Assembly: GCA_016871715.1 (NCBI GenBank) | Contig: VHCO01000004.1 | Span: 1 to 64,000, forward strand | Direction: 5' to 3' | Length of the DNA stretch: 64,000 nucleotides | Source: Verrucomicrobiota bacterium | GTDB taxonomy: Bacteria; Verrucomicrobiota; Verrucomicrobiia; Limisphaerales; J093 | Shown here: positions 1 through 64,000 of the stretch, piece by piece | How positions within the stretch are numbered: the first letter of the stretch is position 1 | Layout of the letters: every line of letters begins with the position of its first letter | The notes under the pieces: generated by a model | Seen by the model: only the letters and a program-made list of their open reading frames with translations | Told to the model about the DNA's origin: nothing | The model's database searches: none | Program-made: the position numbers and the translations under genes

Positions 1-189
1 AAGGGCGAACCGGAGTCCCGTAAAAAATGAAAAGACTTTACGGCGGGCTTGCCGGCTCCAACCGACCACGATCAGTCCCTCACGCGAACCCTGGGGCAAT
101 TCCCGCGTTCCCCCCCCCCGGAAACCGTGAGTTGCGCCCTTCAGCAACTTGCGCCAACCGCCTTACCCGCTCCACTGGGTGTCAACCAC

Positions 190-206
190 TATAATCCAGT
201 TATAAT
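190..206 (+). promoter_or_regulatory. Two TATAAT hexamers, possible promoter region
   Basis: Two perfect TATAAT hexamers lie 11 bp apart, at 190-195 and 201-206, in a locally AT-rich patch about 100 bp before the PQQ-propeller start. No good -35 hexamer lies at 16-18 bp from either, so this rests on the -10-like boxes alone. The rest of 1-307 holds no gene I can support; it has a C-run near 110-120 and open frames that look like shadows. Confidence 0.3.
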
Positions 207-307
207 CACTAAGAGAATGGAATATTCTATGGGATACGATTCCGGCAGTTGGTTGTGGCTTGCTGGGGATTGTGTTGGGGGCCCTCCGGGGTTTACTGTC
301 TGCGCGC

Positions 308-1630
308 ATGAAACAGGGCACCTGGATAGGGATGCTGGTCCTCCTCGGGGTGGCGGCACCGTGGGCGGGGGAGCAGTCGGCCTGGGGCGAGGAACTCAAC
401 TGGCCGCAGTTTCGCGGCCCCCGCGGCGATGGGACTTCGCTGGCGAGGGTGGTGCCGTTGACCTGGAGCGCCGAGGATGGGGTGAGGTGGGGCACGGCGA
501 TCCATGGGCGGGGGTGGTCATCGCCGGTGGTTTGGGGCCAACAGGTGTGGGTCAGCACCGCCACCGAGGACGGCCGCGAGCTGTCGGTGGTATGCGTCGA
601 CCGCGAAACGGGCCGGGTTGTGCAGGATCGGAAGCTAGTCGACGTTGCAGAGCCTCAGTTTGCGCATCGGTTTAACAGCTACGCCTCGCCCACGCCGGTG
701 GTCGAAGAGGGCCGCTTGTACGTGACGTTTGGGGCGCCGGGGACGGCTTGTCTGGAGACGGAAACCGGCCGCGTGCTTTGGGAGCGGCGGGACTTTGTCT
801 GCAACCATTACCGGGGAGCGGGTTCGTCTCCGATCCTGCACGGCGACCTGTTGATTCTGAATTTCGACGGCAGCGATCATCAGTATGTGGTGGCCCTGGA
901 CAAGCGGACCGGCCGAACAGTCTGGCGCACCCAGCGCTCGATCGATTTCCAAGACCTGGGCCCGGACGGCCAACCGCTGATGGAGGGGGATCTCCGTAAG
1001 GCCTTTGCCACGGTGCACGTCGCCGCGCTGGGCGGTCGCCCCACGCTCTTGAGCTCAGGAGCTAAGGCCCTCTACGCGTACGATCCCTCGACAGGCGCGG
1101 AATGGTGGCGGGTCGAGGAGCGGACCAGCCACTCGGCGAGCTCGAGGCCGGTGGTGGGACGGGGCTTGGTGTTCGTCACGACGGGTTGGTCGAGCGGGCA
1201 GGTGCTGGCCATTCGACCTGGTGGGGTGGGCGAGGTGGTGGACGCCAACGAGCCGGCGGAGGCGGGGACTGAACTCCGGGTGGTGTGGAAGACGAAACGC
1301 AGCGTGCCGAAGAAGCCCTCGTTGTTACTGCTCGAGGAGCTTCTCTTTGGGATCGACGACAGCGGCATTGCGACGTGTTGGGTGGCGGCTACGGGCGAGG
1401 CGGTGTGGAACGAACGGATCGGGGGGAACCATTCCGCTTCGCCTTTGGCCGTTGCGGGGCGCATCTACTTCTTCAGCGAGGAAGGCAAGACGACGGCGAT
1501 CAGCGCGGGCCGGGAGTTTCGGAAGCTGGCGGAAAACCAGTTGGGCGACGGCTTCATGGCCTCTCCCGCGGTCACCGGCCAGTCGCTCATCCTCCGCAGT
1601 CGGACTCACCTGTACCGCATTGGCGGCTGA
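308..1630 (+). CDS. Secreted PQQ-binding-like beta-propeller protein
   Basis: Predicted exported protein of 440 residues built of PQQ-like beta-propeller blades. The ATG at 308 is chosen over an upstream TTG at 260 because it gives a compact signal peptide (MKQGTW then a hydrophobic stretch ending near WGEE). The mature part opens with 'LNWPQFRGPRGDG', a hallmark of planctomycete and verrucomicrobial periplasmic PQQ-like proteins, followed by repeated blades such as 'VVALDKRTGRTVWRT' and 'YAYDPSTGAEWWRVEE'. Such proteins often act as scaffolds or in periplasmic oxidation; no dehydrogenase catalytic set is evident, so the substrate is unknown. It stands alone ahead of a small secreted protein on the same strand, with 223 bp between them. 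Confidence 0.85.
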   Translation: MKQGTWIGMLVLLGVAAPWAGEQSAWGEELNWPQFRGPRGDGTSLARVVPLTWSAEDGVRWGTAIHGRGWSSPVVWGQQVWVSTATEDGRELSVVCVDRETGRVVQDRKLVDVAEPQFAHRFNSYASPTPVVEEGRLYVTFGAPGTACLETETGRVLWERRDFVCNHYRGAGSSPILHGDLLILNFDGSDHQYVVALDKRTGRTVWRTQRSIDFQDLGPDGQPLMEGDLRKAFATVHVAALGGRPTLLSSGAKALYAYDPSTGAEWWRVEERTSHSASSRPVVGRGLVFVTTGWSSGQVLAIRPGGVGEVVDANEPAEAGTELRVVWKTKRSVPKKPSLLLLEELLFGIDDSGIATCWVAATGEAVWNERIGGNHSASPLAVAGRIYFFSEEGKTTAISAGREFRKLAENQLGDGFMASPAVTGQSLILRSRTHLYRIGG

Positions 1631-1853
1631 ACCCTGGACGGTGCGCGCCGGGACCGAGGGTTGACGTCGGGCCGCCAGCCGATGGCCCGCCGTGCGTCTC
1701 GGGACCAGGGGAGCGGGTTGGCGGCAACTTGCTGGTGGTGGCGGAGGATGGCGGAGGCGTACGTAGGCTCAGCGTGCGAAAGCCCGGGGTTGACAGTGCC
1801 CTGGCCTTGGCTGAGCGTAGCCAAGCCGCGCAGGCTAGTGGATTACCATCGCC

Positions 1854-2441
1854 ATGAAGACGCAGTCACAGATTCTAGGGCTTCTCGTGTTTGCTTGTGG
1901 GTGGGTGGGCGAGGCGGTACACGCCCAAGCCCCGGTCGACCGCAGCGCGCAACCGGCGTCCGTGCGCGCGGCTCCGACGGCAAGTGCGGCTGGCTCCCAC
2001 GCGGCTGAGGGCGAGCAAGGTGTGAGGGCAGAGGCGGAGCTGTGGCGTGAGGACGGGGGAGCAGGGTTGACCGCGCCGGACGTCGGGGAGCTGGCGGTCG
2101 AATCGGCTGCGATCGGGCGACGGTCCACGCTTGGGCCTGCTCGTCCTGGCACTGGGGCAACTGTGCTCGAGGCGCCCAGGCCAGTTCCCGCGGGGGACCG
2201 GAAGGCAGGCGGCCTGTTGGGCAAGCTGTTTCGGGCCAAACAACCCCTGCAGATGTTCAACCCCTTCGCCCCGGCCGAGTACGGCGATGGGACCGAGAAC
2301 TTAGCGATCGATCCTGTGACGGGCCGGGCCGAGGGAGTCGTGTTGTTCTCGATTCGGTTGCCTTCGTTCACCCGAGCGAAGGTCGAAGCCAAGCCGTCAG
2401 CGCCCCGCGAGGCTTTGTCGTCGCCCGACCGCGCTCCGTGA
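1854..2441 (+). CDS. Small secreted hypothetical protein
   Basis: 195-residue protein with a clear signal peptide (MKTQSQILGLLVFACGW, cleavage probably after VHA). The middle is low-complexity and rich in Ala, Gly and Glu. The conserved-looking end is 'QMFNPFAPAEYGDG' followed by 'DPVTGRAEGVVLFSIRLPSF'; I recall similar tails in other secreted verrucomicrobial proteins but can assign no function. It lies just before the permease cluster, with 85 bp between, and may be independent of it. The signal peptide and tail argue for a real gene although the reverse strand is also open, as is common at this GC. Confidence 0.6.
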   Translation: MKTQSQILGLLVFACGWVGEAVHAQAPVDRSAQPASVRAAPTASAAGSHAAEGEQGVRAEAELWREDGGAGLTAPDVGELAVESAAIGRRSTLGPARPGTGATVLEAPRPVPAGDRKAGGLLGKLFRAKQPLQMFNPFAPAEYGDGTENLAIDPVTGRAEGVVLFSIRLPSFTRAKVEAKPSAPREALSSPDRAP

Positions 2442-2526
2442 AGCTAACTCAGGACGCTACCGATAGCCGCGCTGGAACGTTATGTGTACAGCTTCTGTGT
2501 TCGATCGGAGCGGTGGCCGCTGACGT

Positions 2527-4104
2527 ATGCCGAACCCGCCCCAGCCCAGTGCGTCGTCCTTGGCCGGGCTGGCGCGTTGGTTGCGGCGCAAACCGTTGGA
2601 TCGTTTGCTGAGCGAGACGGAGCGGCCGGAATTGCAGTTGCGGCGCAGTCTGGGACCGGTACAACTGACGGCGTTGGGGATTGGGGCGATTGTTGGGGCG
2701 GGCATTTTTTCGAGCGTGGGGACGGCTGCGGCAGGCGGGTCCGAGCATGTGGGGGCGGGTCCGGCGTTGGCGATCTCGTTCATTTTGGTAGCTGTGGCGT
2801 GCGGGTTTGCGGCCCTTTGTTACGCCGAGTTCGCAGCGATGGCGCCGGTGTCCGGGTCGGCCTACACCTATGCTTACGCCACGCTGGGCGAGTTGGTGGC
2901 GTGGATCATCGGGTGGGACCTGATTCTCGAGTACGCCGTGGGCAACGTGGCGGTGGCGATTTCGTGGTCGGCCTATTTCCAGGAGTTGCTGCGCGGGTTT
3001 GGCCTCGAGTTGCCGGCCTGGTTGGGTACCGATTACCGGTCCGCGAGCCAGGCGGCTGCGCTGGTGGCGCAGACTCAGGCTGCGGGCGGGGATTGGGGGG
3101 CACTGAGCACGACGGTGGTGCGGGATGCGGCGGCGCACGGGGCGGCGCCGCGCTGGTTGGGGGTGCCGTTGATTCTGAATGTGCCGGCGATGTTGATTGT
3201 GGCGCTGATTACGTGGGTGTTGGTGATTGGGATTCGGGAGAGCGCCCGGTTCAACACGGCGATGGTGGTGGTGAAGCTGGGGGCGATTCTATTTTTCTTG
3301 GTGGTGGGAGTGTTTTACGTGAAGCCGGAGAACTGGACGCTGTTCGCGCCGAACGGACTGCGGGGCATCTCGAGTGCGGCGGCGATCATTTTCTTCGCGT
3401 ATATCGGTTTCGATGCGGTCTCGACGGCGGCGGAGGAGGCGCGGCACCCGCAGCGGGACATGCCGCTGAGCATCCTGGGCAGCTTAGCGATTTGCACGTT
3501 GATCTATGTGGCGGTGGCGGTGGTGCTCACCGGTTTGGCCCGGTGGGACACGCTCGGGAATGCGGAGCCGCTGGCGGCGGTTTTTGCCGCGCTGGACCTC
3601 AACTGGGTGGCTGGGATCGTCTCGGTGGGCGCGCTGTTTGCCACGACCTCGGTCCTGATCGCCTTCCAGCTCGGCCAACCGCGCATCTTCTTCGCGATGG
3701 CGCGGGACGGGTTGCTGCCGGCTTGGGCGGCGCGGGTGCACCGGCGGTTTCGCACGCCGCACGTCACGACGATCCTGACGGGGGTGTTTGTGGCGTTGTT
3801 CTCCGGAATCACGAACATCAACGAGATGGTCGAACTGACCAACATCGGCACGCTCTTCGCCTTCATCCTCGTCGCCGTCGGGATCTTGGTGCTGCGGCGC
3901 CTGGACCCTGGCCGGCCGCGGCCGTTTCGGACGCCGCTGGTGCCCTGGGTGCCGTTGGGCGCGATTCTTTGTTGCGGTTACTTGATGTTCGAATTGCCGG
4001 GCGTGACTTGGCGGCGGTTCGGCCTGTGGTTGGCGGCCGGTTTGGTCGTCTATTTTTGGTATGGGGCGCGCCGGAGCCGTTTGGCGACTCCCACGGCACG
4101 GTAA
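2527..4104 (+). CDS. APC family amino acid permease (CAT-like)
   Basis: Inner-membrane amino acid transporter of 525 residues. The first membrane helix carries 'LGIGAIVGAGIF', the substrate-binding G-x-G region of APC-superfamily porters. It is followed by 'PVSGSAYTYAY' and 'GWDLILEYAVG', typical of the cationic amino acid transporter branch, and by 'FFAYIGFDAVSTAAEEA' in TM6. About 12 hydrophobic segments are visible. It is clearly paralogous to the permease at 5810-7288, which shares these blocks nearly word for word; the permease between them is a more distant relative. Substrate cannot be read from the sequence. It is probably cotranscribed with the next gene, 21 bp downstream. Confidence 0.92.
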   Translation: MPNPPQPSASSLAGLARWLRRKPLDRLLSETERPELQLRRSLGPVQLTALGIGAIVGAGIFSSVGTAAAGGSEHVGAGPALAISFILVAVACGFAALCYAEFAAMAPVSGSAYTYAYATLGELVAWIIGWDLILEYAVGNVAVAISWSAYFQELLRGFGLELPAWLGTDYRSASQAAALVAQTQAAGGDWGALSTTVVRDAAAHGAAPRWLGVPLILNVPAMLIVALITWVLVIGIRESARFNTAMVVVKLGAILFFLVVGVFYVKPENWTLFAPNGLRGISSAAAIIFFAYIGFDAVSTAAEEARHPQRDMPLSILGSLAICTLIYVAVAVVLTGLARWDTLGNAEPLAAVFAALDLNWVAGIVSVGALFATTSVLIAFQLGQPRIFFAMARDGLLPAWAARVHRRFRTPHVTTILTGVFVALFSGITNINEMVELTNIGTLFAFILVAVGILVLRRLDPGRPRPFRTPLVPWVPLGAILCCGYLMFELPGVTWRRFGLWLAAGLVVYFWYGARRSRLATPTAR

Positions 4105-4125
4105 GTCTGGAAGTTGAGTCAGCCC

Positions 4126-5655
4126 ATGAGCGGCACGCCGAACTCGAACGGGCCGAAACTGGTGCGAGGTTTGGGCCTGCTCGACGCGACGATGATCGTG
4201 GCGGGGTCGATGATCGGCTCGGGGATTTTCATTGTGTCGGCCGACATGGCGCGACAGCTCGGTTCGGCGGGTTGGCTGTTGGTGGTCTGGTTGGTGACGG
4301 GTGTGTTGACGGTGATTGCGGCGCTGAGCTACGGCGAGTTGGCAGCCATGATGCCCCGGGCGGGGGGCCAATATGTCTATTTGCGGGAGGCGTACAGTCC
4401 GCTTTGGGGATTCCTGTACGGCTGGACGTTGTTCTTGGTGATCCAGACCGGGACGGTGGCGGCAGTCGCGGTGGCCTTTGCGCGGTTCTTGGGCGTGCTG
4501 GTGCCGCCGATCTCCGAGAGCCACAAGTTCTTCGAGCTGGGCCGTTTTTCGTTGTCGCCGACGACGTTGGTGGCGATTGGGGTGTTAGGGCTGCTGAGTT
4601 GGTCCAACTCGACGGGGTTGCGCACGGGCAAACGGGTGCAGAACGTTTTTACGCTGGCAAAGATCGCCGCGGTGGCTGGCCTGGTGGTGGTGGGGTTGAT
4701 TGTCGGGGCGAATGCGACGGCCTTACAAGCCAACTTCGGCGATTGGTGGAGCGCGGCGTTCACGACGCTGCCCAAGGGGTCGAGCGTGCCCGAGGTGGTG
4801 CCGCTGGCGGGGTGGGGTTTGGCGATGGCGCTGGGCACGGCCATGGTGGGCTCGCTCTTCTCGGCGGACGCTTGGAACAACGTGACCTTTACTGCGGGTG
4901 AAGTGAAGGATCCGAAGCGGAACCTGCCGCTGAGTTTGTTGTGGGGCGTGGGCCTGGTTTGTCTGCTGTATTTCCTGGCGAACATTGCGTATTTGGTGAC
5001 GCTGCCGCTGGCGGGCGCGCCTGAGGGCGCCACGTCCCTCGAGCGCGGGATGCGTTTCCCGACCAACGACCGCGTGGGGACGGCGGCGGCGGAGGTCATG
5101 TTCGGCCCTGGGGCGGCGGGTCTCATGGCGGTGCTCATCATGATTTCCACGTTCGGTTGTCTCAACGGCATGATTCTGGCCGGGGCACGGGTTTATTATG
5201 CGATGGCGCAGGACGGTTTATTTTTCGCGTCGACCGGGCGTCTGAACGCGGCGGGCGTGCCGCGCAACGGTTTGGTGTGGCAGTGTCTGTGGGCGTGTCT
5301 GCTCACGGTGTCAGGGACGTACGGTGACCTGCTGGATTACGTGATCTTCGCGGTGCTGATCTTCTACGTGATGACCATCGTGGGCATCTTCGTGCTGCGG
5401 CGGAAGCGTCCGGGCGCCGAGCGGCCGTACCGTGCCTGGGGTTACCCGGTGGTGCCGGCCGTTTACGTCGTGGTGGCCAGTTTAGTGGCGCTGGACTTGT
5501 TGATCTCACCCAAGACCCGAGGCAACACTTGGCCCGGCCTGTTCATCGTGCTCACGGGGATACCCGTCTATTGGCTCTGGCGCGGGCGGCGGCGCGGGGG
5601 CGGGGGAGTCCCGGGCACGGAGGGAGGTCAAGCAGTGGGGTCTGGGGGACCCTGA
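4126..5655 (+). CDS. APC family amino acid permease (LAT-like)
   Basis: Inner-membrane permease, 509 residues from the ATG at 4126 (a TTG at 4114 is possible). TM1 has 'IVAGSMIGSGIFIVSADMAR' and TM2-3 'SYGELAAMMPRAGGQYVYL', the pattern of the L-type/SteT-like branch of APC transporters rather than the CAT-like branch of its two neighbours. 'TFTAGEVKDPKRNLP' corresponds to the TM6-7 loop. The C-terminus is Gly/Arg rich. It starts 21 bp after the previous permease and is followed by a 154-bp gap, so the first two permeases probably form one transcript. Substrate unknown. Confidence 0.9.
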   Translation: MSGTPNSNGPKLVRGLGLLDATMIVAGSMIGSGIFIVSADMARQLGSAGWLLVVWLVTGVLTVIAALSYGELAAMMPRAGGQYVYLREAYSPLWGFLYGWTLFLVIQTGTVAAVAVAFARFLGVLVPPISESHKFFELGRFSLSPTTLVAIGVLGLLSWSNSTGLRTGKRVQNVFTLAKIAAVAGLVVVGLIVGANATALQANFGDWWSAAFTTLPKGSSVPEVVPLAGWGLAMALGTAMVGSLFSADAWNNVTFTAGEVKDPKRNLPLSLLWGVGLVCLLYFLANIAYLVTLPLAGAPEGATSLERGMRFPTNDRVGTAAAEVMFGPGAAGLMAVLIMISTFGCLNGMILAGARVYYAMAQDGLFFASTGRLNAAGVPRNGLVWQCLWACLLTVSGTYGDLLDYVIFAVLIFYVMTIVGIFVLRRKRPGAERPYRAWGYPVVPAVYVVVASLVALDLLISPKTRGNTWPGLFIVLTGIPVYWLWRGRRRGGGGVPGTEGGQAVGSGGP

Positions 5656-5720
5656 CGCGGCGGGGAGCGGCCGCGGGGGTGTGGCGGCGGGGTGGGCCGG
5701 GTTTGGGTCAGGACGTTTGC

Positions 5721-5749
5721 TTGACTTCCGATTGAGGCTAGCTCATTAA
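5721..5749 (+). promoter_or_regulatory. Candidate promoter of third permease
   Basis: TTGACT (5721-5726) and CATTAA (5744-5749) are separated by 17 bp, about 60 bp before the third permease. The -35 match is good (5/6); the -10 match is weak (3/6). It lies in the 154-bp gap, which is less GC-rich than the flanking genes. Confidence 0.3.
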
Positions 5750-5809
5750 GCCAAGCCAAAAACCGACCTCGGGACTGTCTCCTAGGCCCGGGTAGATTTC
5801 AGCGCGCCC

Positions 5810-7288
5810 ATGAATCTGTTTCGCCGAAAGAACGTCCTCGAGCTGCAAGCCGAGGCCCAGAGCGACCAGCGGTTGCACCGCGCGCTGGGCGCGCTCAATC
5901 TGACGCTGTTGGGGATTGGGGCCATTATTGGCACTGGAATCTTTGTGCTCACGGGCACCGTGGCAGCGCAGAACGCCGGACCCGCGGTGGTGTTGTCGTT
6001 TGTCTTGGCGGGTTTGGCGTCGGTGTTTGCGGCGCTGTGCTACAGCGAGTTTGCCTCGCTGGTGCCGGTCTCGGGCAGCGCCTATACGTACGGTTACGCG
6101 ACGCTGGGGGAGTTGCTGGCCTGGGTGATTGGATGGGACCTGATCCTCGAGTACGCGGTCGGCGCGGTGACGGTGGCGATTGGGTGGTCGGGCTATGTGG
6201 TGTCGTTTCTCAATGCCGCGGGGATCTATATCCCGGCCGAGTTATCGGCGGCGCGGGGGACGGTGGTGACGTTGGCGGACGGGACGACGGTCACGGCGTT
6301 GTTCAATCTGCCGGCGGTGTTCATCATTTTCGTCGTGACCACGCTGCTGGTGCTGGGCATCAAGGAATCGGCCAACTTCAACAACGTGATCGTGTTCATC
6401 AAGGTGGCGGTGGTGCTACTGTTTATCTTTGGGGCGGCGCACGCGATCCAGGCGGCGAACTGGCAGCCGTTCATCCCGCCCAACGCGGGCACGGCGGGGC
6501 ATTTTGGTTGGACGGGGGTGATGACGGGGGCGGGGATTGTGTTCTTTGCCTACATCGGGTTTGACGCCGTGAGCACGGCGGCGCAGGAGACGAAGAATCC
6601 GAAGCGGGATCTGCCGATTGGGATCATCGGCTCGCTGCTGGTGTGCACGGTGCTGTACATTGCGGTGGCGGCGATCGCCACAGGGGTGGTGCCGTACCGG
6701 GATTTGGACGTGCCCGACCCGATCGCCTTGGCGGCGGACCGGGCGGGCCTAGGGTGGATGGCGGCGTTGATCAAACTGGGAGCGATCGCTGGACTTTCCT
6801 CGGTGATTCTCGTCATGCTGTACGGCCAGTCGCGCGTCTTCTTCGCGATGTCTCGGGATGGGCTGCTCCCTCCCTTCATCCAGAACGTTCACCCGCGCTT
6901 CCGCACGCCGTGGCTGACCTCGATCGCGACCGGCGTGTTGGTGGCGTTCTTTTCCGCGGTATTCACCGTGCGCGAGGCGGGCAGCCTGTGCTCGATTGGG
7001 ACGTTGCTGGCCTTCGTGATTGTCTCCGTGGGCATCCTGGTCTTGCGGGTGCGCCACCCGGAACTCAAGGCGGCATTCCGCGTGCCGGCGATCTGGTTCG
7101 TCGCTCCCGCGGGCGCGCTGTCGGCGCTTTACTTGATGGCTTCGTTGCCGTGGCGCACTTGGGAACGGCTGCTGATCTGGTTCGCCCTCGGCATGGTCAT
7201 CTACTTCGGTTATGGCGTTCGCCAAAGCAAGCTGGCGCGAACCGGAACGGCAACTGCGCCAGGCGTGGCGCCTGGCGCGGACCGCTGA
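5810..7288 (+). CDS. APC family amino acid permease (CAT-like)
   Basis: Inner-membrane amino acid permease of 492 residues. 'LGIGAIIGTGIFVLTGT', 'PVSGSAYTYGYATLGE', 'GWDLILEYAVGAVTVA' and 'FFAYIGFDAVSTAAQET' match the permease at 2527-4104 closely, indicating an old duplication. The N-terminus 'MNLFRRKNV' resembles YfnA/CAT-type permeases. The last codons contain a perfect 9-bp inverted repeat (7256-7264 with 7270-7278), but no T-run follows, so I do not call a terminator. Third member of a permease trio; substrate not determinable. Confidence 0.92.
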   Translation: MNLFRRKNVLELQAEAQSDQRLHRALGALNLTLLGIGAIIGTGIFVLTGTVAAQNAGPAVVLSFVLAGLASVFAALCYSEFASLVPVSGSAYTYGYATLGELLAWVIGWDLILEYAVGAVTVAIGWSGYVVSFLNAAGIYIPAELSAARGTVVTLADGTTVTALFNLPAVFIIFVVTTLLVLGIKESANFNNVIVFIKVAVVLLFIFGAAHAIQAANWQPFIPPNAGTAGHFGWTGVMTGAGIVFFAYIGFDAVSTAAQETKNPKRDLPIGIIGSLLVCTVLYIAVAAIATGVVPYRDLDVPDPIALAADRAGLGWMAALIKLGAIAGLSSVILVMLYGQSRVFFAMSRDGLLPPFIQNVHPRFRTPWLTSIATGVLVAFFSAVFTVREAGSLCSIGTLLAFVIVSVGILVLRVRHPELKAAFRVPAIWFVAPAGALSALYLMASLPWRTWERLLIWFALGMVIYFGYGVRQSKLARTGTATAPGVAPGADR

Positions 7289-7644
7289 GGGCGAGCGGGA
7301 GTCGGCCACGGTGAGGTGAGGGTGGCGGCGCGGACTGTGCTTGCGGGCCGAGTTCCCCGCCACGGTGCTGCGGTGAGCGGCGGCGGTGACCTGCCGGACG
7401 CGCGCGTGCGAGCGCGGGGATGAAGGACAGAGGAGGGCGACCAAGGCGGAGGAGAGAGGCGGGGGATGCAAGTGGGCGACAAAGGCGTTGACGGGGTGGG
7501 AGGTCGAACTTACGGTCGGGAACGTGCTGAGCTGCTCGGATTGCCAGTCCCGCCGGATGGTCTTGTGGGTGAGGCGCGTATGCCGGGTGGCCGGGTAGGA
7601 CCCGGCGCGTCAATTCTGCCCGCGTTCGATGGCTGCGAATCGTG
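7289..7644 (+). other. Intergenic region without recognisable gene
   Basis: This 356-bp stretch before the efflux operon is purine-rich on the + strand in the middle (several GGAG/GAGG runs). I see no conserved protein, RNA gene or palindromic repeat in it. It probably holds the promoter for the efflux genes, but I cannot point to convincing hexamers. Confidence 0.4.
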
Positions 7645-8778
7645 ATGAAACCGACCTGTCTATTGCTTGCGCTCCTCGTGATCCTGTCACTCGGCTCGAC
7701 CGGTTGCCGGCCGCCCGAGACCGGGGTGGGCGGTCGGGGCCCCGGCGGCATGGCGACTCCGGTGGTTACGGCCGAGGCGATCCCGCAGCCGGTGGCGGAG
7801 ACGATCACGCTGATCGGCACGGTGGCGGCCAACGAAGCGGTGGACGTCAAGTCCGAGACGGACGGTTTGGTCGAGGAGATCCCGTTCCTGGAGGGCCAGG
7901 ACGTGGTCGCGGGGCAGTTGCTGGTGCGGTTGGACGAAACGAAGCCGGCGGCTGTGCTTGCTGAGGCGGAGGCCAGTTTCAGACTGGGCGAGGCCACGTT
8001 CGCGCGCAGCCAGCAGTTGTTCCAGGAGAAGCTGATTTCCCAGCAGGAGTTCGATCAGGTGGCGGCGACCTTCGCGCGCAACCGCGCCTCGGTCGAGCTG
8101 ATGAAGCGGCAGTTGAAGGACGCGCGCATCTACGCCCCGTTTGCCGGTACGGTCGGCGCCCGCAACATCAGCCCCGGTCAGGTCATCAGCCGCAACACGG
8201 TCCTGACCAGCCTCGTGGACCTGGACCCGGTCAAAGTCGAGTTCTACGTCCCCGAGCGGTTTCTCAGCCAGGTGGCCGTCGGGCAGACGATCGCCATCCG
8301 CGTGGCGGCTTTTCCGGAGCGGACGTTTAGTGGCGAGGTTTATTTTGTGGCGGCGCAACTGGACGCCGAGACCCGCAAGGCGCTCGTGAAGGCGCGCATC
8401 CCCAACCCGAACCGGGAGTTGAAGCCTGGTATGTTCGCCAACCTGGACCTTACCCTCACGTTACGGGACCGCGCGATTGTGATTCCCGAGATTGCGGTGT
8501 TGTACGATGGCGACCAGGCGCGGGTATTTGTCGTCGACAGCAATCAAGTCGCGGTCCTCCGCCCGGTGCAGGTGGGGCTGCGGTTGCCGGGGCTGGCTGA
8601 GATCGTGGGCGGGCTCCAGGCGGGCGAGCGGGTGGTGGTCGAGGGCACGCAGAAGGTCGTGCCCGGCGCGAAAGTCTCGACGGACCCTCCGCCGGGCCCA
8701 GGGGTGCCGGGTGCGGGAGCGAGCAGCGGAGCCGCTGGGGCAGGCGCCCCGGCGCAGGAGATAGGACCGAGGAGCTAG
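7645..8778 (+). CDS. RND efflux periplasmic adaptor lipoprotein
   Basis: Membrane-fusion protein that would link an RND pump to an outer-membrane channel, 377 residues. The start is the ATG at 7645 just after a GTG codon; it gives a lipoprotein signal ending 'LSLGSTGC' with Cys as lipidation site. Next come a biotinyl-lipoyl half ('LIGTVAANEAVDVKSETDG'), a helical hairpin with 'EAEASFRLGEATFARSQQL', the second half ('DARIYAPFAGTVGARNISPG') and beta-barrel domains ('VKVEFYVPERFLSQVAVGQ'). The pump gene follows 55 bp downstream. The C-terminal tail is Pro/Gly/Ala rich. Substrate unknown. Confidence 0.92.
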   Translation: MKPTCLLLALLVILSLGSTGCRPPETGVGGRGPGGMATPVVTAEAIPQPVAETITLIGTVAANEAVDVKSETDGLVEEIPFLEGQDVVAGQLLVRLDETKPAAVLAEAEASFRLGEATFARSQQLFQEKLISQQEFDQVAATFARNRASVELMKRQLKDARIYAPFAGTVGARNISPGQVISRNTVLTSLVDLDPVKVEFYVPERFLSQVAVGQTIAIRVAAFPERTFSGEVYFVAAQLDAETRKALVKARIPNPNRELKPGMFANLDLTLTLRDRAIVIPEIAVLYDGDQARVFVVDSNQVAVLRPVQVGLRLPGLAEIVGGLQAGERVVVEGTQKVVPGAKVSTDPPPGPGVPGAGASSGAAGAGAPAQEIGPRS

Positions 8779-8833
8779 AGATGAGAGCGCGGGATCGACG
8801 GCGGTGGGGAGGCCAGGGTCGAGTGCGGGTGCC

Positions 8834-11800
8834 ATGATTCTGCCGCGCATCAGCATTCAGCGGCCGGTACTGACCACGATGATGAGCTTGGGGCTCATTC
8901 TTTTCGGCCTGATCAGCCTGACGCGGTTGCCGGTGCGCGAGCTGCCGGACATCGATCCGCCGATCGTGAGCGTGTCGACGGTCTATCCTGGGGCGAGTGC
9001 GGAGGTGATCGAGACGGAGGTGACCGAGCGGCTGGAGGAGGCGATCAACAACATCGAGGGGATCAAGACCCTGACCAGCCAGAGCCGGGAGCAGGTCAGC
9101 ACGATCACGGTCGAGTTCAACCTATCCCGCGACGTGGACGTTGCGGCGCAGGACGTGCGCGACCGCGTATCGCGCGTGCGGGGCCGGTTGCCGGAGAACA
9201 TTCGCGAGCCCATCGTGGCGAAGCAGGATGCGGACGCGAACCCGGTTCTCTGGATCGCCTTCAACAGCGAACGGTACAGTCCGTTGGAGCTGACCACGCT
9301 GGCGGAACGCCAGATCAAGAACCGCCTTCAGACGATCGAGGGTGTGTCCTCGGTGATGATCGGGGGCGAGAAACGCTATGCCATGCGGTTGTGGTTGGAT
9401 TCGGATCGGATGGCGGCGCACGGCGTGACGGTGTTGGATGTGGCCCGGGCCCTGCGGGAACAGAATGTCCAGTTGCCCAGCGGCCGGGTCGAGAACCTCG
9501 AACGCGAGCTGACGATCTTCACGCGCGGCGAATTGCAGACGCCCGCCGAGTACGACGCCCTGGTCATTCGCAACGTGGGCACGCGCTTGGTGCGGCTGCG
9601 GGACGTCGGCCAGGCCCGGGACGGCGCCGAGGACATGCGCACGGTGGCGCGCTCGAACGGTCGGCCGGCGGTGTTCCTGGGCGTGGTCAAGCAGTCCAAG
9701 GCCAACACCATCGAGGTGGCGCGGGCGGTGAAGGCGGAGTTAGCGGCGATTCGGCTTACGTTGCCGCCCGGGATCGAGACCGCCATCGGCTATGACGAAT
9801 CGGTCTTTGTCGAGAAGGCGATCCACGAGGTCTGGCTCACTTTGGCCATTGCGTTTGTGTTGGTGGTGCTGGTGATCTTCGTCTTCCTGCGGAACTTGCG
9901 TTCGACGATCATACCGGCGGTGGCGATCCCGGTATCGATCGTCGCCACGTTTGCCGTGCTTTATTTCATGGGGTACTCGGTGAACATCCTCACCATGCTG
10001 GCCTTCGTGTTGGCGATTGGGATTGTGGTGGACGATGCCATTGTGGTGCTCGAGAACATCTACCGGCACATCGAGGAAGGCATGCGCCCGCTGCCGGCCG
10101 CTTTCAAGGCCATGGACGAAATCGCCTTCGCCATCCTTGCCATCACCTTCTCGCTGGTCGCCGTGTTCATCCCGCTGGCCTTCCAGCAAACGACCACCGG
10201 CCAGTTGTTCGTCGAGTTCGCCTTTGCCTTGGCCGGTTCGGTGGTCGTGTCGGCTTTTGTGGCGCTCTCGCTCTCGCCCATGATGGCGGCGCGCATCCTC
10301 AAGCCGGTCGACAAAGAGCGCCACGGTCGATTGTTCCTCGCCTTCGACCGCGGCTTTCAAGCGATCAATCGCGGCTACGGCCGGACATTGCGCTGGGCCT
10401 TGCGGCAGCGGGCGTTGCTGTTGTCGCTGGGGCTGGCGATTCTCGGGCTGACCGTGTGGCTGGGGCTCCACCTCGAACGCGAGTTCATGCCGGAAGAGGA
10501 CAAGGGCCGCATGTTCGCTCTGGTGATGACGCCCGAAGGTGCCACCAGCGAATACACCGATCGCATGCTCCGGAAGGTCGAGGGCTTCATCCAGGGAGTA
10601 CCGGAGACGCAAACCTACGCGGCCATCGTCGCCCCGGGTTTCGGGGGGCCAGGCCGGGCGAATTTCGGCGTGGCCTTTGTCACGTTCAAAGAAGACCGAA
10701 CCCGCAGTTACCGCGAGATTGTGGAAGCGCCCGGCGGGTTGCGCACGAAGTTCCTGGGGGGTGTGGAGGGTGCGCTGGCCATCATTCAGGCGCAGAAGGC
10801 CATTGGGCGCAGTTTCGGCGCGCCGTTTCAGCTCGTGCTGCAGAGCCAGGACCTCGACGCCCTGAACGCGACGGCCACTGCGGTAGGCCACCGCATGCGG
10901 CTGATGACCAACGTCACCGGGGCGCCGCTGTTCCAGAACGTCCGGTCGTCGTTCGAGGTCAACAAGCCGGAGCTGCGCCTGCGCATCGATCGGGATCGCG
11001 CGGCCGCCTTGAGGGTGTCGATCGAGGACATCGCGCGCACGCTCCAGATCCTGTTCGGCGGCATGGACCTCAGCCGCATCAAGGTCGAGGGGAAAGAATA
11101 CGACGTGATCGCCCAACTCGAGCGTTCCTCGCGGCTCACGCCGCAGAGCTTGGACCGGCTCTATGTCCGCAACGACCGGGGCGAGTTGATCCAACTGAGC
11201 AATGTGGTCACGTATCGTGAAGGCGCCGCGCCCAGCGCCATCGAGCACTACAGCCGGCTGCGCAGCGCCACCCTCTCCGCCACGCCCGTCGGCGTTCCCC
11301 TCGGCACCGCGATGGCGCGGGTCGAGGCGTTGTTGCCGGCCGAGTTGCCCCCCGGTTTTCTCTATGCCTGGTCCGGCGAATCGCGGGACTTCATCGATGC
11401 CGGCCGGGAGATCTGGTGGGTGTTTTTGTTGGCCTTGGTGATTGTGTACATGGTGTTGGCGTCTCAGTTCGAGAGCCTGGTCCATCCCTTCACCGTGATG
11501 CTCGCGGTGCCCCTGGCGGGGTTGGGCGCCTTTGGCCTGCTCTGGCTGCTGGACGCCGGCGGCAAAGTCGGGTTGCTGCCCGCGATTCCCGCGATGAACT
11601 TAAACCTGTTCAGTCAGATTGGCTTGGTCCTGTTGCTCGGTCTAGTCACCAAGAACTCGATCCTTTTGGTCGAGTTTGCCAACCAAGCCCGCGCCCGCGG
11701 CGCCACCGCCCACGACGCCATGCTCGAGGCCGGGCAAGTCCGGCTGCGTCCGATCCTCATGACCGCGTTCTCGACCCTAGCCGGCATCTTGCCTATCGCC

Positions 11801-11998
11801 ATCGGCTTTGGGGCGGGCGCGGAAAGCCGGCGGCCCATGGGCATCGCCGTGGTGGGCGGCCTGATCACGAGCACCTTTCTCACGCTCGTGATCATTCCGG
11901 TGGTGTACACCGTCTTCAGCGACGCCATGGACTGCCTGAGGCGCAAATGGCGGCACGCCACGCCCCTGGCGGAGTCCCTCGAGCCGGTTGGGGAATAG
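8834..11998 (+). CDS. RND efflux pump, HAE1-type inner membrane subunit
   Basis: Proton-driven multidrug-type efflux transporter of 1054 residues from the ATG at 8834 ('MILPRISIQRPVLTTMMSL'), which gives the usual N-terminus; an in-frame upstream start at 8804 would add ten atypical residues. It has the two large periplasmic loops and about 12 membrane helices of the AcrB family. 'ELPDIDPPIVSVSTVYPGAS' follows TM1, and TM4 carries 'IGIVVDDAIVVLENIYRH' with the paired acidic proton-relay residues. The adaptor is immediately upstream. No outer-membrane factor gene is in the cluster. It ends 8 bp before the convergent superoxide dismutase gene. Confidence 0.95.
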   Translation: MILPRISIQRPVLTTMMSLGLILFGLISLTRLPVRELPDIDPPIVSVSTVYPGASAEVIETEVTERLEEAINNIEGIKTLTSQSREQVSTITVEFNLSRDVDVAAQDVRDRVSRVRGRLPENIREPIVAKQDADANPVLWIAFNSERYSPLELTTLAERQIKNRLQTIEGVSSVMIGGEKRYAMRLWLDSDRMAAHGVTVLDVARALREQNVQLPSGRVENLERELTIFTRGELQTPAEYDALVIRNVGTRLVRLRDVGQARDGAEDMRTVARSNGRPAVFLGVVKQSKANTIEVARAVKAELAAIRLTLPPGIETAIGYDESVFVEKAIHEVWLTLAIAFVLVVLVIFVFLRNLRSTIIPAVAIPVSIVATFAVLYFMGYSVNILTMLAFVLAIGIVVDDAIVVLENIYRHIEEGMRPLPAAFKAMDEIAFAILAITFSLVAVFIPLAFQQTTTGQLFVEFAFALAGSVVVSAFVALSLSPMMAARILKPVDKERHGRLFLAFDRGFQAINRGYGRTLRWALRQRALLLSLGLAILGLTVWLGLHLEREFMPEEDKGRMFALVMTPEGATSEYTDRMLRKVEGFIQGVPETQTYAAIVAPGFGGPGRANFGVAFVTFKEDRTRSYREIVEAPGGLRTKFLGGVEGALAIIQAQKAIGRSFGAPFQLVLQSQDLDALNATATAVGHRMRLMTNVTGAPLFQNVRSSFEVNKPELRLRIDRDRAAALRVSIEDIARTLQILFGGMDLSRIKVEGKEYDVIAQLERSSRLTPQSLDRLYVRNDRGELIQLSNVVTYREGAAPSAIEHYSRLRSATLSATPVGVPLGTAMARVEALLPAELPPGFLYAWSGESRDFIDAGREIWWVFLLALVIVYMVLASQFESLVHPFTVMLAVPLAGLGAFGLLWLLDAGGKVGLLPAIPAMNLNLFSQIGLVLLLGLVTKNSILLVEFANQARARGATAHDAMLEAGQVRLRPILMTAFSTLAGILPIAIGFGAGAESRRPMGIAVVGGLITSTFLTLVIIPVVYTVFSDAMDCLRRKWRHATPLAESLEPVGE

Positions 11999-12006
11999 CC
12001 TCGGGG

Positions 12007-12744
12007 TTACGCGGTGGCGACCCGGTAGCGCGCGGCGACGGCACTCCAGTCGAGCGCGTTGTAGAACGCTGCGATGTAGTCCGCTCGGCGATTCTGGTAC
12101 TTCAGGTAATAGGCATGCTCCCACACGTCCAGCCCCAGAATCGGCACGCGCCCCTGCGACAGCGGTGAATCCTGGTTGGGCGTCGTTTCGATCCGCAGGT
12201 TCTTTCCCTCGACGGTCAACCAGGCCCATCCGCTGCCGAAAACGCCCCCGGCCGCTTTGGAGAACTCCTGTTGGAAGGAGTCGAAACTGCTGAATTGGCG
12301 GGCGATGGCCTTGGCCAGGTCGCCGCTCGGTTGGCCGCCGCCGTTCTTCTTCATGATCTCCCAGAACAGCGAATGATTGGCATGGCCACCGCCATGATTG
12401 CGCACCGCCGTCCGCACCGCCTCCGGCAACCGCGCCAGGTCTTTCAGTAGATCCTCGACCGTTCGATCTGCTAGCGCGGGTTGACCCGCCACCGCCACAT
12501 TCAGGTTGCGCACGTAGCCCGCATGGTGCCGGTCGTGGTGGATTTGCATCGTTTGGGCGTCCAGGTGCGGTTCGAGCGCATCGAACGCGTACGGCAAGGG
12601 CGGCAACTGAAACGGCCCCGCGGGAGCCGCTGGCGGCGGTGGCGGCGGCGCCGGCTGAGCGCGTAACCGCCCGAGCGCGCCCGAGGCGCCCAGTGCGGTG
12701 GCGATGGTGACTTGTTGCAGGGCTTGTCGACGAGTCATGGTCAT
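12007..12744 (-). CDS. sodA: Secreted Fe/Mn superoxide dismutase
   Basis: Converts superoxide to oxygen and hydrogen peroxide; 245 residues. Metal ligands are visible as His69 ('QIHH'), His124 ('HANHSLFW'), Asp206 and His210 ('GLDVWEH'). Gln191 in 'NQDSPL' and the 'GGGHANH' block resemble Mn-type rather than Fe-type enzymes, though cambialistic use is possible. Unlike most family members it has an N-terminal extension: a twin-arginine-like 'TRRQALQQ', a hydrophobic stretch, and a proline run (residues 31-45) as linker, so export across the inner membrane is likely. It is convergent with the RND pump, and dtd lies upstream on the same strand. Confidence 0.95.
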
Positions 12745-12815
12745 AGGATTCGTTTCTGCTTCGTGTTAATCGGTTCGATGCCGAACGTAGCACAGCCGCG
12801 GCGGCAGCCAAAATC

Positions 12816-13268
12816 TTATTCGCGGTTGCGCGTGTCGATCGCGAGGGTAACCGGTCCGTCGTTGAGGAGAGCCACCTTCATATCCGCGCCGAACTCGCCG
12901 GTCTGGATCGGGCGGCCGAGTTCGGCGGCGAGCTGGCGCACGAAGGCTTCGTACAGGGGGATCGCGGTCTGCGGCTTGGCTGCCCGGCTGTAGGAGGGGC
13001 GATTGCCCTTCTTCGTGCTGGCGAAGAGGGTAAACTGGCTGACCACCAAGACCTCGCCGCCCACGTCTTGCACGGAGAGATTCATGAGGCCAGCCGGGTC
13101 GTTGAAGATCCGCAGTCGAACGAGTTTGCCGCACAGCCAGGCGACGTCCTCCGCGTTGTCCGCTTCCTCGATGCCGGCCAGGACCAGCAGACCCAGCCCG
13201 ATGCGGGCGCGGACTTGGCCGGCGATCGTGACCGACGCCTGAGCGACGCGTTGGACGACGGCGCGCAT
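12816..13268 (-). CDS. dtd: D-aminoacyl-tRNA deacylase
   Basis: Hydrolyses D-amino acids mischarged on tRNA (chirality proofreading), cytoplasmic; 150 residues, the usual length. It opens 'MRAVVQRVAQASVTI' and has the two hallmark motifs: 'SQFTLFA' and, near the C-terminus, 'NDGPVTLAIDT', matching the SQxxL and GPVT active-site loops. It starts 4 bp after the stop of the purine permease on the same strand, so the two are probably cotranscribed, although their functions are unrelated. Confidence 0.97.
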   Translation of the reverse strand: MRAVVQRVAQASVTIAGQVRARIGLGLLVLAGIEEADNAEDVAWLCGKLVRLRIFNDPAGLMNLSVQDVGGEVLVVSQFTLFASTKKGNRPSYSRAAKPQTAIPLYEAFVRQLAAELGRPIQTGEFGADMKVALLNDGPVTLAIDTRNRE

Positions 13269-13272
13269 GGGG

Positions 13273-14616
13273 CTAGCCGGTGCCCAGCCCGAAGCTCAGG
13301 GCGAACAAGGCGGCAATGGCATAAAGCCAGGGTGAGACGTCCCGCGCCCGCCCGCGTAGGAGCTTGACCAGCACCCAAGCCAGAAAGCCTACCCCGATCC
13401 CCCGCGAGATGCTCAGCGTCAGCGGCATCACCAGCAGGGTCAAGAAGGCCGGCATCCCCTCGTCGGCCGAGGCGAGGTCCATCTCGCCCACGACCCTGAT
13501 CATCAGGAACCCGACCACCAATAGGGCGGGGGCCGTCGCCACGGCCGGCACGGCCCCGACGGCAGGGGCCAGGAACATCGACGCCGCGAACAAACCCGCC
13601 ACGACCAGGGACACCAGACCCGTGCGCCCACCTTCGCTCACGCCCGCGGCGCTTTCGATGTAGGTCGTCGCGGAACTGGCGCCACAGACACCGCCCCAGA
13701 CGGCGGCCAGCGAATCGACCAGCAGGACCCGGTCGAGTCGGGGCAGCCCACCTTGGGCATCGAGGAAGCCGCCTTGGCCTCCGACGCCAATCACCGTGCC
13801 CATGGTGTCGAAGAAGTCCGTGATCAAGAAGGCGAAGACCAGGCCGGCCAAGGCCGGTTGGAGGGCACCCAGCACATCCGCCTGGCCGAACGTGCTGAAG
13901 TCGGGCCAGGCCAGCCACTGCCCAGGCCATTGGACCAGTCGCTCGGTGGCGGGGCTGATGAGATCGGCCGCCCAAGCTAGGGACGCTGTACCGAGGATTC
14001 CGATGAGAATTGCGCCGCGGACCCGGTAGGCCAGCAGAGCCATCAGTAACACGAGTCCGGCCGAAGCGACCAACGTCGGCTTGGCGTTGAAGCTGCCCTG
14101 GGCCAGGAGGCCGCCGCCAGGGTCCTTGACGACCCAACCCATGTGTTGCAGGCCCAAGAAGGCGATCAACAGGCCAATGCCGACGCCAATCGCCCGCTTC
14201 AGGTTGAGGGGGATCGCGCGCATGATGTGCTCGCGCGCGCCCGACAAGACCAGCAACGTCACCAAGGCGCCTTCGACCACGATCACCCCCATCAGCGTCT
14301 GCCAGGTCATCCCCGGTTGCAGGGCGGCCACGGCGACGGCAGCGTTGAGCCCCATGCCGCTGGCTAATGCGAACGGATAGTTCGCCCACCACCCCATCAG
14401 CAGCGTCGGCACCGCCGCCGCCAGACACGTCGCCGCCACCACCGCCGGTTTGGGCATGCCGCACCCAGCGAGGATGGCGGGATTGACGAAGATGATATAG
14501 GCCATGGTCATGAACGTGGCGAGACCCGCCACGCACTCGCGCGGCGCGGTCGTCCCACGTTCATGGAGGCCGAAGCGGGCTTCCCAGAAGCCCGCTGAAC
14601 GACTCCTCGCCCCCAT
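13273..14616 (-). CDS. NCS2 family purine permease (AzgA-like)
   Basis: Inner-membrane nucleobase transporter of 447 residues, likely importing hypoxanthine, guanine or adenine. 'ECVAGLATFMTMAYIIFVNP' near the N-terminus and 'ASGMGLNAAVA' in TM3 are signatures of the AzgA/PbuG branch of the xanthine-uracil permease family. 'TDFFDTMGTVIGVGGQGG' and the later 'GASSATTYIESAAGVSEGG' carry the conserved substrate-site region. Several hydrophobic helices span the length. It precedes dtd with a 4-bp gap. Exact substrate is not determined from sequence. Confidence 0.93.
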   Translation of the reverse strand: MGARSRSAGFWEARFGLHERGTTAPRECVAGLATFMTMAYIIFVNPAILAGCGMPKPAVVAATCLAAAVPTLLMGWWANYPFALASGMGLNAAVAVAALQPGMTWQTLMGVIVVEGALVTLLVLSGAREHIMRAIPLNLKRAIGVGIGLLIAFLGLQHMGWVVKDPGGGLLAQGSFNAKPTLVASAGLVLLMALLAYRVRGAILIGILGTASLAWAADLISPATERLVQWPGQWLAWPDFSTFGQADVLGALQPALAGLVFAFLITDFFDTMGTVIGVGGQGGFLDAQGGLPRLDRVLLVDSLAAVWGGVCGASSATTYIESAAGVSEGGRTGLVSLVVAGLFAASMFLAPAVGAVPAVATAPALLVVGFLMIRVVGEMDLASADEGMPAFLTLLVMPLTLSISRGIGVGFLAWVLVKLLRGRARDVSPWLYAIAALFALSFGLGTG

Positions 14617-14627
14617 GACCCGGAGCG

Positions 14628-14840
14628 CTAAGGTATGGCCCCGACCGTCAGGAATAGGGCTTGCGGTCCGGCCGACACATCCAGCGTGCGTTCAACCAGG
14701 CCGTCTTTGCCTGGGATATCCTCGACGACGGTCTGCCAACTCGAGGCGTCCGTGCTCCCGAGGATGCGGTACGTGTTCTTGGCCGAGCCCGAGGTGATCG
14801 CCAGCGCCAGCGCGCTGGGCCAGAGGAACCTATGTTTCAT
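14628..14840 (-). CDS. Mini secreted protein, probable remnant
   Basis: A 70-residue frame from the ATG at 14840: a signal peptide (MKHRFLWPSALALAITSGSA) followed directly by 'NTYRILGSTDASSWQTVVED' and ending 'ALFLTVGAIP'. The second part resembles the C-terminal 'TYRV..S.D...W' module that ends many large secreted verrucomicrobial proteins, as in the proteins at 16953-20231 and 41965-45936 here. A signal peptide joined straight to the terminal module suggests a gene whose interior was deleted, or a very small exported protein. The frame is open upstream to 15011, but that part does not look like protein. Confidence 0.5.
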   Translation of the reverse strand: MKHRFLWPSALALAITSGSAKNTYRILGSTDASSWQTVVEDIPGKDGLVERTLDVSAGPQALFLTVGAIP

Positions 14841-15129
14841 TGTGTGTTTCGCGTTAGCCGCGGGAAGCGGCGGTTTGTCCTTGCTGCTCACACCAGCGGG
14901 CCCACAGATTCCCGGCAAGCGGTTGTCGAGGTTGCTTGGCCGCGGCCGAGTTGCCTCGTCCGACAGCGCAGTCAAGCTCAGCCACCCACCGGACTTGGCC
15001 AACTGCTGCAAGCATTACGGCGAGAATGGACTGCGTCGCCTCGGAGTCAAGAATCGAAACTCGACGCGCCCGTCCCGAATGCTTAGCGAGGCGGAGCGCG
15101 GATGGTCACCTCCTCCAAGCCGGTCTGAC

Positions 15130-15204
15130 GACCCGCGCCCCACAAGGAGTTCGTCGGGTTTCACTCGCGATGGCAGCCCCCAAGCACCTCGCTGAGGATT
15201 CGGG
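15130..15204 (-). repeat. Dispersed intergenic repeat D, copy 1
   Basis: On the - strand this stretch reads as the sequence found again at 46964-47051 on the + strand: a core 'GAATCCTCAGCGAGGTGCT', then 'CTGCCATCGC' and 'CTCCTTGTGG', with scattered substitutions and a 6-bp length difference. In one frame both copies encode 'PNPQRGA.GLPS', but neither sits in a plausible gene. The surrounding gap 14841-15234 has no other recognisable content. Confidence 0.7.
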
Positions 15205-15234
15205 ACCCGTCGGCCGCGGTGGGTTCGCGGCAGG

Positions 15235-16497
15235 TTACCGCGTGGGGTTCTCGTACCAGAGGACCCCCAGTCCGTGTCCGGAGGCGCCCATGGGCTCGGC
15301 CTCTTCGGTCGTGATCGCGTCCAGGTCGCCGTCCGCATCCACGTCGAGCAGCGGGGCAAGATCGAACTTCACCCCGGCTGCCCCGCTGATGTCCCGGGCC
15401 GGGGGCGCCCCGCTCAGAAAACCCCCTCCGCCCGACCACCAAAAGACGCCCCGCCGCTCCCCTCCGGCATGTTCACACGTTACCGCCATGTCCAAGCGCC
15501 CGTCCAGGTCGAGGTCACCCAGGCTCACGGCCTTGCCTGTGCCTGCCCACGCTGGTATGCCGAGCGGATGCGTCGACCACTGAGTGCCCGAGCGGTCCAG
15601 CCGGCGCAGTACCAAACAGGTCCGCTCTGCCAACGCCACCACGACATCCTCGAGCCCGTCTCCATCCAGGTCGCCCGTGTCCAGGAACATCGCCTCGCGT
15701 CCGGCGCCACCCACCCAGTGGCTACGCCAGGGAGCGCTCAACGCTGCGTCCGCCGATGGGCGCTCGAGCCAGCGCACCCCGCGCAACGGCCCGCGCCGAT
15801 CCGACAGCAGCACGTCCAGGTCCCCATCGCCATCCATGTCCCGGGCCAAAAGCGACATCACCCAACCCGCCTCCGAAAGGCGGTGACGCTGCCATAAGTC
15901 GAGTCGACGGGGGGTAGCTGGGGCTTCGAGCCAACTCACACTGGCGCCTTGATTCTTGGACCCGATGACCAGATCGCGCCCGGGTCCGCGCCCGATAGCC
16001 AGTGGGAGGCAGAACATCCATGGCTCGCCTTGCGCTCGAGGGAACGACGCGGAAACCCACGCATCCTCACGGGTGTACTCGGCCCGCGAACCAGGCGCCC
16101 AGTGGACCGTGACGGCCCGTGTTGCCCCTTCGCTGCAGCTCACCAGGTCCACCGCCCCGTCCCCATCCAAATCGGTCAACACCACATCTTCAACCGCGGG
16201 CGCACGGGGCAACACCAGACTGGGCCACGGCAGGCGCGCTCGTTCCGGCCCAGGATTCAGGTAGACGGCCGCCACGCCCGATTCCTCCCAGCCCGTGGCG
16301 ATGTCGGCCAAACCGTCCCCGTTCGCATCCCCTAAGCGCGCGCCATCCGCGCCATCAAGCCCCGTCGCAATCGAGTGGCGACGCCACGGTTGCCCTTGCG
16401 GTTCAGCGACGGGCGTCACCTCGGCTGCCCACCCCGAGCTCAGCAGGCATGCGGCGGCTACCGGCAGCCAGGTTCGAGTCAGCAGACCCCGAGGCAT
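15235..16497 (-). CDS. Secreted FG-GAP/VCBS repeat protein
   Basis: Exported beta-propeller-like protein of 420 residues. The ATG at 16497 (MPRGLLTRTW) is chosen over a TTG at 16512 and gives a signal peptide ending near GWAAE. Six calcium-loop-type motifs are spaced along the chain: 'DANGDGLADI', 'DLDGDGAVDL', 'DMDGDGDLDV', 'DLDGDGLEDV', 'DLDLDGRLDM' and 'DVDADGDLDA'. These are typical of FG-GAP/VCBS domains, which act in surface adhesion or as scaffolds; no catalytic motif is present. It stands alone, with repeat-containing gaps on both sides. Role unknown. Confidence 0.85.
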   Translation of the reverse strand: MPRGLLTRTWLPVAAACLLSSGWAAEVTPVAEPQGQPWRRHSIATGLDGADGARLGDANGDGLADIATGWEESGVAAVYLNPGPERARLPWPSLVLPRAPAVEDVVLTDLDGDGAVDLVSCSEGATRAVTVHWAPGSRAEYTREDAWVSASFPRAQGEPWMFCLPLAIGRGPGRDLVIGSKNQGASVSWLEAPATPRRLDLWQRHRLSEAGWVMSLLARDMDGDGDLDVLLSDRRGPLRGVRWLERPSADAALSAPWRSHWVGGAGREAMFLDTGDLDGDGLEDVVVALAERTCLVLRRLDRSGTQWSTHPLGIPAWAGTGKAVSLGDLDLDGRLDMAVTCEHAGGERRGVFWWSGGGGFLSGAPPARDISGAAGVKFDLAPLLDVDADGDLDAITTEEAEPMGASGHGLGVLWYENPTR

Positions 16498-16599
16498 GCT
16501 TGATAGAAGCAAAGCTTGAGGCGCGGGCTTCCCGCTGGGGGAGCCTTAGGTGAGGCGGCCGAGCCACTCATGCGTCGCCATGATGGACTACGCATCGGC

Positions 16600-16681
16600 G
16601 GTAGGGCGCGCAGTCCTCTGCGCGCCGTGGGTTCCCGTGTCCACAACGGTTGGCGGCGCGCAGCGGACTGCGCGCCCTACC
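16600..16681. repeat. Palindromic repeat A, full copy
   Basis: 28-bp arms at 16600-16627 and 16654-16681 are inverted repeats with one mismatch, around a 26-bp loop. Each arm reads GGTAGGGCGCGCAG.. and itself contains a GGCGCGC-type palindrome. Similar elements occur at 39747 and 61464, with single arms at 33688 and 49252. The rest of the gap 16498-16952 shows no gene; a short GC-rich stretch precedes the next start. Confidence 0.85.
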
Positions 16682-16952
16682 CGAAAATGTTCGTCCGCCC
16701 CGAGGTCTCATCAGTACGGTCCGAGCCGCTGCCCGAAGAGTTGATCGGCCCGGTTGTCCCGAGCCCACGCAGCACACGAAGTTTCCTCGAGCACCGCGCA
16801 CGGTGTCAATGGGCTAGACAACCGTCCTGGGCCTGCGATTCCGCCTTAAGGGAGGCGGCCGACCTGCCGATTAGTTGCTTGCGTACCGAGCTTTAGCGCG
16901 GCAAATTCACCGCAGTTCAGCCGTCAACCCAGCCAACCCGAAGGATCAGCCG

Positions 16953-19900
16953 ATGAGAAACCAGTCCCGCCCAGCAAGCCGGTTGGCATCCAGGTTGGCG
17001 CGCGGTCGGCCTGTTGTGTGCGCAATGGATCTCGGGTGCCCGAGCACGAAACGATTGGGCCAGTCTCGACATTGGGCGGGGACGCGCGCGTGCATCTCTG
17101 GTTGGTCCCGTCTGGTCTGGGTGGCGCTGGTGGGGTTGGTGTGTGGGGGCGGGCCGTGGTCGACTTGGGGGGCGATCACCGCTCGGACCTTGGCGATTTC
17201 GGGGCAGCCTGTGCCGGACCGGCCGGGCGAGGTCATCGGCCGTACGGAGTTCTCGACCCCGGCGATCAATGGGCAGGGCGAGGTTGGCTTCTTGGCGGCG
17301 GTCGAGCCTGTGCCTGGGGGCGGGCGCGGGGCGTTTTTGGCTCGAGAAGATCGGTTGGAGTTGTTGGCGCGCGGTGGCGAGGTGGTGCCAGGCCTAGGCG
17401 GCGTGAGCTTTGAACACTTGGCTCACCTGGCGTTGAACGATCTCGGTGAGATCACCCTGGAGAGCGGTGGCCTGGTGCTCGAAGCGCTCTTGGCCCGGTG
17501 GGGCGGTCAGTGGCGTGACCTGGCACACTCGGGCGCTCCTGTGCCGGGTGCGGCTGGGGGCACCGTCTTCTCCGACCTGTCGGCTGTGCCCCATCGCCTC
17601 GAGGGCCCCATCTTCCGGAGTTCCGGTCCGCCCCAAGCCCTGTTTCTGGCGCGAACCTTCCGCCCCGACGATCCCTTGGGCGCCAGTCCCGAGAGTGTTT
17701 GGAGCGTCGACGACACGCGCGGGGCCGTGCGGGTGGCGACGTTCGAAGCGCCGGCGCCCGGCTTGGCTGGCGGTTCGATACTCACTTCGGCCCGGCAGTT
17801 CGCTTTGGCCTCGGCACCATCGGGCATCCTCGCTTTTGTGGGGCAACTGAGCGGCGGATCGGGGAGCGGCGAACTCTCCGTGCCCGGTCTCTGGGTCGGC
17901 CCACCCGATCGGGTGCGGATGATTGCCGGTGGGCACCTGCCCGTGCCCACCCTCGCCGGTACCGGGACCTGGCGAGCCATGCGGAGCCTGGACGTGAACG
18001 CTGCGGGCCAAGTCGTGGTGGTCGGCTCCTGGCTCGAGGGAGGACAGCAGGCCGAAAGCGTGTTGGTGGGAACACCCGCCGCACTTCGGTTATTAGTGCG
18101 GAGCGGTGGGGCGGCTCCGGGAGCCGATGGCCAGCCGGATGGTACTTACGAGGAGTTTCGTCAAGTGGCGATCAACGAGGCTGGCCAAGTTGTGGTGTTG
18201 GCCCGGGTGCGCGAGGCACCGCCTAACTTGGCGCTTTCGACGCGGCTCTATCGCTGGGACGCAGGCCAGCCCAAGCTCATGGTGCGGGCCGGCGCCGATG
18301 CGTGGCACCTTGCTCCCGGGGGCTGGCTCATCAACGAGATCCATGAGTGGGGCCTCAACGCCCAGGGACAACTCGCGTTCTTCGGGCTCGCCTCGACCGG
18401 GTTCGGTCCCGCTCGCACCGGTCTCTGGGTGAGCGACCTCGAGGACCGGCTCCGGCTCGTCGCGCACGACGGCATCGGCCTGCCCGACTCCGAGGACCAA
18501 ATCGTCGCCGTGCAACAGTTTGTCGGCCGGTCCGAGACAGGCCCGCCGAGCGGAGGGTCCGACGGCCGGCCGCGCTTGCTTAACGACTATGGCCAAGTGG
18601 CGTTCGCGGGAACGCTGCCGGACGGGAGGGTTGGCGTCTTCCGCACGCAGGTGAACGACCTGACGGCTAGCGACGGGCCCACGCTGCGGATCAAGAGCGC
18701 TCCCCTGAGGTATGTCAACGCCCCGGTCCGCATCGACGCGAACCCGGTGCTTGCCGTGCCTCGCGACCAACAGTTCACTCGGCTCCGGGTCTGGGTCGAA
18801 CCCCAGACCGAGCTGGACCAACTGCGGGTGAACCCGTTCGCGATCGGATCGGAGAGCCTGACCCTGAGCGACAACGTCATCTCGGTCTCCGGTGTGCCGG
18901 TCGGCTCGGTCACCAGTGCGCCCGATCTCGCGGTGGTGTTCTACCCGCAGGCCACCCGTCGCGACGTGGCCCTCGTGCTCCGGCGCCTCGAGTACGGTTA
19001 CCTCCGCAACGATCTGCAGGCGCCCGTCTCCGACCGACAAGTCCACGTCGAGTTGGTCCTCTCCGCTCAGCTCACGTTGCGTGCGACGCGCACGGTCCAG
19101 TTCCAGACGGTCATCGGCCTGGTCTTGATGCCGCCGGCCTACATCCGTTACAACGCCGTGCTCCGCCCGCTTGAGTCCTTGCCGTTCGAGGTCCGATGGC
19201 GGTTGGCCGATGGCACTTCGGTCCCCGCGGCGGATGTTCGTTGCCAGTCCGTTTCCGTTGGGCGCACCACCATCGCGAACACCCAAGAGGATGACACCGT
19301 CAACTGGGAGAGCGAGTTGCGCGGTAGCGAGTTGATCTTGCGCAGCAAGACGGGCGTCACCGCCGCCACCATGCCCTTGCCCGACGGCTCATCGCAGAGC
19401 GTCGTGACCTTCGGCGTCGGTTGCGCCGGCTTGACGGCTACCGCGCAGCTCACGGTGCTGAATGTCAATCCGCCGCGCACCACTGCGGACTGTCCGGTGG
19501 GGGAGATCCTGTTCTCGTTGACCCTCGCCAGGTCCCCGGGGGGCCAGGCGACCCGCGCCGCGCAGCGCGCAAGCCCCACCCTCCCGGCAGCGAGCGGGCT
19601 GTCCTTGGCGGATTTCTATGCCCTCCGCACTTGGCTCGGCCAGTCGACCGCGGGCACACGCCTCCGGGACTTGTTCGAGAATCACCGGGCCGAGTTGAGC
19701 CAAGTTGTGCTGCGTGATCCGGCGCTGCTCCTCGAGAGCTACGGTATGCTCACCGATTTTCGACCTGCCGTCCGTGCTTTCCTGGATGGCCGCGCTGACG
19801 AGTTCGGGATCCATCAGGAGCTGGTGGCTAACGTGCAGCGTGTCTTTGCCCGGTTCGCCGAGTTGGGCAGCCCCGCCCTGCGCGCCACCATCGAAGCGGA

Positions 19901-20231
19901 ACTGAACCGCTTCAACGCCCTCGATGATTTCACCGGTAAGACCTTCGCTGAATGGGGGCAGTTGCTCGGGGTCAATGCGCCGGCCCAGCCGTTCCTGGCC
20001 GTCTCGGGGGCGGTCCTGCAAGCGGGCGCGCTGACCCTCGAGGCCAACGCCCTCTCCGATGTCAGCTACTCCTTGTGGCGAACCGCTCAACTCGCCCCGG
20101 TTCTCTGGGTGCCGGTCCTTGACGCGAGCGTGCGCGTCGAGGAGGCCGCCGTCTTCCTCACCGATCCGAATCCGGGGGCAAGCTCAGCTTTCTACCAAGT
20201 GCGCGCGTCCGGCCCAGGAACCATCGAGTAG
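16953..20231 (+). CDS. Large secreted NxxGxxAF-repeat protein
   Basis: Exported protein of 1092 residues. The ATG at 16953 follows AAGGA (16941-16945) with 7-nt spacing; the frame is open upstream to 16875. After a long basic N-terminus comes a hydrophobic export segment ('LVWVALVGLVCGGG'). The first half holds repeats of the NxxGxxAF type: 'AINGQGEVGFLA', 'ALNDLGEITLES', 'DVNAAGQVVVVG', 'AINEAGQVVVLA', 'GLNAQGQLAFFG' and 'LLNDYGQVAFAG'. A middle region near residue 590 resembles a cadherin/Ig-like layer, and the end ('VSYSLWRTA' through 'SSAFYQVRAS') is the C-terminal module common to secreted proteins here. Function unknown; the repeats suggest a propeller or adhesive fold. Confidence 0.85.
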   Translation: MRNQSRPASRLASRLARGRPVVCAMDLGCPSTKRLGQSRHWAGTRACISGWSRLVWVALVGLVCGGGPWSTWGAITARTLAISGQPVPDRPGEVIGRTEFSTPAINGQGEVGFLAAVEPVPGGGRGAFLAREDRLELLARGGEVVPGLGGVSFEHLAHLALNDLGEITLESGGLVLEALLARWGGQWRDLAHSGAPVPGAAGGTVFSDLSAVPHRLEGPIFRSSGPPQALFLARTFRPDDPLGASPESVWSVDDTRGAVRVATFEAPAPGLAGGSILTSARQFALASAPSGILAFVGQLSGGSGSGELSVPGLWVGPPDRVRMIAGGHLPVPTLAGTGTWRAMRSLDVNAAGQVVVVGSWLEGGQQAESVLVGTPAALRLLVRSGGAAPGADGQPDGTYEEFRQVAINEAGQVVVLARVREAPPNLALSTRLYRWDAGQPKLMVRAGADAWHLAPGGWLINEIHEWGLNAQGQLAFFGLASTGFGPARTGLWVSDLEDRLRLVAHDGIGLPDSEDQIVAVQQFVGRSETGPPSGGSDGRPRLLNDYGQVAFAGTLPDGRVGVFRTQVNDLTASDGPTLRIKSAPLRYVNAPVRIDANPVLAVPRDQQFTRLRVWVEPQTELDQLRVNPFAIGSESLTLSDNVISVSGVPVGSVTSAPDLAVVFYPQATRRDVALVLRRLEYGYLRNDLQAPVSDRQVHVELVLSAQLTLRATRTVQFQTVIGLVLMPPAYIRYNAVLRPLESLPFEVRWRLADGTSVPAADVRCQSVSVGRTTIANTQEDDTVNWESELRGSELILRSKTGVTAATMPLPDGSSQSVVTFGVGCAGLTATAQLTVLNVNPPRTTADCPVGEILFSLTLARSPGGQATRAAQRASPTLPAASGLSLADFYALRTWLGQSTAGTRLRDLFENHRAELSQVVLRDPALLLESYGMLTDFRPAVRAFLDGRADEFGIHQELVANVQRVFARFAELGSPALRATIEAELNRFNALDDFTGKTFAEWGQLLGVNAPAQPFLAVSGAVLQAGALTLEANALSDVSYSLWRTAQLAPVLWVPVLDASVRVEEAAVFLTDPNPGASSAFYQVRASGPGTIE

Positions 20232-20270
20232 TCCCTGGGACGGGGAGCGTGTGCCGCGGTCGCGTCACGA

Positions 20271-21689
20271 TCAAAGCCAACCGCCCCACCCGAACACCAG
20301 GAACAGGTAGAAACCGCCCAGCAACGCGATGGGGACTGCACGCCGGCGGCCCCTCATTGGATCGGCCAGCCGTGCTTCCCGGAATGCCAACAGCGTGCCT
20401 GTGGCCACCAATCCCAGCGCGATCGCCGAGAGCGTCTCCAGGCTCAACCAGGCGCCCGGCTGAGGAATGCTCTTGGCGGTCATCCCCAGCACCGTCTGCA
20501 CCCCCGCCGGTTCCGCCCACGCATAGGGCAGAAAGCCAACCCACGAAGTGAACTTCTCGAGTGCCTTGGCCATGTGCCCCGCCGCCACCACAACGGCTAT
20601 AGGCAACGCCAGCTTACGCCAAGTCTCGCCCAACGATCGGCCTGCTCCTACGCCGCGCCCGACCAATCCCAGCACCAGCCACAGCGCCAGCGGCACCACT
20701 ACGATGGTCCATAGCCCCTTCACCCAGCCGGCCGCCGCGCCCGCGCTCAAAGCCTGGACGACCTGGTCCGGGACGTACGCAAAGACCGGTTCAGCCGCCT
20801 TCCATACACCGCACAGCTCATAGGTCACAAAACCGGACACGATCATCACGAATAATGTCAGGGGCCACGAGGCCATCGGCTCACGCGTGTCCGCTCGCGC
20901 AAACGGGGTGCGCACCACCAACTGCATCGCGCCCGAGGGATCGGCCTTCAGACACCCACCGCACACCAGACAGTCCTGGCTCGAATTCAACCGCGCCGGG
21001 TTAAGCAGTGAACGGCAGGTCCGGGCATTCGGAGCGCGGCACTGGGATTCAGCCCCGCCGCCCGCGGGCCGGACGGCGAGCATGCCTCCCCGCCCGTACG
21101 CGCTCAGCAGCAGGGCGACCGGACAGAAGCCCCGGCAGAACGCGCGGTCGCGGTAGAGCCAACCCGCCACCAACGCCAAGGCCAGTGCCGCCCACAGAAA
21201 CATCGAGGTATAGTGAGGCACCCGGTGAATCTGAACCGCCGGCACCAACATCTGCAGGGCGGCGAACAGGGCGATCGCCAGGCTGCCGCGCGCCAGCCAG
21301 GTGGGCAGTGGGGCTTGGCGCCAGCCGAGTTTCGCACCGAGACTTTCCGCTCGACTCGAGACCCATTCCAGCGGGCAAACCATGCACCAAGCCCGGCCCA
21401 CCAGCACCGTCAGCCAAATCATCGCCGGCCACCAGAGCCCCCAAATCGCCAGGTTCACCAAGTTGGCTTTGGCATAAAGCTTGGCGTTGACGCCCTCCGG
21501 CGTGAACTTCCCCCACCCGAGCAAGGCGAGCAGGACGAAAGCGACCAGCATCAGCGCCTGCAACGTCCCGGGAAAGCCGGCCCAGGTCACCAGCGCCCGC
21601 ACGGGTCGCCACCCCAGCAGATCGTAGCCGGGCACGCGGTTCGGTGAGAAGCCGGACCCAACGGTGGGCGCCACTGTGTTCTGGCTCAT
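20271..21689 (-). CDS. Membrane 4Fe-4S ferredoxin (NapH/CcoG-like)
   Basis: Integral membrane iron-sulfur protein of 472 residues that would pass electrons between quinol and periplasmic carriers. About ten hydrophobic helices are interspersed with cysteine motifs: 'CMVCPLEW' and 'CRGFCPVALLL' (the paired CxxxCP/CxxCP signature of NapH/NosR-type proteins) and 'CLVCGGCLKADP' as one ferredoxin half. The usual closing 'CxxxCP' of that cluster is not seen, but extra cysteines at 'SQCRAPNARTCRS' could complete it. It follows the octahaem cytochrome on the same strand, though a terminator lies between them. The redox partner is inferred from this proximity. Confidence 0.85.
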   Translation of the reverse strand: MSQNTVAPTVGSGFSPNRVPGYDLLGWRPVRALVTWAGFPGTLQALMLVAFVLLALLGWGKFTPEGVNAKLYAKANLVNLAIWGLWWPAMIWLTVLVGRAWCMVCPLEWVSSRAESLGAKLGWRQAPLPTWLARGSLAIALFAALQMLVPAVQIHRVPHYTSMFLWAALALALVAGWLYRDRAFCRGFCPVALLLSAYGRGGMLAVRPAGGGAESQCRAPNARTCRSLLNPARLNSSQDCLVCGGCLKADPSGAMQLVVRTPFARADTREPMASWPLTLFVMIVSGFVTYELCGVWKAAEPVFAYVPDQVVQALSAGAAAGWVKGLWTIVVVPLALWLVLGLVGRGVGAGRSLGETWRKLALPIAVVVAAGHMAKALEKFTSWVGFLPYAWAEPAGVQTVLGMTAKSIPQPGAWLSLETLSAIALGLVATGTLLAFREARLADPMRGRRRAVPIALLGGFYLFLVFGWGGWL

Positions 21690-21723
21690 ATGGATCAGAG
21701 GTTGGGAGGAATGACCGTTTGCA

Positions 21724-21830
21724 GGCAGGGCGCGTCGTCCTGTGCGGGCCGCGCTGGCCTGTATTCACGACGGTTTGCGGTGCGCAGAGGATAGCGTCAC
21801 CTGCTGCGGACGGGTCGTCCAACTCGGTGA
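21724..21830. repeat. Degenerate copy of palindromic repeat A
   Basis: GCAGGGCGCGTCGTCCTG at the left and TTTGCGGTGCGCAGAGGATAGCG at the right follow the family A outline with many differences; the loop between carries 'GTATTCACGACGGTTTGCGG', like other copies. It lies between the membrane ferredoxin start and the cytochrome terminator. Confidence 0.5.
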
Positions 21831-21844
21831 CTCGTGGGTAACAT

Positions 21845-21873
21845 AAAAAAAGCCGGGCGGCGCACCGCCCGGC
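21845..21873 (-). terminator. Rho-independent terminator of octahaem cytochrome gene
   Basis: A perfect 9-bp stem (GCCGGGCGG at 21852-21860 with its complement at 21865-21873) closes a 4-nt loop. On the - strand it is followed by seven T (21851-21845). It lies about 40 bp after the cytochrome stop and before the membrane ferredoxin gene, so the latter probably needs its own promoter or readthrough. Confidence 0.92.
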
Positions 21874-21914
21874 CATTCACTCACACTACCCGAACGTCGT
21901 CCAACGGAACCGAC

Positions 21915-23249
21915 TCAGTTGTGGAAACCGCGCGCCCGATTCGAGAGTTGCTGCAGAGTGAGCTTGCCTTCGGAGCCCCCGACGCCGTCGGCGTCTTTGT
22001 GGCATTGGTAACAAACGTAGCCGAGGGTGACACCGGTGTTGCCGTTGGCAAACGCGCCGTCGGGCGTGAACATCTGGCCGTCGGCCGCGGTATTGATCTT
22101 AAAGATGTGCGTGCGGATGTCGCCGACGTATTTGTTGACGGAGACGGCCGTCCGGGTGGCGTAGGGCATGTGGCACGTGGTGCAGTCCGTGAAGGCGCTA
22201 TGCGGGTCGTTCGCGTACCGCGTCGGGCTGTGGCAATCGGTGCAGTCTTTGACCATGGCATTCGGTAAACCGCGCCGTGCACTCACATGCGGGTTGTGGC
22301 AGCTCACGCAACTCAGACCGGCGTGCTTCGAGGAGAGGAACTCGTTGTACGATTCGTGGTGCCGGATGAAGCCGCCGCTGGCAGGAATCGTTTCCTTGGC
22401 GCCGCGGACATGGCACGAGCCGCACAGGGCTGAGCTGGTATCCCTCTTGATATCGTTCTTCGAGAGCGAAACGACATGTCGGCCGCCGGGACCATGACAG
22501 GCCTCGCACTGGACGCCCGGTTCGGCAAACGACCCGGCCATACCCGGCAAACCGTCGTGGCGCACCCCGCCTTGGCTGACTGGCACCCAACCCGTCGTGT
22601 GGCACGCCCCGCAGTCGTAGGGCTTGGTCCCCAACGGCACGGAGGTTTCGTACCCGACCCACCCTTGGGTGGCGTTGTTGTACTGCACATTGGGCCCTGT
22701 GACCACGTAGCCGTTCTGGTCGACGAATCGCGCCTTGTACCACGCGCCGCCGATGACCCAGCTCACGTCGTTCCACGTCCAACCCGCCGGCGTGTTGGGC
22801 ACATTCACCTGCTGCGCCGAAAAGTACTTGGGGGGTGCGCCGTTGACCTTGACCAGCTTGTAACCGTGTCCGCTGTCGTTGAACTGGCCGGAGACGGTCG
22901 GGTGGCATGTCTTGCAGGCGGCCGTGCCCACATAGGCCGCCTGCCGGCGCTGCCCGTCATTGACCAGGCGATAGAAATTCTTCGCCGCTGTGGCCGGCAC
23001 GAACACCCGATGCAGGGTGCCTTCCTTCACCACACTCTGGTTGACTTGGACCCAGGTCTGGAAGTCGTTCGAGGCCTCGAGCACGTAATCCCGGCCGTCG
23101 GTCGCGTCCCAGGTAATCTTGGCCCCCGTGGGATCGCGCGCGACGGACAGGGTCGGGTCGGCGGCTTGAACCGTGCCCGAGGCGTTCAGCAGCCATGCGC
23201 CTAAGGCGCACAGCGTCAGCAGTCTACGCGTTGTAGAGGAGACAATCAT
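21915..23249 (-). CDS. Secreted octahaem c-type cytochrome
   Basis: Periplasmic multihaem cytochrome of 444 residues with eight CxxCH motifs, in order CKTCH, CGACH, CEACH, CGSCH, CVSCH, CTDCH, CTTCH and CYQCH. A signal peptide precedes (MIVSSTTRRLLTLCALGAW). Residues about 32-95 are unusual: 'GRDYVLEASNDFQTWVQVN' through 'KNFYRLVND' is the FYRL-type module normally found at the extreme C-terminus of secreted verrucomicrobial proteins, here at the N-terminus before the first haem. The haem spacing ('CEACHGPGG', 'CVSCHNPH') resembles cytochrome c554/NrfA-related electron carriers, but I do not see the features needed to name an enzyme. A strong terminator follows; the neighbour is a membrane ferredoxin. 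Confidence 0.93.
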   Translation of the reverse strand: MIVSSTTRRLLTLCALGAWLLNASGTVQAADPTLSVARDPTGAKITWDATDGRDYVLEASNDFQTWVQVNQSVVKEGTLHRVFVPATAAKNFYRLVNDGQRRQAAYVGTAACKTCHPTVSGQFNDSGHGYKLVKVNGAPPKYFSAQQVNVPNTPAGWTWNDVSWVIGGAWYKARFVDQNGYVVTGPNVQYNNATQGWVGYETSVPLGTKPYDCGACHTTGWVPVSQGGVRHDGLPGMAGSFAEPGVQCEACHGPGGRHVVSLSKNDIKRDTSSALCGSCHVRGAKETIPASGGFIRHHESYNEFLSSKHAGLSCVSCHNPHVSARRGLPNAMVKDCTDCHSPTRYANDPHSAFTDCTTCHMPYATRTAVSVNKYVGDIRTHIFKINTAADGQMFTPDGAFANGNTGVTLGYVCYQCHKDADGVGGSEGKLTLQQLSNRARGFHN

Positions 23250-23433
23250 AGGTCAATCGAGGGTTGGGGTTTGGGAGTCTGTTTGGGCACGCACGCACAC
23301 TCGGACGCCTGGCAAACTGCCCGCGGCCCGATTGCGGACCAGGAGCTTGGCCTGTGCCGGTTGGACGAGTGCGCCGCCTAGGTTCACACCTCAACCTTGC
23401 CTTCGCTCACCCGTCAGGATCATGACCGGCAGA

Positions 23434-24936
23434 TTACAGTTTCGTCATCTGCCGGTTCGGCGCGGGTGCGGACGGCCCTGGAAAACTGAGCGTGAAGGTC
23501 GTGCCCTGGCCCTCGCGGCTCGTGACCCGGGCGCTGCCTCCGTGCAAGCGCATGATCGATTGCACGATCGCCAACCCCAACCCCGCCCCGCCCGGGTGCC
23601 GGGCATCCGCATGGTCCACGCGGTAAAACCGGTCAAAGACCTTCGACAGATGCTCCGCCGGGATCCCGGTGCCGTTGTCGCGGACGGTCAACTCGACAGC
23701 CTGGTCGGCATGCGCACACACTTCGAGCTGGATCTGTCCCTGGGCCGGCGTGTACCGGAGGGCGTTGCCGAGCAGGTTGCTCACCGCCCGGCGGAACAAC
23801 ATCGCGTCGCCTTCCACCCACGCTTCCCCAGCGCAACTGACTGCCACCCCTCGTTCGGCCGCAAGCGCCGAGTAAAACTCACGCACGGCCTCGAGTTGCG
23901 CCCGCGCATCGAAACGGACCCGTTGAATCGCCGCTTTCGGATTGTCGGCCCGGGCCATGAACAACAAGTCCTCGATCATGCGGGAGAGCCGTTGGAACTC
24001 CTCGAGGCTGGAGGCCAGCACCTGTTGGTACTCGACCGGCGTGCGGCTCCGTGCCAGCGCCACCTCGGCTTCGCCGCGCAAATTGTTGATGGGTGTCCGC
24101 AACGCGTGCGCTAAATCGCCGGAGAACTGCGACAAACGCGTGAACGAGTCCTCCAACCGGTCCAGCATCGCGTTGAAGGCGGCCACCAGATCCGCCAGTT
24201 CCGACGGCCAGTGCGCGCCCCCAATCCGCTCATAGAGATGGCTGGCCCGCACCTGCTGCGCCTGGCGGGTGATGTCTGTCAGCGGGCGCACACCCGTCCG
24301 AGCCGCCCAGGCGCCCGCCGCCGCCGCCAGCCCCAACCCCACCCCGAGCACCACCAACAATCGGCGCCGATAATCCGCCAACAAGGCCAGGTCGGTCGAG
24401 ATGTCCAGGGCCGTCTGCAACACCCGTGTCTCGGGACCTCGCCCCAGCGGTGCCCGCACGGACAGTAACAGAAAGGTCCCGTGATGCACCGCCTCCGGCA
24501 CCGCGCGGTTAGGCGCCTCGTCGCTCGCGGCTTGGGCGGCCGGGAATCGGTCGACCGGCAGCCGTTCGTTCATCCCCGGGGTTTCGAGCACCTGCCCCGT
24601 CCGCTCGTCCAGGACCCGCAGGAAGTATCGAAGCGGGCTCTCGGAGGCTTCATGCTCCACCTCGTTGGCCAACAGCTCGGTCTTTTGTGGATGGTCGCGT
24701 AACAGCAGCCGTAACACCTGCACCTTGCTGGCCAGTAGCGCGTGGTCGCGCGCGTCCAGATTGCGCTCGAGCACCCAGTACAAATAGCCGGCCGCTGGCA
24801 ACGACAAGGCCGCCGTCGTCGCCACATAGAGCACCGTGAGCCGCCGCGTGAGCGACCAGGCCCGCGTCGCACCAGCCACCGCCACCGGCCCAGGTCCAGG
24901 TCCAGGTCCGGCCCGCTCAGCGCTCCTCGAGGACAT
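23434..24936 (-). CDS. Heavy-metal-type sensor histidine kinase (CusS-like)
   Basis: Membrane sensor kinase of 500 residues. TM1 is about residues 31-53 and TM2 about 192-212, with a periplasmic domain between them. HAMP follows, then the phosphoacceptor block '[16 protein letters not shown]' with His277 (Ala replaces the usual Glu of HELRTP). The ATPase domain has '[11 protein letters not shown]' (N box), 'DNGTGIP' (G1) and '[12 protein letters not shown]' (G2). The layout matches the CusS/CopS family of copper and silver sensors. A GPGPGPGP tract lies in the N-terminal cytoplasmic tail. It overlaps the response regulator gene by 20 bp, implying coupled translation. No metal-efflux genes are adjacent, so the signal is uncertain. 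Confidence 0.93.
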
Positions 24937-25588
24937 AACCCAGGCCGCGAACGGTGTGGATCAGCTTGGCCGGAAAGGGATCGTCCACCTTCCCGCGCAA
25001 GCGCCGCACCGCGACGTCCACCACATTGGTGTCGCTGTCGAAATGCATGTCCCATACCTGCTCCGCAATCAGCGTGCGCGATAACACCTCCCCCTGCCGC
25101 CGTACCAGCAACGACAACAACGCGAACTCCTTAGGCGTCAGATCCAAGCGTTGCCCACCCCGCACTGCCCGGTGGCGCGTCACGTCCAGTTCCAGGTCCC
25201 CCACCTGCAGCGGCCCCGGCCCCCGGCCAGAGTTGCGGCGCAGCAGCGTCCGCACCCGGGCCAACAACTCGGAAAAGGCGAACGGTTTGACCAGGTAGTC
25301 GTCGGCGCCCGACTCGAGGCCTTTCACTCGATCCGGCACGCTGTCGCGCGCGGTCAGGAACAGGACCGGGCTCTCTCGGCCTGCCTGACGTAACGAGCGA
25401 AGGATCGTCCACCCATCGCAGCCCGGCAACCCCACGTCCAACACCACCAAGTCGTAGTCTTGCGTCAGAGCCAAGTGCAGCCCGTCATCGCCACGCCCCG
25501 CGGTGTCCACCACAAAACCGCTTTCCGAGAGCCCCTTGCGCAGGTACGCCGCCGTCTTGACTTCGTCTTCGACAATCAATATGCGCAT
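24917..25588 (-). CDS. OmpR-family response regulator (CusR-like)
   Basis: DNA-binding response regulator, 223 residues from the ATG at 25588 ('MRILIVEDE'); the frame runs further upstream but that part lacks homology. The receiver has the acidic pair in 'VEDE', phosphoacceptor Asp51 ('[10 protein letters not shown]') and the Lys in 'DYLVKPF'. A winged-helix C-terminal domain ends '[16 protein letters not shown]', the standard OmpR/PhoB ending. Its 3' end overlaps the cognate kinase by 20 bp. It lies 25 bp beyond the GH51 start-distal end, all on the - strand. Confidence 0.95.
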
Positions 25589-25613
25589 GGTGCGCCCCGT
25601 TGGCTCGACCGGC

Positions 25614-27998
25614 CTATTCCACCTCGAACGCAAACAGCGTCACGCTGCACGGGGCGACCGTCACGCGGTCCGTCAAGCCACTCACCGCGCCTTCTGCGAT
25701 GACCACCCGCGCCGGTTGGTCCGGATCGTTGTAGGCCTTCGGATCGCTGCCGGCGATCTCCCAGCGCGTGCCGGTCCCGGCCAACCGGGCGCCGCGCAGC
25801 GTCAGGGGGATCTCGATTGCCTCCAGCGACGCGTTGACCACCCCTAGCGTGAGCGTCTTGCGGTCGGCACTCCAGGCGGCCTGCGCATCGATCAAACCCC
25901 GGCTCTCCGTCGCCACCGGGAGCTCCCCAAAACGATGGCGATAGAGCTTCAACACCAACCCGGTCGTCTCGAACGCAGCGTTCCGGCGGCTGGTCTTGAT
26001 GCACCCAATCACGTTGACCGTTTGCGCGTAGAAGGCCGAAGCCATGATGTCGCTTTGCCGCGCGAACTCGTGCACCCCCGCCGCAATCCCGAGAGCGTCC
26101 TTGAGGAAATACCGCGTGCCCAGCTCGCCGAACGCGTGCGGCCCGTACCAGTAATTCCATTCGGTCATGGCCACTCGAATGTCCTTGCCCTTGAGTTCAG
26201 CCAAGTCCTGCCGAGCTTGACGGTGAAACTCCGCCTTGCGCCGGATGTTGTCTGGGATCTGCCGCAGGTGCGCCATGATGCCGGGCCGCTCCTGACAATA
26301 GAAATGCTCCGCGATGAAATCCATGTGCTCCGAGCAGTGCCGCAGCAGACCCGTGCTCCACGCGCCCGCGTTGCCCGACGCGATGCAGACGATCTGCGGG
26401 TCGACCTCGCGCATCTTGTCGACCACCCAGTTCTGCTTGAGCACGTAATGGTTCAACGACATGTAGCCGAGCTGCCATGAGCCGAACATCTCGTTGCCAA
26501 TCCCCCAGTACTTCACCCCAAAGGGTTGCGCCTGCCCGTTCCGCGCGCGCCAGGTCCCATAATGCGTCTCCGGCGCTCCGTTGCAGTACTCGAGCTCGGC
26601 CGCCGCGGAGTAGGCATCCCCAAAACCCGTGTTCACCGTCACCCACGGCTCGGCCCCCACCAACTCGCAAAACCGAATGAACTCGTGCAGGCCAAAGTCG
26701 TTGTGCTCGACGCCCGTCCAGGCCGGATTCGTGCGCGGCGGCCGACGATCCCGATCGCCGACCCCGTCGCGCCAGTCATAGCCACTGACGAAATTGCCTC
26801 CCGGCCAACGATAGATCGGCGCGGCGAGCTCCTTCAGTAAAGCCAGCGTGTCGGCCCGCATCCCCTCGACGTGGTCAGCCGGCATCAGCGAGACTGTCCC
26901 CACCCAGACCGTCCCAGCGCGAACCTCTAGCCCGAGCGCGGCCCGATCCGTCGTCCCGCCTGCCGTGAACCGAAACGGAAACCGGCGGTATTCGGGGCCA
27001 ATCCCTTCCAGCTTCACCACTTGGCGCGCCGCCTCCCCGTCACCCCAGCTCAACGCCACCTCGACCTGCCCAGCCTCGACTCCGGCCGATCGCAACCAGG
27101 CATAACCCACGTAGTCCTTGCCCGCGCTCACCCCCAAATCGTGCTGCTTCAGCCCCGACCCCGCCCCCACGCGGGGCGTGTGCCGACCCACAAACGGTCG
27201 TTCCAAGCTCATGGTCACTTGCTCCGGCACCCCAAGAACCTGCCAAGGCGACGCGCCCACCACCGGGAAGGCGGAGTTTTGCAGCGAACGGTACGGGCGA
27301 TACTCGGCGGTAATGGGAAAATAGAATTTCCGATCCTCGAGCATCTCCGCCCATATCCCGCCGTAAATGCAGCGGCCCAGATGCTCGATGAACTGACTGT
27401 AAATGTGGGGCGAAAGCCGTTCCCCCACGCGCCCGGCGTCGATCGCAATGCTCGGCGCGGGTACCTCTCGCAGGCTGAGCTTCTCGAGTTGGACATCGTC
27501 AAACCAAGCCTGACCCGTGGCCATGCCCCAGCCCCCCAACAAGCAATTCACCTGCACTGTGGTCTGGTCGTCGACATCGAACTCGACCTCCACCCGTGTC
27601 CAGTCCGTCGTGCCCGTGACCGGTCGCGTGGCGACCGGCTGCAGATTGTGCACATTCAAAAGCGCTCCGCGCGCATCGATGACCTTCACGTTCTCCGTCT
27701 TGATCCAGCCGGATAGCCGGTAGCGCGCAAACGAGTCCACCGGCACGGTCGTCGTCCAACCCACGTCGGCCCCGCGCTCCGACGCCAATCGCACGCTCCG
27801 CCCGCCGCTGCGACCCACCTCCGCGTGGCTGAACGTGCCCTCTCCGGCCCAGCGCTCCTGTCGCCAACCGCGCGGACGCCCGCCATCCGCTTCCTCGAAC
27901 GAGCCATTCGGCAGGAGGTTTGCGTCGCTGGTTAGGCCGCTGCCCCCCGCTACGCCTGCCACCCAAGCCACCAGTAGAGATCGTGCCAGTGATTTCAT
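25614..27998 (-). CDS. Secreted GH51 alpha-L-arabinofuranosidase
   Basis: Exported glycoside hydrolase of 794 residues that would remove alpha-L-arabinofuranosyl side chains from arabinan, arabinoxylan or similar glycans. After the signal peptide ([19 protein letters not shown]), residues 25-175 form a carbohydrate-binding-like domain ('LLPNGSFEE' to '[11 protein letters not shown]', CBM4_9 style). The GH51 barrel follows ('[19 protein letters not shown]'). The acid/base Glu503 lies in '[10 protein letters not shown]' and the nucleophile Glu613 in 'VAMTEWNYW'. A beta-sandwich ends the chain. It belongs to a - strand run with a PQQ propeller, DUF362 and GH127 genes upstream, supporting a furanoside-degrading locus. 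Confidence 0.95.
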
Positions 27999-28154
27999 GG
28001 ACGTTGAGTGTGGGGTATCGCTGTGCTCGGAACAAGCTTGCTGATGCTGCCGGCGTCTTGGCCCCTGTGCCGGTCAGAAAACCGGCGGTACGCGAACCAA
28101 CGACCTCTCGGCCGATCTGCGCGGGCGCACAGTGCCCGGCGGGAACTCGATGCG

Positions 28155-29318
28155 TCAGCCAGGGTGGGGCGCGGGCACGAAGACGTACACGGTCCGGTTC
28201 GATGCTGGCACGTAGAGGTTGCCGTCGGGGTTGAACGAAGGACGCGCTTGAAGGGAGCGCTCGGCCGCGAACAGGATCTTTCCGGCTCCCTGTTCGTCGA
28301 CGGCGTGCAGTTGGCCCAGCGGATCGGCAACGTAAGCCGTCCCGCCTTGCTCGCTGACCGCGCCAGCCAGCAGATACTCGCACCCCGAGACATACCGGCC
28401 GCGAGTTGACCCGTCGTCCGGCCGCAGGCAATGGACCGTGCCCGCCAGATCGGCGACTACCAACTCGCCGGTACGGCGCACCGCCGGAGTCGCGTGAATG
28501 GCGCAGTCAAAGGATCGGCTCCAGATCATTTGGCCGGAGGCGAAGGACCAGGCCTGCAGGAGGGCGTCCTTGTCTGCGTTCATGACCAGGTAGGCGACCC
28601 CGCGAGTCTCGTCCAGCACAGGGGCCGCGGCGACCAGTGTGCGGCGCGCCCCCCGCGGGCCTTCGGGGCGCGTGTGCAACACGGTGGCTTCGCCGCTCGA
28701 GGTCACGCGCACGAACTCGACACCGCGCTTCGCCACGGCCCGCAGGCAGTAGATCGTGCCGCGCGCATCGGCGGCGGCGGCGGCCTGCGGCGAGAACCCC
28801 GCGTCCCAGGTCGTGCGGGTTTGGCCGGTGCGGCAATCGAGGGCGTGGAACTTGCCACCCCAACTGCTGAGCACGACGAGGTTCGCTTGGGGCAGGCAGA
28901 GCAGATCCGACAAGATCCGCGGGTCGCTGGTCGTGGGGATAGCGGTGCGCCAGCGGGTGGTTCCTGTGCCGGTATCCAGCGCGTAGACCCAGCCGGCATG
29001 GGTGCCGACCAGTAGCCACGGCTCCGCTGGGTGAACCGCCGGCGTCGCCGAGATCCCGCCCTCGAGCTGAACCCGCCAGCGCAACTGGCCGGCGGCCGTG
29101 AACGCTTGGACCGCGCCTGCCAAATCGGCCACAAAAGCATTGCCCGTCTCGTCAAAGACCACCGCGGCCTGCACGGCCCCTTGCGCCGGCAGTCTATGTC
29201 GCGGCGGCCCGGCGATCGGGGCTGCCACCGCGACCGCGCTCGAGCCGCGGCGGAAGTTGTCGCCGCCGGCGGTGTGCCAGACTCTGGTTCCGGTGAGCTC
29301 GTTGGTGGGGATCGGCAT
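28155..29318 (-). CDS. PQQ-like beta-propeller protein without signal peptide
   Basis: 387-residue propeller protein from the ATG at 29318, which lies 5 bp after the stop of the DUF362 gene; the open frame extends further upstream but there it overlaps DUF362 coding sequence out of frame. Blades include 'AFVADLAGAVQAFTAAGQL', 'VYALDTGTGTTRWRT', 'KFHALDCRTGQT', 'GELVVADLAGTVHCLRPDDG' and 'YVADPLGQLHAVDEQGAG'. No signal peptide is visible (MPIPTNELTGTRVW), unlike the propeller at 308-1630, so it may be cytoplasmic or exported with a partner. Close spacing suggests cotranscription with DUF362. Function unknown. Confidence 0.82.
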   Translation of the reverse strand: MPIPTNELTGTRVWHTAGGDNFRRGSSAVAVAAPIAGPPRHRLPAQGAVQAAVVFDETGNAFVADLAGAVQAFTAAGQLRWRVQLEGGISATPAVHPAEPWLLVGTHAGWVYALDTGTGTTRWRTAIPTTSDPRILSDLLCLPQANLVVLSSWGGKFHALDCRTGQTRTTWDAGFSPQAAAAADARGTIYCLRAVAKRGVEFVRVTSSGEATVLHTRPEGPRGARRTLVAAAPVLDETRGVAYLVMNADKDALLQAWSFASGQMIWSRSFDCAIHATPAVRRTGELVVADLAGTVHCLRPDDGSTRGRYVSGCEYLLAGAVSEQGGTAYVADPLGQLHAVDEQGAGKILFAAERSLQARPSFNPDGNLYVPASNRTVYVFVPAPHPG

Positions 29319-29323
29319 GGGAG

Positions 29324-30559
29324 TTAGGCAGCGTTCCTGCGGAAGGTGGGCTGGAACTGGAACCGGGCAGACTCGAGGTCCAGCCCGGTCACCTCGATGT
29401 GGGCGAGGCGGTTTTCGCCCAAGTTTTTGCGGCGCGCCAAGGCGAGGTGGTTGGTCCCGTTGGCAAACGGCCACGTCCGATCGGCCGCGTCCGGATCGAA
29501 CCCCATGACCGCTGCCGCCACGGCGTCGGTACAGACGGCGTTGCGCCCGGCCAAGAGCAGGCCGGGCCGGGTCACGGAGACCATCGACCCGAGCCACCAA
29601 CCTTCGGCGGTCTGGATGGTGCTGATGCCGTCAATCACCACCAGGTGAACGGGAAACGCCGCGTTTAAGTCCACGATGAACCGCGGCACATTGTAACCGT
29701 GGTCGCCCGGGACGGATTTGCCGGTGAAACTGGGGACGGACGTCAGCGGCAGACGCGAGCACGCGTGCATGGTGTTGCTGCGGTAACCGCTGGCGTTTTC
29801 GTCTGGGCGATCCTCGAGGTCGTCGCCATACAGGCTGCTGGGCGGGACGCCGAACAGATTCTTCATGCCGCCGGTAATGCCCCCGGACACATGACTCTTG
29901 AGCTTCGCCAACGACACCAGGACGTCCGTGTCCACATAGGTCCGGTTGACCTCCCAACTCGACGCAAGCTCAGGCGCCCCGGGGACCTTGACCAGCGCGT
30001 AATCCTTGTGCCGCCCCCGATTGCGCGTGTTCTCGAAACGGGCGCGGCCCTGGGTGGCCTGGTCGAAGTCGGCGCGTTGGAAGCCGTACCCGGCGAAGGC
30101 CTGCGCGTCGAGCGCGCGAAACGGCAACTGATCGCAAAACACGATCTGCCGGGCCCCGTAGTCCGCCAGCAGACTGCCCAACGCCAGCGCCACTACCGGA
30201 TGCACCGTGACCGTCAGCCAGACGGGCAACCCGGACAAGTCTTCCTCCGAAGTATTCACCAGGTTGAGCTTCAAGGTGACATGTCGGTTCTTGACCAACC
30301 GGCGGACGTCTCCCAATTCGTCCAACATCCGACCTAGCACACGCCGCACCTCGGCGTACTCATAGCGCTGGCACAGCCCCAGGGCGGTGGGCGCGCGGGG
30401 TGGGCGTTGGGCGAGCGCCTCACCCGGCAGGGCTGGCGGCGCCGTTGCGCCGAGTGTCAGGCCGGCCGTAGCCGCAGTGTACTTGAGAAAATCGCGCCGG
30501 GATAGCGTGCGCCCCGGACACCGGGGGACGGTTCGGGTGGTGGCGTTGGTTCGTTGCAT
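29324..30559 (-). CDS. Tat-exported DUF362 protein
   Basis: 411-residue protein with a twin-arginine signal ('LSRRDFLKYTAATAG') followed by a DUF362 domain. Blocks 'KNRHVTLKLNLVN', 'LVSLAKLKSHVSGGITGGMK' (with 'NLFGVP' after it) and 'NAVCTDAVAAAVMGFDP' are the conserved parts of this family. DUF362 proteins are widespread in Planctomycetes and Verrucomicrobia; their reaction is not established. No CxxC ferredoxin motif is present here. The gene is 5 bp upstream of the propeller gene and downstream of GH127 on the same strand, so it may handle a product or cofactor of that locus. Confidence 0.9.
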   Translation of the reverse strand: MQRTNATTRTVPRCPGRTLSRRDFLKYTAATAGLTLGATAPPALPGEALAQRPPRAPTALGLCQRYEYAEVRRVLGRMLDELGDVRRLVKNRHVTLKLNLVNTSEEDLSGLPVWLTVTVHPVVALALGSLLADYGARQIVFCDQLPFRALDAQAFAGYGFQRADFDQATQGRARFENTRNRGRHKDYALVKVPGAPELASSWEVNRTYVDTDVLVSLAKLKSHVSGGITGGMKNLFGVPPSSLYGDDLEDRPDENASGYRSNTMHACSRLPLTSVPSFTGKSVPGDHGYNVPRFIVDLNAAFPVHLVVIDGISTIQTAEGWWLGSMVSVTRPGLLLAGRNAVCTDAVAAAVMGFDPDAADRTWPFANGTNHLALARRKNLGENRLAHIEVTGLDLESARFQFQPTFRRNAA

Positions 30560-30656
30560 GGCTGATGAGGTCTGCGGTTTAGAGCCTGATTGAAGCGTCC
30601 TCTTCGGGCAGGGCGACGCTCCTGCGGTTTTCCGCGGGGTCGAAGAGTCTTTTCAG

Positions 30657-30738
30657 GGTAGGGCGAGGCTCCTGCCGAGCCGACCCATAAGGTGAAACGG
30701 CCTGGGACGCTGTGGCTCGGCAGGAGCCTCGCCCTACC
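30657..30738. repeat. Palindromic repeat B (25-bp perfect arms)
   Basis: Arms at 30657-30681 and 30714-30738 are perfect inverted repeats of 25 bp around a 32-bp loop; the left arm reads GGTAGGGCGAGGCTCCTGCC.. A degenerate fragment (GGCAGGGCGACGCTCCTGCG) lies just before it at 30607-30626. It sits in the gap between GH127 and DUF362. I recall similar elements between genes in other Verrucomicrobia. Confidence 0.9.
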
Positions 30739-30817
30739 GGGAGGCTGTAGTTCATAGTCGTCGCCTGAGTAACAAACGCCCGCGCGCACGACCTGTCAAC
30801 CGGCGGTTGGCCCCCGA

Positions 30818-33550
30818 TCAACGTTCCCGAATCCAGACCAACGAGCGTCCGCCGCGGTTGAGCCGGGCGTAGTTGGGGATGGCCAACAACGGCGCGCCAT
30901 CGGCAAAGGCGCCTTGGATCGCCGCCACCCCATCGAGCAAGTCCGGCCGCCATTGGGTGGACAAGGCCGACGCGGGGTCGAGGATGCCCTCGAGGTCCTG
31001 ATCCACGCTCTCGAGGTTATAGAGCAGGGGACCGTAGCGCAGGGCCACGCGATCCCGGTTGGCTGCTACCCGATCGCTGGTGCGGACGCGTTGGATCGGT
31101 AAGGGCAGGGCGATCTCGATGGTGTCGCCTGGCTGCCAGGTGCGGGTGAGGATGGCGTAGCCGCGCTCGACGATCGGCGGCGCGATGCGCCTGTTGACCG
31201 CCAGCGTATCGAGGCCGTCAGCGCTCGGCGTGCCGGTGTACAAGTCGCTCACGTCCCGATCCGGCACGCGCACCTTGACCGTGAAGCGCGTGGGTTGCGC
31301 CGGTTGGATGGTGAGGGTGACGTTGCCGCTCCAGGGATAGTCGGTGCGTTGGACGATCTGCACGTCGGTGCCGGCCACATTTGGCACGGTAACCGTGCTG
31401 CCGATGAAGAGGTTCACGTAGATGGTGTCCGGGCTTTTTAGGTACATCCAGGTGGGCAAGCTTAACAGGGTGCGGGGGATGTTGCCCACGCAGCAGGGGC
31501 AACCGTGCCAGTCGTACCGCGGCCGATTCCCGTCGAGCGGGTTTTGGTAATAGAAGTTCTTGCCCGCCAGGTCCACCGAACCTAGCAAGGCGTTGTAGAG
31601 GGTTTCCTCGTACAGGTCGGCATAGCGAGCGTCTCGGTGCCACCGGTTCAGGCGATGCTGGAAGAAGACCAAACCGCAGCTCGAGCACGACTCGCAGTAA
31701 GCGTTATGGCGGAGCGAATAATCCGGCCCGAAGCCTTCCGAGGTTTCGCCGCTGCCAATCCCGCCGGTGACGTAGTACTTGCGGTGAACCAGGTTGTCCC
31801 AGATCGATTGCACGGCACTGCCGTAGTCTCGATCGCCAAACTCGAGGACGACATCGGCCATAGCGGCGTAGGAGTAGGCAGCGCGCACGGCGTGGCCCAC
31901 GGCGGTGTATTGCTGGATCGCCGGCACATGGCTCTGATCGTATTCACTGCCGTCGTCGCGGCAGTCCAACAGAAACTTCGCCAACTCGAGATACTTGCGC
32001 CCCTGGCCGGCTCCTTCGACCTCGCCCACGTACCGGCCGAAGCGGACCAGGGCCATTTCCATGGCTTGGTGGCCATCGTACCAGGGCTGCTTGGGCGCGG
32101 GACCGATGTGGTCGCACCAGCAGTCCGCCAATCGCCGAGCTGCGCGGTAGAGCCGCACATCGCGGCCCTCGGTCAGCAGATGATGGGCTATGGCCGCTTC
32201 CAAGAGGTAGCCGGCCACGTAACCCTCGTGATCTCCGCGGAGGCGGGGCGACCACCGCTCCTTGCGTTCATCCAGCGTGAAAGCGGTCTGCAGGTACCCG
32301 TCCGGTTCCTGAGCGGCGAGCACCTTCGGGATCCAGTCTTCGAGGGTCGCCTTCATTTGTTGCTGCGCCTGGCCGATCTCGGGATCGCCTTGCGGATCGA
32401 TCATGAGCGCCAGGCAGATGGCCTCGATCGTGTTATACACCCAGGCATTGGCAAACACGTAGCCCCGGTGCCGCCCGTGCGGTCGGCCCGCCAACTGATG
32501 CGCCGCCTCGAGGAAGTTGTTGATGCCCCCTTCCCTCAGCTCGGGGTCGGAGATCTTGGCGATGCAATGCGGGATCCACGCCACCATGAGCGCCTTGAGC
32601 CGGCTGCTCCACAACCGACTGTCCACCTTGAAGTGCCGCGTGTGGATCGGCTCGAGGCACTGGCCCGAAGGCGGCGCCTGCACCCGCACGCGCAGCGTGT
32701 CCGAGGCGCTGAGCGCACCGGCCTGCGCCGTGAACCGCAGCGTGTAGTCGCCCAAGTCCGCAAAGCTGGCGGTGGTCTGGGCTTGCGCGGCGGAGTCGAA
32801 CCGAACCGGGCCGGGCCCGCTTTCCTTGCTCCACTCGACGCCAGTCCCTGCGGCGGCGGGCTTGAGCGTTTTGACCTGCCCAGCCAGGAACGTCTTGCCG
32901 CCCTGCAGCACGATCCGGTCCGCGCCGGCCGTCACGGTCGGCGGGAAGTCGGGCGAGTTGCCCGAGTCGCAGACGCGCCACTCGAGCAGGCCGGTCGAGT
33001 TCTGCCCGTCCGAGTCGAACTCCAGACGGAGGCGCGAGGTGGTCACTTCCGGGAAGGTGGTGAGGTTGAACTGGTTTGGCGCCAGCCCCAAACCGCTGGC
33101 TTGGAGGACTGGGACGAAGGCCTGACCGTCCCAAGACTTCAGCCGACAGGCCCGGGGCAGTCGCACCCCGCGCGCATCGTCGAACCAGTAGACCTCGATG
33201 CGGTCGGTGGCGATCAGTTGGCTCCAATCGTACTGCACCCAGTGCGTGCCGGTCTGGGGCCAGTTGCCGTAGGCGCCGTGGCGTTGGTCATTCGAGTTCC
33301 GTGGGGTGACCCCGTCGTTCAGCGCCGCGAGTGTTTCGTGGCCGGAGACATAAGACGTCGACGCCACGGCCACCAGCGCGAGGTTCGCCGGCGGCGAATC
33401 GACCGCTGCAGGTTCTTGGGCGGCGTGTCCTCCGACGAGACAAGCCAGGAGGAGAAACGCGGTCTTGCGTGTCGACTTCGCTGCGCCGGCCGCGCCTCGC
33501 GAACCGCGGGGCGGCGGCGCCCAAGGAGTCTGCGTTGGTTTGGTGCTCAC
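30818..33550 (-). CDS. Secreted GH127 beta-L-arabinofuranosidase
   Basis: Exported glycoside hydrolase of 910 residues (GTG start at 33550; signal peptide 'TAFLLLACLVGGHA'). Residues about 55-195 form a discoidin/F5-8-like carbohydrate-binding domain, followed by an Ig-like domain to about 292. The DUF1680/GH127 catalytic domain follows. Its zinc-thiolate site is intact by comparison with HypBA1: Glu620 and Cys622 in 'YCESCSSCG', and Cys686-Cys687 in 'HGCPCCVGN', where the equivalent of Cys686 is the nucleophile. The family releases beta-L-arabinofuranose, though some relatives act on other sugars. It heads a - strand run leading to the GH51 gene. Confidence 0.92.
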   Translation of the reverse strand: MSTKPTQTPWAPPPRGSRGAAGAAKSTRKTAFLLLACLVGGHAAQEPAAVDSPPANLALVAVASTSYVSGHETLAALNDGVTPRNSNDQRHGAYGNWPQTGTHWVQYDWSQLIATDRIEVYWFDDARGVRLPRACRLKSWDGQAFVPVLQASGLGLAPNQFNLTTFPEVTTSRLRLEFDSDGQNSTGLLEWRVCDSGNSPDFPPTVTAGADRIVLQGGKTFLAGQVKTLKPAAAGTGVEWSKESGPGPVRFDSAAQAQTTASFADLGDYTLRFTAQAGALSASDTLRVRVQAPPSGQCLEPIHTRHFKVDSRLWSSRLKALMVAWIPHCIAKISDPELREGGINNFLEAAHQLAGRPHGRHRGYVFANAWVYNTIEAICLALMIDPQGDPEIGQAQQQMKATLEDWIPKVLAAQEPDGYLQTAFTLDERKERWSPRLRGDHEGYVAGYLLEAAIAHHLLTEGRDVRLYRAARRLADCWCDHIGPAPKQPWYDGHQAMEMALVRFGRYVGEVEGAGQGRKYLELAKFLLDCRDDGSEYDQSHVPAIQQYTAVGHAVRAAYSYAAMADVVLEFGDRDYGSAVQSIWDNLVHRKYYVTGGIGSGETSEGFGPDYSLRHNAYCESCSSCGLVFFQHRLNRWHRDARYADLYEETLYNALLGSVDLAGKNFYYQNPLDGNRPRYDWHGCPCCVGNIPRTLLSLPTWMYLKSPDTIYVNLFIGSTVTVPNVAGTDVQIVQRTDYPWSGNVTLTIQPAQPTRFTVKVRVPDRDVSDLYTGTPSADGLDTLAVNRRIAPPIVERGYAILTRTWQPGDTIEIALPLPIQRVRTSDRVAANRDRVALRYGPLLYNLESVDQDLEGILDPASALSTQWRPDLLDGVAAIQGAFADGAPLLAIPNYARLNRGGRSLVWIRER

Positions 33551-33687
33551 GTTGATCCGGGTTCGGTGTTCTGTAGTGTGGTTGAACGAGGCGCCAGGCT
33601 ACGCGGTCCGCCGCCCGCCGGCAATCCCGCAGGCGAACCGTTAGCGCCGGCTTAAGCTTGTGTCAGCGCGACGGACCACAAGTCGGC

Positions 33688-33714
33688 GGCAGGGCGCGCA
33701 GTCCTCCGCGCGCC
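33688..33714. repeat. Single arm of repeat A
   Basis: GGCAGGGCGCGCAGTCCTCC then GCGCGCC matches the left arm of the family A palindrome, without its right partner. It lies in the 296-bp divergent gap between GH127 and the interrupted PEP-CTERM gene; nothing else is evident there. Confidence 0.65.
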
Positions 33715-33846
33715 CTAGCGGCAAGGGGTCGTCGACACGGGGCGGACGTGGCCGTCCGCGCTCCGCCTCGGTGAGGAGCCTGGCGTTCACGCTGACCTTG
33801 ATCCTTGCTCTGGCTCGCTGATTTGTCGTAGGATGTGGGCAGGCTC

Positions 33847-34467
33847 ATGAACACGGTGTTGTGCCTGGTAGGATCGGCCTCGAGCGATCGAGGGGCGCGG
33901 GGAGTCGGCAGATCGGCCCATTGTGCAAGTGCGGTCGTTTGCGCGTGGCTTGGCGTCGCGCTGGTGGCGGGAGCTTTCGCACAAGGCACCGTGCTCTTCA
34001 GCAACTACGACCGAACGGTTCAACTGGATGCGCCGGTGACCGATTACGATGGCACGCCGCTGGCAGGCGCCGGGTTCCTGGCCCAATTGTACGGCGGGCC
34101 GACCCCCGAGAGCTTGCGCCCGGTGAGTTCGCCCACACCGTTTGCCGCGGATGGTTACTTCAGCGGCGGCCGGCAACCGATCATGGGCGTGGCGATGGGG
34201 AACATGGCGTTTGTTCAGGTCCACGCCTGGGAAGCCAGCGGGACGCTCACGTACGAGGCCGCTCTCCAGGCCGGGCGCCGGGTCGGGACGTCCAACCTCT
34301 TCTTGGTCTGGACGGGTGGGGACGGTTGAACCTGCCGTCTACCGCCGGCCAGTCTGGCTGGGCTGCAGTCCTTTCGGTTGGTGCCTGAGCCCGCGCCCGC
34401 CGCGCTGCTGGCGAGCGGCTTGCTACTGCTCGCCGGGCGTCGGGCGCGCCGCCGGCAGGGCGGCTAG
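33847..34467 (+). pseudogene. PEP-CTERM secreted protein split by in-frame TGA
   Basis: From the ATG at 33847 the frame encodes a signal peptide ('VCAWLGVALVAGAFA') and a beta-rich domain ('GTVLFSNYDRTVQLDAPV', 'GFLAQLYGGPTPESL') ending 'FLVWTGGDG', then TGA at 34327-34329. In the same frame translation resumes as 'LAGLQSFRLVPEPAPAALL' then 'ASGLLLLAGRRARRRQGG' and stops at 34465: a textbook PEP-CTERM sorting tail (PEP motif, hydrophobic helix, basic end). The domain is typical of small verrucomicrobial PEP-CTERM proteins. A single stop codon therefore separates body from tail. It could be a nonsense mutation, a sequencing error or rare readthrough; if real, the shorter product would lack its anchoring signal. 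Confidence 0.8.
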
Positions 34468-34645
34468 CCCACCGCCGCGGGTTCATTGTAGAGTTGCGGC
34501 GGTGATCGCTCTGGCGGCTTAATGGGGCGCATGACCACGGTGCAACCTCGGCGACTCCGGTTCTCGATCCTGGCTCTGGGACCATGGCTGGCGCGGTCTC
34601 CTTTTTGCAGTTTACGCGCTTGGCGGCTTGGGCATTAATCGGCGC

Positions 34646-36271
34646 ATGCAAAGGCTCTGGTTACTTTCCCTATTGGGGTGCGCGACGGCTTTTTCGGGGG
34701 TGTTGGAGGATTTGGCGCGACCGCACGAGGGCCGTTCGCGGCGGGCGACCTCGACGATGCGCGTGGGGGAGGTGCGGCGGGGCGGAGCGGAGCGCAAGTT
34801 GGATCCGAAGGCAGATCCGAAGGGCGACCTCGAGGAGGCGAGCAACTGGGACAACCACCGCGTTGCGCCTGGGGAAACGCATGTGTTGATGGCGGAGGAC
34901 GGGCCCGGCGTGATCACGCACATCTGGCTGACTTTTCTCGGACCGGAACCCCAAGCTTGGGCGCCGCAGGGCTCGGCGAACCACCAGGAGATGCTCTTGC
35001 GGATGTACTGGGACGGAGCCGAGCGGCCGGCGGTCGAGGCGCCGGTGGGGGACTTTTTCGCGAACTGTTTTGGCAAGCGCAGCGAAGTCATCAGCCTGCC
35101 CGTGGTGGTCGAGGATGCGGATTCGTACAACTGCTACTGGCGGATGCCGTTTCGGAAGTCGGCCCGCATCGAGATCGAGAACCAGAGCGCGAAGCCCATC
35201 GGCCTGCTGTACTACAACATCGATTGGATCGAGCTACCCAGCCTGCCGGAAGCCACGCCCTATTTCTATGCGCAGTACCGCCAGGAATATCCCGTGGCGC
35301 CGGGCCACGACTATGTGGTGCTCGAAACCGAGGGCAAAGGGCACTATGTGGGGACGGTGCTGGCCGTGCGGAGCCGGAGCCCGTCGTGGTTCGGCGAGGG
35401 CGACGAGAAGATCTACATCGATGGCGAGGGCAAGCCGTCGATTTGGGGCACCGGCACTGAGGATTACTTCTTGTCGGCCTGGGGCCTGAAGACGACGAGC
35501 ACGCCGTACTTCGGGACGCCTTACTTCGACCAGTGGGGCATCGTGGGGGGGCACACCAGCGCCTACCGTTGGCACCTCCACGATCCGCTCGTGTTCAACA
35601 CCGGCATTCGCGTCACCCTCGAGCATTTCGGTTGGATTTCTCCCGACGAAAACCCCGCGCAAAAGAGCAACAGTTGGAACGAGCGCCAGGACGATTTCGC
35701 CAGCGTGGCGTTCTGGTACCAGGCGGGCACGCCCACCTTCCGGGCGCGCGCCCCGAACGCCCGCGAGCGCCGCTTGCCCAGCCTCGAGCGGGTGGTGGCC
35801 TACGCGCGCGACTTTGCCGGGGCGGCCCATCACGGCGCGGGGGAAGCGGTCCCGCAGCAACTGGATCTCTACGAAGGACCGCAACTGCTCTACCGCGCTC
35901 CCGGCCCCGAGGGGGCCTGGGTCGAGATCCCGTTTCGAGTCCAGCGCAAGGAACCGCTCCGCCTCCTGCTGAACCTGACCAAGTCCTACGACTTCGGCCG
36001 CTACCAGGCCTTCCTGAACGGGGTCAAACTGGGCGGGCCGACCGACCTGTACCACGCCGAGGTGGCGAATGAAGAAAAGCACCTCCTGGACTTCTGGCCC
36101 GAGCCGGGCGAGTACACGTTGCGACTCGAGTGCGTTGGCAAGCATCCCTTGTCCCAAGGCCACTATCTCGGGATCGAGTCCGTCCGCTTGCGCGAACGGC
36201 GGCCGCGCGTGGCCGAGTACGGCCACGATCGGCAGAAGGATTGGCGGCAGAACCCGACGCTCTACCGTTGA
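34646..36271 (+). CDS. Secreted DUF2961 protein, GH172-type furanosidase
   Basis: Exported 541-residue protein; the ATG at 34646 gives a short signal peptide (MQRLWLLSLLGCATAFSG). The DUF2961 domain contains 'GPGVITHIWLTF', 'YWDGAERPAVEAPVGDFF', 'IDGEGKPSIWGTGTEDYF' and 'GHTSAYRWHLHDP'. This family is now GH172, whose characterised members act on alpha-D-fructofuranosides (difructose dianhydride I) or D-arabinofuranosides, using two glutamates; Glu272 in 'GTGTEDYF' is a candidate. A C-terminal sandwich ('YDFGRYQAFLNGVKLGGPTD') completes it. It lies near GH127 and GH51, which also act on furanosides. Substrate not fixed by sequence. Confidence 0.88.
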   Translation: MQRLWLLSLLGCATAFSGVLEDLARPHEGRSRRATSTMRVGEVRRGGAERKLDPKADPKGDLEEASNWDNHRVAPGETHVLMAEDGPGVITHIWLTFLGPEPQAWAPQGSANHQEMLLRMYWDGAERPAVEAPVGDFFANCFGKRSEVISLPVVVEDADSYNCYWRMPFRKSARIEIENQSAKPIGLLYYNIDWIELPSLPEATPYFYAQYRQEYPVAPGHDYVVLETEGKGHYVGTVLAVRSRSPSWFGEGDEKIYIDGEGKPSIWGTGTEDYFLSAWGLKTTSTPYFGTPYFDQWGIVGGHTSAYRWHLHDPLVFNTGIRVTLEHFGWISPDENPAQKSNSWNERQDDFASVAFWYQAGTPTFRARAPNARERRLPSLERVVAYARDFAGAAHHGAGEAVPQQLDLYEGPQLLYRAPGPEGAWVEIPFRVQRKEPLRLLLNLTKSYDFGRYQAFLNGVKLGGPTDLYHAEVANEEKHLLDFWPEPGEYTLRLECVGKHPLSQGHYLGIESVRLRERRPRVAEYGHDRQKDWRQNPTLYR

Positions 36272-36338
36272 ACCGGAGGCGCGGTCATGGAGGCGTCGCT
36301 CGTGCCCTGCAACCCGACGGTTAGCCCGAGGTCTCGGC

Positions 36339-38924
36339 ATGCGTCGAGCCATTGACTCAAAGCGCATGAGCACAGCTCGAGGGCAGACGAGGGAACAGAG
36401 ATCGGCTGAGGCGGAGGTCTTAACTGCCGGCCCCCCGAGCGAGGCGCCGCCCCAACCCGCGTCGGCCGCGGTGGAGCCCCGTGCGCCGGCCCCGGGGGCC
36501 TTGGCGCCCGAGGCTGGAGAAGCGCGCTACCGGGCTTTGGCGGAGGCGGCGCAGGACTACATCTTCATCATCAGCAGCGCCGGCCTCGTCGAGTACGTGA
36601 ACGAGGCCGGCGCGGGCCTGTTTGGTGAACGGTCCGCCGCGCTGGTGGGGCGGCGGATGATCGAGCTGTTCCCGCCGGAGACTGGGGCCCAGCAATGGCA
36701 ATCGATTCGCGCGGTGCTCGAGCGGAGCGAGCCGCGGTACGCAGAGAGCCTGGTCCCCTTCCCCAGCGGTCGCCGGTGGCTGGGCACTTGGTTGACGCCA
36801 CTCCGGGATGCGCAGGGCACCGTCTCTGCGGCGTTGGGTGTGTCGCGCGACATTAGCGAGCGCAAGCAGTTCGATCAGTCGCTCCTCGAACGCTCGAGCG
36901 CGGCGGCCCTGGGCGCCGAAGTGGGGGCGGCGCTCACGAGCGCGGCGGATCTGCGGGAGGCGCTCCGGCGTTGTGCCGAGGCGATGGTCCATCGCTTGGG
37001 CGCGGCGACCGTGGGCATTTGGAGCCTCGACGAGGCCGCCGAAGCGCTCGCGCTGCAAGCCCGTGCCGGGCTCGAGGCGCCGGCCGCCGCGATCCCAAAC
37101 CAACTCCGCTTCGACGACGCCGGCTGGGGCCGGGTCGCTCGGGAGGGGAGGGTTTTGGTGACGAATCCGCTCGAGGGCGAGGCCCGCCTGCCAGGCCGGG
37201 ATTGGGCGCAAACCGAAGCGCTGGTAGCCTATGCTGGTTACCCGTTGGTGGTGACGGGACGGACGGTGGGTCTGCTGAGCCTCTTCGGGCGGCAACCGTG
37301 GTCGGCGATTGCGCTCAGCACCCTCGAATCGGTGGCTAACATGATGGCTGTGGGGATCGACCGCCAACGGGCCAGCGAGGCGCTGCGCGCCAGCGAAGCC
37401 AGCCTCGCCACGGCGCAGCGCATCGCCCAGCTCGGCAGTTGGGCCGTCGAGTTCAAGTCCTTCGATGACTTGGACCAAAACCCGCTGCGCTGGAGCGACG
37501 AGGTCTGCCGCATCTTCGGCTACGAACCCAAGGCGGCGCCCCTGACGCGCGCCAGTTTCTACCTGGCGGTGCATCCGGACGACCGCGAGCGGGTCCAACA
37601 GGCGGCCAAAGATGCCATCTTCGACCGCCAACCCTATGAGCTGGAGCATCGCATCGTGCGGCCCGACGGTTCGCAGCGCATGGTCTACGAGCGCGCGGCG
37701 GTGTTCTACGATTCGGTCGATGGCCGACCGCAACGCATGGTGGGCACGGTCCAAGACATCACGGAGCGGAAGCGGTTGGAGGAGCAGGTTCGGCAGGCGC
37801 AGAAGATGGAGGGCATTGGCCAACTGGCGGGTGGCGTCGCTCACGACTTTAACAACATCCTCACCATTATCGGCAGCAGCCTAGGGCTGCTGCGGATGCA
37901 GCCCGGTTTGACGGCGGACAGTCGCGACTTGCTCGAGCAAGCGAGCAAGGCGGTGGACCGGGCGGCGAACCTGACGCGGCAGTTATTGACCTTCAGCCGC
38001 AAGCAGCCGCTGCGGCCGCAATGCCTGGACCTCAACGAAGTGGTCAGCGGCCTGACCAAGATGTTGCGGCGGATCATCGGCGAGGACGTGAACCTCGAAT
38101 GCAAGTACGCGGCGGACCTGGCGTCGGTCTGGGCCGATGTGGGCATGATCGAGCAGGTGTTGTTGAACCTGGCGGTCAACGCCCGCGACGCCATGGTTCG
38201 CGGCGGACGGTTGGTCATCCAGACCGAGAACTGCACCATCGAGGCCGACCGGGCGGCGCGCTTGTCGGGGGCCCGGGCTGGGGCCTTTGTGCGGTTGCGG
38301 GTGCAGGACACCGGCTGCGGCATCGCCGCGGGTTTGCTGCCCCACATTTTCGAGCCGTTCTTTACCACCAAAGAAGTGGGTAAGGGCACGGGGTTGGGCC
38401 TGGCGACCGTCTACGGCATCGTGCAACAGCACCAGGGCTGGATCGAGGTGGACAGCCTGGTGGGCGTGGGCACCACGCTCGACGTCTATCTGCCGCCTGC
38501 CGGCCAGCACCAGGTCGCCGAGGAGGTCGCCCTGCCAAAGGCGATTCCAGGCGGATCCGAGCTGGTGCTGGTGGTGGAAGACGACGACGCCTTGCGGTTG
38601 TTGGTGCGGCTTTGCCTGGAACGCTACGGCTACCGGGTGCTGGGGGCGCGCCACGGACGGGACGCGCTGCACACCTGGTCCGAGCACAGCGCGCGGATCG
38701 ATCTGTTGCTGACCGATCTGGTGTTGCCGGGCGGCCTGACCGGGCGCGAGGTCGCCCAGCGGCTCAAGGCGCAGCGGCCCTCGCTGAAGGTGCTCTACAC
38801 CAGCGGTTACAGTGTCGAGAACGCCAAAGCCAACGACCTCGTCGTCGGCGTCAATTACCTCCCCAAACCCTACGAGCCCTCCGAGTTGGCTCGGGCGGTC
38901 CGGCGCTGCCTGGACGCCCGTTAA
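36339..38924 (+). CDS. Cytoplasmic hybrid histidine kinase (PAS-GAF-PAS-HK-REC)
   Basis: Soluble sensor kinase of 861 residues. The ATG at 36339 is preceded by GAGGT at suitable spacing; the frame is open further upstream but there overlaps the DUF2961 gene. Domains: Pro/Ala-rich lead (1-60), PAS (about 62-176, ending 'VSRDISERKQ'), GAF (about 190-340), PAS_3 (about 360-478, ending 'VQDITERKRL'), HisKA with 'GGVAHDFNNILTII' (His502), ATPase domain with 'NLAVNARDAM', 'DTGCGI' and 'GKGTGLGLATVYG', and a receiver domain with Asp793 in 'LLLTDLVLPGG'. No membrane segment. The signal is unknown; no response regulator lies beside it. It ends overlapping the convergent amidase gene by 4 bp. Confidence 0.93.
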   Translation: MRRAIDSKRMSTARGQTREQRSAEAEVLTAGPPSEAPPQPASAAVEPRAPAPGALAPEAGEARYRALAEAAQDYIFIISSAGLVEYVNEAGAGLFGERSAALVGRRMIELFPPETGAQQWQSIRAVLERSEPRYAESLVPFPSGRRWLGTWLTPLRDAQGTVSAALGVSRDISERKQFDQSLLERSSAAALGAEVGAALTSAADLREALRRCAEAMVHRLGAATVGIWSLDEAAEALALQARAGLEAPAAAIPNQLRFDDAGWGRVAREGRVLVTNPLEGEARLPGRDWAQTEALVAYAGYPLVVTGRTVGLLSLFGRQPWSAIALSTLESVANMMAVGIDRQRASEALRASEASLATAQRIAQLGSWAVEFKSFDDLDQNPLRWSDEVCRIFGYEPKAAPLTRASFYLAVHPDDRERVQQAAKDAIFDRQPYELEHRIVRPDGSQRMVYERAAVFYDSVDGRPQRMVGTVQDITERKRLEEQVRQAQKMEGIGQLAGGVAHDFNNILTIIGSSLGLLRMQPGLTADSRDLLEQASKAVDRAANLTRQLLTFSRKQPLRPQCLDLNEVVSGLTKMLRRIIGEDVNLECKYAADLASVWADVGMIEQVLLNLAVNARDAMVRGGRLVIQTENCTIEADRAARLSGARAGAFVRLRVQDTGCGIAAGLLPHIFEPFFTTKEVGKGTGLGLATVYGIVQQHQGWIEVDSLVGVGTTLDVYLPPAGQHQVAEEVALPKAIPGGSELVLVVEDDDALRLLVRLCLERYGYRVLGARHGRDALHTWSEHSARIDLLLTDLVLPGGLTGREVAQRLKAQRPSLKVLYTSGYSVENAKANDLVVGVNYLPKPYEPSELARAVRRCLDAR

Positions 38925-39718
38925 GGCGCGGCGGGAGGACCGGCCGGGCCGCCGTCCCCCTCGAGCTCGCGCAACAAGAGCTTGGTGTCAAACCGCCGGC
39001 CGGGGCAGCGCGTATGAATGGGGTTGATCTGTTGGTGGGTCTTGACCGCCTCGAGCTCGAGTTGGCAACGCGCCAACAGAGCTCGCAGGAGCGCCTTGAG
39101 GCTCGCCCACTGTTGGGCCGTGGGTTTCTGCCGGTCGAAATGGCCGATCAGACAAATGCCCAGGCTCGCCTGGTTTAGCTCGGCACTGGCCAGGTGCCCG
39201 CCATCCAACTGCTCGGTCCACCGCGTCCCCACAGCGATCTCGCCGTCGGGCATGCCGTGGCCGTTGCCCACGACGAAGTGGTAGGCCAGCCCGTGCTCCA
39301 TGCGCCGCCGATCCCGATGATACTCGTCGATCCCTTTCAGCGTGCCGCTTTCGGTGCCGCTGTGATGGATCACCACGTGCTGCCAGCGACCCGCCACGAC
39401 CTCCGCCTTGTCGATCGCCGCGATCACCTCGGCCGGCAATCCCCCCTCCTTGGCCTCGGTTGGCTTGGGTGCGGATGGGATCCGTAAACGTTGGCCCTCG
39501 TAAATCTTGTCCGCGGGTAAAATCCGGTTGTGCTTGGCTAGGTCCTTCACGCTCACGCCGTGCTCCCGGCCGATGCGGGAGAGCGTGTCGTGCTTGCGGA
39601 TCACGTAGACCCGCTCGGCCTCCAGCGCCGGTTCGCCGCCGGCACCCCGACCCGGCTCCAAGGCGCAGGCCAGGCAGACCCCCAACCACCAACGGCTCCA
39701 ACCGGTCCCTTTACACAT
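38921..39718 (-). CDS. LysM and N-acetylmuramoyl-L-alanine amidase protein
   Basis: Exported peptidoglycan hydrolase of 265 residues that cleaves between MurNAc and the stem peptide. A signal peptide (WWLGVCLACALEPG) precedes one LysM domain ('YVIRKHDTLSRIGREHGVS' to 'IYEGQRLRIPS'). An Amidase_2 domain follows with the zinc histidines in 'VVIHHSG' and 'VKTHQQIN', and the 'TRCPGRRF' block near the C-terminus. Such enzymes remodel or recycle the cell wall, or digest other bacteria. It is convergent with the hybrid kinase, overlapping it by 4 bp, and stands alone on its strand. Confidence 0.93.
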   Translation of the reverse strand: MCKGTGWSRWWLGVCLACALEPGRGAGGEPALEAERVYVIRKHDTLSRIGREHGVSVKDLAKHNRILPADKIYEGQRLRIPSAPKPTEAKEGGLPAEVIAAIDKAEVVAGRWQHVVIHHSGTESGTLKGIDEYHRDRRRMEHGLAYHFVVGNGHGMPDGEIAVGTRWTEQLDGGHLASAELNQASLGICLIGHFDRQKPTAQQWASLKALLRALLARCQLELEAVKTHQQINPIHTRCPGRRFDTKLLLRELEGDGGPAGPPAAP

Positions 39719-39746
39719 GAGTCACCAAAATGGACCACTCCTCGGC

Positions 39747-39826
39747 GGTAGGGCGCGCCGTCCCCTGCGCGCCGCGCCCCCAAGTCGACACCAGTTTGCG
39801 GCGCGCAGGGGACGGCGCGCCCTACC
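39747..39826. repeat. Palindromic repeat A, perfect copy
   Basis: 28-bp arms at 39747-39774 and 39799-39826 are exact inverted repeats around a 24-bp loop. Compared with the 16600 copy, the arm centre reads CCGTCCCCTG instead of CAGTCCTCTG, with matching changes in the opposite arm. Flanks 'TGGAC.AC..C.TCGGC' and 'CCCGAGGT.TCATC' are also shared. The rest of the gap 39719-40164 shows no gene. Confidence 0.9.
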
Positions 39827-40164
39827 TGCAGACGGTCGTCTATCCCGAGGTTTCATCGGTGCGCTAGCTCACGGTACGCGTTCGCTTAGTACAGTCCTGG
39901 TCCGTTTGTCCAGGGTTTTCGCCCAGGCCAGGAACGGGGCGAGCCACAATTTCCTTCCCCGCGAAGGCGCGGGGCCGTAGAACTGGCCGTCGACTCAACC
40001 ATCTGGCGCCCATCTGGCACCCAAGGGTGAAGCCTGGCCGAAGCCACTCGAGACGTCGCGCGTCGCGTTCGAGTTGGAAGCGCGATTTTGCGTCTCGGCC
40101 AGAGTGGCCGTGCGGCCTCCACCCGGGTGCGGTGCGCGGGGCCGCCGCTGAACAACCGCAAACC

Positions 40165-41037
40165 ATGACCAGCACTCGCCGCCGTTTTATGTTTCACACC
40201 GCCCGGGCCGCCGCGGTTTTGGGCCTGAGCTCCGCCTGGGCGCCGTTGTTAGCGGCTCCAGACCAACGCCGCTTCAAGGTGGGGGCCTGCGATTGGTCGA
40301 TCGGAAAGTTGGGCGACCCTGGCGCGCTCGAGGTGGCGAAGGAGATTGGCTTGGATGGGGTCCAGGTCAGCTTGGGGACAGCGGCAAACGGGATGCACCT
40401 GCGTCAGGCCGAGGTCCAGGCGCGCTACCGGGCAGCTACGGCGCGCACGGGCATAGCCACGGCCTCGCTGGCGATTGGCGAGCTGAACAACATCCCATAC
40501 AAGAGCGATCCCCGTACCATCGACTGGGTGAACGACGCGGTGACCGTGCCGGCGGCGCTCGGGTGTCGCGTCGTTCTGCTGGCCTTCTTCGGCAACGGCG
40601 ACCTTAAGGGCGACCGGGCGGGCACCGACGAGGTGGTGCGACGGCTCAAGGCGGTTGCGCCCAGGGCGGAGCAGGCGGGGGCCATCCTGGGCCTGGAATC
40701 TTGGCTCAGCGCCGAGGAACACATGGACATCATCGAGCGGGTCGGCTCGCGGGCCGTGCAGGTGTACTACGACGTGGCGAATTCGGAGAAGATGGGCTAC
40801 GACATCTGCCGGGAGATCCGCTGGCTCGGCAAACAAGGTCAGATCTGCGAGTTCCACATGAAGGAGAACGGGGCGTTGCTGGGGCAGGGCCGCGTCGATT
40901 TCCAAAAGGTTCGCGCAGCCCTCGACGACATCGGGTACGCGGGTTGGATGCAGATCGAGGGGGCGATCCCGGCGGGCGGGCAGATGCTCGAGAGTTACCG
41001 CGCCAACCAGCAGTTCTTGCGACAGACCTTCGCGTAA
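40165..41037 (+). CDS. Tat-exported TIM-barrel sugar isomerase/epimerase
   Basis: 290-residue protein of the xylose-isomerase-like TIM-barrel superfamily. The ATG at 40165 gives a twin-arginine-like signal ('TSTRRRFMFHTARAAAVLG'); earlier in-frame codons have no coding character. Conserved pieces are 'FKVGACDWSIGKLGDPGAL', 'LDGVQVSLG', 'ESWLSAEEHMDIIERVGS', 'VYYDVANSEKMGYD', 'EFHMKENG' and 'YAGWMQIEGAI', which place the metal-binding Glu, Asp and His of this fold. Members act on keto sugars or inositols; the substrate is not evident. A ROK kinase gene starts 4 bp later, suggesting joint sugar processing, though this protein is probably exported. Confidence 0.9.
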   Translation: MTSTRRRFMFHTARAAAVLGLSSAWAPLLAAPDQRRFKVGACDWSIGKLGDPGALEVAKEIGLDGVQVSLGTAANGMHLRQAEVQARYRAATARTGIATASLAIGELNNIPYKSDPRTIDWVNDAVTVPAALGCRVVLLAFFGNGDLKGDRAGTDEVVRRLKAVAPRAEQAGAILGLESWLSAEEHMDIIERVGSRAVQVYYDVANSEKMGYDICREIRWLGKQGQICEFHMKENGALLGQGRVDFQKVRAALDDIGYAGWMQIEGAIPAGGQMLESYRANQQFLRQTFA

Positions 41038-41041
41038 CCCG

Positions 41042-41968
41042 ATGAAGGCAGCGGGGCCAGCGATCGGGATCGACATCGGCGGCACGAAGCTGGCCGTAGC
41101 GCTGGTCCATCCTTCGGGTCGGATCCTGGCCCAACGCACGCTGGCGACCGAAGCCGAGCGGGGATTCGAGCGTGCGGTGGGGCGGATCGAAACGGCCATC
41201 CGAGCCGTGCTCCGCCCGACGCGCGCGGGTCGGGGCCAACTCGCGGGGATTGGCGTGGGTTGTGCCGGGCCGGTGGACCCAGCGCGGGGCTTGATCAATA
41301 ACCCCTATACCCTCGCGGGGTGGAACCAATGCGACCTCGTGACCCCCTTGCAGCGTCGGTTTGGCGTGCCGGTGTGGCTCGAGAACGACGCGGACGCGGC
41401 GGCGCTCGGGGAGTGTTTTCAAGGCGCGGGTCGCGGGTTCGATCCGGTGGTCATGCTCACCTTTGGCACCGGGGTGGGCGGCGCCGCGCTGGTCCGCGGG
41501 CAAGTCTACCGTGGTGTCCAAGGAGAACACCCCGAATTGGGCCATCTCCCCGTCAGTCCGGATGGTCCGGACTGTTACTGTGGCACGCGCGGTTGCCTCG
41601 AGTCGATGGCCTCGGGAACGGCCGTCGGCGAGGCGGGTCGCTCCTTAGGGTTCCCGGACGCTCGGGCCGTGTTCGCCGCGGCCCGGGCGGGTCATCCGGC
41701 GGCGGAGCCAATTGTCAATCGCGCCTTGGCGGCTGCGGCCACGGCGGCTTGGACGATCTGTCACACGCTGCTGCCGGCGCGCTTGGTCTTGGGGGGAGGC
41801 ATGATGGCCGAGCACTACGACCTGTTTGCCGAGGCGATACGTCATCGGTTGGCCGGGGCCACCCAGTTTCCGCGCGCGGCCGTGAGCATCGCCCCTGCAG
41901 CCCTCGGGAATGACGCTGGCCTGGTCGGAGCGGCCAGTCTGGCCTGGCGCCCCCTGATAACTTTATGA
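41042..41968 (+). CDS. ROK family sugar kinase
   Basis: Cytoplasmic ATP-dependent sugar kinase, 308 residues, probably glucokinase- or N-acylhexosamine-kinase-like. 'IGIDIGGTKLAVALV' is the N-terminal phosphate loop, 'LENDADAAALGE' carries the catalytic Asp, and 'LTFGTGVGGAALV' the second phosphate motif. The ROK zinc site is present: His in 'ELGHLPVS' and cysteines in 'CYCGTRGCLES'. It starts 4 bp after the isomerase and its stop overlaps the start of the next gene (ATGA), so translation of all three is probably coupled. Sugar specificity cannot be read from the sequence. Confidence 0.93.
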   Translation: MKAAGPAIGIDIGGTKLAVALVHPSGRILAQRTLATEAERGFERAVGRIETAIRAVLRPTRAGRGQLAGIGVGCAGPVDPARGLINNPYTLAGWNQCDLVTPLQRRFGVPVWLENDADAAALGECFQGAGRGFDPVVMLTFGTGVGGAALVRGQVYRGVQGEHPELGHLPVSPDGPDCYCGTRGCLESMASGTAVGEAGRSLGFPDARAVFAAARAGHPAAEPIVNRALAAAATAAWTICHTLLPARLVLGGGMMAEHYDLFAEAIRHRLAGATQFPRAAVSIAPAALGNDAGLVGAASLAWRPLITL

Positions 41969-44900
41969 ACATGACACTCCTCGAATCCCATGAGAACCGC
42001 CGCCCGCGGACTCTCATCCTACTGGCTACCATCTGCGTCGTGCTGCTGGCACCGCGGGGCCGTGCCTTGCCGATCGTCACCAGCGTCGTCGAGACGGGGG
42101 GCGACGGACCGCCCACCGCCAAGTTCACCGGCGAGACCTTCGATCACCCAAACCTCGGGACGGGTTTTACGGTGCCGGTCTTTGACGAGGAAGCGCCGGC
42201 GTTTACCGACCGCGCCCACCAATGGAACGGAGCCGACCCTGCCGTGCCGTTGCCGGCCTATTTGGTCGGAGGCGAGTACATCATGATTCGCAACGACAAC
42301 CGCGAGAACACCGGCTTTCAGTTGGATGTCACGCTGTCGCAACGCGCGCTGGTGTACGTGCTGGTAGATAATCGGCTCAGCGACGGTTTTAACACCGACC
42401 CGCCGGATTTCACCACCAGCATGACCTGGTTGCTGACCAGCGGCTGGGCTCCCGTGGCGACGGGCTGGAACCGGATCAGCGATCCCTTCTATCCGGATGA
42501 AGTCGGCGTGGACGAAGGGGGCGACGGGTTCGGTCCGGGGATGGGGATCAACCAATGGTCGTCGATCTACGTCAAGGAACTGCCGGCTGGCGCCTTCTCG
42601 CTGTTCCAGGCCGATAACCCGAGCCGGAACATGTACGGCGTGGTGGTCACGCCTGTCCCCGCCGAGCAACCGCCCAAGATCGTGAACCTGAGCCCAGCCG
42701 ATAGAACGCATTTTCAGAGTGCCGCCAGCGCCATCACCTTCAACGTCACGACCGTCACCCCCAACCAGGTTCCGACCGCCGAGATCCGCCTAGTTCTTAA
42801 CGGCGCCGATGTCACCAGCCGCCTGGCTATGGCCGGCAGCGCCACCGATCGCCAGGTGACGTGGCCCGGTCCGCTGACGGCCAACACCTTCTACACCGGG
42901 CTCATCACCGCGAAAGACAACGCCGGTCGCACCACCACCAAAGCCTGGAGCTTCGATACCGTCAACCCCACCACGGCTTTGGTCATCGAGGCAGAGGACT
43001 ACAACTACGCCAACGCCCAGTGCAACTTCGACGGGACGGTGCCGGTGCCGCCCGTTACGGGCGGGTTGTTACTCGACAATCCCGCACCCGTCAACGCCGA
43101 CTTCCCGACTCCAGACAGCTACGCCAACCGAGTGGGGATGCTCGGGGTGGACTACGGAGATCAGGCGGCGACGGCGGGCAGCCTGCAGAACAACGTCTAC
43201 CGCCTGTGCGACCTAGTCGGTACCCAACGCGGCACCGACTTCTTGCGCCAGAAGTTCGCGGACACTGGCACGACGGACTATCAGGTCCACCAGGTGGCCG
43301 CGGGCGAGTGGCTCAACTACACGCGCACCTTCGCCGCCGGCCCGTATGAGGTCTACCTGCGGCTCAACGGAACCGGCACACCGAAGCTGCGCTTGGACCT
43401 GGTGACCGGCGATCGCACGCGGGCAAACCCAAGCTCATTCCTGCTGGGCTTTTTCGAGGCTGCCTCGGGTCTGGGCTACCGCTACGTGCGGCTGACGGAT
43501 TTGGGCGGGCAACCGCTGGTTTTGGGGTTGACCGGCGTGCAAACGGTGCGGTTAACCGCCTTGGAGGCCACCAGCAGTCTGAACCTCAACTACCTGCTGT
43601 TCGTGCCCTCGACCGACCCGGCGTCGTTGCTCGGCCCGGTGGTCGCCTCGACGGTGCCGATCCCCGGCACGGTCAACGCCCCCTCGGCGCGGCCGATCGA
43701 GGTCAACATCGTCAATCGCACGACCGCCGTCGATCCCGCCAGCATCCTACTCGAGTTGGACGGCGCCAATGTGACCGGCGCCAGTAGCGTCACCCCTGGC
43801 CCAACCGGAGTCACCGTGCGCTATCAGCCTCCCGTGCCGTTCCCCCTGGCTTCAAGCCACACGGCTAAGGTCAGCTTCCGCGACACCGCCGGCAACCCCG
43901 TCACCACCGAGTGGTCGTTCACCGTCACCACCGATGAGGAACTGCCCACGTTGGTGGGCACCCGACCGGTCCTGGATCCCGGCACGAAGATCCTCACATT
44001 GGTGGTCACCTTTTCCGAGCCGATGGATCCGCGTTCGCTCCTAGAGCGGACTCATTACACCGCCAATAAAGGCCTGACCTTCACCGCCGCAGGGCCCGGA
44101 CCGGACTCGAGCAGCGTGGTTTTGACGGGAACAGGCGCAACCTCAGGGAGATCGTACGTGCTGACGGTCAACGAGGTCCGTGACGCCGCCGGCAACGCCA
44201 TTGCCTCTAACTCGACCATTCGCTTCAATCCCTCGCCTTTCGAGCAAGACACCCAGGGTTTCCTGGTCGTCGAAGCCGAGAGCTTTTTCCTCAACACCCC
44301 AGGCACGGGCAGTTCACCCGAGATCTGGACGTTCGTCACCGACAAGGCGGGTTACTCGGGCCGGGGCGCCATGCAGACCCTGCCCGATAACAGTGGGACT
44401 AGCCCCAGCCCGGACCAACTCGCCCAGTCGCCGCGCCTGGATTACCCGGTGAAGTTCGTGCGCACAGGCACGCACTATATTTGGATCCGCGGCAGCGCAG
44501 GCACCGGCGGACCCACGGGCACCTCGGGCAACAGCGACTCGCTCCACTTCGGCATGGATCAGCAGCACCTCATGGCGGTGGCCGGTCTCAACAACCCGAA
44601 CTTCGTCTGGTCGCGCACCGTCCAGTCGTCCCTGGGCAACAACTTCCTCGAGGTGTTCGCTCCCGGCGAGACCACCCTCCAGCTCTGGATGCGCGAGGAT
44701 GGCACCTACGCGGACAAGATCCTGTTAACCACCGACCCCGCCTACGTCCCGAGCGGACTCGGGCCGGTCGAGAGCCGGCGAGTGGGGGACCCCTTTGCGC
44801 CGAACATTCAAATCGGCAGTCCGACCGACGGCCAGATCTTCGGACTGGGTGAACCCATCACGCTCACGGCTACCGTGACCGATCCGGACAGCACTTCGGC

Positions 44901-45936
44901 CCACGTCGAGTTCTTCGTCGACGGCAACCCAGTGGGCGAAGACACCTCGGCCCCGTACTCGAGCCCGCCGTTGAACCTGGCTGTCGGGCGTTACACCCTC
45001 ACGGCCCGGGCCACGGACGACGACCTCATGACCCGTCTGTCCCCGCCGGTGCTCATCCAGGTCGGCCAACCGACACCACAAGTCCTGCTCGTGGTGGGCG
45101 ATCCCAACAACCTGGGCCCCGGGGACGCCGGTGTCCAACAACGCCTCGAAAGCTTCGGGTTCGAGGTCGTGGTGGTGGACGATGCGGCCTCGACAACCCA
45201 AGACGCGGTGCTCAAGGCGCTGATCTTAACCTCGGCCACGGTCAGTTCGGGCAGCGTCACCACCAAGTTCCGCGATGTGCCGGTCCCGGTCCTTAACTGG
45301 GAGCAGGCGTTGCAGGACGATTATCTGCTGACAGGCGACACGGTGGATGTCGAGCGCGGCGAGACCCCCGATCCGGGCGATCAGACGGACATCAGCCTGG
45401 TCCAGCCCAGCCATCCGTTGGCCGCCGGCTTGATCGCTGGCCGCCGTCCCGTGGTGAGCTCGCCGCAGCGGTTTACCTGGGGTGTTCCGGCCGCCTCGGC
45501 CGCGATCGTGGCCACGCTGGCCGACAATCCCACCCGCGCCACCATTTACGCTTACGATACCGGCGCCTTGCTCATCGACGGTCTCACCAAAGCCCCGGCG
45601 CGGCGCGTCCACTTCCTGCTCCAGGAAAACACCTTTGCCGGACTGAACCAGGACGGCCTCAGGCTGTTCGACGCCGCCGCCAGCTTCGCCATGAATCGGC
45701 CGCTCAAGCCCGAGCCCAAGCCGGTCACCATGCAGAACGCCCGAGTCAGCGCCGGCAGTCTCAGCTTCAGTTTCAACACGGTGACCGGTGGCACCTACCG
45801 GGTGCAGTACCGCGATGCGCTTGGGAGCGGCGCCTGGCTCGACCTCCAGACTGAAGTTGGCACGGGCGCGGCGGCGACCGTCACCCACGCTTTGGCCGCA
45901 GGCATGACTCGCTTCTATCGAGTGATCAGCGAGTAA
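41965..45936 (+). CDS. Large secreted multidomain protein with CBM6-like and Ig-like domains
   Basis: Exported protein of 1323 residues overlapping the ROK gene by 4 bp. After the signal peptide ('LILLATICVVLLAPRGRA') comes a beta-sandwich region. Ig-like layers then alternate with CBM6-like lectin domains, recognised by 'ALVIEAEDYNYANAQ' with 'AAGEWLNYTRTF', and by 'VVEAESFFLNTPG'. Bacterial Ig-type segments include 'DPASILLELDGANVT' and 'SDSTSAHVEFFVDGNPVG'-like pieces ('HVEFFVDGNPVGED'). Near the end a Rossmann-like segment appears ('VLLVVGDPNNLGPGDAGVQQ'). The C-terminus 'GGTYRVQYRDALGSGAWLDL' to 'MTRFYRVISE' is the common terminal module. No catalytic domain is identified; glycan binding is the best guess. 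Confidence 0.87.
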   Translation: MNMTLLESHENRRPRTLILLATICVVLLAPRGRALPIVTSVVETGGDGPPTAKFTGETFDHPNLGTGFTVPVFDEEAPAFTDRAHQWNGADPAVPLPAYLVGGEYIMIRNDNRENTGFQLDVTLSQRALVYVLVDNRLSDGFNTDPPDFTTSMTWLLTSGWAPVATGWNRISDPFYPDEVGVDEGGDGFGPGMGINQWSSIYVKELPAGAFSLFQADNPSRNMYGVVVTPVPAEQPPKIVNLSPADRTHFQSAASAITFNVTTVTPNQVPTAEIRLVLNGADVTSRLAMAGSATDRQVTWPGPLTANTFYTGLITAKDNAGRTTTKAWSFDTVNPTTALVIEAEDYNYANAQCNFDGTVPVPPVTGGLLLDNPAPVNADFPTPDSYANRVGMLGVDYGDQAATAGSLQNNVYRLCDLVGTQRGTDFLRQKFADTGTTDYQVHQVAAGEWLNYTRTFAAGPYEVYLRLNGTGTPKLRLDLVTGDRTRANPSSFLLGFFEAASGLGYRYVRLTDLGGQPLVLGLTGVQTVRLTALEATSSLNLNYLLFVPSTDPASLLGPVVASTVPIPGTVNAPSARPIEVNIVNRTTAVDPASILLELDGANVTGASSVTPGPTGVTVRYQPPVPFPLASSHTAKVSFRDTAGNPVTTEWSFTVTTDEELPTLVGTRPVLDPGTKILTLVVTFSEPMDPRSLLERTHYTANKGLTFTAAGPGPDSSSVVLTGTGATSGRSYVLTVNEVRDAAGNAIASNSTIRFNPSPFEQDTQGFLVVEAESFFLNTPGTGSSPEIWTFVTDKAGYSGRGAMQTLPDNSGTSPSPDQLAQSPRLDYPVKFVRTGTHYIWIRGSAGTGGPTGTSGNSDSLHFGMDQQHLMAVAGLNNPNFVWSRTVQSSLGNNFLEVFAPGETTLQLWMREDGTYADKILLTTDPAYVPSGLGPVESRRVGDPFAPNIQIGSPTDGQIFGLGEPITLTATVTDPDSTSAHVEFFVDGNPVGEDTSAPYSSPPLNLAVGRYTLTARATDDDLMTRLSPPVLIQVGQPTPQVLLVVGDPNNLGPGDAGVQQRLESFGFEVVVVDDAASTTQDAVLKALILTSATVSSGSVTTKFRDVPVPVLNWEQALQDDYLLTGDTVDVERGETPDPGDQTDISLVQPSHPLAAGLIAGRRPVVSSPQRFTWGVPAASAAIVATLADNPTRATIYAYDTGALLIDGLTKAPARRVHFLLQENTFAGLNQDGLRLFDAAASFAMNRPLKPEPKPVTMQNARVSAGSLSFSFNTVTGGTYRVQYRDALGSGAWLDLQTEVGTGAAATVTHALAAGMTRFYRVISE

Positions 45937-45946
45937 ACCCGTCGGC

Positions 45947-46900
45947 TCAGCCTGCCGGCCTGGCCTGGGACGCCGCCTGGGACGAATCGGAGCGTGCTGG
46001 AGCGCCCTGACGCCACGGCTCGAGCCCGGCAACGATGCGCCGGGTCGAGTGCGCTTTGTTGAGCGTGTAGAAGTGGATCCCCGGGACGCCCTGGTTCAAG
46101 AGATCGGCGCATTGTTGCGTCGCGAACTGGATGCCGAACTCGAGCGCGGCCGCTTCGTCGTTCGCGAACTGGTTCAACTGCTGTTGCAGCCGCGCCGGTA
46201 TGGTGGCCCCGCACAACGCCACGAATTTCTGGATCTGACCCGCGCTCAAGATCGGGATCACCCCAGGCACCAAGGGCACCCGTACCCCCAACGGCCCCAC
46301 CAGGCGATCGCGGAATTCGTAGAAAAGGGCGTTGTCAAAGAACATCTGGGTCAGGACGAAATCTGCGCCGCACGCGATCTTGGCCCGTAATCGCTCCCAA
46401 TCGACCTGCTTGCCTTCCGGGCACTCGAGGTGCCCCTCGGGAAAGCCCGCCACCCCAATCGAGAACCCATCCACCTCCCGCGTGAGCGTCACCAATTCAT
46501 GCGCGTATTGGAATCCGCCCTCGGTCCGCACAAACGTCGGCGCGCCGGCCGGCGGATCGCCCCGCAGAGCTAAGATGTTCCGAATGCCCCGCCGCTTCGC
46601 GTCCAGCAGCAGCTCGACAATCTGCTCCCGCGTCGAGCCCACGCACGTCAGATGCGCCATGGCGGCTATCCCGAACTCCGTTTGGATGCGTTCGACCATG
46701 CGGAGGGTCCGGTCGCGCGTGCTGCCCCCCGCTCCGTAGGTGACCGAGCAGTAGTCCGGCCCCAACTCGGCAAGGTCCGGCAAGGTCTTGGCGAAGAAGC
46801 TCCGTTCGCCCTCGTCGGTCTTGGGCGTGAAAAACTCGAACGACAGCACCGGCCGCCCCGTCGCCCGAGCATTTGCATAGAGGTCACGAATGAACTGCAT
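45947..46900 (-). CDS. metF: 5,10-methylenetetrahydrofolate reductase
   Basis: Flavoenzyme reducing methylene-THF to methyl-THF for methionine synthesis; 317 residues, normal for bacterial MetF. 'LSFEFFTPKTDEGER' holds the catalytic Glu, 'SVTYGAGGSTRDRT' the FAD/folate loop, 'HLTCVGSTREQ' and 'ILALRGDPPAG' further FAD contacts, and 'GVAGFPEGH' and 'LTQMFFDNALFYEF' the substrate region. The start MQFIRDLYAN is unambiguous. It is convergent with the large secreted protein (10 bp apart) and downstream of uvrB on the same strand, with a 198-bp gap containing repeat D. No upstream riboswitch is recognised. Confidence 0.97.
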   Translation of the reverse strand: MQFIRDLYANARATGRPVLSFEFFTPKTDEGERSFFAKTLPDLAELGPDYCSVTYGAGGSTRDRTLRMVERIQTEFGIAAMAHLTCVGSTREQIVELLLDAKRRGIRNILALRGDPPAGAPTFVRTEGGFQYAHELVTLTREVDGFSIGVAGFPEGHLECPEGKQVDWERLRAKIACGADFVLTQMFFDNALFYEFRDRLVGPLGVRVPLVPGVIPILSAGQIQKFVALCGATIPARLQQQLNQFANDEAAALEFGIQFATQQCADLLNQGVPGIHFYTLNKAHSTRRIVAGLEPWRQGAPARSDSSQAASQARPAG

Positions 46901-46963
46901 AAACCCTCATCGTGTCCGCCAGCCCGCCGCAACGCAAGTCGTCTCCCGCCAGACACCCGGTCG

Positions 46964-47051
46964 CCCGAATCCTCAGCGAGGTGCTCGAGGTCTGCCATCG
47001 CCATCGCGGGTGAACCCCGGCAGGCTCCTTGTGGAGCGCGAGCACCGACTG
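46964..47051 (+). repeat. Dispersed intergenic repeat D, copy 2
   Basis: Same core as the - strand copy at 15130-15204: 'GAATCCTCAGCGAGGTGCT', 'CTGCCATCGC' (here followed by an extra CATCGC) and 'CTCCTTGTGGAGCGCGAGC'. It lies in the gap between metF and uvrB. A 3-frame peptide 'PNPQRGARGLPS' is shared but is not judged to be a gene. Confidence 0.7.
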
Positions 47052-47098
47052 GCGCGTAGCGGCGGACTGGCCTCCACCGCGGTTCTCTCTACCCAGCG

Positions 47099-49153
47099 TC
47101 AGCGCGACGCTCGGTTTCGGCGCGCGCGGTGATGGGCTGGCTGACCTGGGGTGGCTCCGTGGGCTTGGGCGGTACCCGTAGGCATGGTCCCGGCGAACTG
47201 GCGTCTGAGCTCGCGCACCTGGTCGCGCAGGAGGGCGGCTTTTTCGAATTCGAGTCGGTGGGCAGCCTCGACCATGTCGGCTTCGAGTTCGCGGATCGTC
47301 TCCGTGACATCGAAATCGGCGCTGGTCTCGCGCAGCAGGTTCGCAGCCTCGGCCTGTTGGTCGTGGTGCGCCGCGAGGCTGGCCTCGACGGCGCGGCTGA
47401 CGCTGCGGGGCGTGATGTGATGTTCGCGGTTGTAGGCGAGCTGCTTCTCGCGACGGTACTGGGTGGTGCGCAAGAAGCTCTGAATGCTCTGCGTCATGAC
47501 GTCGGCGTAGAGGATCACCTCGCCGTGGAGGTGGCGGGCGGCCCGACCGGCGGTCTGGATCAGGCTGGTCGTCGAGCGGAGGTACCCTTCCTTGTCCGCA
47601 TCGAGTATCGCAACCAAGGAAACCTCCGGCAGATCTAGACCTTCGCGCAAGAGGTTGATGCCGACGAGCACATCGAATTCGCCCTTGCGGAGGGCGCGGA
47701 GGATCTCGACGCGTTCGATGGCGTCAATCTCGCTGTGCAGGTAACGCACATTGATGCCGATCGCACGCAAGTAATCGGTCAACTCCTCCGCCGTCCGCTT
47801 GGTCAGCGTCGTGACCAACACCCGTTCCTTGCGCTCGACCCGCCGGCGCGCCTCCTCGATGAGGTCGTCAATCTGCCCCGCCAACGGCCGGACCGTGTTT
47901 GGCGGGTCGACCAGGCCGGTGGGGCGGACGATCAACTCGACCACCTGTCCTTTGGACCACTCGAGTTCCCGCGGACTGGGCGTGGCGCTCGCGTAGATCG
48001 TCTGGCCCTGCAACTTTTGGAACTCGGCGAAGTTCAGAGGGCGGTTGTCCAGCGCGCTGGGCAGGCGGAAACCGTACTCGACCAGCACCTGTTTGCGCGA
48101 CAGGTCGCCCGCGTGCATGCCGCCGATCTGGGGCACGGTCGCATGCGATTCGTCGATCACCAGCACATAGTCCTCCGGCATGAAATCCAGGAGGGTGCAC
48201 GGCCGCGACCCCGGTGGCCGCTCCCCGAGATGCCGCGAGTAGTTCTCGATGCCCGAGCAGAAACCCATCTCGACCATCAGCTCCAGGTCGTATTCGGTGC
48301 GCGTCTTGATCCGTTGCGCCTCGAGCAACTTGCCCCGGCCCTCGAACCAAGCGATCCGCTCGGTCAGTTCCTCGCGGATGGCGAGCACGGCGCGCTTGAT
48401 CTTCGCCAGCGGCGTCACGAATTGCGCCGCCGGATACACGGTCACCGCCGTCAATTCCTCCAACTTGTGGCCCCGGGCAGGGTCGAAGCGCGTGAGCCGA
48501 TCGAGTTGGTCGCCGAAAAACTCCAGCCGCAAAGCATCCTCGCGGTAGGCCGGCCGCAACTCGACCGTGTCGCCTCGCACTCGGAACTGACCGCGCTCGA
48601 ACCCGATGTCGTTGCGGGTGTACTGGAGGTCCACCAACCGCCCCAGCACCTGGTCGCGCAAGGCCGCAGCCCCGGCTTCCAGGTGCAATACCATCTCCTC
48701 GTAATCCTCCCGACTCCCAATCCCGTAGATGCAGGAGACACTGGCCACCACGATCACATCCCGCCGGGCGAACAGGGAGCTCATGGTCGAGAGCCGCAGC
48801 CGTTCGATCTCTTCGTTGCGACTCGAGTCCTTCTCGATAAACGTGTCCGTGCGGGGGATGTACGCCTCGGGTTGGTAATAGTCGAAGTAGCTGACGAAGT
48901 ACTCGACGGCGTTGCGAGGGAAGAAGCCCTTGAACTCGGCGTAGAGCTGCGCCGCCAGGGTCTTGTTGTGCGAAATCACGAGCGCGGGTCGACCCACGTT
49001 CCGAATCGCGTTGGCGATCGTGAAGGTCTTGCCCGAACCCGTCACGCCCACGAGGGTTTGGTGCCGAACCCCCGCCTGCAGCCCAGCCGTGAGCTTGGCA
49101 ATCGCCTGGGGTTGATCCCCCGCCGGCTCGAACGGTGCCACGAGTTCAAACAT
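47099..49153 (-). CDS. uvrB: Excinuclease ABC subunit B
   Basis: DNA-damage-recognition helicase of nucleotide excision repair; 684 residues, usual length. Walker A 'GVTGSGKT' is at residues 36-43. The damage-binding beta-hairpin region is 'SYFDYYQPEAYIPRTDTF', and the DEAD-like box is 'VIDESHA'. Helicase motifs V and VI appear in 'VLVGINLLREGLDLPEVSLV' and 'QTAGRAARH'. The C-terminal UVR domain ('LEADMVEAAHRLEFEKAAL') binds UvrC. The tail after residue 660 is basic and rich in Ala/Pro/His. No uvrA or uvrC gene is in the window. It stands alone with repeats in the gaps on both sides. Confidence 0.98.
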   Translation of the reverse strand: MFELVAPFEPAGDQPQAIAKLTAGLQAGVRHQTLVGVTGSGKTFTIANAIRNVGRPALVISHNKTLAAQLYAEFKGFFPRNAVEYFVSYFDYYQPEAYIPRTDTFIEKDSSRNEEIERLRLSTMSSLFARRDVIVVASVSCIYGIGSREDYEEMVLHLEAGAAALRDQVLGRLVDLQYTRNDIGFERGQFRVRGDTVELRPAYREDALRLEFFGDQLDRLTRFDPARGHKLEELTAVTVYPAAQFVTPLAKIKRAVLAIREELTERIAWFEGRGKLLEAQRIKTRTEYDLELMVEMGFCSGIENYSRHLGERPPGSRPCTLLDFMPEDYVLVIDESHATVPQIGGMHAGDLSRKQVLVEYGFRLPSALDNRPLNFAEFQKLQGQTIYASATPSPRELEWSKGQVVELIVRPTGLVDPPNTVRPLAGQIDDLIEEARRRVERKERVLVTTLTKRTAEELTDYLRAIGINVRYLHSEIDAIERVEILRALRKGEFDVLVGINLLREGLDLPEVSLVAILDADKEGYLRSTTSLIQTAGRAARHLHGEVILYADVMTQSIQSFLRTTQYRREKQLAYNREHHITPRSVSRAVEASLAAHHDQQAEAANLLRETSADFDVTETIRELEADMVEAAHRLEFEKAALLRDQVRELRRQFAGTMPTGTAQAHGATPGQPAHHRARRNRASR

Positions 49154-49251
49154 AGCGTCTCGACCGCCCTAGGAACTACCATGCGCCCCTGGGGCTTGTC
49201 ACCCGAGAACACCGCCAGCACGCCGCGGCCTCTCGTGTCCAAAACAGTCTG

Positions 49252-49279
49252 CGGCGCGCAGAGGACTGCGCGCCTTACC
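49252..49279. repeat. Single arm of repeat A
   Basis: CGGCGCGCAGAGGACTGCGC then GCCTTACC is the right arm of family A, differing from the canonical arm at one base near the end; no left arm is present upstream. It lies in the divergent gap 49154-49611 between uvrB and asnS. The rest of the gap has an AT-richer patch at 49335-49390 and short GATGGC repeats at 49550-49570. Confidence 0.7.
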
Positions 49280-49338
49280 GCCGATCTGTTCTGCTAGACC
49301 CGTGTGGCCCGGCAGCGGTCAACACCCAGGAGCGTTTC

Positions 49339-49369
49339 TTGAAGCAACAATCGTGTCAACAACTAAAAT
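49339..49369 (+). promoter_or_regulatory. Candidate asnS promoter
   Basis: TTGAAG (49339-49344) and TAAAAT (49364-49369) with a 19-bp spacer lie in the AT-richest part of the gap before asnS. Spacing is wider than ideal, so this is tentative. The predicted leader would be about 240 nt; I see no T-box features. Confidence 0.25.
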
Positions 49370-49611
49370 CATGTCTTACAGCACAACAAGACCAGTTCCC
49401 GGCTCGTTCGCGGGGCGGATGGAGCTGGCCTCAGGGCGGTCGGGCGCGCGACGGGGGCGCTTGGGCCTTGTGAGCGGGGGCGCCTTAGGCCACTATCGCC
49501 GGCACCGCATCGCGCCCTCGGGGCAGGAGAGCAGAGCGGGCAACCGGCGATGGCGATGGTGATGGCGATCGCCGCCCCTGGACCGCTCGGCAGCGTTGCG
49601 ACGTTTGGATC

Positions 49612-50973
49612 ATGCGAACATTAATTAAACAAGTATTGGCGTCCAAAGAACCGCGCGACGGCCTGGTCGTGCAGGGCTGGGTGCGGACTCGGCGGGACGC
49701 GAAAGGCTTTTCCTTCCTCGAACTCAACGACGGGTCGTGCCTGGCCAACCTGCAGGTGATTGTGGATGCCGCCACGCCCGGCGCAGCCGATCTTCCCCGC
49801 CTGACCACGGGCGCGTCGGTCAGCGTCGGCGGCGCTCTGGTTCCCTCGCCGGCCAGCGGGCAGAAGTGGGAAATGCGCGCCTCGCAACTCGAGTTGGTGG
49901 GCGCCGCGGATGCCTCTTACCCGCTGCAGAAGAAGGGCCATTCGATGGAGTTCCTTCGCACCATTGCCCACCTGCGACCGCGGTCGAACTTGTTCGGCGC
50001 GGTCTTTCGCACCCGGAGTCGGCTGGCGTACGCGGTCCACCAGTTCTTTCAGGAGCGGGATTTCGTTTACGTGCACACGCCGATCATCACGGCAAGCGAC
50101 TGCGAGGGCGCAGGCGAGATGTTCCGCGTGACGGCCCTGAAGGGCAACATCGACGAGCAGCCGCAGACCGACTTTTTCGGGCGGCGCGCCTACCTGACCG
50201 TCAGTGGTCAACTCGAGGCCGAGACGTTCGCTTGCGCGTTGTCGAACGTGTACACGTTCGGCCCGACCTTTCGCGCGGAGAACTCGAACACCGCCCGGCA
50301 CGCCGCCGAGTTTTGGATGATCGAACCGGAGATGGCCTTCTGCGATCTGGACGGAGACATGGCCTTAGGCGAGGAGTTCATCAAGGCGATGGCCCGCTTC
50401 GCCCTGGAACAGTGCAGCGAGGACATGGCGTTGTTTGCGAAGTTCGTCGATCGGGGCATCACCGAGCGTCTAAGGTTCGTGATCGAGCGCCCGTTCCAGC
50501 GGGTGCCGTATACCGAGGCCATCGCGATCCTCGAGCAGTGCGGGCGCCGCTTCGAGTTTCCGGTGGCGTACGGCCAGAATTTACAGTCGGAGCACGAGCG
50601 TTTCCTGACCGAGGAACACTGCAAATCGCCCGTGACGGTTTACAATTACCCGCGGGAGATCAAGCCCTTCTACATGCGGCTCAACGAGGACGGGAAGACG
50701 GTCACGGCGATGGACGTGCTGGTGCCGGGCATTGGCGAGGTGATCGGCGGTTCCCAGCGCGAGGAGCGGTTGGACGCGCTCGAGGAGAACTTGCGTCATC
50801 ACAAGCTGGATCCGAAAGACTATTGGTGGTACTTGGATCTCCGTCGCTACGGCTCGGTGCCCCACGCGGGGTTTGGCCTGGGCTTCGAGCGCCTGCTGAT
50901 GTTCCTCACCGGCGTGAGCAACATCCGTGACGTGGTTCCGTTTGCTCGCACACCGGGTAGCGCCGAGTTCTGA
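49612..50973 (+). CDS. asnS: Asparaginyl-tRNA synthetase
   Basis: Charges tRNA-Asn with asparagine in the cytoplasm; 453 residues, class IIb. The N-terminal OB fold ('[20 protein letters not shown]') binds the anticodon. Class II motif 2 is '[20 protein letters not shown]', preceded by '[16 protein letters not shown]', and motif 3 is '[20 protein letters not shown]'. 'CEGAGEMF' and '[12 protein letters not shown]' distinguish AsnS from AspS. The start is ATG at 49612. It stands on its own transcript and is followed 45 bp later by an amidohydrolase gene on the same strand. Confidence 0.98.
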
Positions 50974-51018
50974 TTTCCGCTGGTCAAGGCCTCTCCGCTC
51001 GGCGAGGCTCGTTCACAA

Positions 51019-52005
51019 ATGACCATGCGGCGGAAACACTCGCGGCGAGGCTTCTTGGGTGCGCTCGGGCTCGGTTTCGGCGCGGGTTTGGCCCGGGACG
51101 ACGGCGCGGAGCTCCTGCGGGCAGCCCCTGCCGCCGAGGTTCCTCCCGCGACTCTCATCGACACGCACACCCATTTCTACGATCCCACCCGGCCGGAGGG
51201 GGTGCCGTGGCCGCCCGCGACGGATCCGCTGCTGTACCGCACGGTGCTGCCGGCCGATTACCAGGCGCGGCCGACGCCGGCGCCGGTGACCGGCACGGTC
51301 GTGGTCGAGGCCAGCCCGTGGGTCGAGGATAATCAGTGGGTGCTCGATCTCGCCGCGCGCGAACCGTTCATCGTGGGCCTGGTGGGGCATCTGCCGATCG
51401 GCACAGCCGAGTTTCCCGATTTGCTCGAGCGTTTCGCCGCGCACCGGCTCTTCCGCGGGCTGCGTCTGCGGGGCGTGCCTTGGTCCACGGTGGCGAGCGC
51501 ACCCCTGGCGATCGACCACCTCAGGCTGCTGGCCGACCGCGACCTCTGTCTCGATGTGGTGGGGGGGCCGGAGTTGCTCGCGCCGGTGGTCGACCTGGCT
51601 CGGCAGGTGCCGTCGTTGCGCATCGTGATCGACCATTTGGCTGGGGTGCGCGTGGACGGCCAAGCGCCGCCCGTGGATTGGCAGCGCGCGTTCCGCCGCG
51701 CGGCCGAGTGCCCCAAGGTCTATTGCAAGGTCTCCGGCTTGGTGGAAGGCACGGGCAAGTCCGACGGGGGCGCACCGGGCGCGACCGAGTACTACCGGCC
51801 GGTGCTCGATTGCGTGTGGGAGTGGTTCGGGCCGGACCGGCTCATCTACGGGAGCAATTGGCCGGTGAGTGAGCGGTTTGCTTCCCTGGCGACGGTGCAG
51901 CGCATCGTGGCGGAGTACTTCAGCTCGCGGGGCCGCGTGGCCGCCGAGAAGGTCTTTTGGCGCAACGCGGGCGCGGCGTATCGGTGGGTGCGGCGGACGG
52001 CCTGA
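51019..52005 (+). CDS. Tat-exported amidohydrolase (COG3618 type)
   Basis: Metal-dependent hydrolase of 328 residues in the amidohydrolase_2 family, which includes L-fucono-, rhamnono- and related lactonases. A twin-arginine signal 'HSRRGFLGALGLGFGAGLA' starts the chain. The metal motif is 'LIDTHTHFYDPTRPEG' (HxH), with 'RGLRLRGVP', 'VIDHLAGVRVDG', 'VYCKVSGLVEG' and 'LIYGSNWPVSE' as further conserved blocks. Relatives commonly hydrolyse sugar lactones. It is 45 bp after asnS and convergent with the CBS-domain gene, 8 bp away. Substrate unknown. Confidence 0.9.
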   Translation: MTMRRKHSRRGFLGALGLGFGAGLARDDGAELLRAAPAAEVPPATLIDTHTHFYDPTRPEGVPWPPATDPLLYRTVLPADYQARPTPAPVTGTVVVEASPWVEDNQWVLDLAAREPFIVGLVGHLPIGTAEFPDLLERFAAHRLFRGLRLRGVPWSTVASAPLAIDHLRLLADRDLCLDVVGGPELLAPVVDLARQVPSLRIVIDHLAGVRVDGQAPPVDWQRAFRRAAECPKVYCKVSGLVEGTGKSDGGAPGATEYYRPVLDCVWEWFGPDRLIYGSNWPVSERFASLATVQRIVAEYFSSRGRVAAEKVFWRNAGAAYRWVRRTA

Positions 52006-52013
52006 ACGCCGTC

Positions 52014-52463
52014 TTAGCTGGGGTACTGGCCGGTGATGTAGCTCTGGAGCTGGTTAATGGTGGCGCTCTGCGCTTTGATGATCCAGTTGACCAGGTCCCC
52101 GATCGAGACAATCCCCGCTACCTGGCCCTCCTGCAGCACCGGCAGGTGCCGGATGCGGTAATCGGTCATCAGTTGCATGCATTCTTTGATGGTACCGTGG
52201 AGGGGTATGGTGATCAGTTTCTCGGTGATGATGTCACGGACCTGCGTTTGCTTGGAGTTCTTGCCCAGCAAGGCGATCTTGCGCGTGTAGTCGCGCTCGG
52301 AAAGGATCCCGACCGGTTGCCCACCGTCGGTCACCAACAGCGCCCCAACGTTCTTCTCCGCCATCAGCTTGATCGCGTCGAAGACCATCGTGTCGGCCGC
52401 CACCGACCACACCTGGTGGCCTTTGGCCTTGAGAATTGCGTCTACTGTCCCAATCGATTCCAT
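52014..52463 (-). CDS. CBS-domain protein
   Basis: 149-residue cytoplasmic protein made of two CBS domains, which bind adenine nucleotides or related ligands as a regulatory module. The ATG at 52463 gives 'MESIGTVDAILKAKGHQVWS'; the frame is open upstream but loses coding character there. The first CBS has 'DAIKLMAEKNVGALLVTDGG' and 'VGILSERDYTRKI', the second 'ECMQLMTDYRIRHLPVLQEG' and 'AGIVSIGDLVNWII'. Stand-alone proteins of this kind are widespread; the partner is not evident here. Confidence 0.93.
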   Translation of the reverse strand: MESIGTVDAILKAKGHQVWSVAADTMVFDAIKLMAEKNVGALLVTDGGQPVGILSERDYTRKIALLGKNSKQTQVRDIITEKLITIPLHGTIKECMQLMTDYRIRHLPVLQEGQVAGIVSIGDLVNWIIKAQSATINQLQSYITGQYPS

Positions 52464-52884
52464 GTCTTGATCATCGCACCAAGATGCCCCGGTTCGCGGT
52501 GCCGATCTGCGGCGCGCTCGCCGCTCCCCAGCCAACCAGCCAGCATCAAGTTCGTAACCAGCACGAACTCTGAACTGGGCCTGCGATGTGATAGTCACTA
52601 TTAAGGGCGACCCATCCGGAGTCAAGGCGCGCTTTCGGGTCGGCTACAATTCTGCGGCAGGGCTCTGCAATCCACCCCTCTTAGCGGAGCACCCTGGGGT
52701 AGTGTGCCCACCCAACGGTCAAAGAGCCCCGGACCGCTAGGTGTCCAGCCTCGAGGCTGCCTTTGAGGCCCGCCAACAGCCCTCGCCTTCGCGCACAAGT
52801 CTTCTTACCGGGGCGCACTTGAATTCCAGCGTTGTCATTAACTCTCCTTTGCGACAGAGTGATCGAAAAGCGCCGAACTTGTCT
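52464..52884. other. Intergenic region without recognisable gene
   Basis: This 421-bp divergent gap lies between the CBS and LamG genes. It has short inverted segments near 52720-52765 (GGCCTCGAGG-like pieces) and no protein or RNA I recognise. A less GC-rich stretch before the LamG start (52820-52880) may hold its promoter. Confidence 0.4.
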
Positions 52885-53637
52885 ATGCGCAACGTGTGGT
52901 TGCTCTGGGTAACGGGCCTCGGATTGGTGGCGGGCGTGAATCCGTCCGCTCCGCACGCGGCCGAGTCTGCGACTCGGGCTGCTGGGGCTCAGCCAGCGAA
53001 CCTGGATCGCGACCCGTATCTGGTCGGGCACTGGAGTTTCGAGGAGGTCAGCGGCAAGACGGCGGCCGACTCTTCACAGCATCGCCGGCCCGCGACCTTC
53101 GTTGGCTCGGGTTCCTTCGAGGTTCATTCGGCCTCCGGGCGCGACGGCCGCGCTGTCCAGTTGGAAGGCACCGACGAGCATTTGAAGGTGTCGGGTTTCA
53201 AGGGTGTGCTCGGTACGGCGCCGCGGACCCTGGCGGCTTGGATCAAGACCAAGTCCACTTCCGGGGAAGTCCTCTCGTGGGGCAGCAACGAGCACGGCCA
53301 GATGTGGACCCTAGGCTTCATTCGGGGCCGGATCGGGGTCACGCCCAAAGGGGGCTACCTGTACATGCAGGCCGCCATCCACGATGACACCTGGCACCAC
53401 GTCGCCGTGGTCGTCGCCGAGGCGTCCCCGCCGAACCTCCACGATCACGTCAAGCTGTACCTGGACGGTCAGCCGGCCCAAATCCATGACATCGGTCTGC
53501 TGGATCTGTGGCCGATCGAGACCGGCAGCGATCTCGATGTCCGGATCGGCCGGCGCTTCAAGGGCTTGCTGGATGACGTCCGCATTTACGAACGCGCCTT
53601 GTCCGACGATGAAATTCAACACCTCTTTCGACTCTAA
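52885..53637 (+). CDS. Secreted LamG/concanavalin-like protein
   Basis: 250-residue exported protein with one LamG-like jelly-roll domain. The ATG at 52885 gives the signal peptide 'MRNVWLLWVTGLGLVAGV'; earlier in-frame codons look non-coding. Typical LamG_3 elements are 'LVGHWSFEEVSGKTAADSS', 'AVQLEGTDEHLKV', 'TLAAWIKTKST', 'DDTWHHVAVVV' and 'GLLDDVRIYERALSDDEIQ'. Such domains bind carbohydrate or protein and are abundant in Verrucomicrobia. It precedes the aldo/keto reductase gene by 61 bp on the same strand and may be cotranscribed. Confidence 0.88.
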   Translation: MRNVWLLWVTGLGLVAGVNPSAPHAAESATRAAGAQPANLDRDPYLVGHWSFEEVSGKTAADSSQHRRPATFVGSGSFEVHSASGRDGRAVQLEGTDEHLKVSGFKGVLGTAPRTLAAWIKTKSTSGEVLSWGSNEHGQMWTLGFIRGRIGVTPKGGYLYMQAAIHDDTWHHVAVVVAEASPPNLHDHVKLYLDGQPAQIHDIGLLDLWPIETGSDLDVRIGRRFKGLLDDVRIYERALSDDEIQHLFRL

Positions 53638-53698
53638 CCCGCCAGGCATCGCGATCGGTCCCAGCCTAACTCACCAACCAACAGGAAGGAGACTCGCC

Positions 53699-54715
53699 AT
53701 GAGACCCACAGGATTGACCCGCAGGGAATTTGTGCACGGAACCGCGCTGGCGGCGGCCGGCGTGGCGGCTGGCCTTGGTGCACCCGCGCTGCCGGCGGCT
53801 GCCGCCGCGCCTGAACCGCCGCCGGATACCTCCAAGATCCTCAACTACAACCCGAACATGGAATACCGGCGCCTGGGCAAGACCGGCCTGATGGTGTCGG
53901 CAGCGTGCCTGGGTGGGCACTCGCGCAACAACGTCGAACAACGCACCGAGGTGGTCACGCGCTGTATCGAGGCGGGCATCAACTACATCGACGCGTGTTG
54001 GGACAATGAAGTCAAGCGGGACGCCCTGGCCCTCAAGGGGCGGCGTGACCGGATGTACTTGGCGCTCTCGCACGGGGCCAAGGAGGTGCGCAACGAGGAG
54101 TACCGCACGGCCAAGAAACTGGTCGAGTCGCTCGATGCGCTGCTGCTCGACTCAGAGCAGGACTACACCGATCTGTGGCGCATCACGTGCCTGGAACCCG
54201 GCGGCCGCCACACCTTCGACACCGCCTGCGAAATCGTCGAGGCGCTCACCCAGGCCAAGCAACAAGGCAAAGCCCGCCACCTCGGCTTCTCCTCGCACGA
54301 CCGGCGCTGGATCAAGTTCATGATCGAGTATTTCCCGCAGATCGAGGTGGTCTGTTTCCCGTTCACGACGCTGAGCAAGGCCGCCCCGAAGGACAGCCTG
54401 TTCGATGCCCTCAAGTCGTGCGATGTGGGGGCCTTTGGGATCAAGCCCTTTGCCGCCGGATCGCTCTTCACCGGGCAACCGGCGGAGGACCTGAAACGGG
54501 CGCGGCTGGCGATTCGCTACATTCTCCACAGCCAGACCGTCGTGCCCATCCCGGGCCTGCAAACGGTGGCCGAGGTCGATAACGCGGTGAAAGCGATCAG
54601 CGAACGGCGCCAACTCGACCTCCAGGAGCGCGCCCAACTCGACTGCGCCAACGACGGTTTGTACGCTCGGCTCCCAGCCCAGTATGAGTGGTTGAAGAAT
54701 TGGGAATACGTCTAA
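53699..54715 (+). CDS. Tat-exported aldo/keto reductase-like protein, divergent active site
   Basis: 338-residue protein of the AKR fold. The ATG at 53699 has a strong Shine-Dalgarno AGGAAGGAG (53683-53691) and a Tat signal 'LTRREFVHGTALAAAGVAAG'; the open frame upstream overlaps the LamG gene and is not used. 'MEYRRLGKTGLMVSAACLGG' is the AKR start, and 'VPIPGLQTVAEVDNAVKAI' the C-terminal cofactor region. The catalytic tetrad looks altered: 'INYIDACWDNEVKRD' lacks the usual Tyr, 'MYLALSHG' lacks the Lys of '..TK', and 'DLWRITCLEP' lacks the His after the DL strand. I recall planctomycete relatives with the same pattern. NADPH-dependent chemistry is doubtful. Confidence 0.88.
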   Translation: MRPTGLTRREFVHGTALAAAGVAAGLGAPALPAAAAAPEPPPDTSKILNYNPNMEYRRLGKTGLMVSAACLGGHSRNNVEQRTEVVTRCIEAGINYIDACWDNEVKRDALALKGRRDRMYLALSHGAKEVRNEEYRTAKKLVESLDALLLDSEQDYTDLWRITCLEPGGRHTFDTACEIVEALTQAKQQGKARHLGFSSHDRRWIKFMIEYFPQIEVVCFPFTTLSKAAPKDSLFDALKSCDVGAFGIKPFAAGSLFTGQPAEDLKRARLAIRYILHSQTVVPIPGLQTVAEVDNAVKAISERRQLDLQERAQLDCANDGLYARLPAQYEWLKNWEYV

Positions 54716-54779
54716 CACCCGTGTGCGAACGGAGTTGCGCCGTTGCCGTCGACCCTCGAGTGCCTCCGGGAGCATACCC

Positions 54780-55427
54780 GTGAGGCAATGGTGCTGCTGC
54801 CTTTGCTTGGCCACCGCGGCCCTCCTCGCCGCCGGCAGCCTCCTGTCCCCGCGAAGCCAGGCCGACGCCCCGTCCCAACCCAACCCCGCCCTGGCTCGAC
54901 CGAACGCCGCCGCCCTCCAACCGCCCACCCCCAAGCCAGTGCAGGTCGCAGCCCCGACGGCGCCGGCGGTGGACGAGGAACCGCTCCTGCTCCTGGACGA
55001 CCCACCGCTGCTCCTGTTGGACCGGCCGCTAGGAATGCGGGGACCGACGCCGGACGGGCCGATTCCGGGCACGCCCAGCGCGGACAACAGCCGCTGCCAA
55101 GTGTGTCATCTCAACTTGATCCAGGAGGAGTTGGCGTTCAAACACGCGCGGGCCAATGTCGGTTGCGCGAAATGTCATGGCGATTGCGATGCCCACATCG
55201 CCGATGAGTCGTGGGCCTCCGGCGGGAACGGCACCCCGCCCGAGATCATGTACCCCCGCGACCGCATTGGCACGGGTTGCTTAGCTTGCCACAAGCCGGA
55301 GGACGTGTTCCTGAAGTCGGAGAAGCACAAGCCAGACGTGTGGTTGATCGCCTATGAGGTGAAGACCTGCACCGAATGCCACGGCCAGTTTCATCGGATC
55401 CCCGTCCGCAAGTGCCGCTGGAAATGA
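54780..55427 (+). CDS. Secreted tetrahaem c-type cytochrome
   Basis: Periplasmic multihaem cytochrome with four CxxCH motifs: CQVCH, CAKCH, CLACH and CTECH. The GTG at 54780 has GGGAG upstream at 7-nt spacing and gives a signal peptide ('CCCLCLATAALLAAGSLL'); a GTG at 54723 is an alternative. Between signal and haem domain lies a Pro/Ala-rich linker with a duplicated segment 'EPLLLLDDPPLLLLDRP'. The C-terminus 'CHGQFHRIPVRKCRWK' is basic. About 215 residues. It is 64 bp after the aldo/keto reductase on the same strand; an electron-transfer link between them is possible but unproven. Confidence 0.85.
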   Translation: MRQWCCCLCLATAALLAAGSLLSPRSQADAPSQPNPALARPNAAALQPPTPKPVQVAAPTAPAVDEEPLLLLDDPPLLLLDRPLGMRGPTPDGPIPGTPSADNSRCQVCHLNLIQEELAFKHARANVGCAKCHGDCDAHIADESWASGGNGTPPEIMYPRDRIGTGCLACHKPEDVFLKSEKHKPDVWLIAYEVKTCTECHGQFHRIPVRKCRWK

Positions 55428-55462
55428 ACCGGGCTCAGGCCTGCACCGACCCTTCGGTCCGG

Positions 55463-56749
55463 CTACGCCGCCCAGGCCGGCGGATGCTCGAGCCGATAGA
55501 GAATCTCACCCGCCTGGCGCACCAGCAGCACCCCTTCCGCCTCCCGCCGAGCGTAGGACTCGACGTCGATGGTGGCTGGATCCCGGTAGCCCAGGTTCAC
55601 CGCTTGGCAGCGCGCGGCTGGGATTTGGGTGGCTAAGGTGACGCGGGCGCGACACTGCTCGCGGCCGTTCTCGAAGGTGCCCAAACCGCGCACGTGGGTC
55701 GAGTGCGCCAGCACACCCCAGGGAAAGTCCTTGTACCGATCCCATTGTTTGAGAAAGAAATCGCGGCAATGATAGCCGACTTGCTCGATGACCTTGCCGT
55801 GGGTCACGCAGATCTCCGCGATGTGCGGCGCGTAAATGATCAACTCCCCACCGTCGGCTAACACCGGCTCCAGCTTGTACATGCACTTGCCCGCCGTCCA
55901 GATCTCGTCATACATCCTCGGGGCACACGCCACAATGGTGTGGTACGCAGCCGCCTGGTAGCGGATGTGATGCTCGCGGGACAGATCGCTGGCGGCGTCC
56001 CAGGCCCCTTCCGGTGTGCCGGCGAACAAACCCACCAGCCCACGCTGATGCTCGACCACCAGACTGAAACTGAGCTTGGGCACTCTCACCAGTGCCGCCG
56101 CGCGATCCACCACCTGACGCACCGGCGTCCACTTGTGCCCAATGATCTTCGGAGTCGTGATCACCGCCCCCAGCCAATGGAAAAAGTTCAAGATCCGCGG
56201 CCCGGCCACCCCCGGAAAGAGGTACTTGTTCCCCCCAGAGAACCCCACCACCTCGTGCGGGAAGACCGGGCCGACGATGATCACTTGGTCGTAGTCGTCG
56301 AGCCGCCGATTCACCTCCACCGGCACGTCCATCGCGAACCGCCCGCCGGTCAGTTCGGCGATCTCCGCCGCCGGAAGGGTCCCCACCAAGCGGAGCTGGG
56401 CCGGATCGTCCCAGGCATGGTTGAAGAAGCGCACCTTGCCATACCGCCCAGCGCGGTCCGCGGCCGAGATCTCGAGCCGCTCGCAAATGGCAGCCTCGCT
56501 CATCGGTTGGTGCGTCCCCAGAGCGATCAACAGGTCCAGCGCCTCCGTGGCCGCGCCGAGTTCGGCGAACAGCGCGCGGAACAGCAGGCCAATCGGCGCT
56601 GTTCGCGTGCCGTCGGGCACGATCAGCAACACCCGCTGCCCGCGGTGGTTAGCGGCCGGGCAAGCCTGGGCAACCGCGTGCGCGACCTCGTCGGCACGAA
56701 GGGATTGTCCTGGCGATGCCGTCAAGGCGATCGAGGCGGTCAAGTTCAT
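55463..56749 (-). CDS. larA: LarA-family lactate racemase homologue
   Basis: Probable 2-hydroxyacid racemase or epimerase, 428 residues from the ATG at 56749, using the nickel-pincer nucleotide (NPN) cofactor. Compared with Lactobacillus LarA, the key residues are present: His80 in 'LGTHQPMSE', His165 and the cofactor-tethering Lys175 in 'HEVVGFSGGNKYLFPGVAG' (10 residues apart as in LarA), and His191 in 'NFFHWLG'. 'VPDGTRTAP' matches the substrate Arg loop. LarA homologues act on several 2-hydroxyacids. No LarB, LarC or LarE gene is in the window to make NPN. A short-chain dehydrogenase gene lies 38 bp upstream on the same strand. Confidence 0.9.
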   Translation of the reverse strand: MNLTASIALTASPGQSLRADEVAHAVAQACPAANHRGQRVLLIVPDGTRTAPIGLLFRALFAELGAATEALDLLIALGTHQPMSEAAICERLEISAADRAGRYGKVRFFNHAWDDPAQLRLVGTLPAAEIAELTGGRFAMDVPVEVNRRLDDYDQVIIVGPVFPHEVVGFSGGNKYLFPGVAGPRILNFFHWLGAVITTPKIIGHKWTPVRQVVDRAAALVRVPKLSFSLVVEHQRGLVGLFAGTPEGAWDAASDLSREHHIRYQAAAYHTIVACAPRMYDEIWTAGKCMYKLEPVLADGGELIIYAPHIAEICVTHGKVIEQVGYHCRDFFLKQWDRYKDFPWGVLAHSTHVRGLGTFENGREQCRARVTLATQIPAARCQAVNLGYRDPATIDVESYARREAEGVLLVRQAGEILYRLEHPPAWAA

Positions 56750-56787
56750 GGGGTGGGCGCAGCTCCTCGGAATCAAGTTCGCCGGGC

Positions 56788-57594
56788 TTAAATGGTCTGG
56801 GCCAGAAAACCACCGTCGACTCGGAGGTCGGCCCCCGTGACGAAGCCGCTGGCTCGCGGGCTGGCCAGGAAGACCGCTGCGCCCACCAACTCCTGCGCTT
56901 CGCCGAACCGGTTCATGGGGGTGTGGCTCCAGATCTGTCGCGTTCGCTCCGTGGGGCTGCCATCGTCGTTAAAGAGTAGTTTGCGGTTCTGGCCGGCCGG
57001 GAAGAAACCAGGCGTGATCGAGTTCACGCGGACACCCTTGGGCGCCCACTCGCGCGCCAGGAACCGAGTGAGGCTGAGCACGGCGGCTTTGGCGGCCGAG
57101 TACGAGACCACCCTCGAGAGCGGGAGATGGGCCGAGACGCTCGCGATGTTGACGATGCTGCCGTGGCCGCGCGCCACCATGCCCGGGCCGAACTCCTGAC
57201 AGGGCAACAGCGCGCCGCCGACCAGGTTGAGATCGAAGTTGGCGTGCCAGTGTTCGAGGCGAATGTTCTCGAATGGGTTTTCGGGCGTTACCGTCACCTT
57301 GGGATCGTTGCCCCCGGCGGCATTCAGCAGAACGGTCGGATCGCCGAGCGCCTCGCGGATGCCGGCGTGCGCGGCGGCCAGGGTTTCCCGTTGCACCGCG
57401 TTTGCGGCGAAGAACGCGGCCGTGCCGCCCGCTTCGCGAATCGCCTTGACGCGGGCTTGGCCCGCCTCCGGCACAAAATCCACCACCGCCACCTTCGCGC
57501 CGGCTTGCGCGAAGCCGCTGGCGATCGCGCCTCCCAACACGCCGCCCGCCCCAATGACCACCGCGACTTCGGAATGCAAATCGAATAGATCCAT
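56788..57594 (-). CDS. SDR family oxidoreductase
   Basis: Classical short-chain dehydrogenase of 268 residues from the ATG at 57594 (a GTG at 57606 is possible). The Rossmann nucleotide motif is 'VVIGAGGVLGGAIASGFAQA', 'LLNAAGG' corresponds to NNAG, and the catalytic Ser, Tyr and Lys are in 'NIASVSAHLPL' and 'SYSAAKAAVLSLTRFLA'. 'RVNSITPGFFPAGQNRKLLF' resembles the fructuronate reductase/D-mannonate dehydrogenase-like SDR group. The adjacent LarA homologue suggests that the pair interconverts and oxidises a 2-hydroxyacid or sugar acid. Confidence 0.92.
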   Translation of the reverse strand: MDLFDLHSEVAVVIGAGGVLGGAIASGFAQAGAKVAVVDFVPEAGQARVKAIREAGGTAAFFAANAVQRETLAAAHAGIREALGDPTVLLNAAGGNDPKVTVTPENPFENIRLEHWHANFDLNLVGGALLPCQEFGPGMVARGHGSIVNIASVSAHLPLSRVVSYSAAKAAVLSLTRFLAREWAPKGVRVNSITPGFFPAGQNRKLLFNDDGSPTERTRQIWSHTPMNRFGEAQELVGAAVFLASPRASGFVTGADLRVDGGFLAQTI

Positions 57595-57684
57595 AGCGTC
57601 CGCCACTGTGCGTCAAGCACCCTCACCCGCAAAGGAAAAATCGCCACTGGCCACAGGTGGGGGAGGTGCGCTAGCTTCACCTGC

Positions 57685-58641
57685 ATGATCAATCTGCCTA
57701 GGCCGGAGGTGATCCTGACGCACGAGAGCGACCTGGACGGTCTCGTCTCGGGCCTGCTCCTGCAACGTCTGGGCCGCCGGTTGTTCGGGGTCGAGATCCC
57801 GATCGAGGCCTATCATAACCACAACTGGCGCCAACGCTCGGGGCAGGAACCCTCTGCCTGGGTGGCCGACTTCAGCTTCGAGGCGCGCTTAGACCGTCTC
57901 AACTGGGTCATCATCGACCATCACCCGCCGGAAGCCACCCCCCAGCGCGCCCGTTTGATCCACGATCCCGCCAAGTCGGCGGGCCTCCTCTGCTACGAGT
58001 TGTGTCAGGCGGCTGGCCTGGCGACCCCAACACTCGATCGCCTCGTCCATCTCAACAACGTCGCCGACCTCTTCTTGGTCGAGGACCCAGATTTCGCTTT
58101 GGCGGGCGATTACGCCAACTTGGTCAAGACCTACCAGTTCTGGAACCTGTACGAGCTAGTCGGTGGCGACCCCGAGCGGCTCCTCGACCATCCCTTGCTC
58201 GAGGTGATGGCCGTCAAGCGGCGCATCGAAGATCCTCTGGGGTTGGCTTGGAGCCAGGCCAATGTCACCCGGCTCAGCTCCGAGGTCGGTTACGTCGAGA
58301 CGGTCATCGGCAATGTCAACTTGATCGTCCATCAACTGCTGGCCGATGCGGCTACGCCGTATCCCGTCCTCATGACTCTCTTCCGCAAAGGTAACGGCAC
58401 GATTATCGCCAGCCTGCGGAGTCGCAACGGCGAGGCGCTCAAGGTGGCCGAACGCCTCCAGGGCGGCGGCCACCCCAATGCCGCCGGGACCACCCTGCCT
58501 CGCTTTGTCCGCCAGATCCCCGATGCCCTCGATTACCTTCGTACCGCCCTCAACCCGACCGTGCCAGCCCCAGACCCGGGCTTGCCCGCTCTGGAGAGCG
58601 CCTTCGAGGCGCGGGTGAAGGACCAACGCGCAGCTAGCTGA
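57685..58641 (+). CDS. DHH-family phosphoesterase
   Basis: Cytoplasmic metal-dependent phosphoesterase of 318 residues. The DHH domain has 'ILTHESDLDGLVSG' (metal-binding Asp residues), 'WVADFSFEA' and the signature 'IIDHHPPEATP'. The DHHA1 domain has 'RLQGGGHPNAAGTTLP'. The family includes RecJ, nanoRNases and cyclic-dinucleotide phosphodiesterases; the short, stand-alone layout fits nanoRNase/oligoribonuclease-like members, but the substrate cannot be assigned. It is divergent from the SDR gene (90 bp) and is followed by a tandem repeat array. Confidence 0.9.
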   Translation: MINLPRPEVILTHESDLDGLVSGLLLQRLGRRLFGVEIPIEAYHNHNWRQRSGQEPSAWVADFSFEARLDRLNWVIIDHHPPEATPQRARLIHDPAKSAGLLCYELCQAAGLATPTLDRLVHLNNVADLFLVEDPDFALAGDYANLVKTYQFWNLYELVGGDPERLLDHPLLEVMAVKRRIEDPLGLAWSQANVTRLSSEVGYVETVIGNVNLIVHQLLADAATPYPVLMTLFRKGNGTIIASLRSRNGEALKVAERLQGGGHPNAAGTTLPRFVRQIPDALDYLRTALNPTVPAPDPGLPALESAFEARVKDQRAAS

Positions 58642-58660
58642 TCCCTCGGGTCTTCTGGCC

Positions 58661-58936
58661 GCGCGGTTGGCATGGTCGAGTGCGGGCTCGCAGAGCTCGC
58701 CCCTCCAATGCGGTAACGCTGCCACTGGAGGGCGGAGCTCCGCGACGCCTCGATTCCCTCGAGCTTTTGGGTTGCGCGGTTGGCATGGTCGAGTGCGGGC
58801 TCGCAGAGCTCGCCCCTCCAATGGTGTAACGCTGCAACTGGAGGGCGGAGCTCCGCGACGCCTCGATTCCCTTGGGCTCTTGGGTTGCGCGGTTGGCGTG
58901 ATCGAGTGCGGGCTCGCAGAGCTCGCCCCTCCAATG
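58661..58936. repeat. 113-bp tandem repeat with internal hairpins (repeat C)
   Basis: Three head-to-tail units begin GCGCGGTTGGC at 58661, 58774 and 58887, an exact period of 113 bp; the third is cut short near 58936. Units differ at a handful of positions. Within each unit GAGCTCGCCCCTCCA is followed about 20 bp later by TGGAGGGCGGAGCTC, a near-perfect inverted pair that could form a hairpin. Open frames across it are by-products. The flanking gap 58642-59023 has nothing else. Confidence 0.93.
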
Positions 58937-59023
58937 CTGGCCCTGGAGCACCGGAGCGAGCCGTCGCTGGCTCGCGGTCAGGGCCCAGGGTTACACCGCC
59001 CTCGAAGGGTGAAGAGGCCGGTC

Positions 59024-59413
59024 TTACGATTGAACCTGGTAAAGCTGGATGAGGTTGCCGCAGGTGTCCTCGAAAAGCACTGCGGTCACCGGTCCCATGG
59101 CCGCCGGCTCGCCGCGGAATTTAACGCCCGCCTTCTTCAGGCGCTCGAATTCCGTCTGGAGATTGTCCACCTCGAATGCCGTCAGCGGGATGCCGGCCTC
59201 AAACACGGCTTTCTGATAGGTGCGAGCGGGCGGGAAAGCAACCGGCTCCAGAACCAGTTCGACATCCTGCGGGCCCTGGGCGGCGACGACGGTCAGCCAC
59301 TTGTATTCTCCCGCGGGGATTTCCGTCTTCTTCACGAATCTGAGGACCTCGGTGTAGAACTTGAGGGCCTTCGCCTGATCCTCCACCAACAAGCTGCTTA
59401 GTTTGATCTTCAT
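59024..59413 (-). CDS. VOC/glyoxalase-family protein
   Basis: 129-residue protein of the vicinal oxygen chelate fold, related to glyoxalases and bleomycin-resistance proteins. The ATG at 59413 has GGAAGGA upstream with suitable spacing. 'KLSSLLVEDQAKALKFYTEV' opens the first beta-alpha-beta-beta-beta unit, and 'VTAVLFEDTCGNLIQLYQV' is the C-terminal metal-site strand with a conserved Glu/Gln pattern. Function within the family is not assignable. The broken SRPBCC gene directly upstream is in the same frame, and such SRPBCC-VOC neighbours are common in environmental bacteria. Confidence 0.9.
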   Translation of the reverse strand: MKIKLSSLLVEDQAKALKFYTEVLRFVKKTEIPAGEYKWLTVVAAQGPQDVELVLEPVAFPPARTYQKAVFEAGIPLTAFEVDNLQTEFERLKKAGVKFRGEPAAMGPVTAVLFEDTCGNLIQLYQVQS

Positions 59414-59497
59414 TGTACTCTGTCCTTCCTTGGGACGTGCCATCGCGCTGCGCCGCGAGAGCAGGGTTGCCAGGAACGCTGCCCAGGTCAGAAAATC

Positions 59498-59792
59498 CTC
59501 ACCCCAGGTGTATTCGAGGAGTGTCGGAGCCGCGACGCGCAGGACCTCCGCCGGATACTCGTCAACCCTCCCGCCATCGATCATGCGGAGCGTGGCAGGC
59601 CCGGTGCGGGCCAGATCCCGGTCCGGGCCAAACGGCGTCCATCGTGGCAGTTGGTTCGGGTCGGTGCAGAACGGCCCAGACCTTTTCGGGCGCGTGCCCC
59701 AAATCGCGAGCGAAGATCAAGGTGGGACGTTCACCGCTGGCCTGCCAACGGACTTCCGCGAGCGGTCCGGGATCGAATTCGCCAGAATTCAT
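59498..59792 (-). pseudogene. Frameshifted and truncated SRPBCC (AHSA1-like) gene
   Basis: From the ATG at 59792 the frame encodes 'MNSGEFDPGPLAEVRWQASG' and 'RDLGHAPEKVWAVL', the start of an SRPBCC ligand-binding protein. The expected continuation 'DPNQLPRWTPFGPDRD', 'ATLRMIDGGRVDEYPAEVL' and 'LLEYTWGED' is found in another frame. A single-base shift within about 59661-59669 separates the two. After 'YTWGED' the family similarity stops, so the C-terminal half is missing. The broken frame then runs on into the VOC gene. Two independent lesions argue for a decaying gene. Confidence 0.8.
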
Positions 59793-60048
59793 CGTTGCTC
59801 ACTCTTCACCGATGCAGAGTCTCGTTCGACAAGCTAGGGTGCGGTCGAGGCGGTGTCAACGGTCGCAGGCCAAAGCCCCCAGCATGCCATTCACTTTCGC
59901 TTTAAGACGCCGTCGGCGCAGCGGCGCGTCAGGGCGCGCTCGTGGCTCATCGGCAGCTTGGGTCTGCACGGAACTCGGTCCAGGTTCACCATGGGCAGAA
60001 GACTAGAAGATCCACGATGCCCCTCCTCCCCTTCCCGCAGGCTACCGT

Positions 60049-60245
60049 CAACGTTTCTGGACGCGGGAACACGGGCTGCCGGACGATCCGGGTCGAGGCG
60101 CTCGCGCAAACCAAGGACGGCTATCTCTGGATCGGGACCACGGCTGGGCTGGCGCGATTTGACGGGCTGGCGTTCCGGCGTTTCAACTCCGCCAATCTGC
60201 CGGAACTGGCCAGCGACCGGATCACGGCCTTGGCCGCCGATGTCC
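60049..60245 (+). pseudogene. Remnant of sensor with two-component regulator propeller
   Basis: 'QRFWTREHGLPDD' (from 60049) then, in another frame, 'VEALAQTKDGYLWIGTTAG' and 'LARFDGLAFRRFNS' form the first blade of a Reg_prop-type periplasmic sensor. One base shift near 60085-60091 separates the parts. The usual signal peptide, remaining blades and kinase domain are all absent; the fragment breaks off after 'ITALAAD'. The gap before it, 59793-60048, contains no gene I recognise. Confidence 0.75.
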
Positions 60246-60254
60246 CCCACATTC

Positions 60255-60495
60255 CGGGTGGCGATCATGGACGATGACCGTGGTTACCGGCAAAGCTTGG
60301 CAGTGCTGATTGACGGCACGCCGGGCTTCCGCTGTGTCGTTGCGCTGCCCAGCGCCGAAGAGGCGTTGGAACGACTGCCAGCCGCCCGACATCAGATTCC
60401 TCACCGTGCGCACCCACTTGGGCCACATCTACCAAGAACTCCAAGTGCGCTGCCGCACCGAGGCGGTGGTCAAGTACCTCGGCGGACAACCATAA
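60255..60495 (+). pseudogene. Remnant of NarL/LuxR response regulator
   Basis: 'FRVAIMDDDRGYRQSLAVLI' to 'SAEEALERLPAAR' is the first third of a receiver domain (acidic pair intact). It then jumps, with a change of frame near 60385-60400, to 'FLTVRTHLGHIYQELQVR' and 'RTEAVVKYL', the DNA-recognition helix and end of a LuxR-type HTH. The phosphoacceptor part and linker are deleted. It directly abuts the sensor remnant, so a sensor-regulator pair seems to have collapsed to about 450 bp. Confidence 0.78.
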
Positions 60496-60499
60496 CAGC

Positions 60500-60764
60500 G
60501 CACCGGTTCGTTTGGCCCGGCAGCGATTGGCCGCTCGCCGTGGTCCGTGGCGACCTTTGCCGCCTCCCTGAACGTCGCAACGATGCGCCTGGTGTTCCCC
60601 TTCGGGTCCTTGTCCCAGTCGGTGACGCCGCCCGCGGAATCGACGTGGACGACACCGTGCGGACGGATGCCGAGTTCGCGGAACTCCTTCGCGATGCGGC
60701 AGCCCTTGGCGACCTGTCCGACGGACTTCTTCCGATACAGGCTCCAGATCGTGCCATGAGACAT
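60500..60764 (-). pseudogene. Fragment of sugar isomerase-like (TIM barrel) gene
   Basis: From the ATG at 60764 the frame reads 'SHGTIWSLYRKKSVGQVAKG', 'EFRELGIRPHGVVHVDSAGG' and 'GNTRRIVATFREAAKVATDH', resembling the N-terminal-to-middle part of xylose-isomerase-like TIM-barrel proteins. After 'DHGER' the similarity ends in unrelated sequence. Only about 80 residues of a roughly 350-residue family remain. The family assignment is from memory and moderate in certainty. Confidence 0.45.
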
Positions 60765-60901
60765 GAGACGGAAGGTCACGCGAACACGACCGGGTTCACG
60801 CTGCCAATCGCACGCAAACTCCCCTGGGCCTCGACGTAACGGCGAGCCACTCGGAACGCCTGTGAGCCCGGTTCCTCTGGTTCCTTCACGCTCCCAAAGC
60901 A

Positions 60902-61297
60902 TTGATTCATAGGGTCGCAATCGGTGTCTATGAAAGTCCGGTGGAAGAAGTCATCCCGCTGGCGGATGCGACTGACGAGGAGGCGTGTTTCTGGGCGGTG
61001 CACAGCCAGGGCGAACTCGACTTGCTGATCGTGAAAGACGGCCGTCGGCTCGGGTTTGAATTCAAATACTGCGATTCTCCCCGAACGACGCTCGCCGGTC
61101 GCATGGCGATGAAACAACTGAAGCTCGATCAACTTACGCTGGTTTGTCCCGGCGACGCCACGCACGAGTTGGAGGACGGGGTGCGGGTGCGTGGGTTGAG
61201 CCGCTTGGTTGCGGCGGGGAGACTTTCACTGCGGGATCGAGGGCCGGCCTTCGAAGAGCCTCCCGCTCCTTTCGAACGGCCAGACGATGTGAAATAA
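60902..61297 (+). pseudogene. C-terminal fragment of DUF4143 ATPase gene
   Basis: The frame (nearest start a TTG at 60902) encodes 'PLADATDEEACFWAVHSQGE', 'LDLLIVKDGRRLGFEFKY' and 'MKQLKLDQLTLVCPGD', the nuclease-like C-terminal DUF4143 domain of ATP-binding proteins related to archaeal ATPases. The AAA ATPase domain (about 300 residues) that normally precedes it is absent. The remaining C-terminus is 'GPAFEEPPAPFERPDDVK'. It is probably a remnant; a shortened functional protein is less likely. The stretch 61298-61463 after it has no recognised gene. Confidence 0.65.
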
Positions 61298-61463
61298 CCA
61301 ATCGCTACTCTGTCAACATCCGCGGGCCAAACGAAGGTATCGGCGTCCAGCAAATCTACAGAAACCGAGGATTCCAGAAAGTCTCGGGCTATTTCCATCA
61401 TCCCCCTAAGGTTCAAAATCTCCGAGCTTACTGATGAGAGGTCGCGATAGACGACACATTGCA

Positions 61464-61540
61464 GGTAGGGCGCGCAGTCCTCTGCGCGCCGTGAATGATT
61501 GTGGACACAGGAAACCGCGGCGCGCAGAGGACTGCGCGCC
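61464..61540. repeat. Palindromic repeat A, nearly full copy
   Basis: Left arm 61464-61491 (28 bp); right arm 61518-61540 matches it as an exact 23-bp inverted repeat, after which the outer 5 bp decay. The loop is 26 bp. It lies between the DUF4143 fragment and the esterase gene. Confidence 0.85.
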
Positions 61541-61634
61541 AGCGATTACGTCTTCTCGCCTGGAGACATCTGAGCCGAAGCCACCTACGACCTCGTGCGC
61601 AACCCAAACGATAGCCATGGGGGAGGCGCATCGT

Positions 61635-62555
61635 TTACGGACCACACGAGCCGGACAAAAAACCCAGCGAGACGAGAAAGGCATCGGCAGCCGCCAGGGT
61701 TTGGTCATAGCAACGCCCGTCGCCGCGCGCAACGTTGAAGAAGCCGTGTCCCTGGGCCTCGAAACCGACCAACTCACAGCGATTGCCGTGCTTCTTCATG
61801 GCAGCGGTGAACGCCTCCGCGGTCGAGTAGGGGACGGTCTGGTCGGCTTTGCCGTGAAAGATGATGGCGGGCGGTGTGCCCGATTGGACGTGATGCCCTG
61901 GAGAAAGATCACGCGGCTCCGCGCCGAGTCGTTCCTTTCCCACCCGGGTGCCGAAGCCACCCATGTCCATGCCATCGAGCGGAGCGAGCACGAGCGCCGG
62001 GTTGAACAACACGAGCGCGTTGGGCACAGAACTCACGGACGAGTCCTCGGCTGGCTCATCGAATTCTGGCAACGTGGCGGTGGCCGCAGCCAGGTGGCCG
62101 CCCGCCGATCCGCCCCCGGCGGCGATCCGCCCGGGATCAACCCCAAGCCGACCGGCGTTCTGGCGAATCCAGCGCACGCAGGACTTGGCGTCTGCGACAC
62201 ACGCCACCGGCTGGACGCCGTGACGGGATTTCACGCGGTAATCCGCCGCGAAAGCGACCATGCCCCGCGAGGCAAAGTGCCGGCAATGCGGCTCGAACTG
62301 TGCCGGCGTGCCGCTGTTCCAGCCGCCGCCAAAGAAGAACACGATGGCTGCGCGGTTGGTCGCGGGGACGCCCGTCGGCTCGAAGATGTGGACGACGAGG
62401 TTTGAGTTGCCGATCTGCTTGTAAACCTCGGTGCGGGTACCGGCAAAAGCCTCAGCGGCGTTGATCTGACAGGCCAAGACGGCTATGACGACCAGAAATC
62501 CTGCGAGGCGGACGATGGCCATGCGGGTGAGCGTGCGTGGAATGGGTGGGTTCAT
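61635..62555 (-). CDS. Secreted alpha/beta hydrolase (carboxylesterase-like)
   Basis: Exported esterase of 306 residues from the ATG at 62555; upstream codons of the open frame are non-coding. The signal peptide is 'LAGFLVVIAVLACQINAAEA'. The fold shows the oxyanion region 'AAIVFFFGGGWNSGTP', the nucleophile elbow 'AGGGSAGGHLAA' (Ser in GxSxG), the acid Asp in 'FHGKADQTVPYS' and the His in 'GFEAQGHGFFN'. These match BD-FAE-type acetyl/feruloyl esterases that deacylate plant or algal polysaccharides. The sulfatase further upstream on the same strand would fit such a role. Confidence 0.9.
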   Translation of the reverse strand: MNPPIPRTLTRMAIVRLAGFLVVIAVLACQINAAEAFAGTRTEVYKQIGNSNLVVHIFEPTGVPATNRAAIVFFFGGGWNSGTPAQFEPHCRHFASRGMVAFAADYRVKSRHGVQPVACVADAKSCVRWIRQNAGRLGVDPGRIAAGGGSAGGHLAAATATLPEFDEPAEDSSVSSVPNALVLFNPALVLAPLDGMDMGGFGTRVGKERLGAEPRDLSPGHHVQSGTPPAIIFHGKADQTVPYSTAEAFTAAMKKHGNRCELVGFEAQGHGFFNVARGDGRCYDQTLAAADAFLVSLGFLSGSCGP

Positions 62556-62569
62556 GGCGCGGTAAACGT

Positions 62570-62977
62570 TCAGACTCTTCCTGAAATCCAGTGCTTCATG
62601 TGAGCATCTGCCTCGTCCAGCAACTTCCGAATCGCGGCCAACTGCTCCTGCTGCGAAAGACGAGACGTGTCGAGCGAAAGCTGGTGTTGGATGAACCGGT
62701 GATACTCTGTCGTGCAGGGCATACACATATACCTCGATTTCTGAACGCCCGTGATCAGTGCGTACATATCCGTGCCACCTGCGCACGGCTGACCACCACA
62801 ATACTGACAGTGCGCATCACGAACCGCTGCTTCGGACTGACGAACTTCGGGCGGCGTCGACGACTCGAAGCACTCATCACAAAGATGGCTGCTTTTGCCA
62901 GTGCCGCCGTAACAAACGAAGTGGGTCGCTCGCCGCTCTTGGCAAACCTCGCAATTGGTTTCTGTCGGTGTAGCCAT
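62570..62977 (-). CDS. Zinc-ribbon hypothetical protein
   Basis: 135-residue soluble protein with paired cysteines: 'CEVCQERRATHFVC', 'SHLCDECFESS', 'CQYCGGQPCAGG' and 'YMCMPCTTEYHRF', followed by a helical C-terminus. The first block resembles the McsA/UvrB-C-associated zinc ribbon 'C..C....THFV'. Function unknown. Its start is only 5 bp from the attC-like element at 62983-63078, and two sampled 60-bp lines within it are about 50-57% GC, lower than most of the window. It is 14 bp upstream of the esterase gene. Confidence 0.7.
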   Translation of the reverse strand: MATPTETNCEVCQERRATHFVCYGGTGKSSHLCDECFESSTPPEVRQSEAAVRDAHCQYCGGQPCAGGTDMYALITGVQKSRYMCMPCTTEYHRFIQHQLSLDTSRLSQQEQLAAIRKLLDEADAHMKHWISGRV

Positions 62978-62982
62978 GTGCT

Positions 62983-63078
62983 GTCTAACGATCAGCTCGC
63001 TGATGGCGGCCCCTCCGTGACTCTTGAATTACCGAGCGGTGTCGCGGGGCCGCCATTCGGCGCAGCGCCTGGTTCGAC
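62983..63078 (-). other. attC-like integron recombination site
   Basis: A 96-bp imperfect palindrome. Read on the - strand, the 5' arm (63078-63046) starts GTCGAAC and the 3' arm (63013-62983) ends GTTAGAC, which fits the GTTRRRY core where cassettes recombine; the 5' core fits RYYYAAC at six of seven positions. Arms are 33 and 31 nt with a shared GGCGGCCCC stem and unpaired bases on one side, as in folded attC sites. The central loop is 32 nt. It overlaps the 3' end of the SUKH gene, and its GTTAGAC lies 5 bp upstream of the zinc-ribbon ATG, the standard cassette arrangement. Confidence 0.75.
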
Positions 63079-63456
63079 GTTCCTGCTCTTCGCATCGCAG
63101 TAGTCATACGGAAAATCATCGTCTTCCAGTAACTTCTGCAAGAAGTCCGATGGCGATTCTGCCACGCGAACCACGACGTCCTCCAACGCTCGCTCACCAC
63201 CCAGCAACTCGTGTGCAACGTAAAACACCGCTCCGGGCTGCTCCTGCGTGTCAAGGGCCACGCCATCTCCATTGGGGCAATGACCCACCACCACGAAGCG
63301 CGTCTGCCCCGGCCAGTAGAAGCACCTGTCAGGGGCCATGATGCTCGCCATGTCGCAGAAGACGCCGTCGTCCGCGTGTTCAGGAATGTGCGGCAACAAC
63401 TCCTCAATGACTTTCTGCGAAAGTCCCCGGGAAGGTAGATAATCGCCGAGTGTCAT
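62992..63456 (-). CDS. SMI1/KNR4 (SUKH) family protein, cassette-borne
   Basis: 154-residue cytoplasmic protein of the SUKH superfamily, whose bacterial members are often immunity proteins against secreted toxins. The ATG at 63456 is chosen because upstream codons overlap the sulfatase gene. 'FVVVGHCPNGDGVALDT' and 'AVFYVAHELLGGERALEDVV' are the SUKH core, and 'SPSDFLQKLLEDDDFPYDY' the C-terminal helix. The final 29 residues ('NVEPGAAPNGG' to 'VTEGPPSAS') are encoded by the attC-like element and are probably not part of the fold. No toxin gene is adjacent. Acquisition by transfer is likely. Confidence 0.82.
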   Translation of the reverse strand: MTLGDYLPSRGLSQKVIEELLPHIPEHADDGVFCDMASIMAPDRCFYWPGQTRFVVVGHCPNGDGVALDTQEQPGAVFYVAHELLGGERALEDVVVRVAESPSDFLQKLLEDDDFPYDYCDAKSRNVEPGAAPNGGPATPLGNSRVTEGPPSAS

Positions 63457-63493
63457 AGTCACGCCGATCAGTGGATTGTGTGCGTGTATAGGC

Positions 63494-64000
63494 TTATTGC
63501 GGCACAGCCTGCCCCCGAATCTTCTCCAGGAGTGCAGAAAGTTCACTGACCTTCTCCGGCTTCTGTGCCGCGAGATTCCTCGTCTCGCTAGGATCGGAAG
63601 AAAGATCGAACAAGAATCCGGGCTCGGGCACTTTGATGTTGCTCCACGGGCCGAGTTGATCGCGTGTCTGGCCGGGCGGGATGAACTTCCAGTTCCCCTG
63701 ACGCAAGGCCAGCCGCCCGGCGTGCTCGACGATGTGATCACGTCCGGTGTTGGATTGGCCCAACAACGCGGGCAGGACGTTGACGCTATCCGCCAGCCCC
63801 AGCGTTTCCGGCTTCTGGCCCGTCAAGGCCGCCAGCGTGGCGGGCAGGTCCACCTGGCTGACAAGGGCGTCCGAGACGCCGGGGTTCACTTTCGCCGGCC
63901 AGCGCACGAGCCACGGCATGCGCGTGCCGCCTTCGAAGAGGCTGTATTTGCCGCCGCGCAATGGGCCGGCGGGTTTGTGGTTGCCGAGCTTCTCGTTCGC
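63494..64000 (-). CDS. Sulfatase, C-terminal part (runs off window)
   Basis: C-terminal 168 residues of an arylsulfatase-type enzyme; the start lies beyond 64000. 'GGKYSLFEGGTRMPWLVRWP' is the conserved block in which Gly-Lys and Arg contact the substrate, followed by 'SQVDLPATLAALTGQ' and 'HAGRLALRQGNWKFIPPG', then 'LFDLSSDPSETRNLA', all typical of sulfatases that desulfate polysaccharides. The catalytic Cys/Ser that becomes formylglycine would be further upstream and is not visible. The SUKH gene begins 37 bp downstream on the same strand. Confidence 0.93.
   Translation of the reverse strand, partial: ANEKLGNHKPAGPLRGGKYSLFEGGTRMPWLVRWPAKVNPGVSDALVSQVDLPATLAALTGQKPETLGLADSVNVLPALLGQSNTGRDHIVEHAGRLALRQGNWKFIPPGQTRDQLGPWSNIKVPEPGFLFDLSSDPSETRNLAAQKPEKVSELSALLEKIRGQAVPQ

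Follow-up and report, generated by a model that had tools for sequence, protein, structure and literature searches.

A verrucomicrobial neighbourhood of GH51, GH127 and GH172 genes with a plausible L-arabinofuranoside pair

We analysed a 64,000 nt stretch of DNA (the window) on contig C4 of a Verrucomicrobiota assembly of 8.58 Mb in 554 contigs, in which genes of the glycoside hydrolase families GH51, GH127 and GH172 lie within 11 kb. The region is probably a neighbourhood of separately inherited genes, comprising a plausible GH127–GH51 pair for L-arabinofuranosides and genes unrelated to it. The analysis established gene identities, catalytic residues, folds and synteny, and its main value is as a caution against taking a chance neighbourhood for a polysaccharide locus.

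Gene content and layout of the region

The genes concerned, with the evidence for each, are:

24917..25591, minus strand: CusR-type response regulator (NCBIfam, neighbour analysis)
25614..27998, minus strand: GH51 (Pfam, PDB sequence search)
28155..29321, minus strand: PQQ/BamB-like beta-propeller protein (Pfam; adjacency to DUF362 in relatives)
29324..30559, minus strand: DUF362 protein with Tat signal (Pfam; pair kept in relatives)
30818..33550, minus strand: GH127 (Pfam, PDB search, alignment)
33835..34329, plus strand: PEP-CTERM-like ORF (translation, sequence)
34646..36271, plus strand: GH172 (DUF2961) (Pfam, PDB search, alignment, AlphaFold model, fold search)
35777..36268, plus strand: GH172 C-terminal beta-domain (profile search, fold search)

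Pfam and PDB sequence searches confirmed the three families named in the initial annotation, all as intact genes, and Pfam likewise confirmed that a DUF362 and a PQQ propeller gene lie between GH127 and GH51. The signal peptides assigned to all three enzymes are plausible, as judged by eye. The lack of a SusC/SusD pair, from which a different mode of uptake had been deduced, agrees with the window ORFs scanned and implies nothing unusual. GH51, PQQ, DUF362 and GH127 all lie on the minus strand and GH172 is divergent on the plus strand. For the PQQ gene, the mechanically called ORF spans 28155-29600 and the true start is near 29320. The window genes scanned around the trio have mixed functions (amino-acid permeases, RND efflux pump, CusRS, superoxide dismutase, UvrB, tRNA synthetase). 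Over the whole genome, we counted 8 DUF2961, 9 GH127 and 5 Alpha-L-AF_C loci. Scanning for promoters and terminators returned no more than shuffled sequence did. The possibility that one divergent promoter serves both GH127 and GH172 was rejected because the PEP-CTERM-like ORF, identified by translation and reading of the sequence, separates the two genes.

An in-frame TGA (34327-34329) ends this ORF, and beyond the stop its reading frame goes on to about 34467 with a VPEP tail (VPEP...RRARRRQGG) that is normal in other respects; either the gene is broken or the assembly is in error. Further along the plus strand, at 40027-45936, a xylose-isomerase-like TIM barrel, a ROK family protein and an Ig-rich protein of 1323 aa, whose C-terminal domain is GH115, stand in a row, possibly another sugar-related gene set.

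The GH127 and GH51 proteins

The GH127 protein (910 aa) begins with a discoidin-like and a weak PKD-like region, followed by the catalytic, middle and C-terminal GH127 domains (PF07944, E 1.1e-72). Its best PDB matches, and nearest solved enzymes, were 6ex6 (E 2e-99) and 4qjy (E 8e-95); HypBA1 and 5mqo are more distant, the bit score being higher with 4qjy than with 5mqo. The zinc-thiolate residues had been read as intact, and alignment supports this: E605, E620, C622, C686 and C687 form the Zn-(Cys)3-Glu site and acid/base Glu, are invariant in 7 orthologues and are equivalent to E322, E338, C340, C417 and C418 of HypBA1, for which these residues have been named (PMC8106489). The three domains, the zinc site and the acid/base Glu are common to the beta-L-arabinofuranosidases 4qjy and HypBA1 (3wkw) (PMC8106489), from which the window protein differs by an N-terminal extension of about 290 residues. 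Against the aceric acid hydrolase model it scored 266 bits, far below the cut-off of 950, and a profile comparison of GH127 with GH172 yielded nothing. By sequence, it is plausibly a beta-L-arabinofuranosidase-type protein.

The GH51 protein (794 aa) has a signal peptide (by eye), an N-terminal CBM_4_9, an ASD1/GH51 barrel and an Alpha-L-AF_C domain (Pfam; E 2.6e-15 for the last). The best PDB match was the alpha-L-arabinofuranosidase 3s2c (E 9e-73). The motifs GIGNE (GIGNEMFG) and MTEWNYW align with characterised enzymes, so both the acid/base and the nucleophile Glu are present, as had been noted before. The barrel, the C-terminal domain and both motifs are common to the exo-alpha-L-arabinofuranosidases 3s2c and 3ug3. 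The window protein has two additions: the CBM_4_9 and, inserted after the first strand and before the barrel, a stretch without a match (query 219-372). Family GH51 includes activities besides alpha-L-arabinofuranosidase; these similarities make an alpha-L-arabinofuranosidase-type protein plausible. Orthologues in genomes of the same family are 70-76% identical. The CusR-type gene begins 22 bp after GH51, and the neighbour analysis of relatives did not find such a regulator as a conserved GH51 partner. It is part of a CusRS-type two-component system (23434-25591) directly downstream of GH51; a CusBA-like RND efflux pump lies at 7642-11998, 12 kb beyond that system.

GH127 and GH51 would probably act as secreted exo-enzymes that remove beta- and alpha-linked L-arabinofuranose, respectively, from plant-type arabinans or glycoproteins. 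At best, they plausibly represent a known kind of arabinose-releasing pair, and the pairing is a loose one.

Linkage of the three families in relatives

The comparison covered 14 genomes of the window's family and 293 of its order, the window's own genome included; its genus is represented by this genome only. Orthologues of GH172, GH127 and GH51 were found in 37, 36 and 27 of the order genomes, respectively. Outside the window, GH172 and GH127 orthologues never occurred on one contig in these 293 genomes, and in the closed one-contig genome G109 the two are 1.95 Mb apart. GH172 and GH51 orthologues shared a contig once, at a distance of 31 kb. Within the 14 family genomes, all four gene types have orthologues, which are on different contigs or far apart. 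The neighbour analysis gave no shared neighbour for GH172 across 55 loci, nor for GH51 across 8 loci (9 GH127 loci were also covered), and GH172 was absent from the GH127-anchored and GH51-anchored loci examined in relatives. Co-occurrence of the three genes in relatives, on which the initial annotation had staked its reading, thus did not hold for GH172 (293 genomes; 55 loci).

We also counted pairs of any paralogues separated by no more than 8.5 kb in the 14 family genomes and compared them with random expectation, which is somewhat high because contig breaks were left out of the model. GH172–GH127 pairs (1 observed vs 2.1 expected) and GH172–GH51 pairs (1 vs 1.2) were at chance level, and the sole GH172 pair in each count was the window itself. 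Some GH172 proximity could be missed because most relatives are fragmented assemblies; 19 GH172 loci had flanks of at least 5 kb on both sides and 12 had 8 kb. By a rough random-placement estimate, this exact trio would fall within 11 kb in one genome with a probability of about 0.002, a low value that counts against a neighbourhood of separately inherited genes but makes no correction for the trio having been chosen after the fact.

GH127–GH51 pairs were enriched in the same count (7 observed vs 1.2 expected). An absence of this link had been read from family-level data and was reversed by the order-level orthologue searches, in which GH127 and GH51 orthologues lay within 12 kb in two genomes of two other families (G096 and G052), that is, in 2 of the 11 other genomes with both. 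The genome G095 carries a tight overlapping run GH51-GH127-GH127(DUF6805 type)-GH51 (L180:4836-14630), by its sequence a clear candidate for an L-arabinofuranosidase operon. In G058, a single ORF of 1579 aa (L175:7206-11945) encodes a DUF6805-type GH127 fused with a CBM_4_9-GH51 similar to the window's. In these operon and fusion cases, one side is formed by a different paralogue of GH51 or GH127. In G006 and G007, the GH127 orthologue is the first gene of a run that continues with an S9 peptidase, an uncharacterised protein and a second GH127. In most relatives the GH51 and GH127 orthologues are unlinked, and few neighbours were common to 18 GH127 and 16 GH51 loci. Since genes of this kind tend to stay close together in this lineage, sometimes in operons or fused, the closeness of GH127 and GH51 in the window is plausibly functional. 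For work on L-arabinofuranoside enzymes, the links and the fusion in relatives offer a better start than the window.

The only firmly conserved pair in the neighbour analysis was DUF362 (first) with the PQQ propeller gene (second), which was kept in the family genomes having a DUF362 orthologue. No linkage of DUF362 to sugar enzymes was seen in relatives, and the two genes would be an unrelated conserved pair sitting between GH127 and GH51. In two genomes (G001 and G003), the pair lies 12-15 kb from a GH127 orthologue.

The initial annotation had proposed one furanoside-degrading set of three, with a target containing alpha- and beta-L-arabinofuranose plus D-fructo- or D-arabinofuranose. A co-regulated locus whose three enzymes act together on such a glycan would fit their physical closeness in this genome, the intact active sites in all three and the existence, on contig C149 of this assembly, of a second GH172–GH127 pair, made up of distant paralogues with about 9 kb between them. 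It is opposed by the lack of GH172–GH127 orthologue co-occurrence in the 292 other order genomes, by the 55 GH172 loci without a conserved neighbour, and by the position of GH172 on the opposite strand with a gene in between. The known D-arabinan-degradation cluster consists of GH172, GH183 and GH116. There is no GH183 (DUF4185) near the window GH172, and the one match in the genome is sub-threshold and on another contig (C123), so a D-arabinan partner is missing. On this balance we consider the co-regulated locus very improbable. Literature searches on GH127, GH51 and GH172 together turned up CAZyme surveys only. Of the proposed set, the GH172 part is contradicted by the missing co-occurrence and the GH127–GH51 part is supported by the enrichment and by the cases in G096/G052, G095 and G058. 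With GH172 dropping out, nothing supports the three-sugar target beyond ordinary L-arabinofuranosides.

The opposite reading, that all three are bystanders and GH127 and GH51 are also close by chance in an enzyme-rich genome, draws on the low proportion of order genomes with nearby orthologues, on the scarcity of common neighbours at their loci and on the conserved DUF362-PQQ pair, which splits GH127 from GH51 with gaps of 258 bp and 156 bp. The family-wide enrichment, the linked orthologues in two other families and the run and fusion described above argue against it, and we regard it as unlikely. We therefore favour separately inherited genes that include a plausible GH127–GH51 pair; GH172 would be a separately transcribed secreted retaining furanosidase with its own orthologous group, beside GH127 only in this genome.

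The GH172 protein and its C-terminal domain

The GH172 protein has 541 aa from the ATG at 34646, or 547 aa from a TTG at 34628. It matched PF11175 (E 1.5e-83), with 4kq7 as the best PDB match (E 9e-54). Alignment identified equivalents of W267, E270, E291, D292 and W298 of alphaFFase1, whose catalytic-site residues have been named (PMC8605356); they vary little or not at all among 34 orthologues. The position of alphaFFase1 N272 is Asp in all 34. Numbered from the ATG, the acid/base is E251, the nucleophile E272 and the specificity position G280. The AlphaFold model, whose mean pLDDT is 78.5 and whose 270-291 loop is of low confidence, has a double jelly-roll core and matched 8ic8, 4kq7, 8ah3 and 7v1v in a fold search. 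The structural check of DUF2961 against characterised GH172 enzymes thus agreed in fold and Glu pair, the 270-291 loop being weak.

A quick tree with several long branches placed the window GH172 group (34 rows) in its own clade (SH-aLRT 99), separate from 7v1v, 4kq7/8ah3 and 8ic8 and hence from any member with tested furanosidase activity. The window protein shares its fold and the equivalents of E270/E291, D292, W267 and W298 with alphaFFase1 (7v1v), ExoMA1 (8ic8) and DgGH172c (8ah3). It differs from them in lying in a clade without a characterised member and outside any D-arabinan cluster, and in carrying a signal peptide (by eye) and an extra C-terminal beta-domain. Because of its residues, the enzyme should cleave alpha-D-furanosides. 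Gly299 in alphaFFase1 versus Asn253 in ExoMA1 separates fructofuranose from arabinofuranose specificity, the Asn blocking fructofuranose (PMC10509167). Since the Gly299 position is Gly in all 34 orthologues, alpha-D-fructofuranose is a possible substrate.

No Pfam model matches the C-terminal domain. At positions 394-499, the GH172-group profile matched 6f2p (E 3.4e-8), the C-terminal domain of a Paenibacillus xanthan lyase, and 7ehg (E 4.9e-7), the xanthan-binding module MiXBM; the fold search gave a target TM of 0.73-0.79 for 7ehg. Identity to these modules is about 20%, and the window domain is fused to GH172, not to a xanthanase or lyase. Fusions of DUF2961 to jelly-roll carbohydrate-binding modules have been reported in general (PMC8812541). 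Profile and model together indicate a probable MiXBM-like candidate module, previously unannotated, which may hold the enzyme on a polysaccharide. Only tentatively do we suggest that the group comprises stand-alone secreted alpha-D-furanosidases whose C-terminal module targets acidic exopolysaccharide and whose specificity (invariant Gly) is undescribed in GH172; we think this rather doubtful as a whole. As a widespread uncharacterised clade with a probable carbohydrate-binding module, the group is the useful part of the region.

GH172 orthologues 51-82% identical occur across Verrucomicrobiota, Planctomycetota and Armatimonadota, and in one record each under the labels Acidobacteria, Sumerlaeia and Rikenellaceae, and their neighbours vary from locus to locus; this wide spread may reflect either transfer between phyla or misbinned MAGs. 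The GH172 orthologue in G003 (C1:121956-123567) was matched in two pieces, the second half at lower identity, possibly owing to a frame break.
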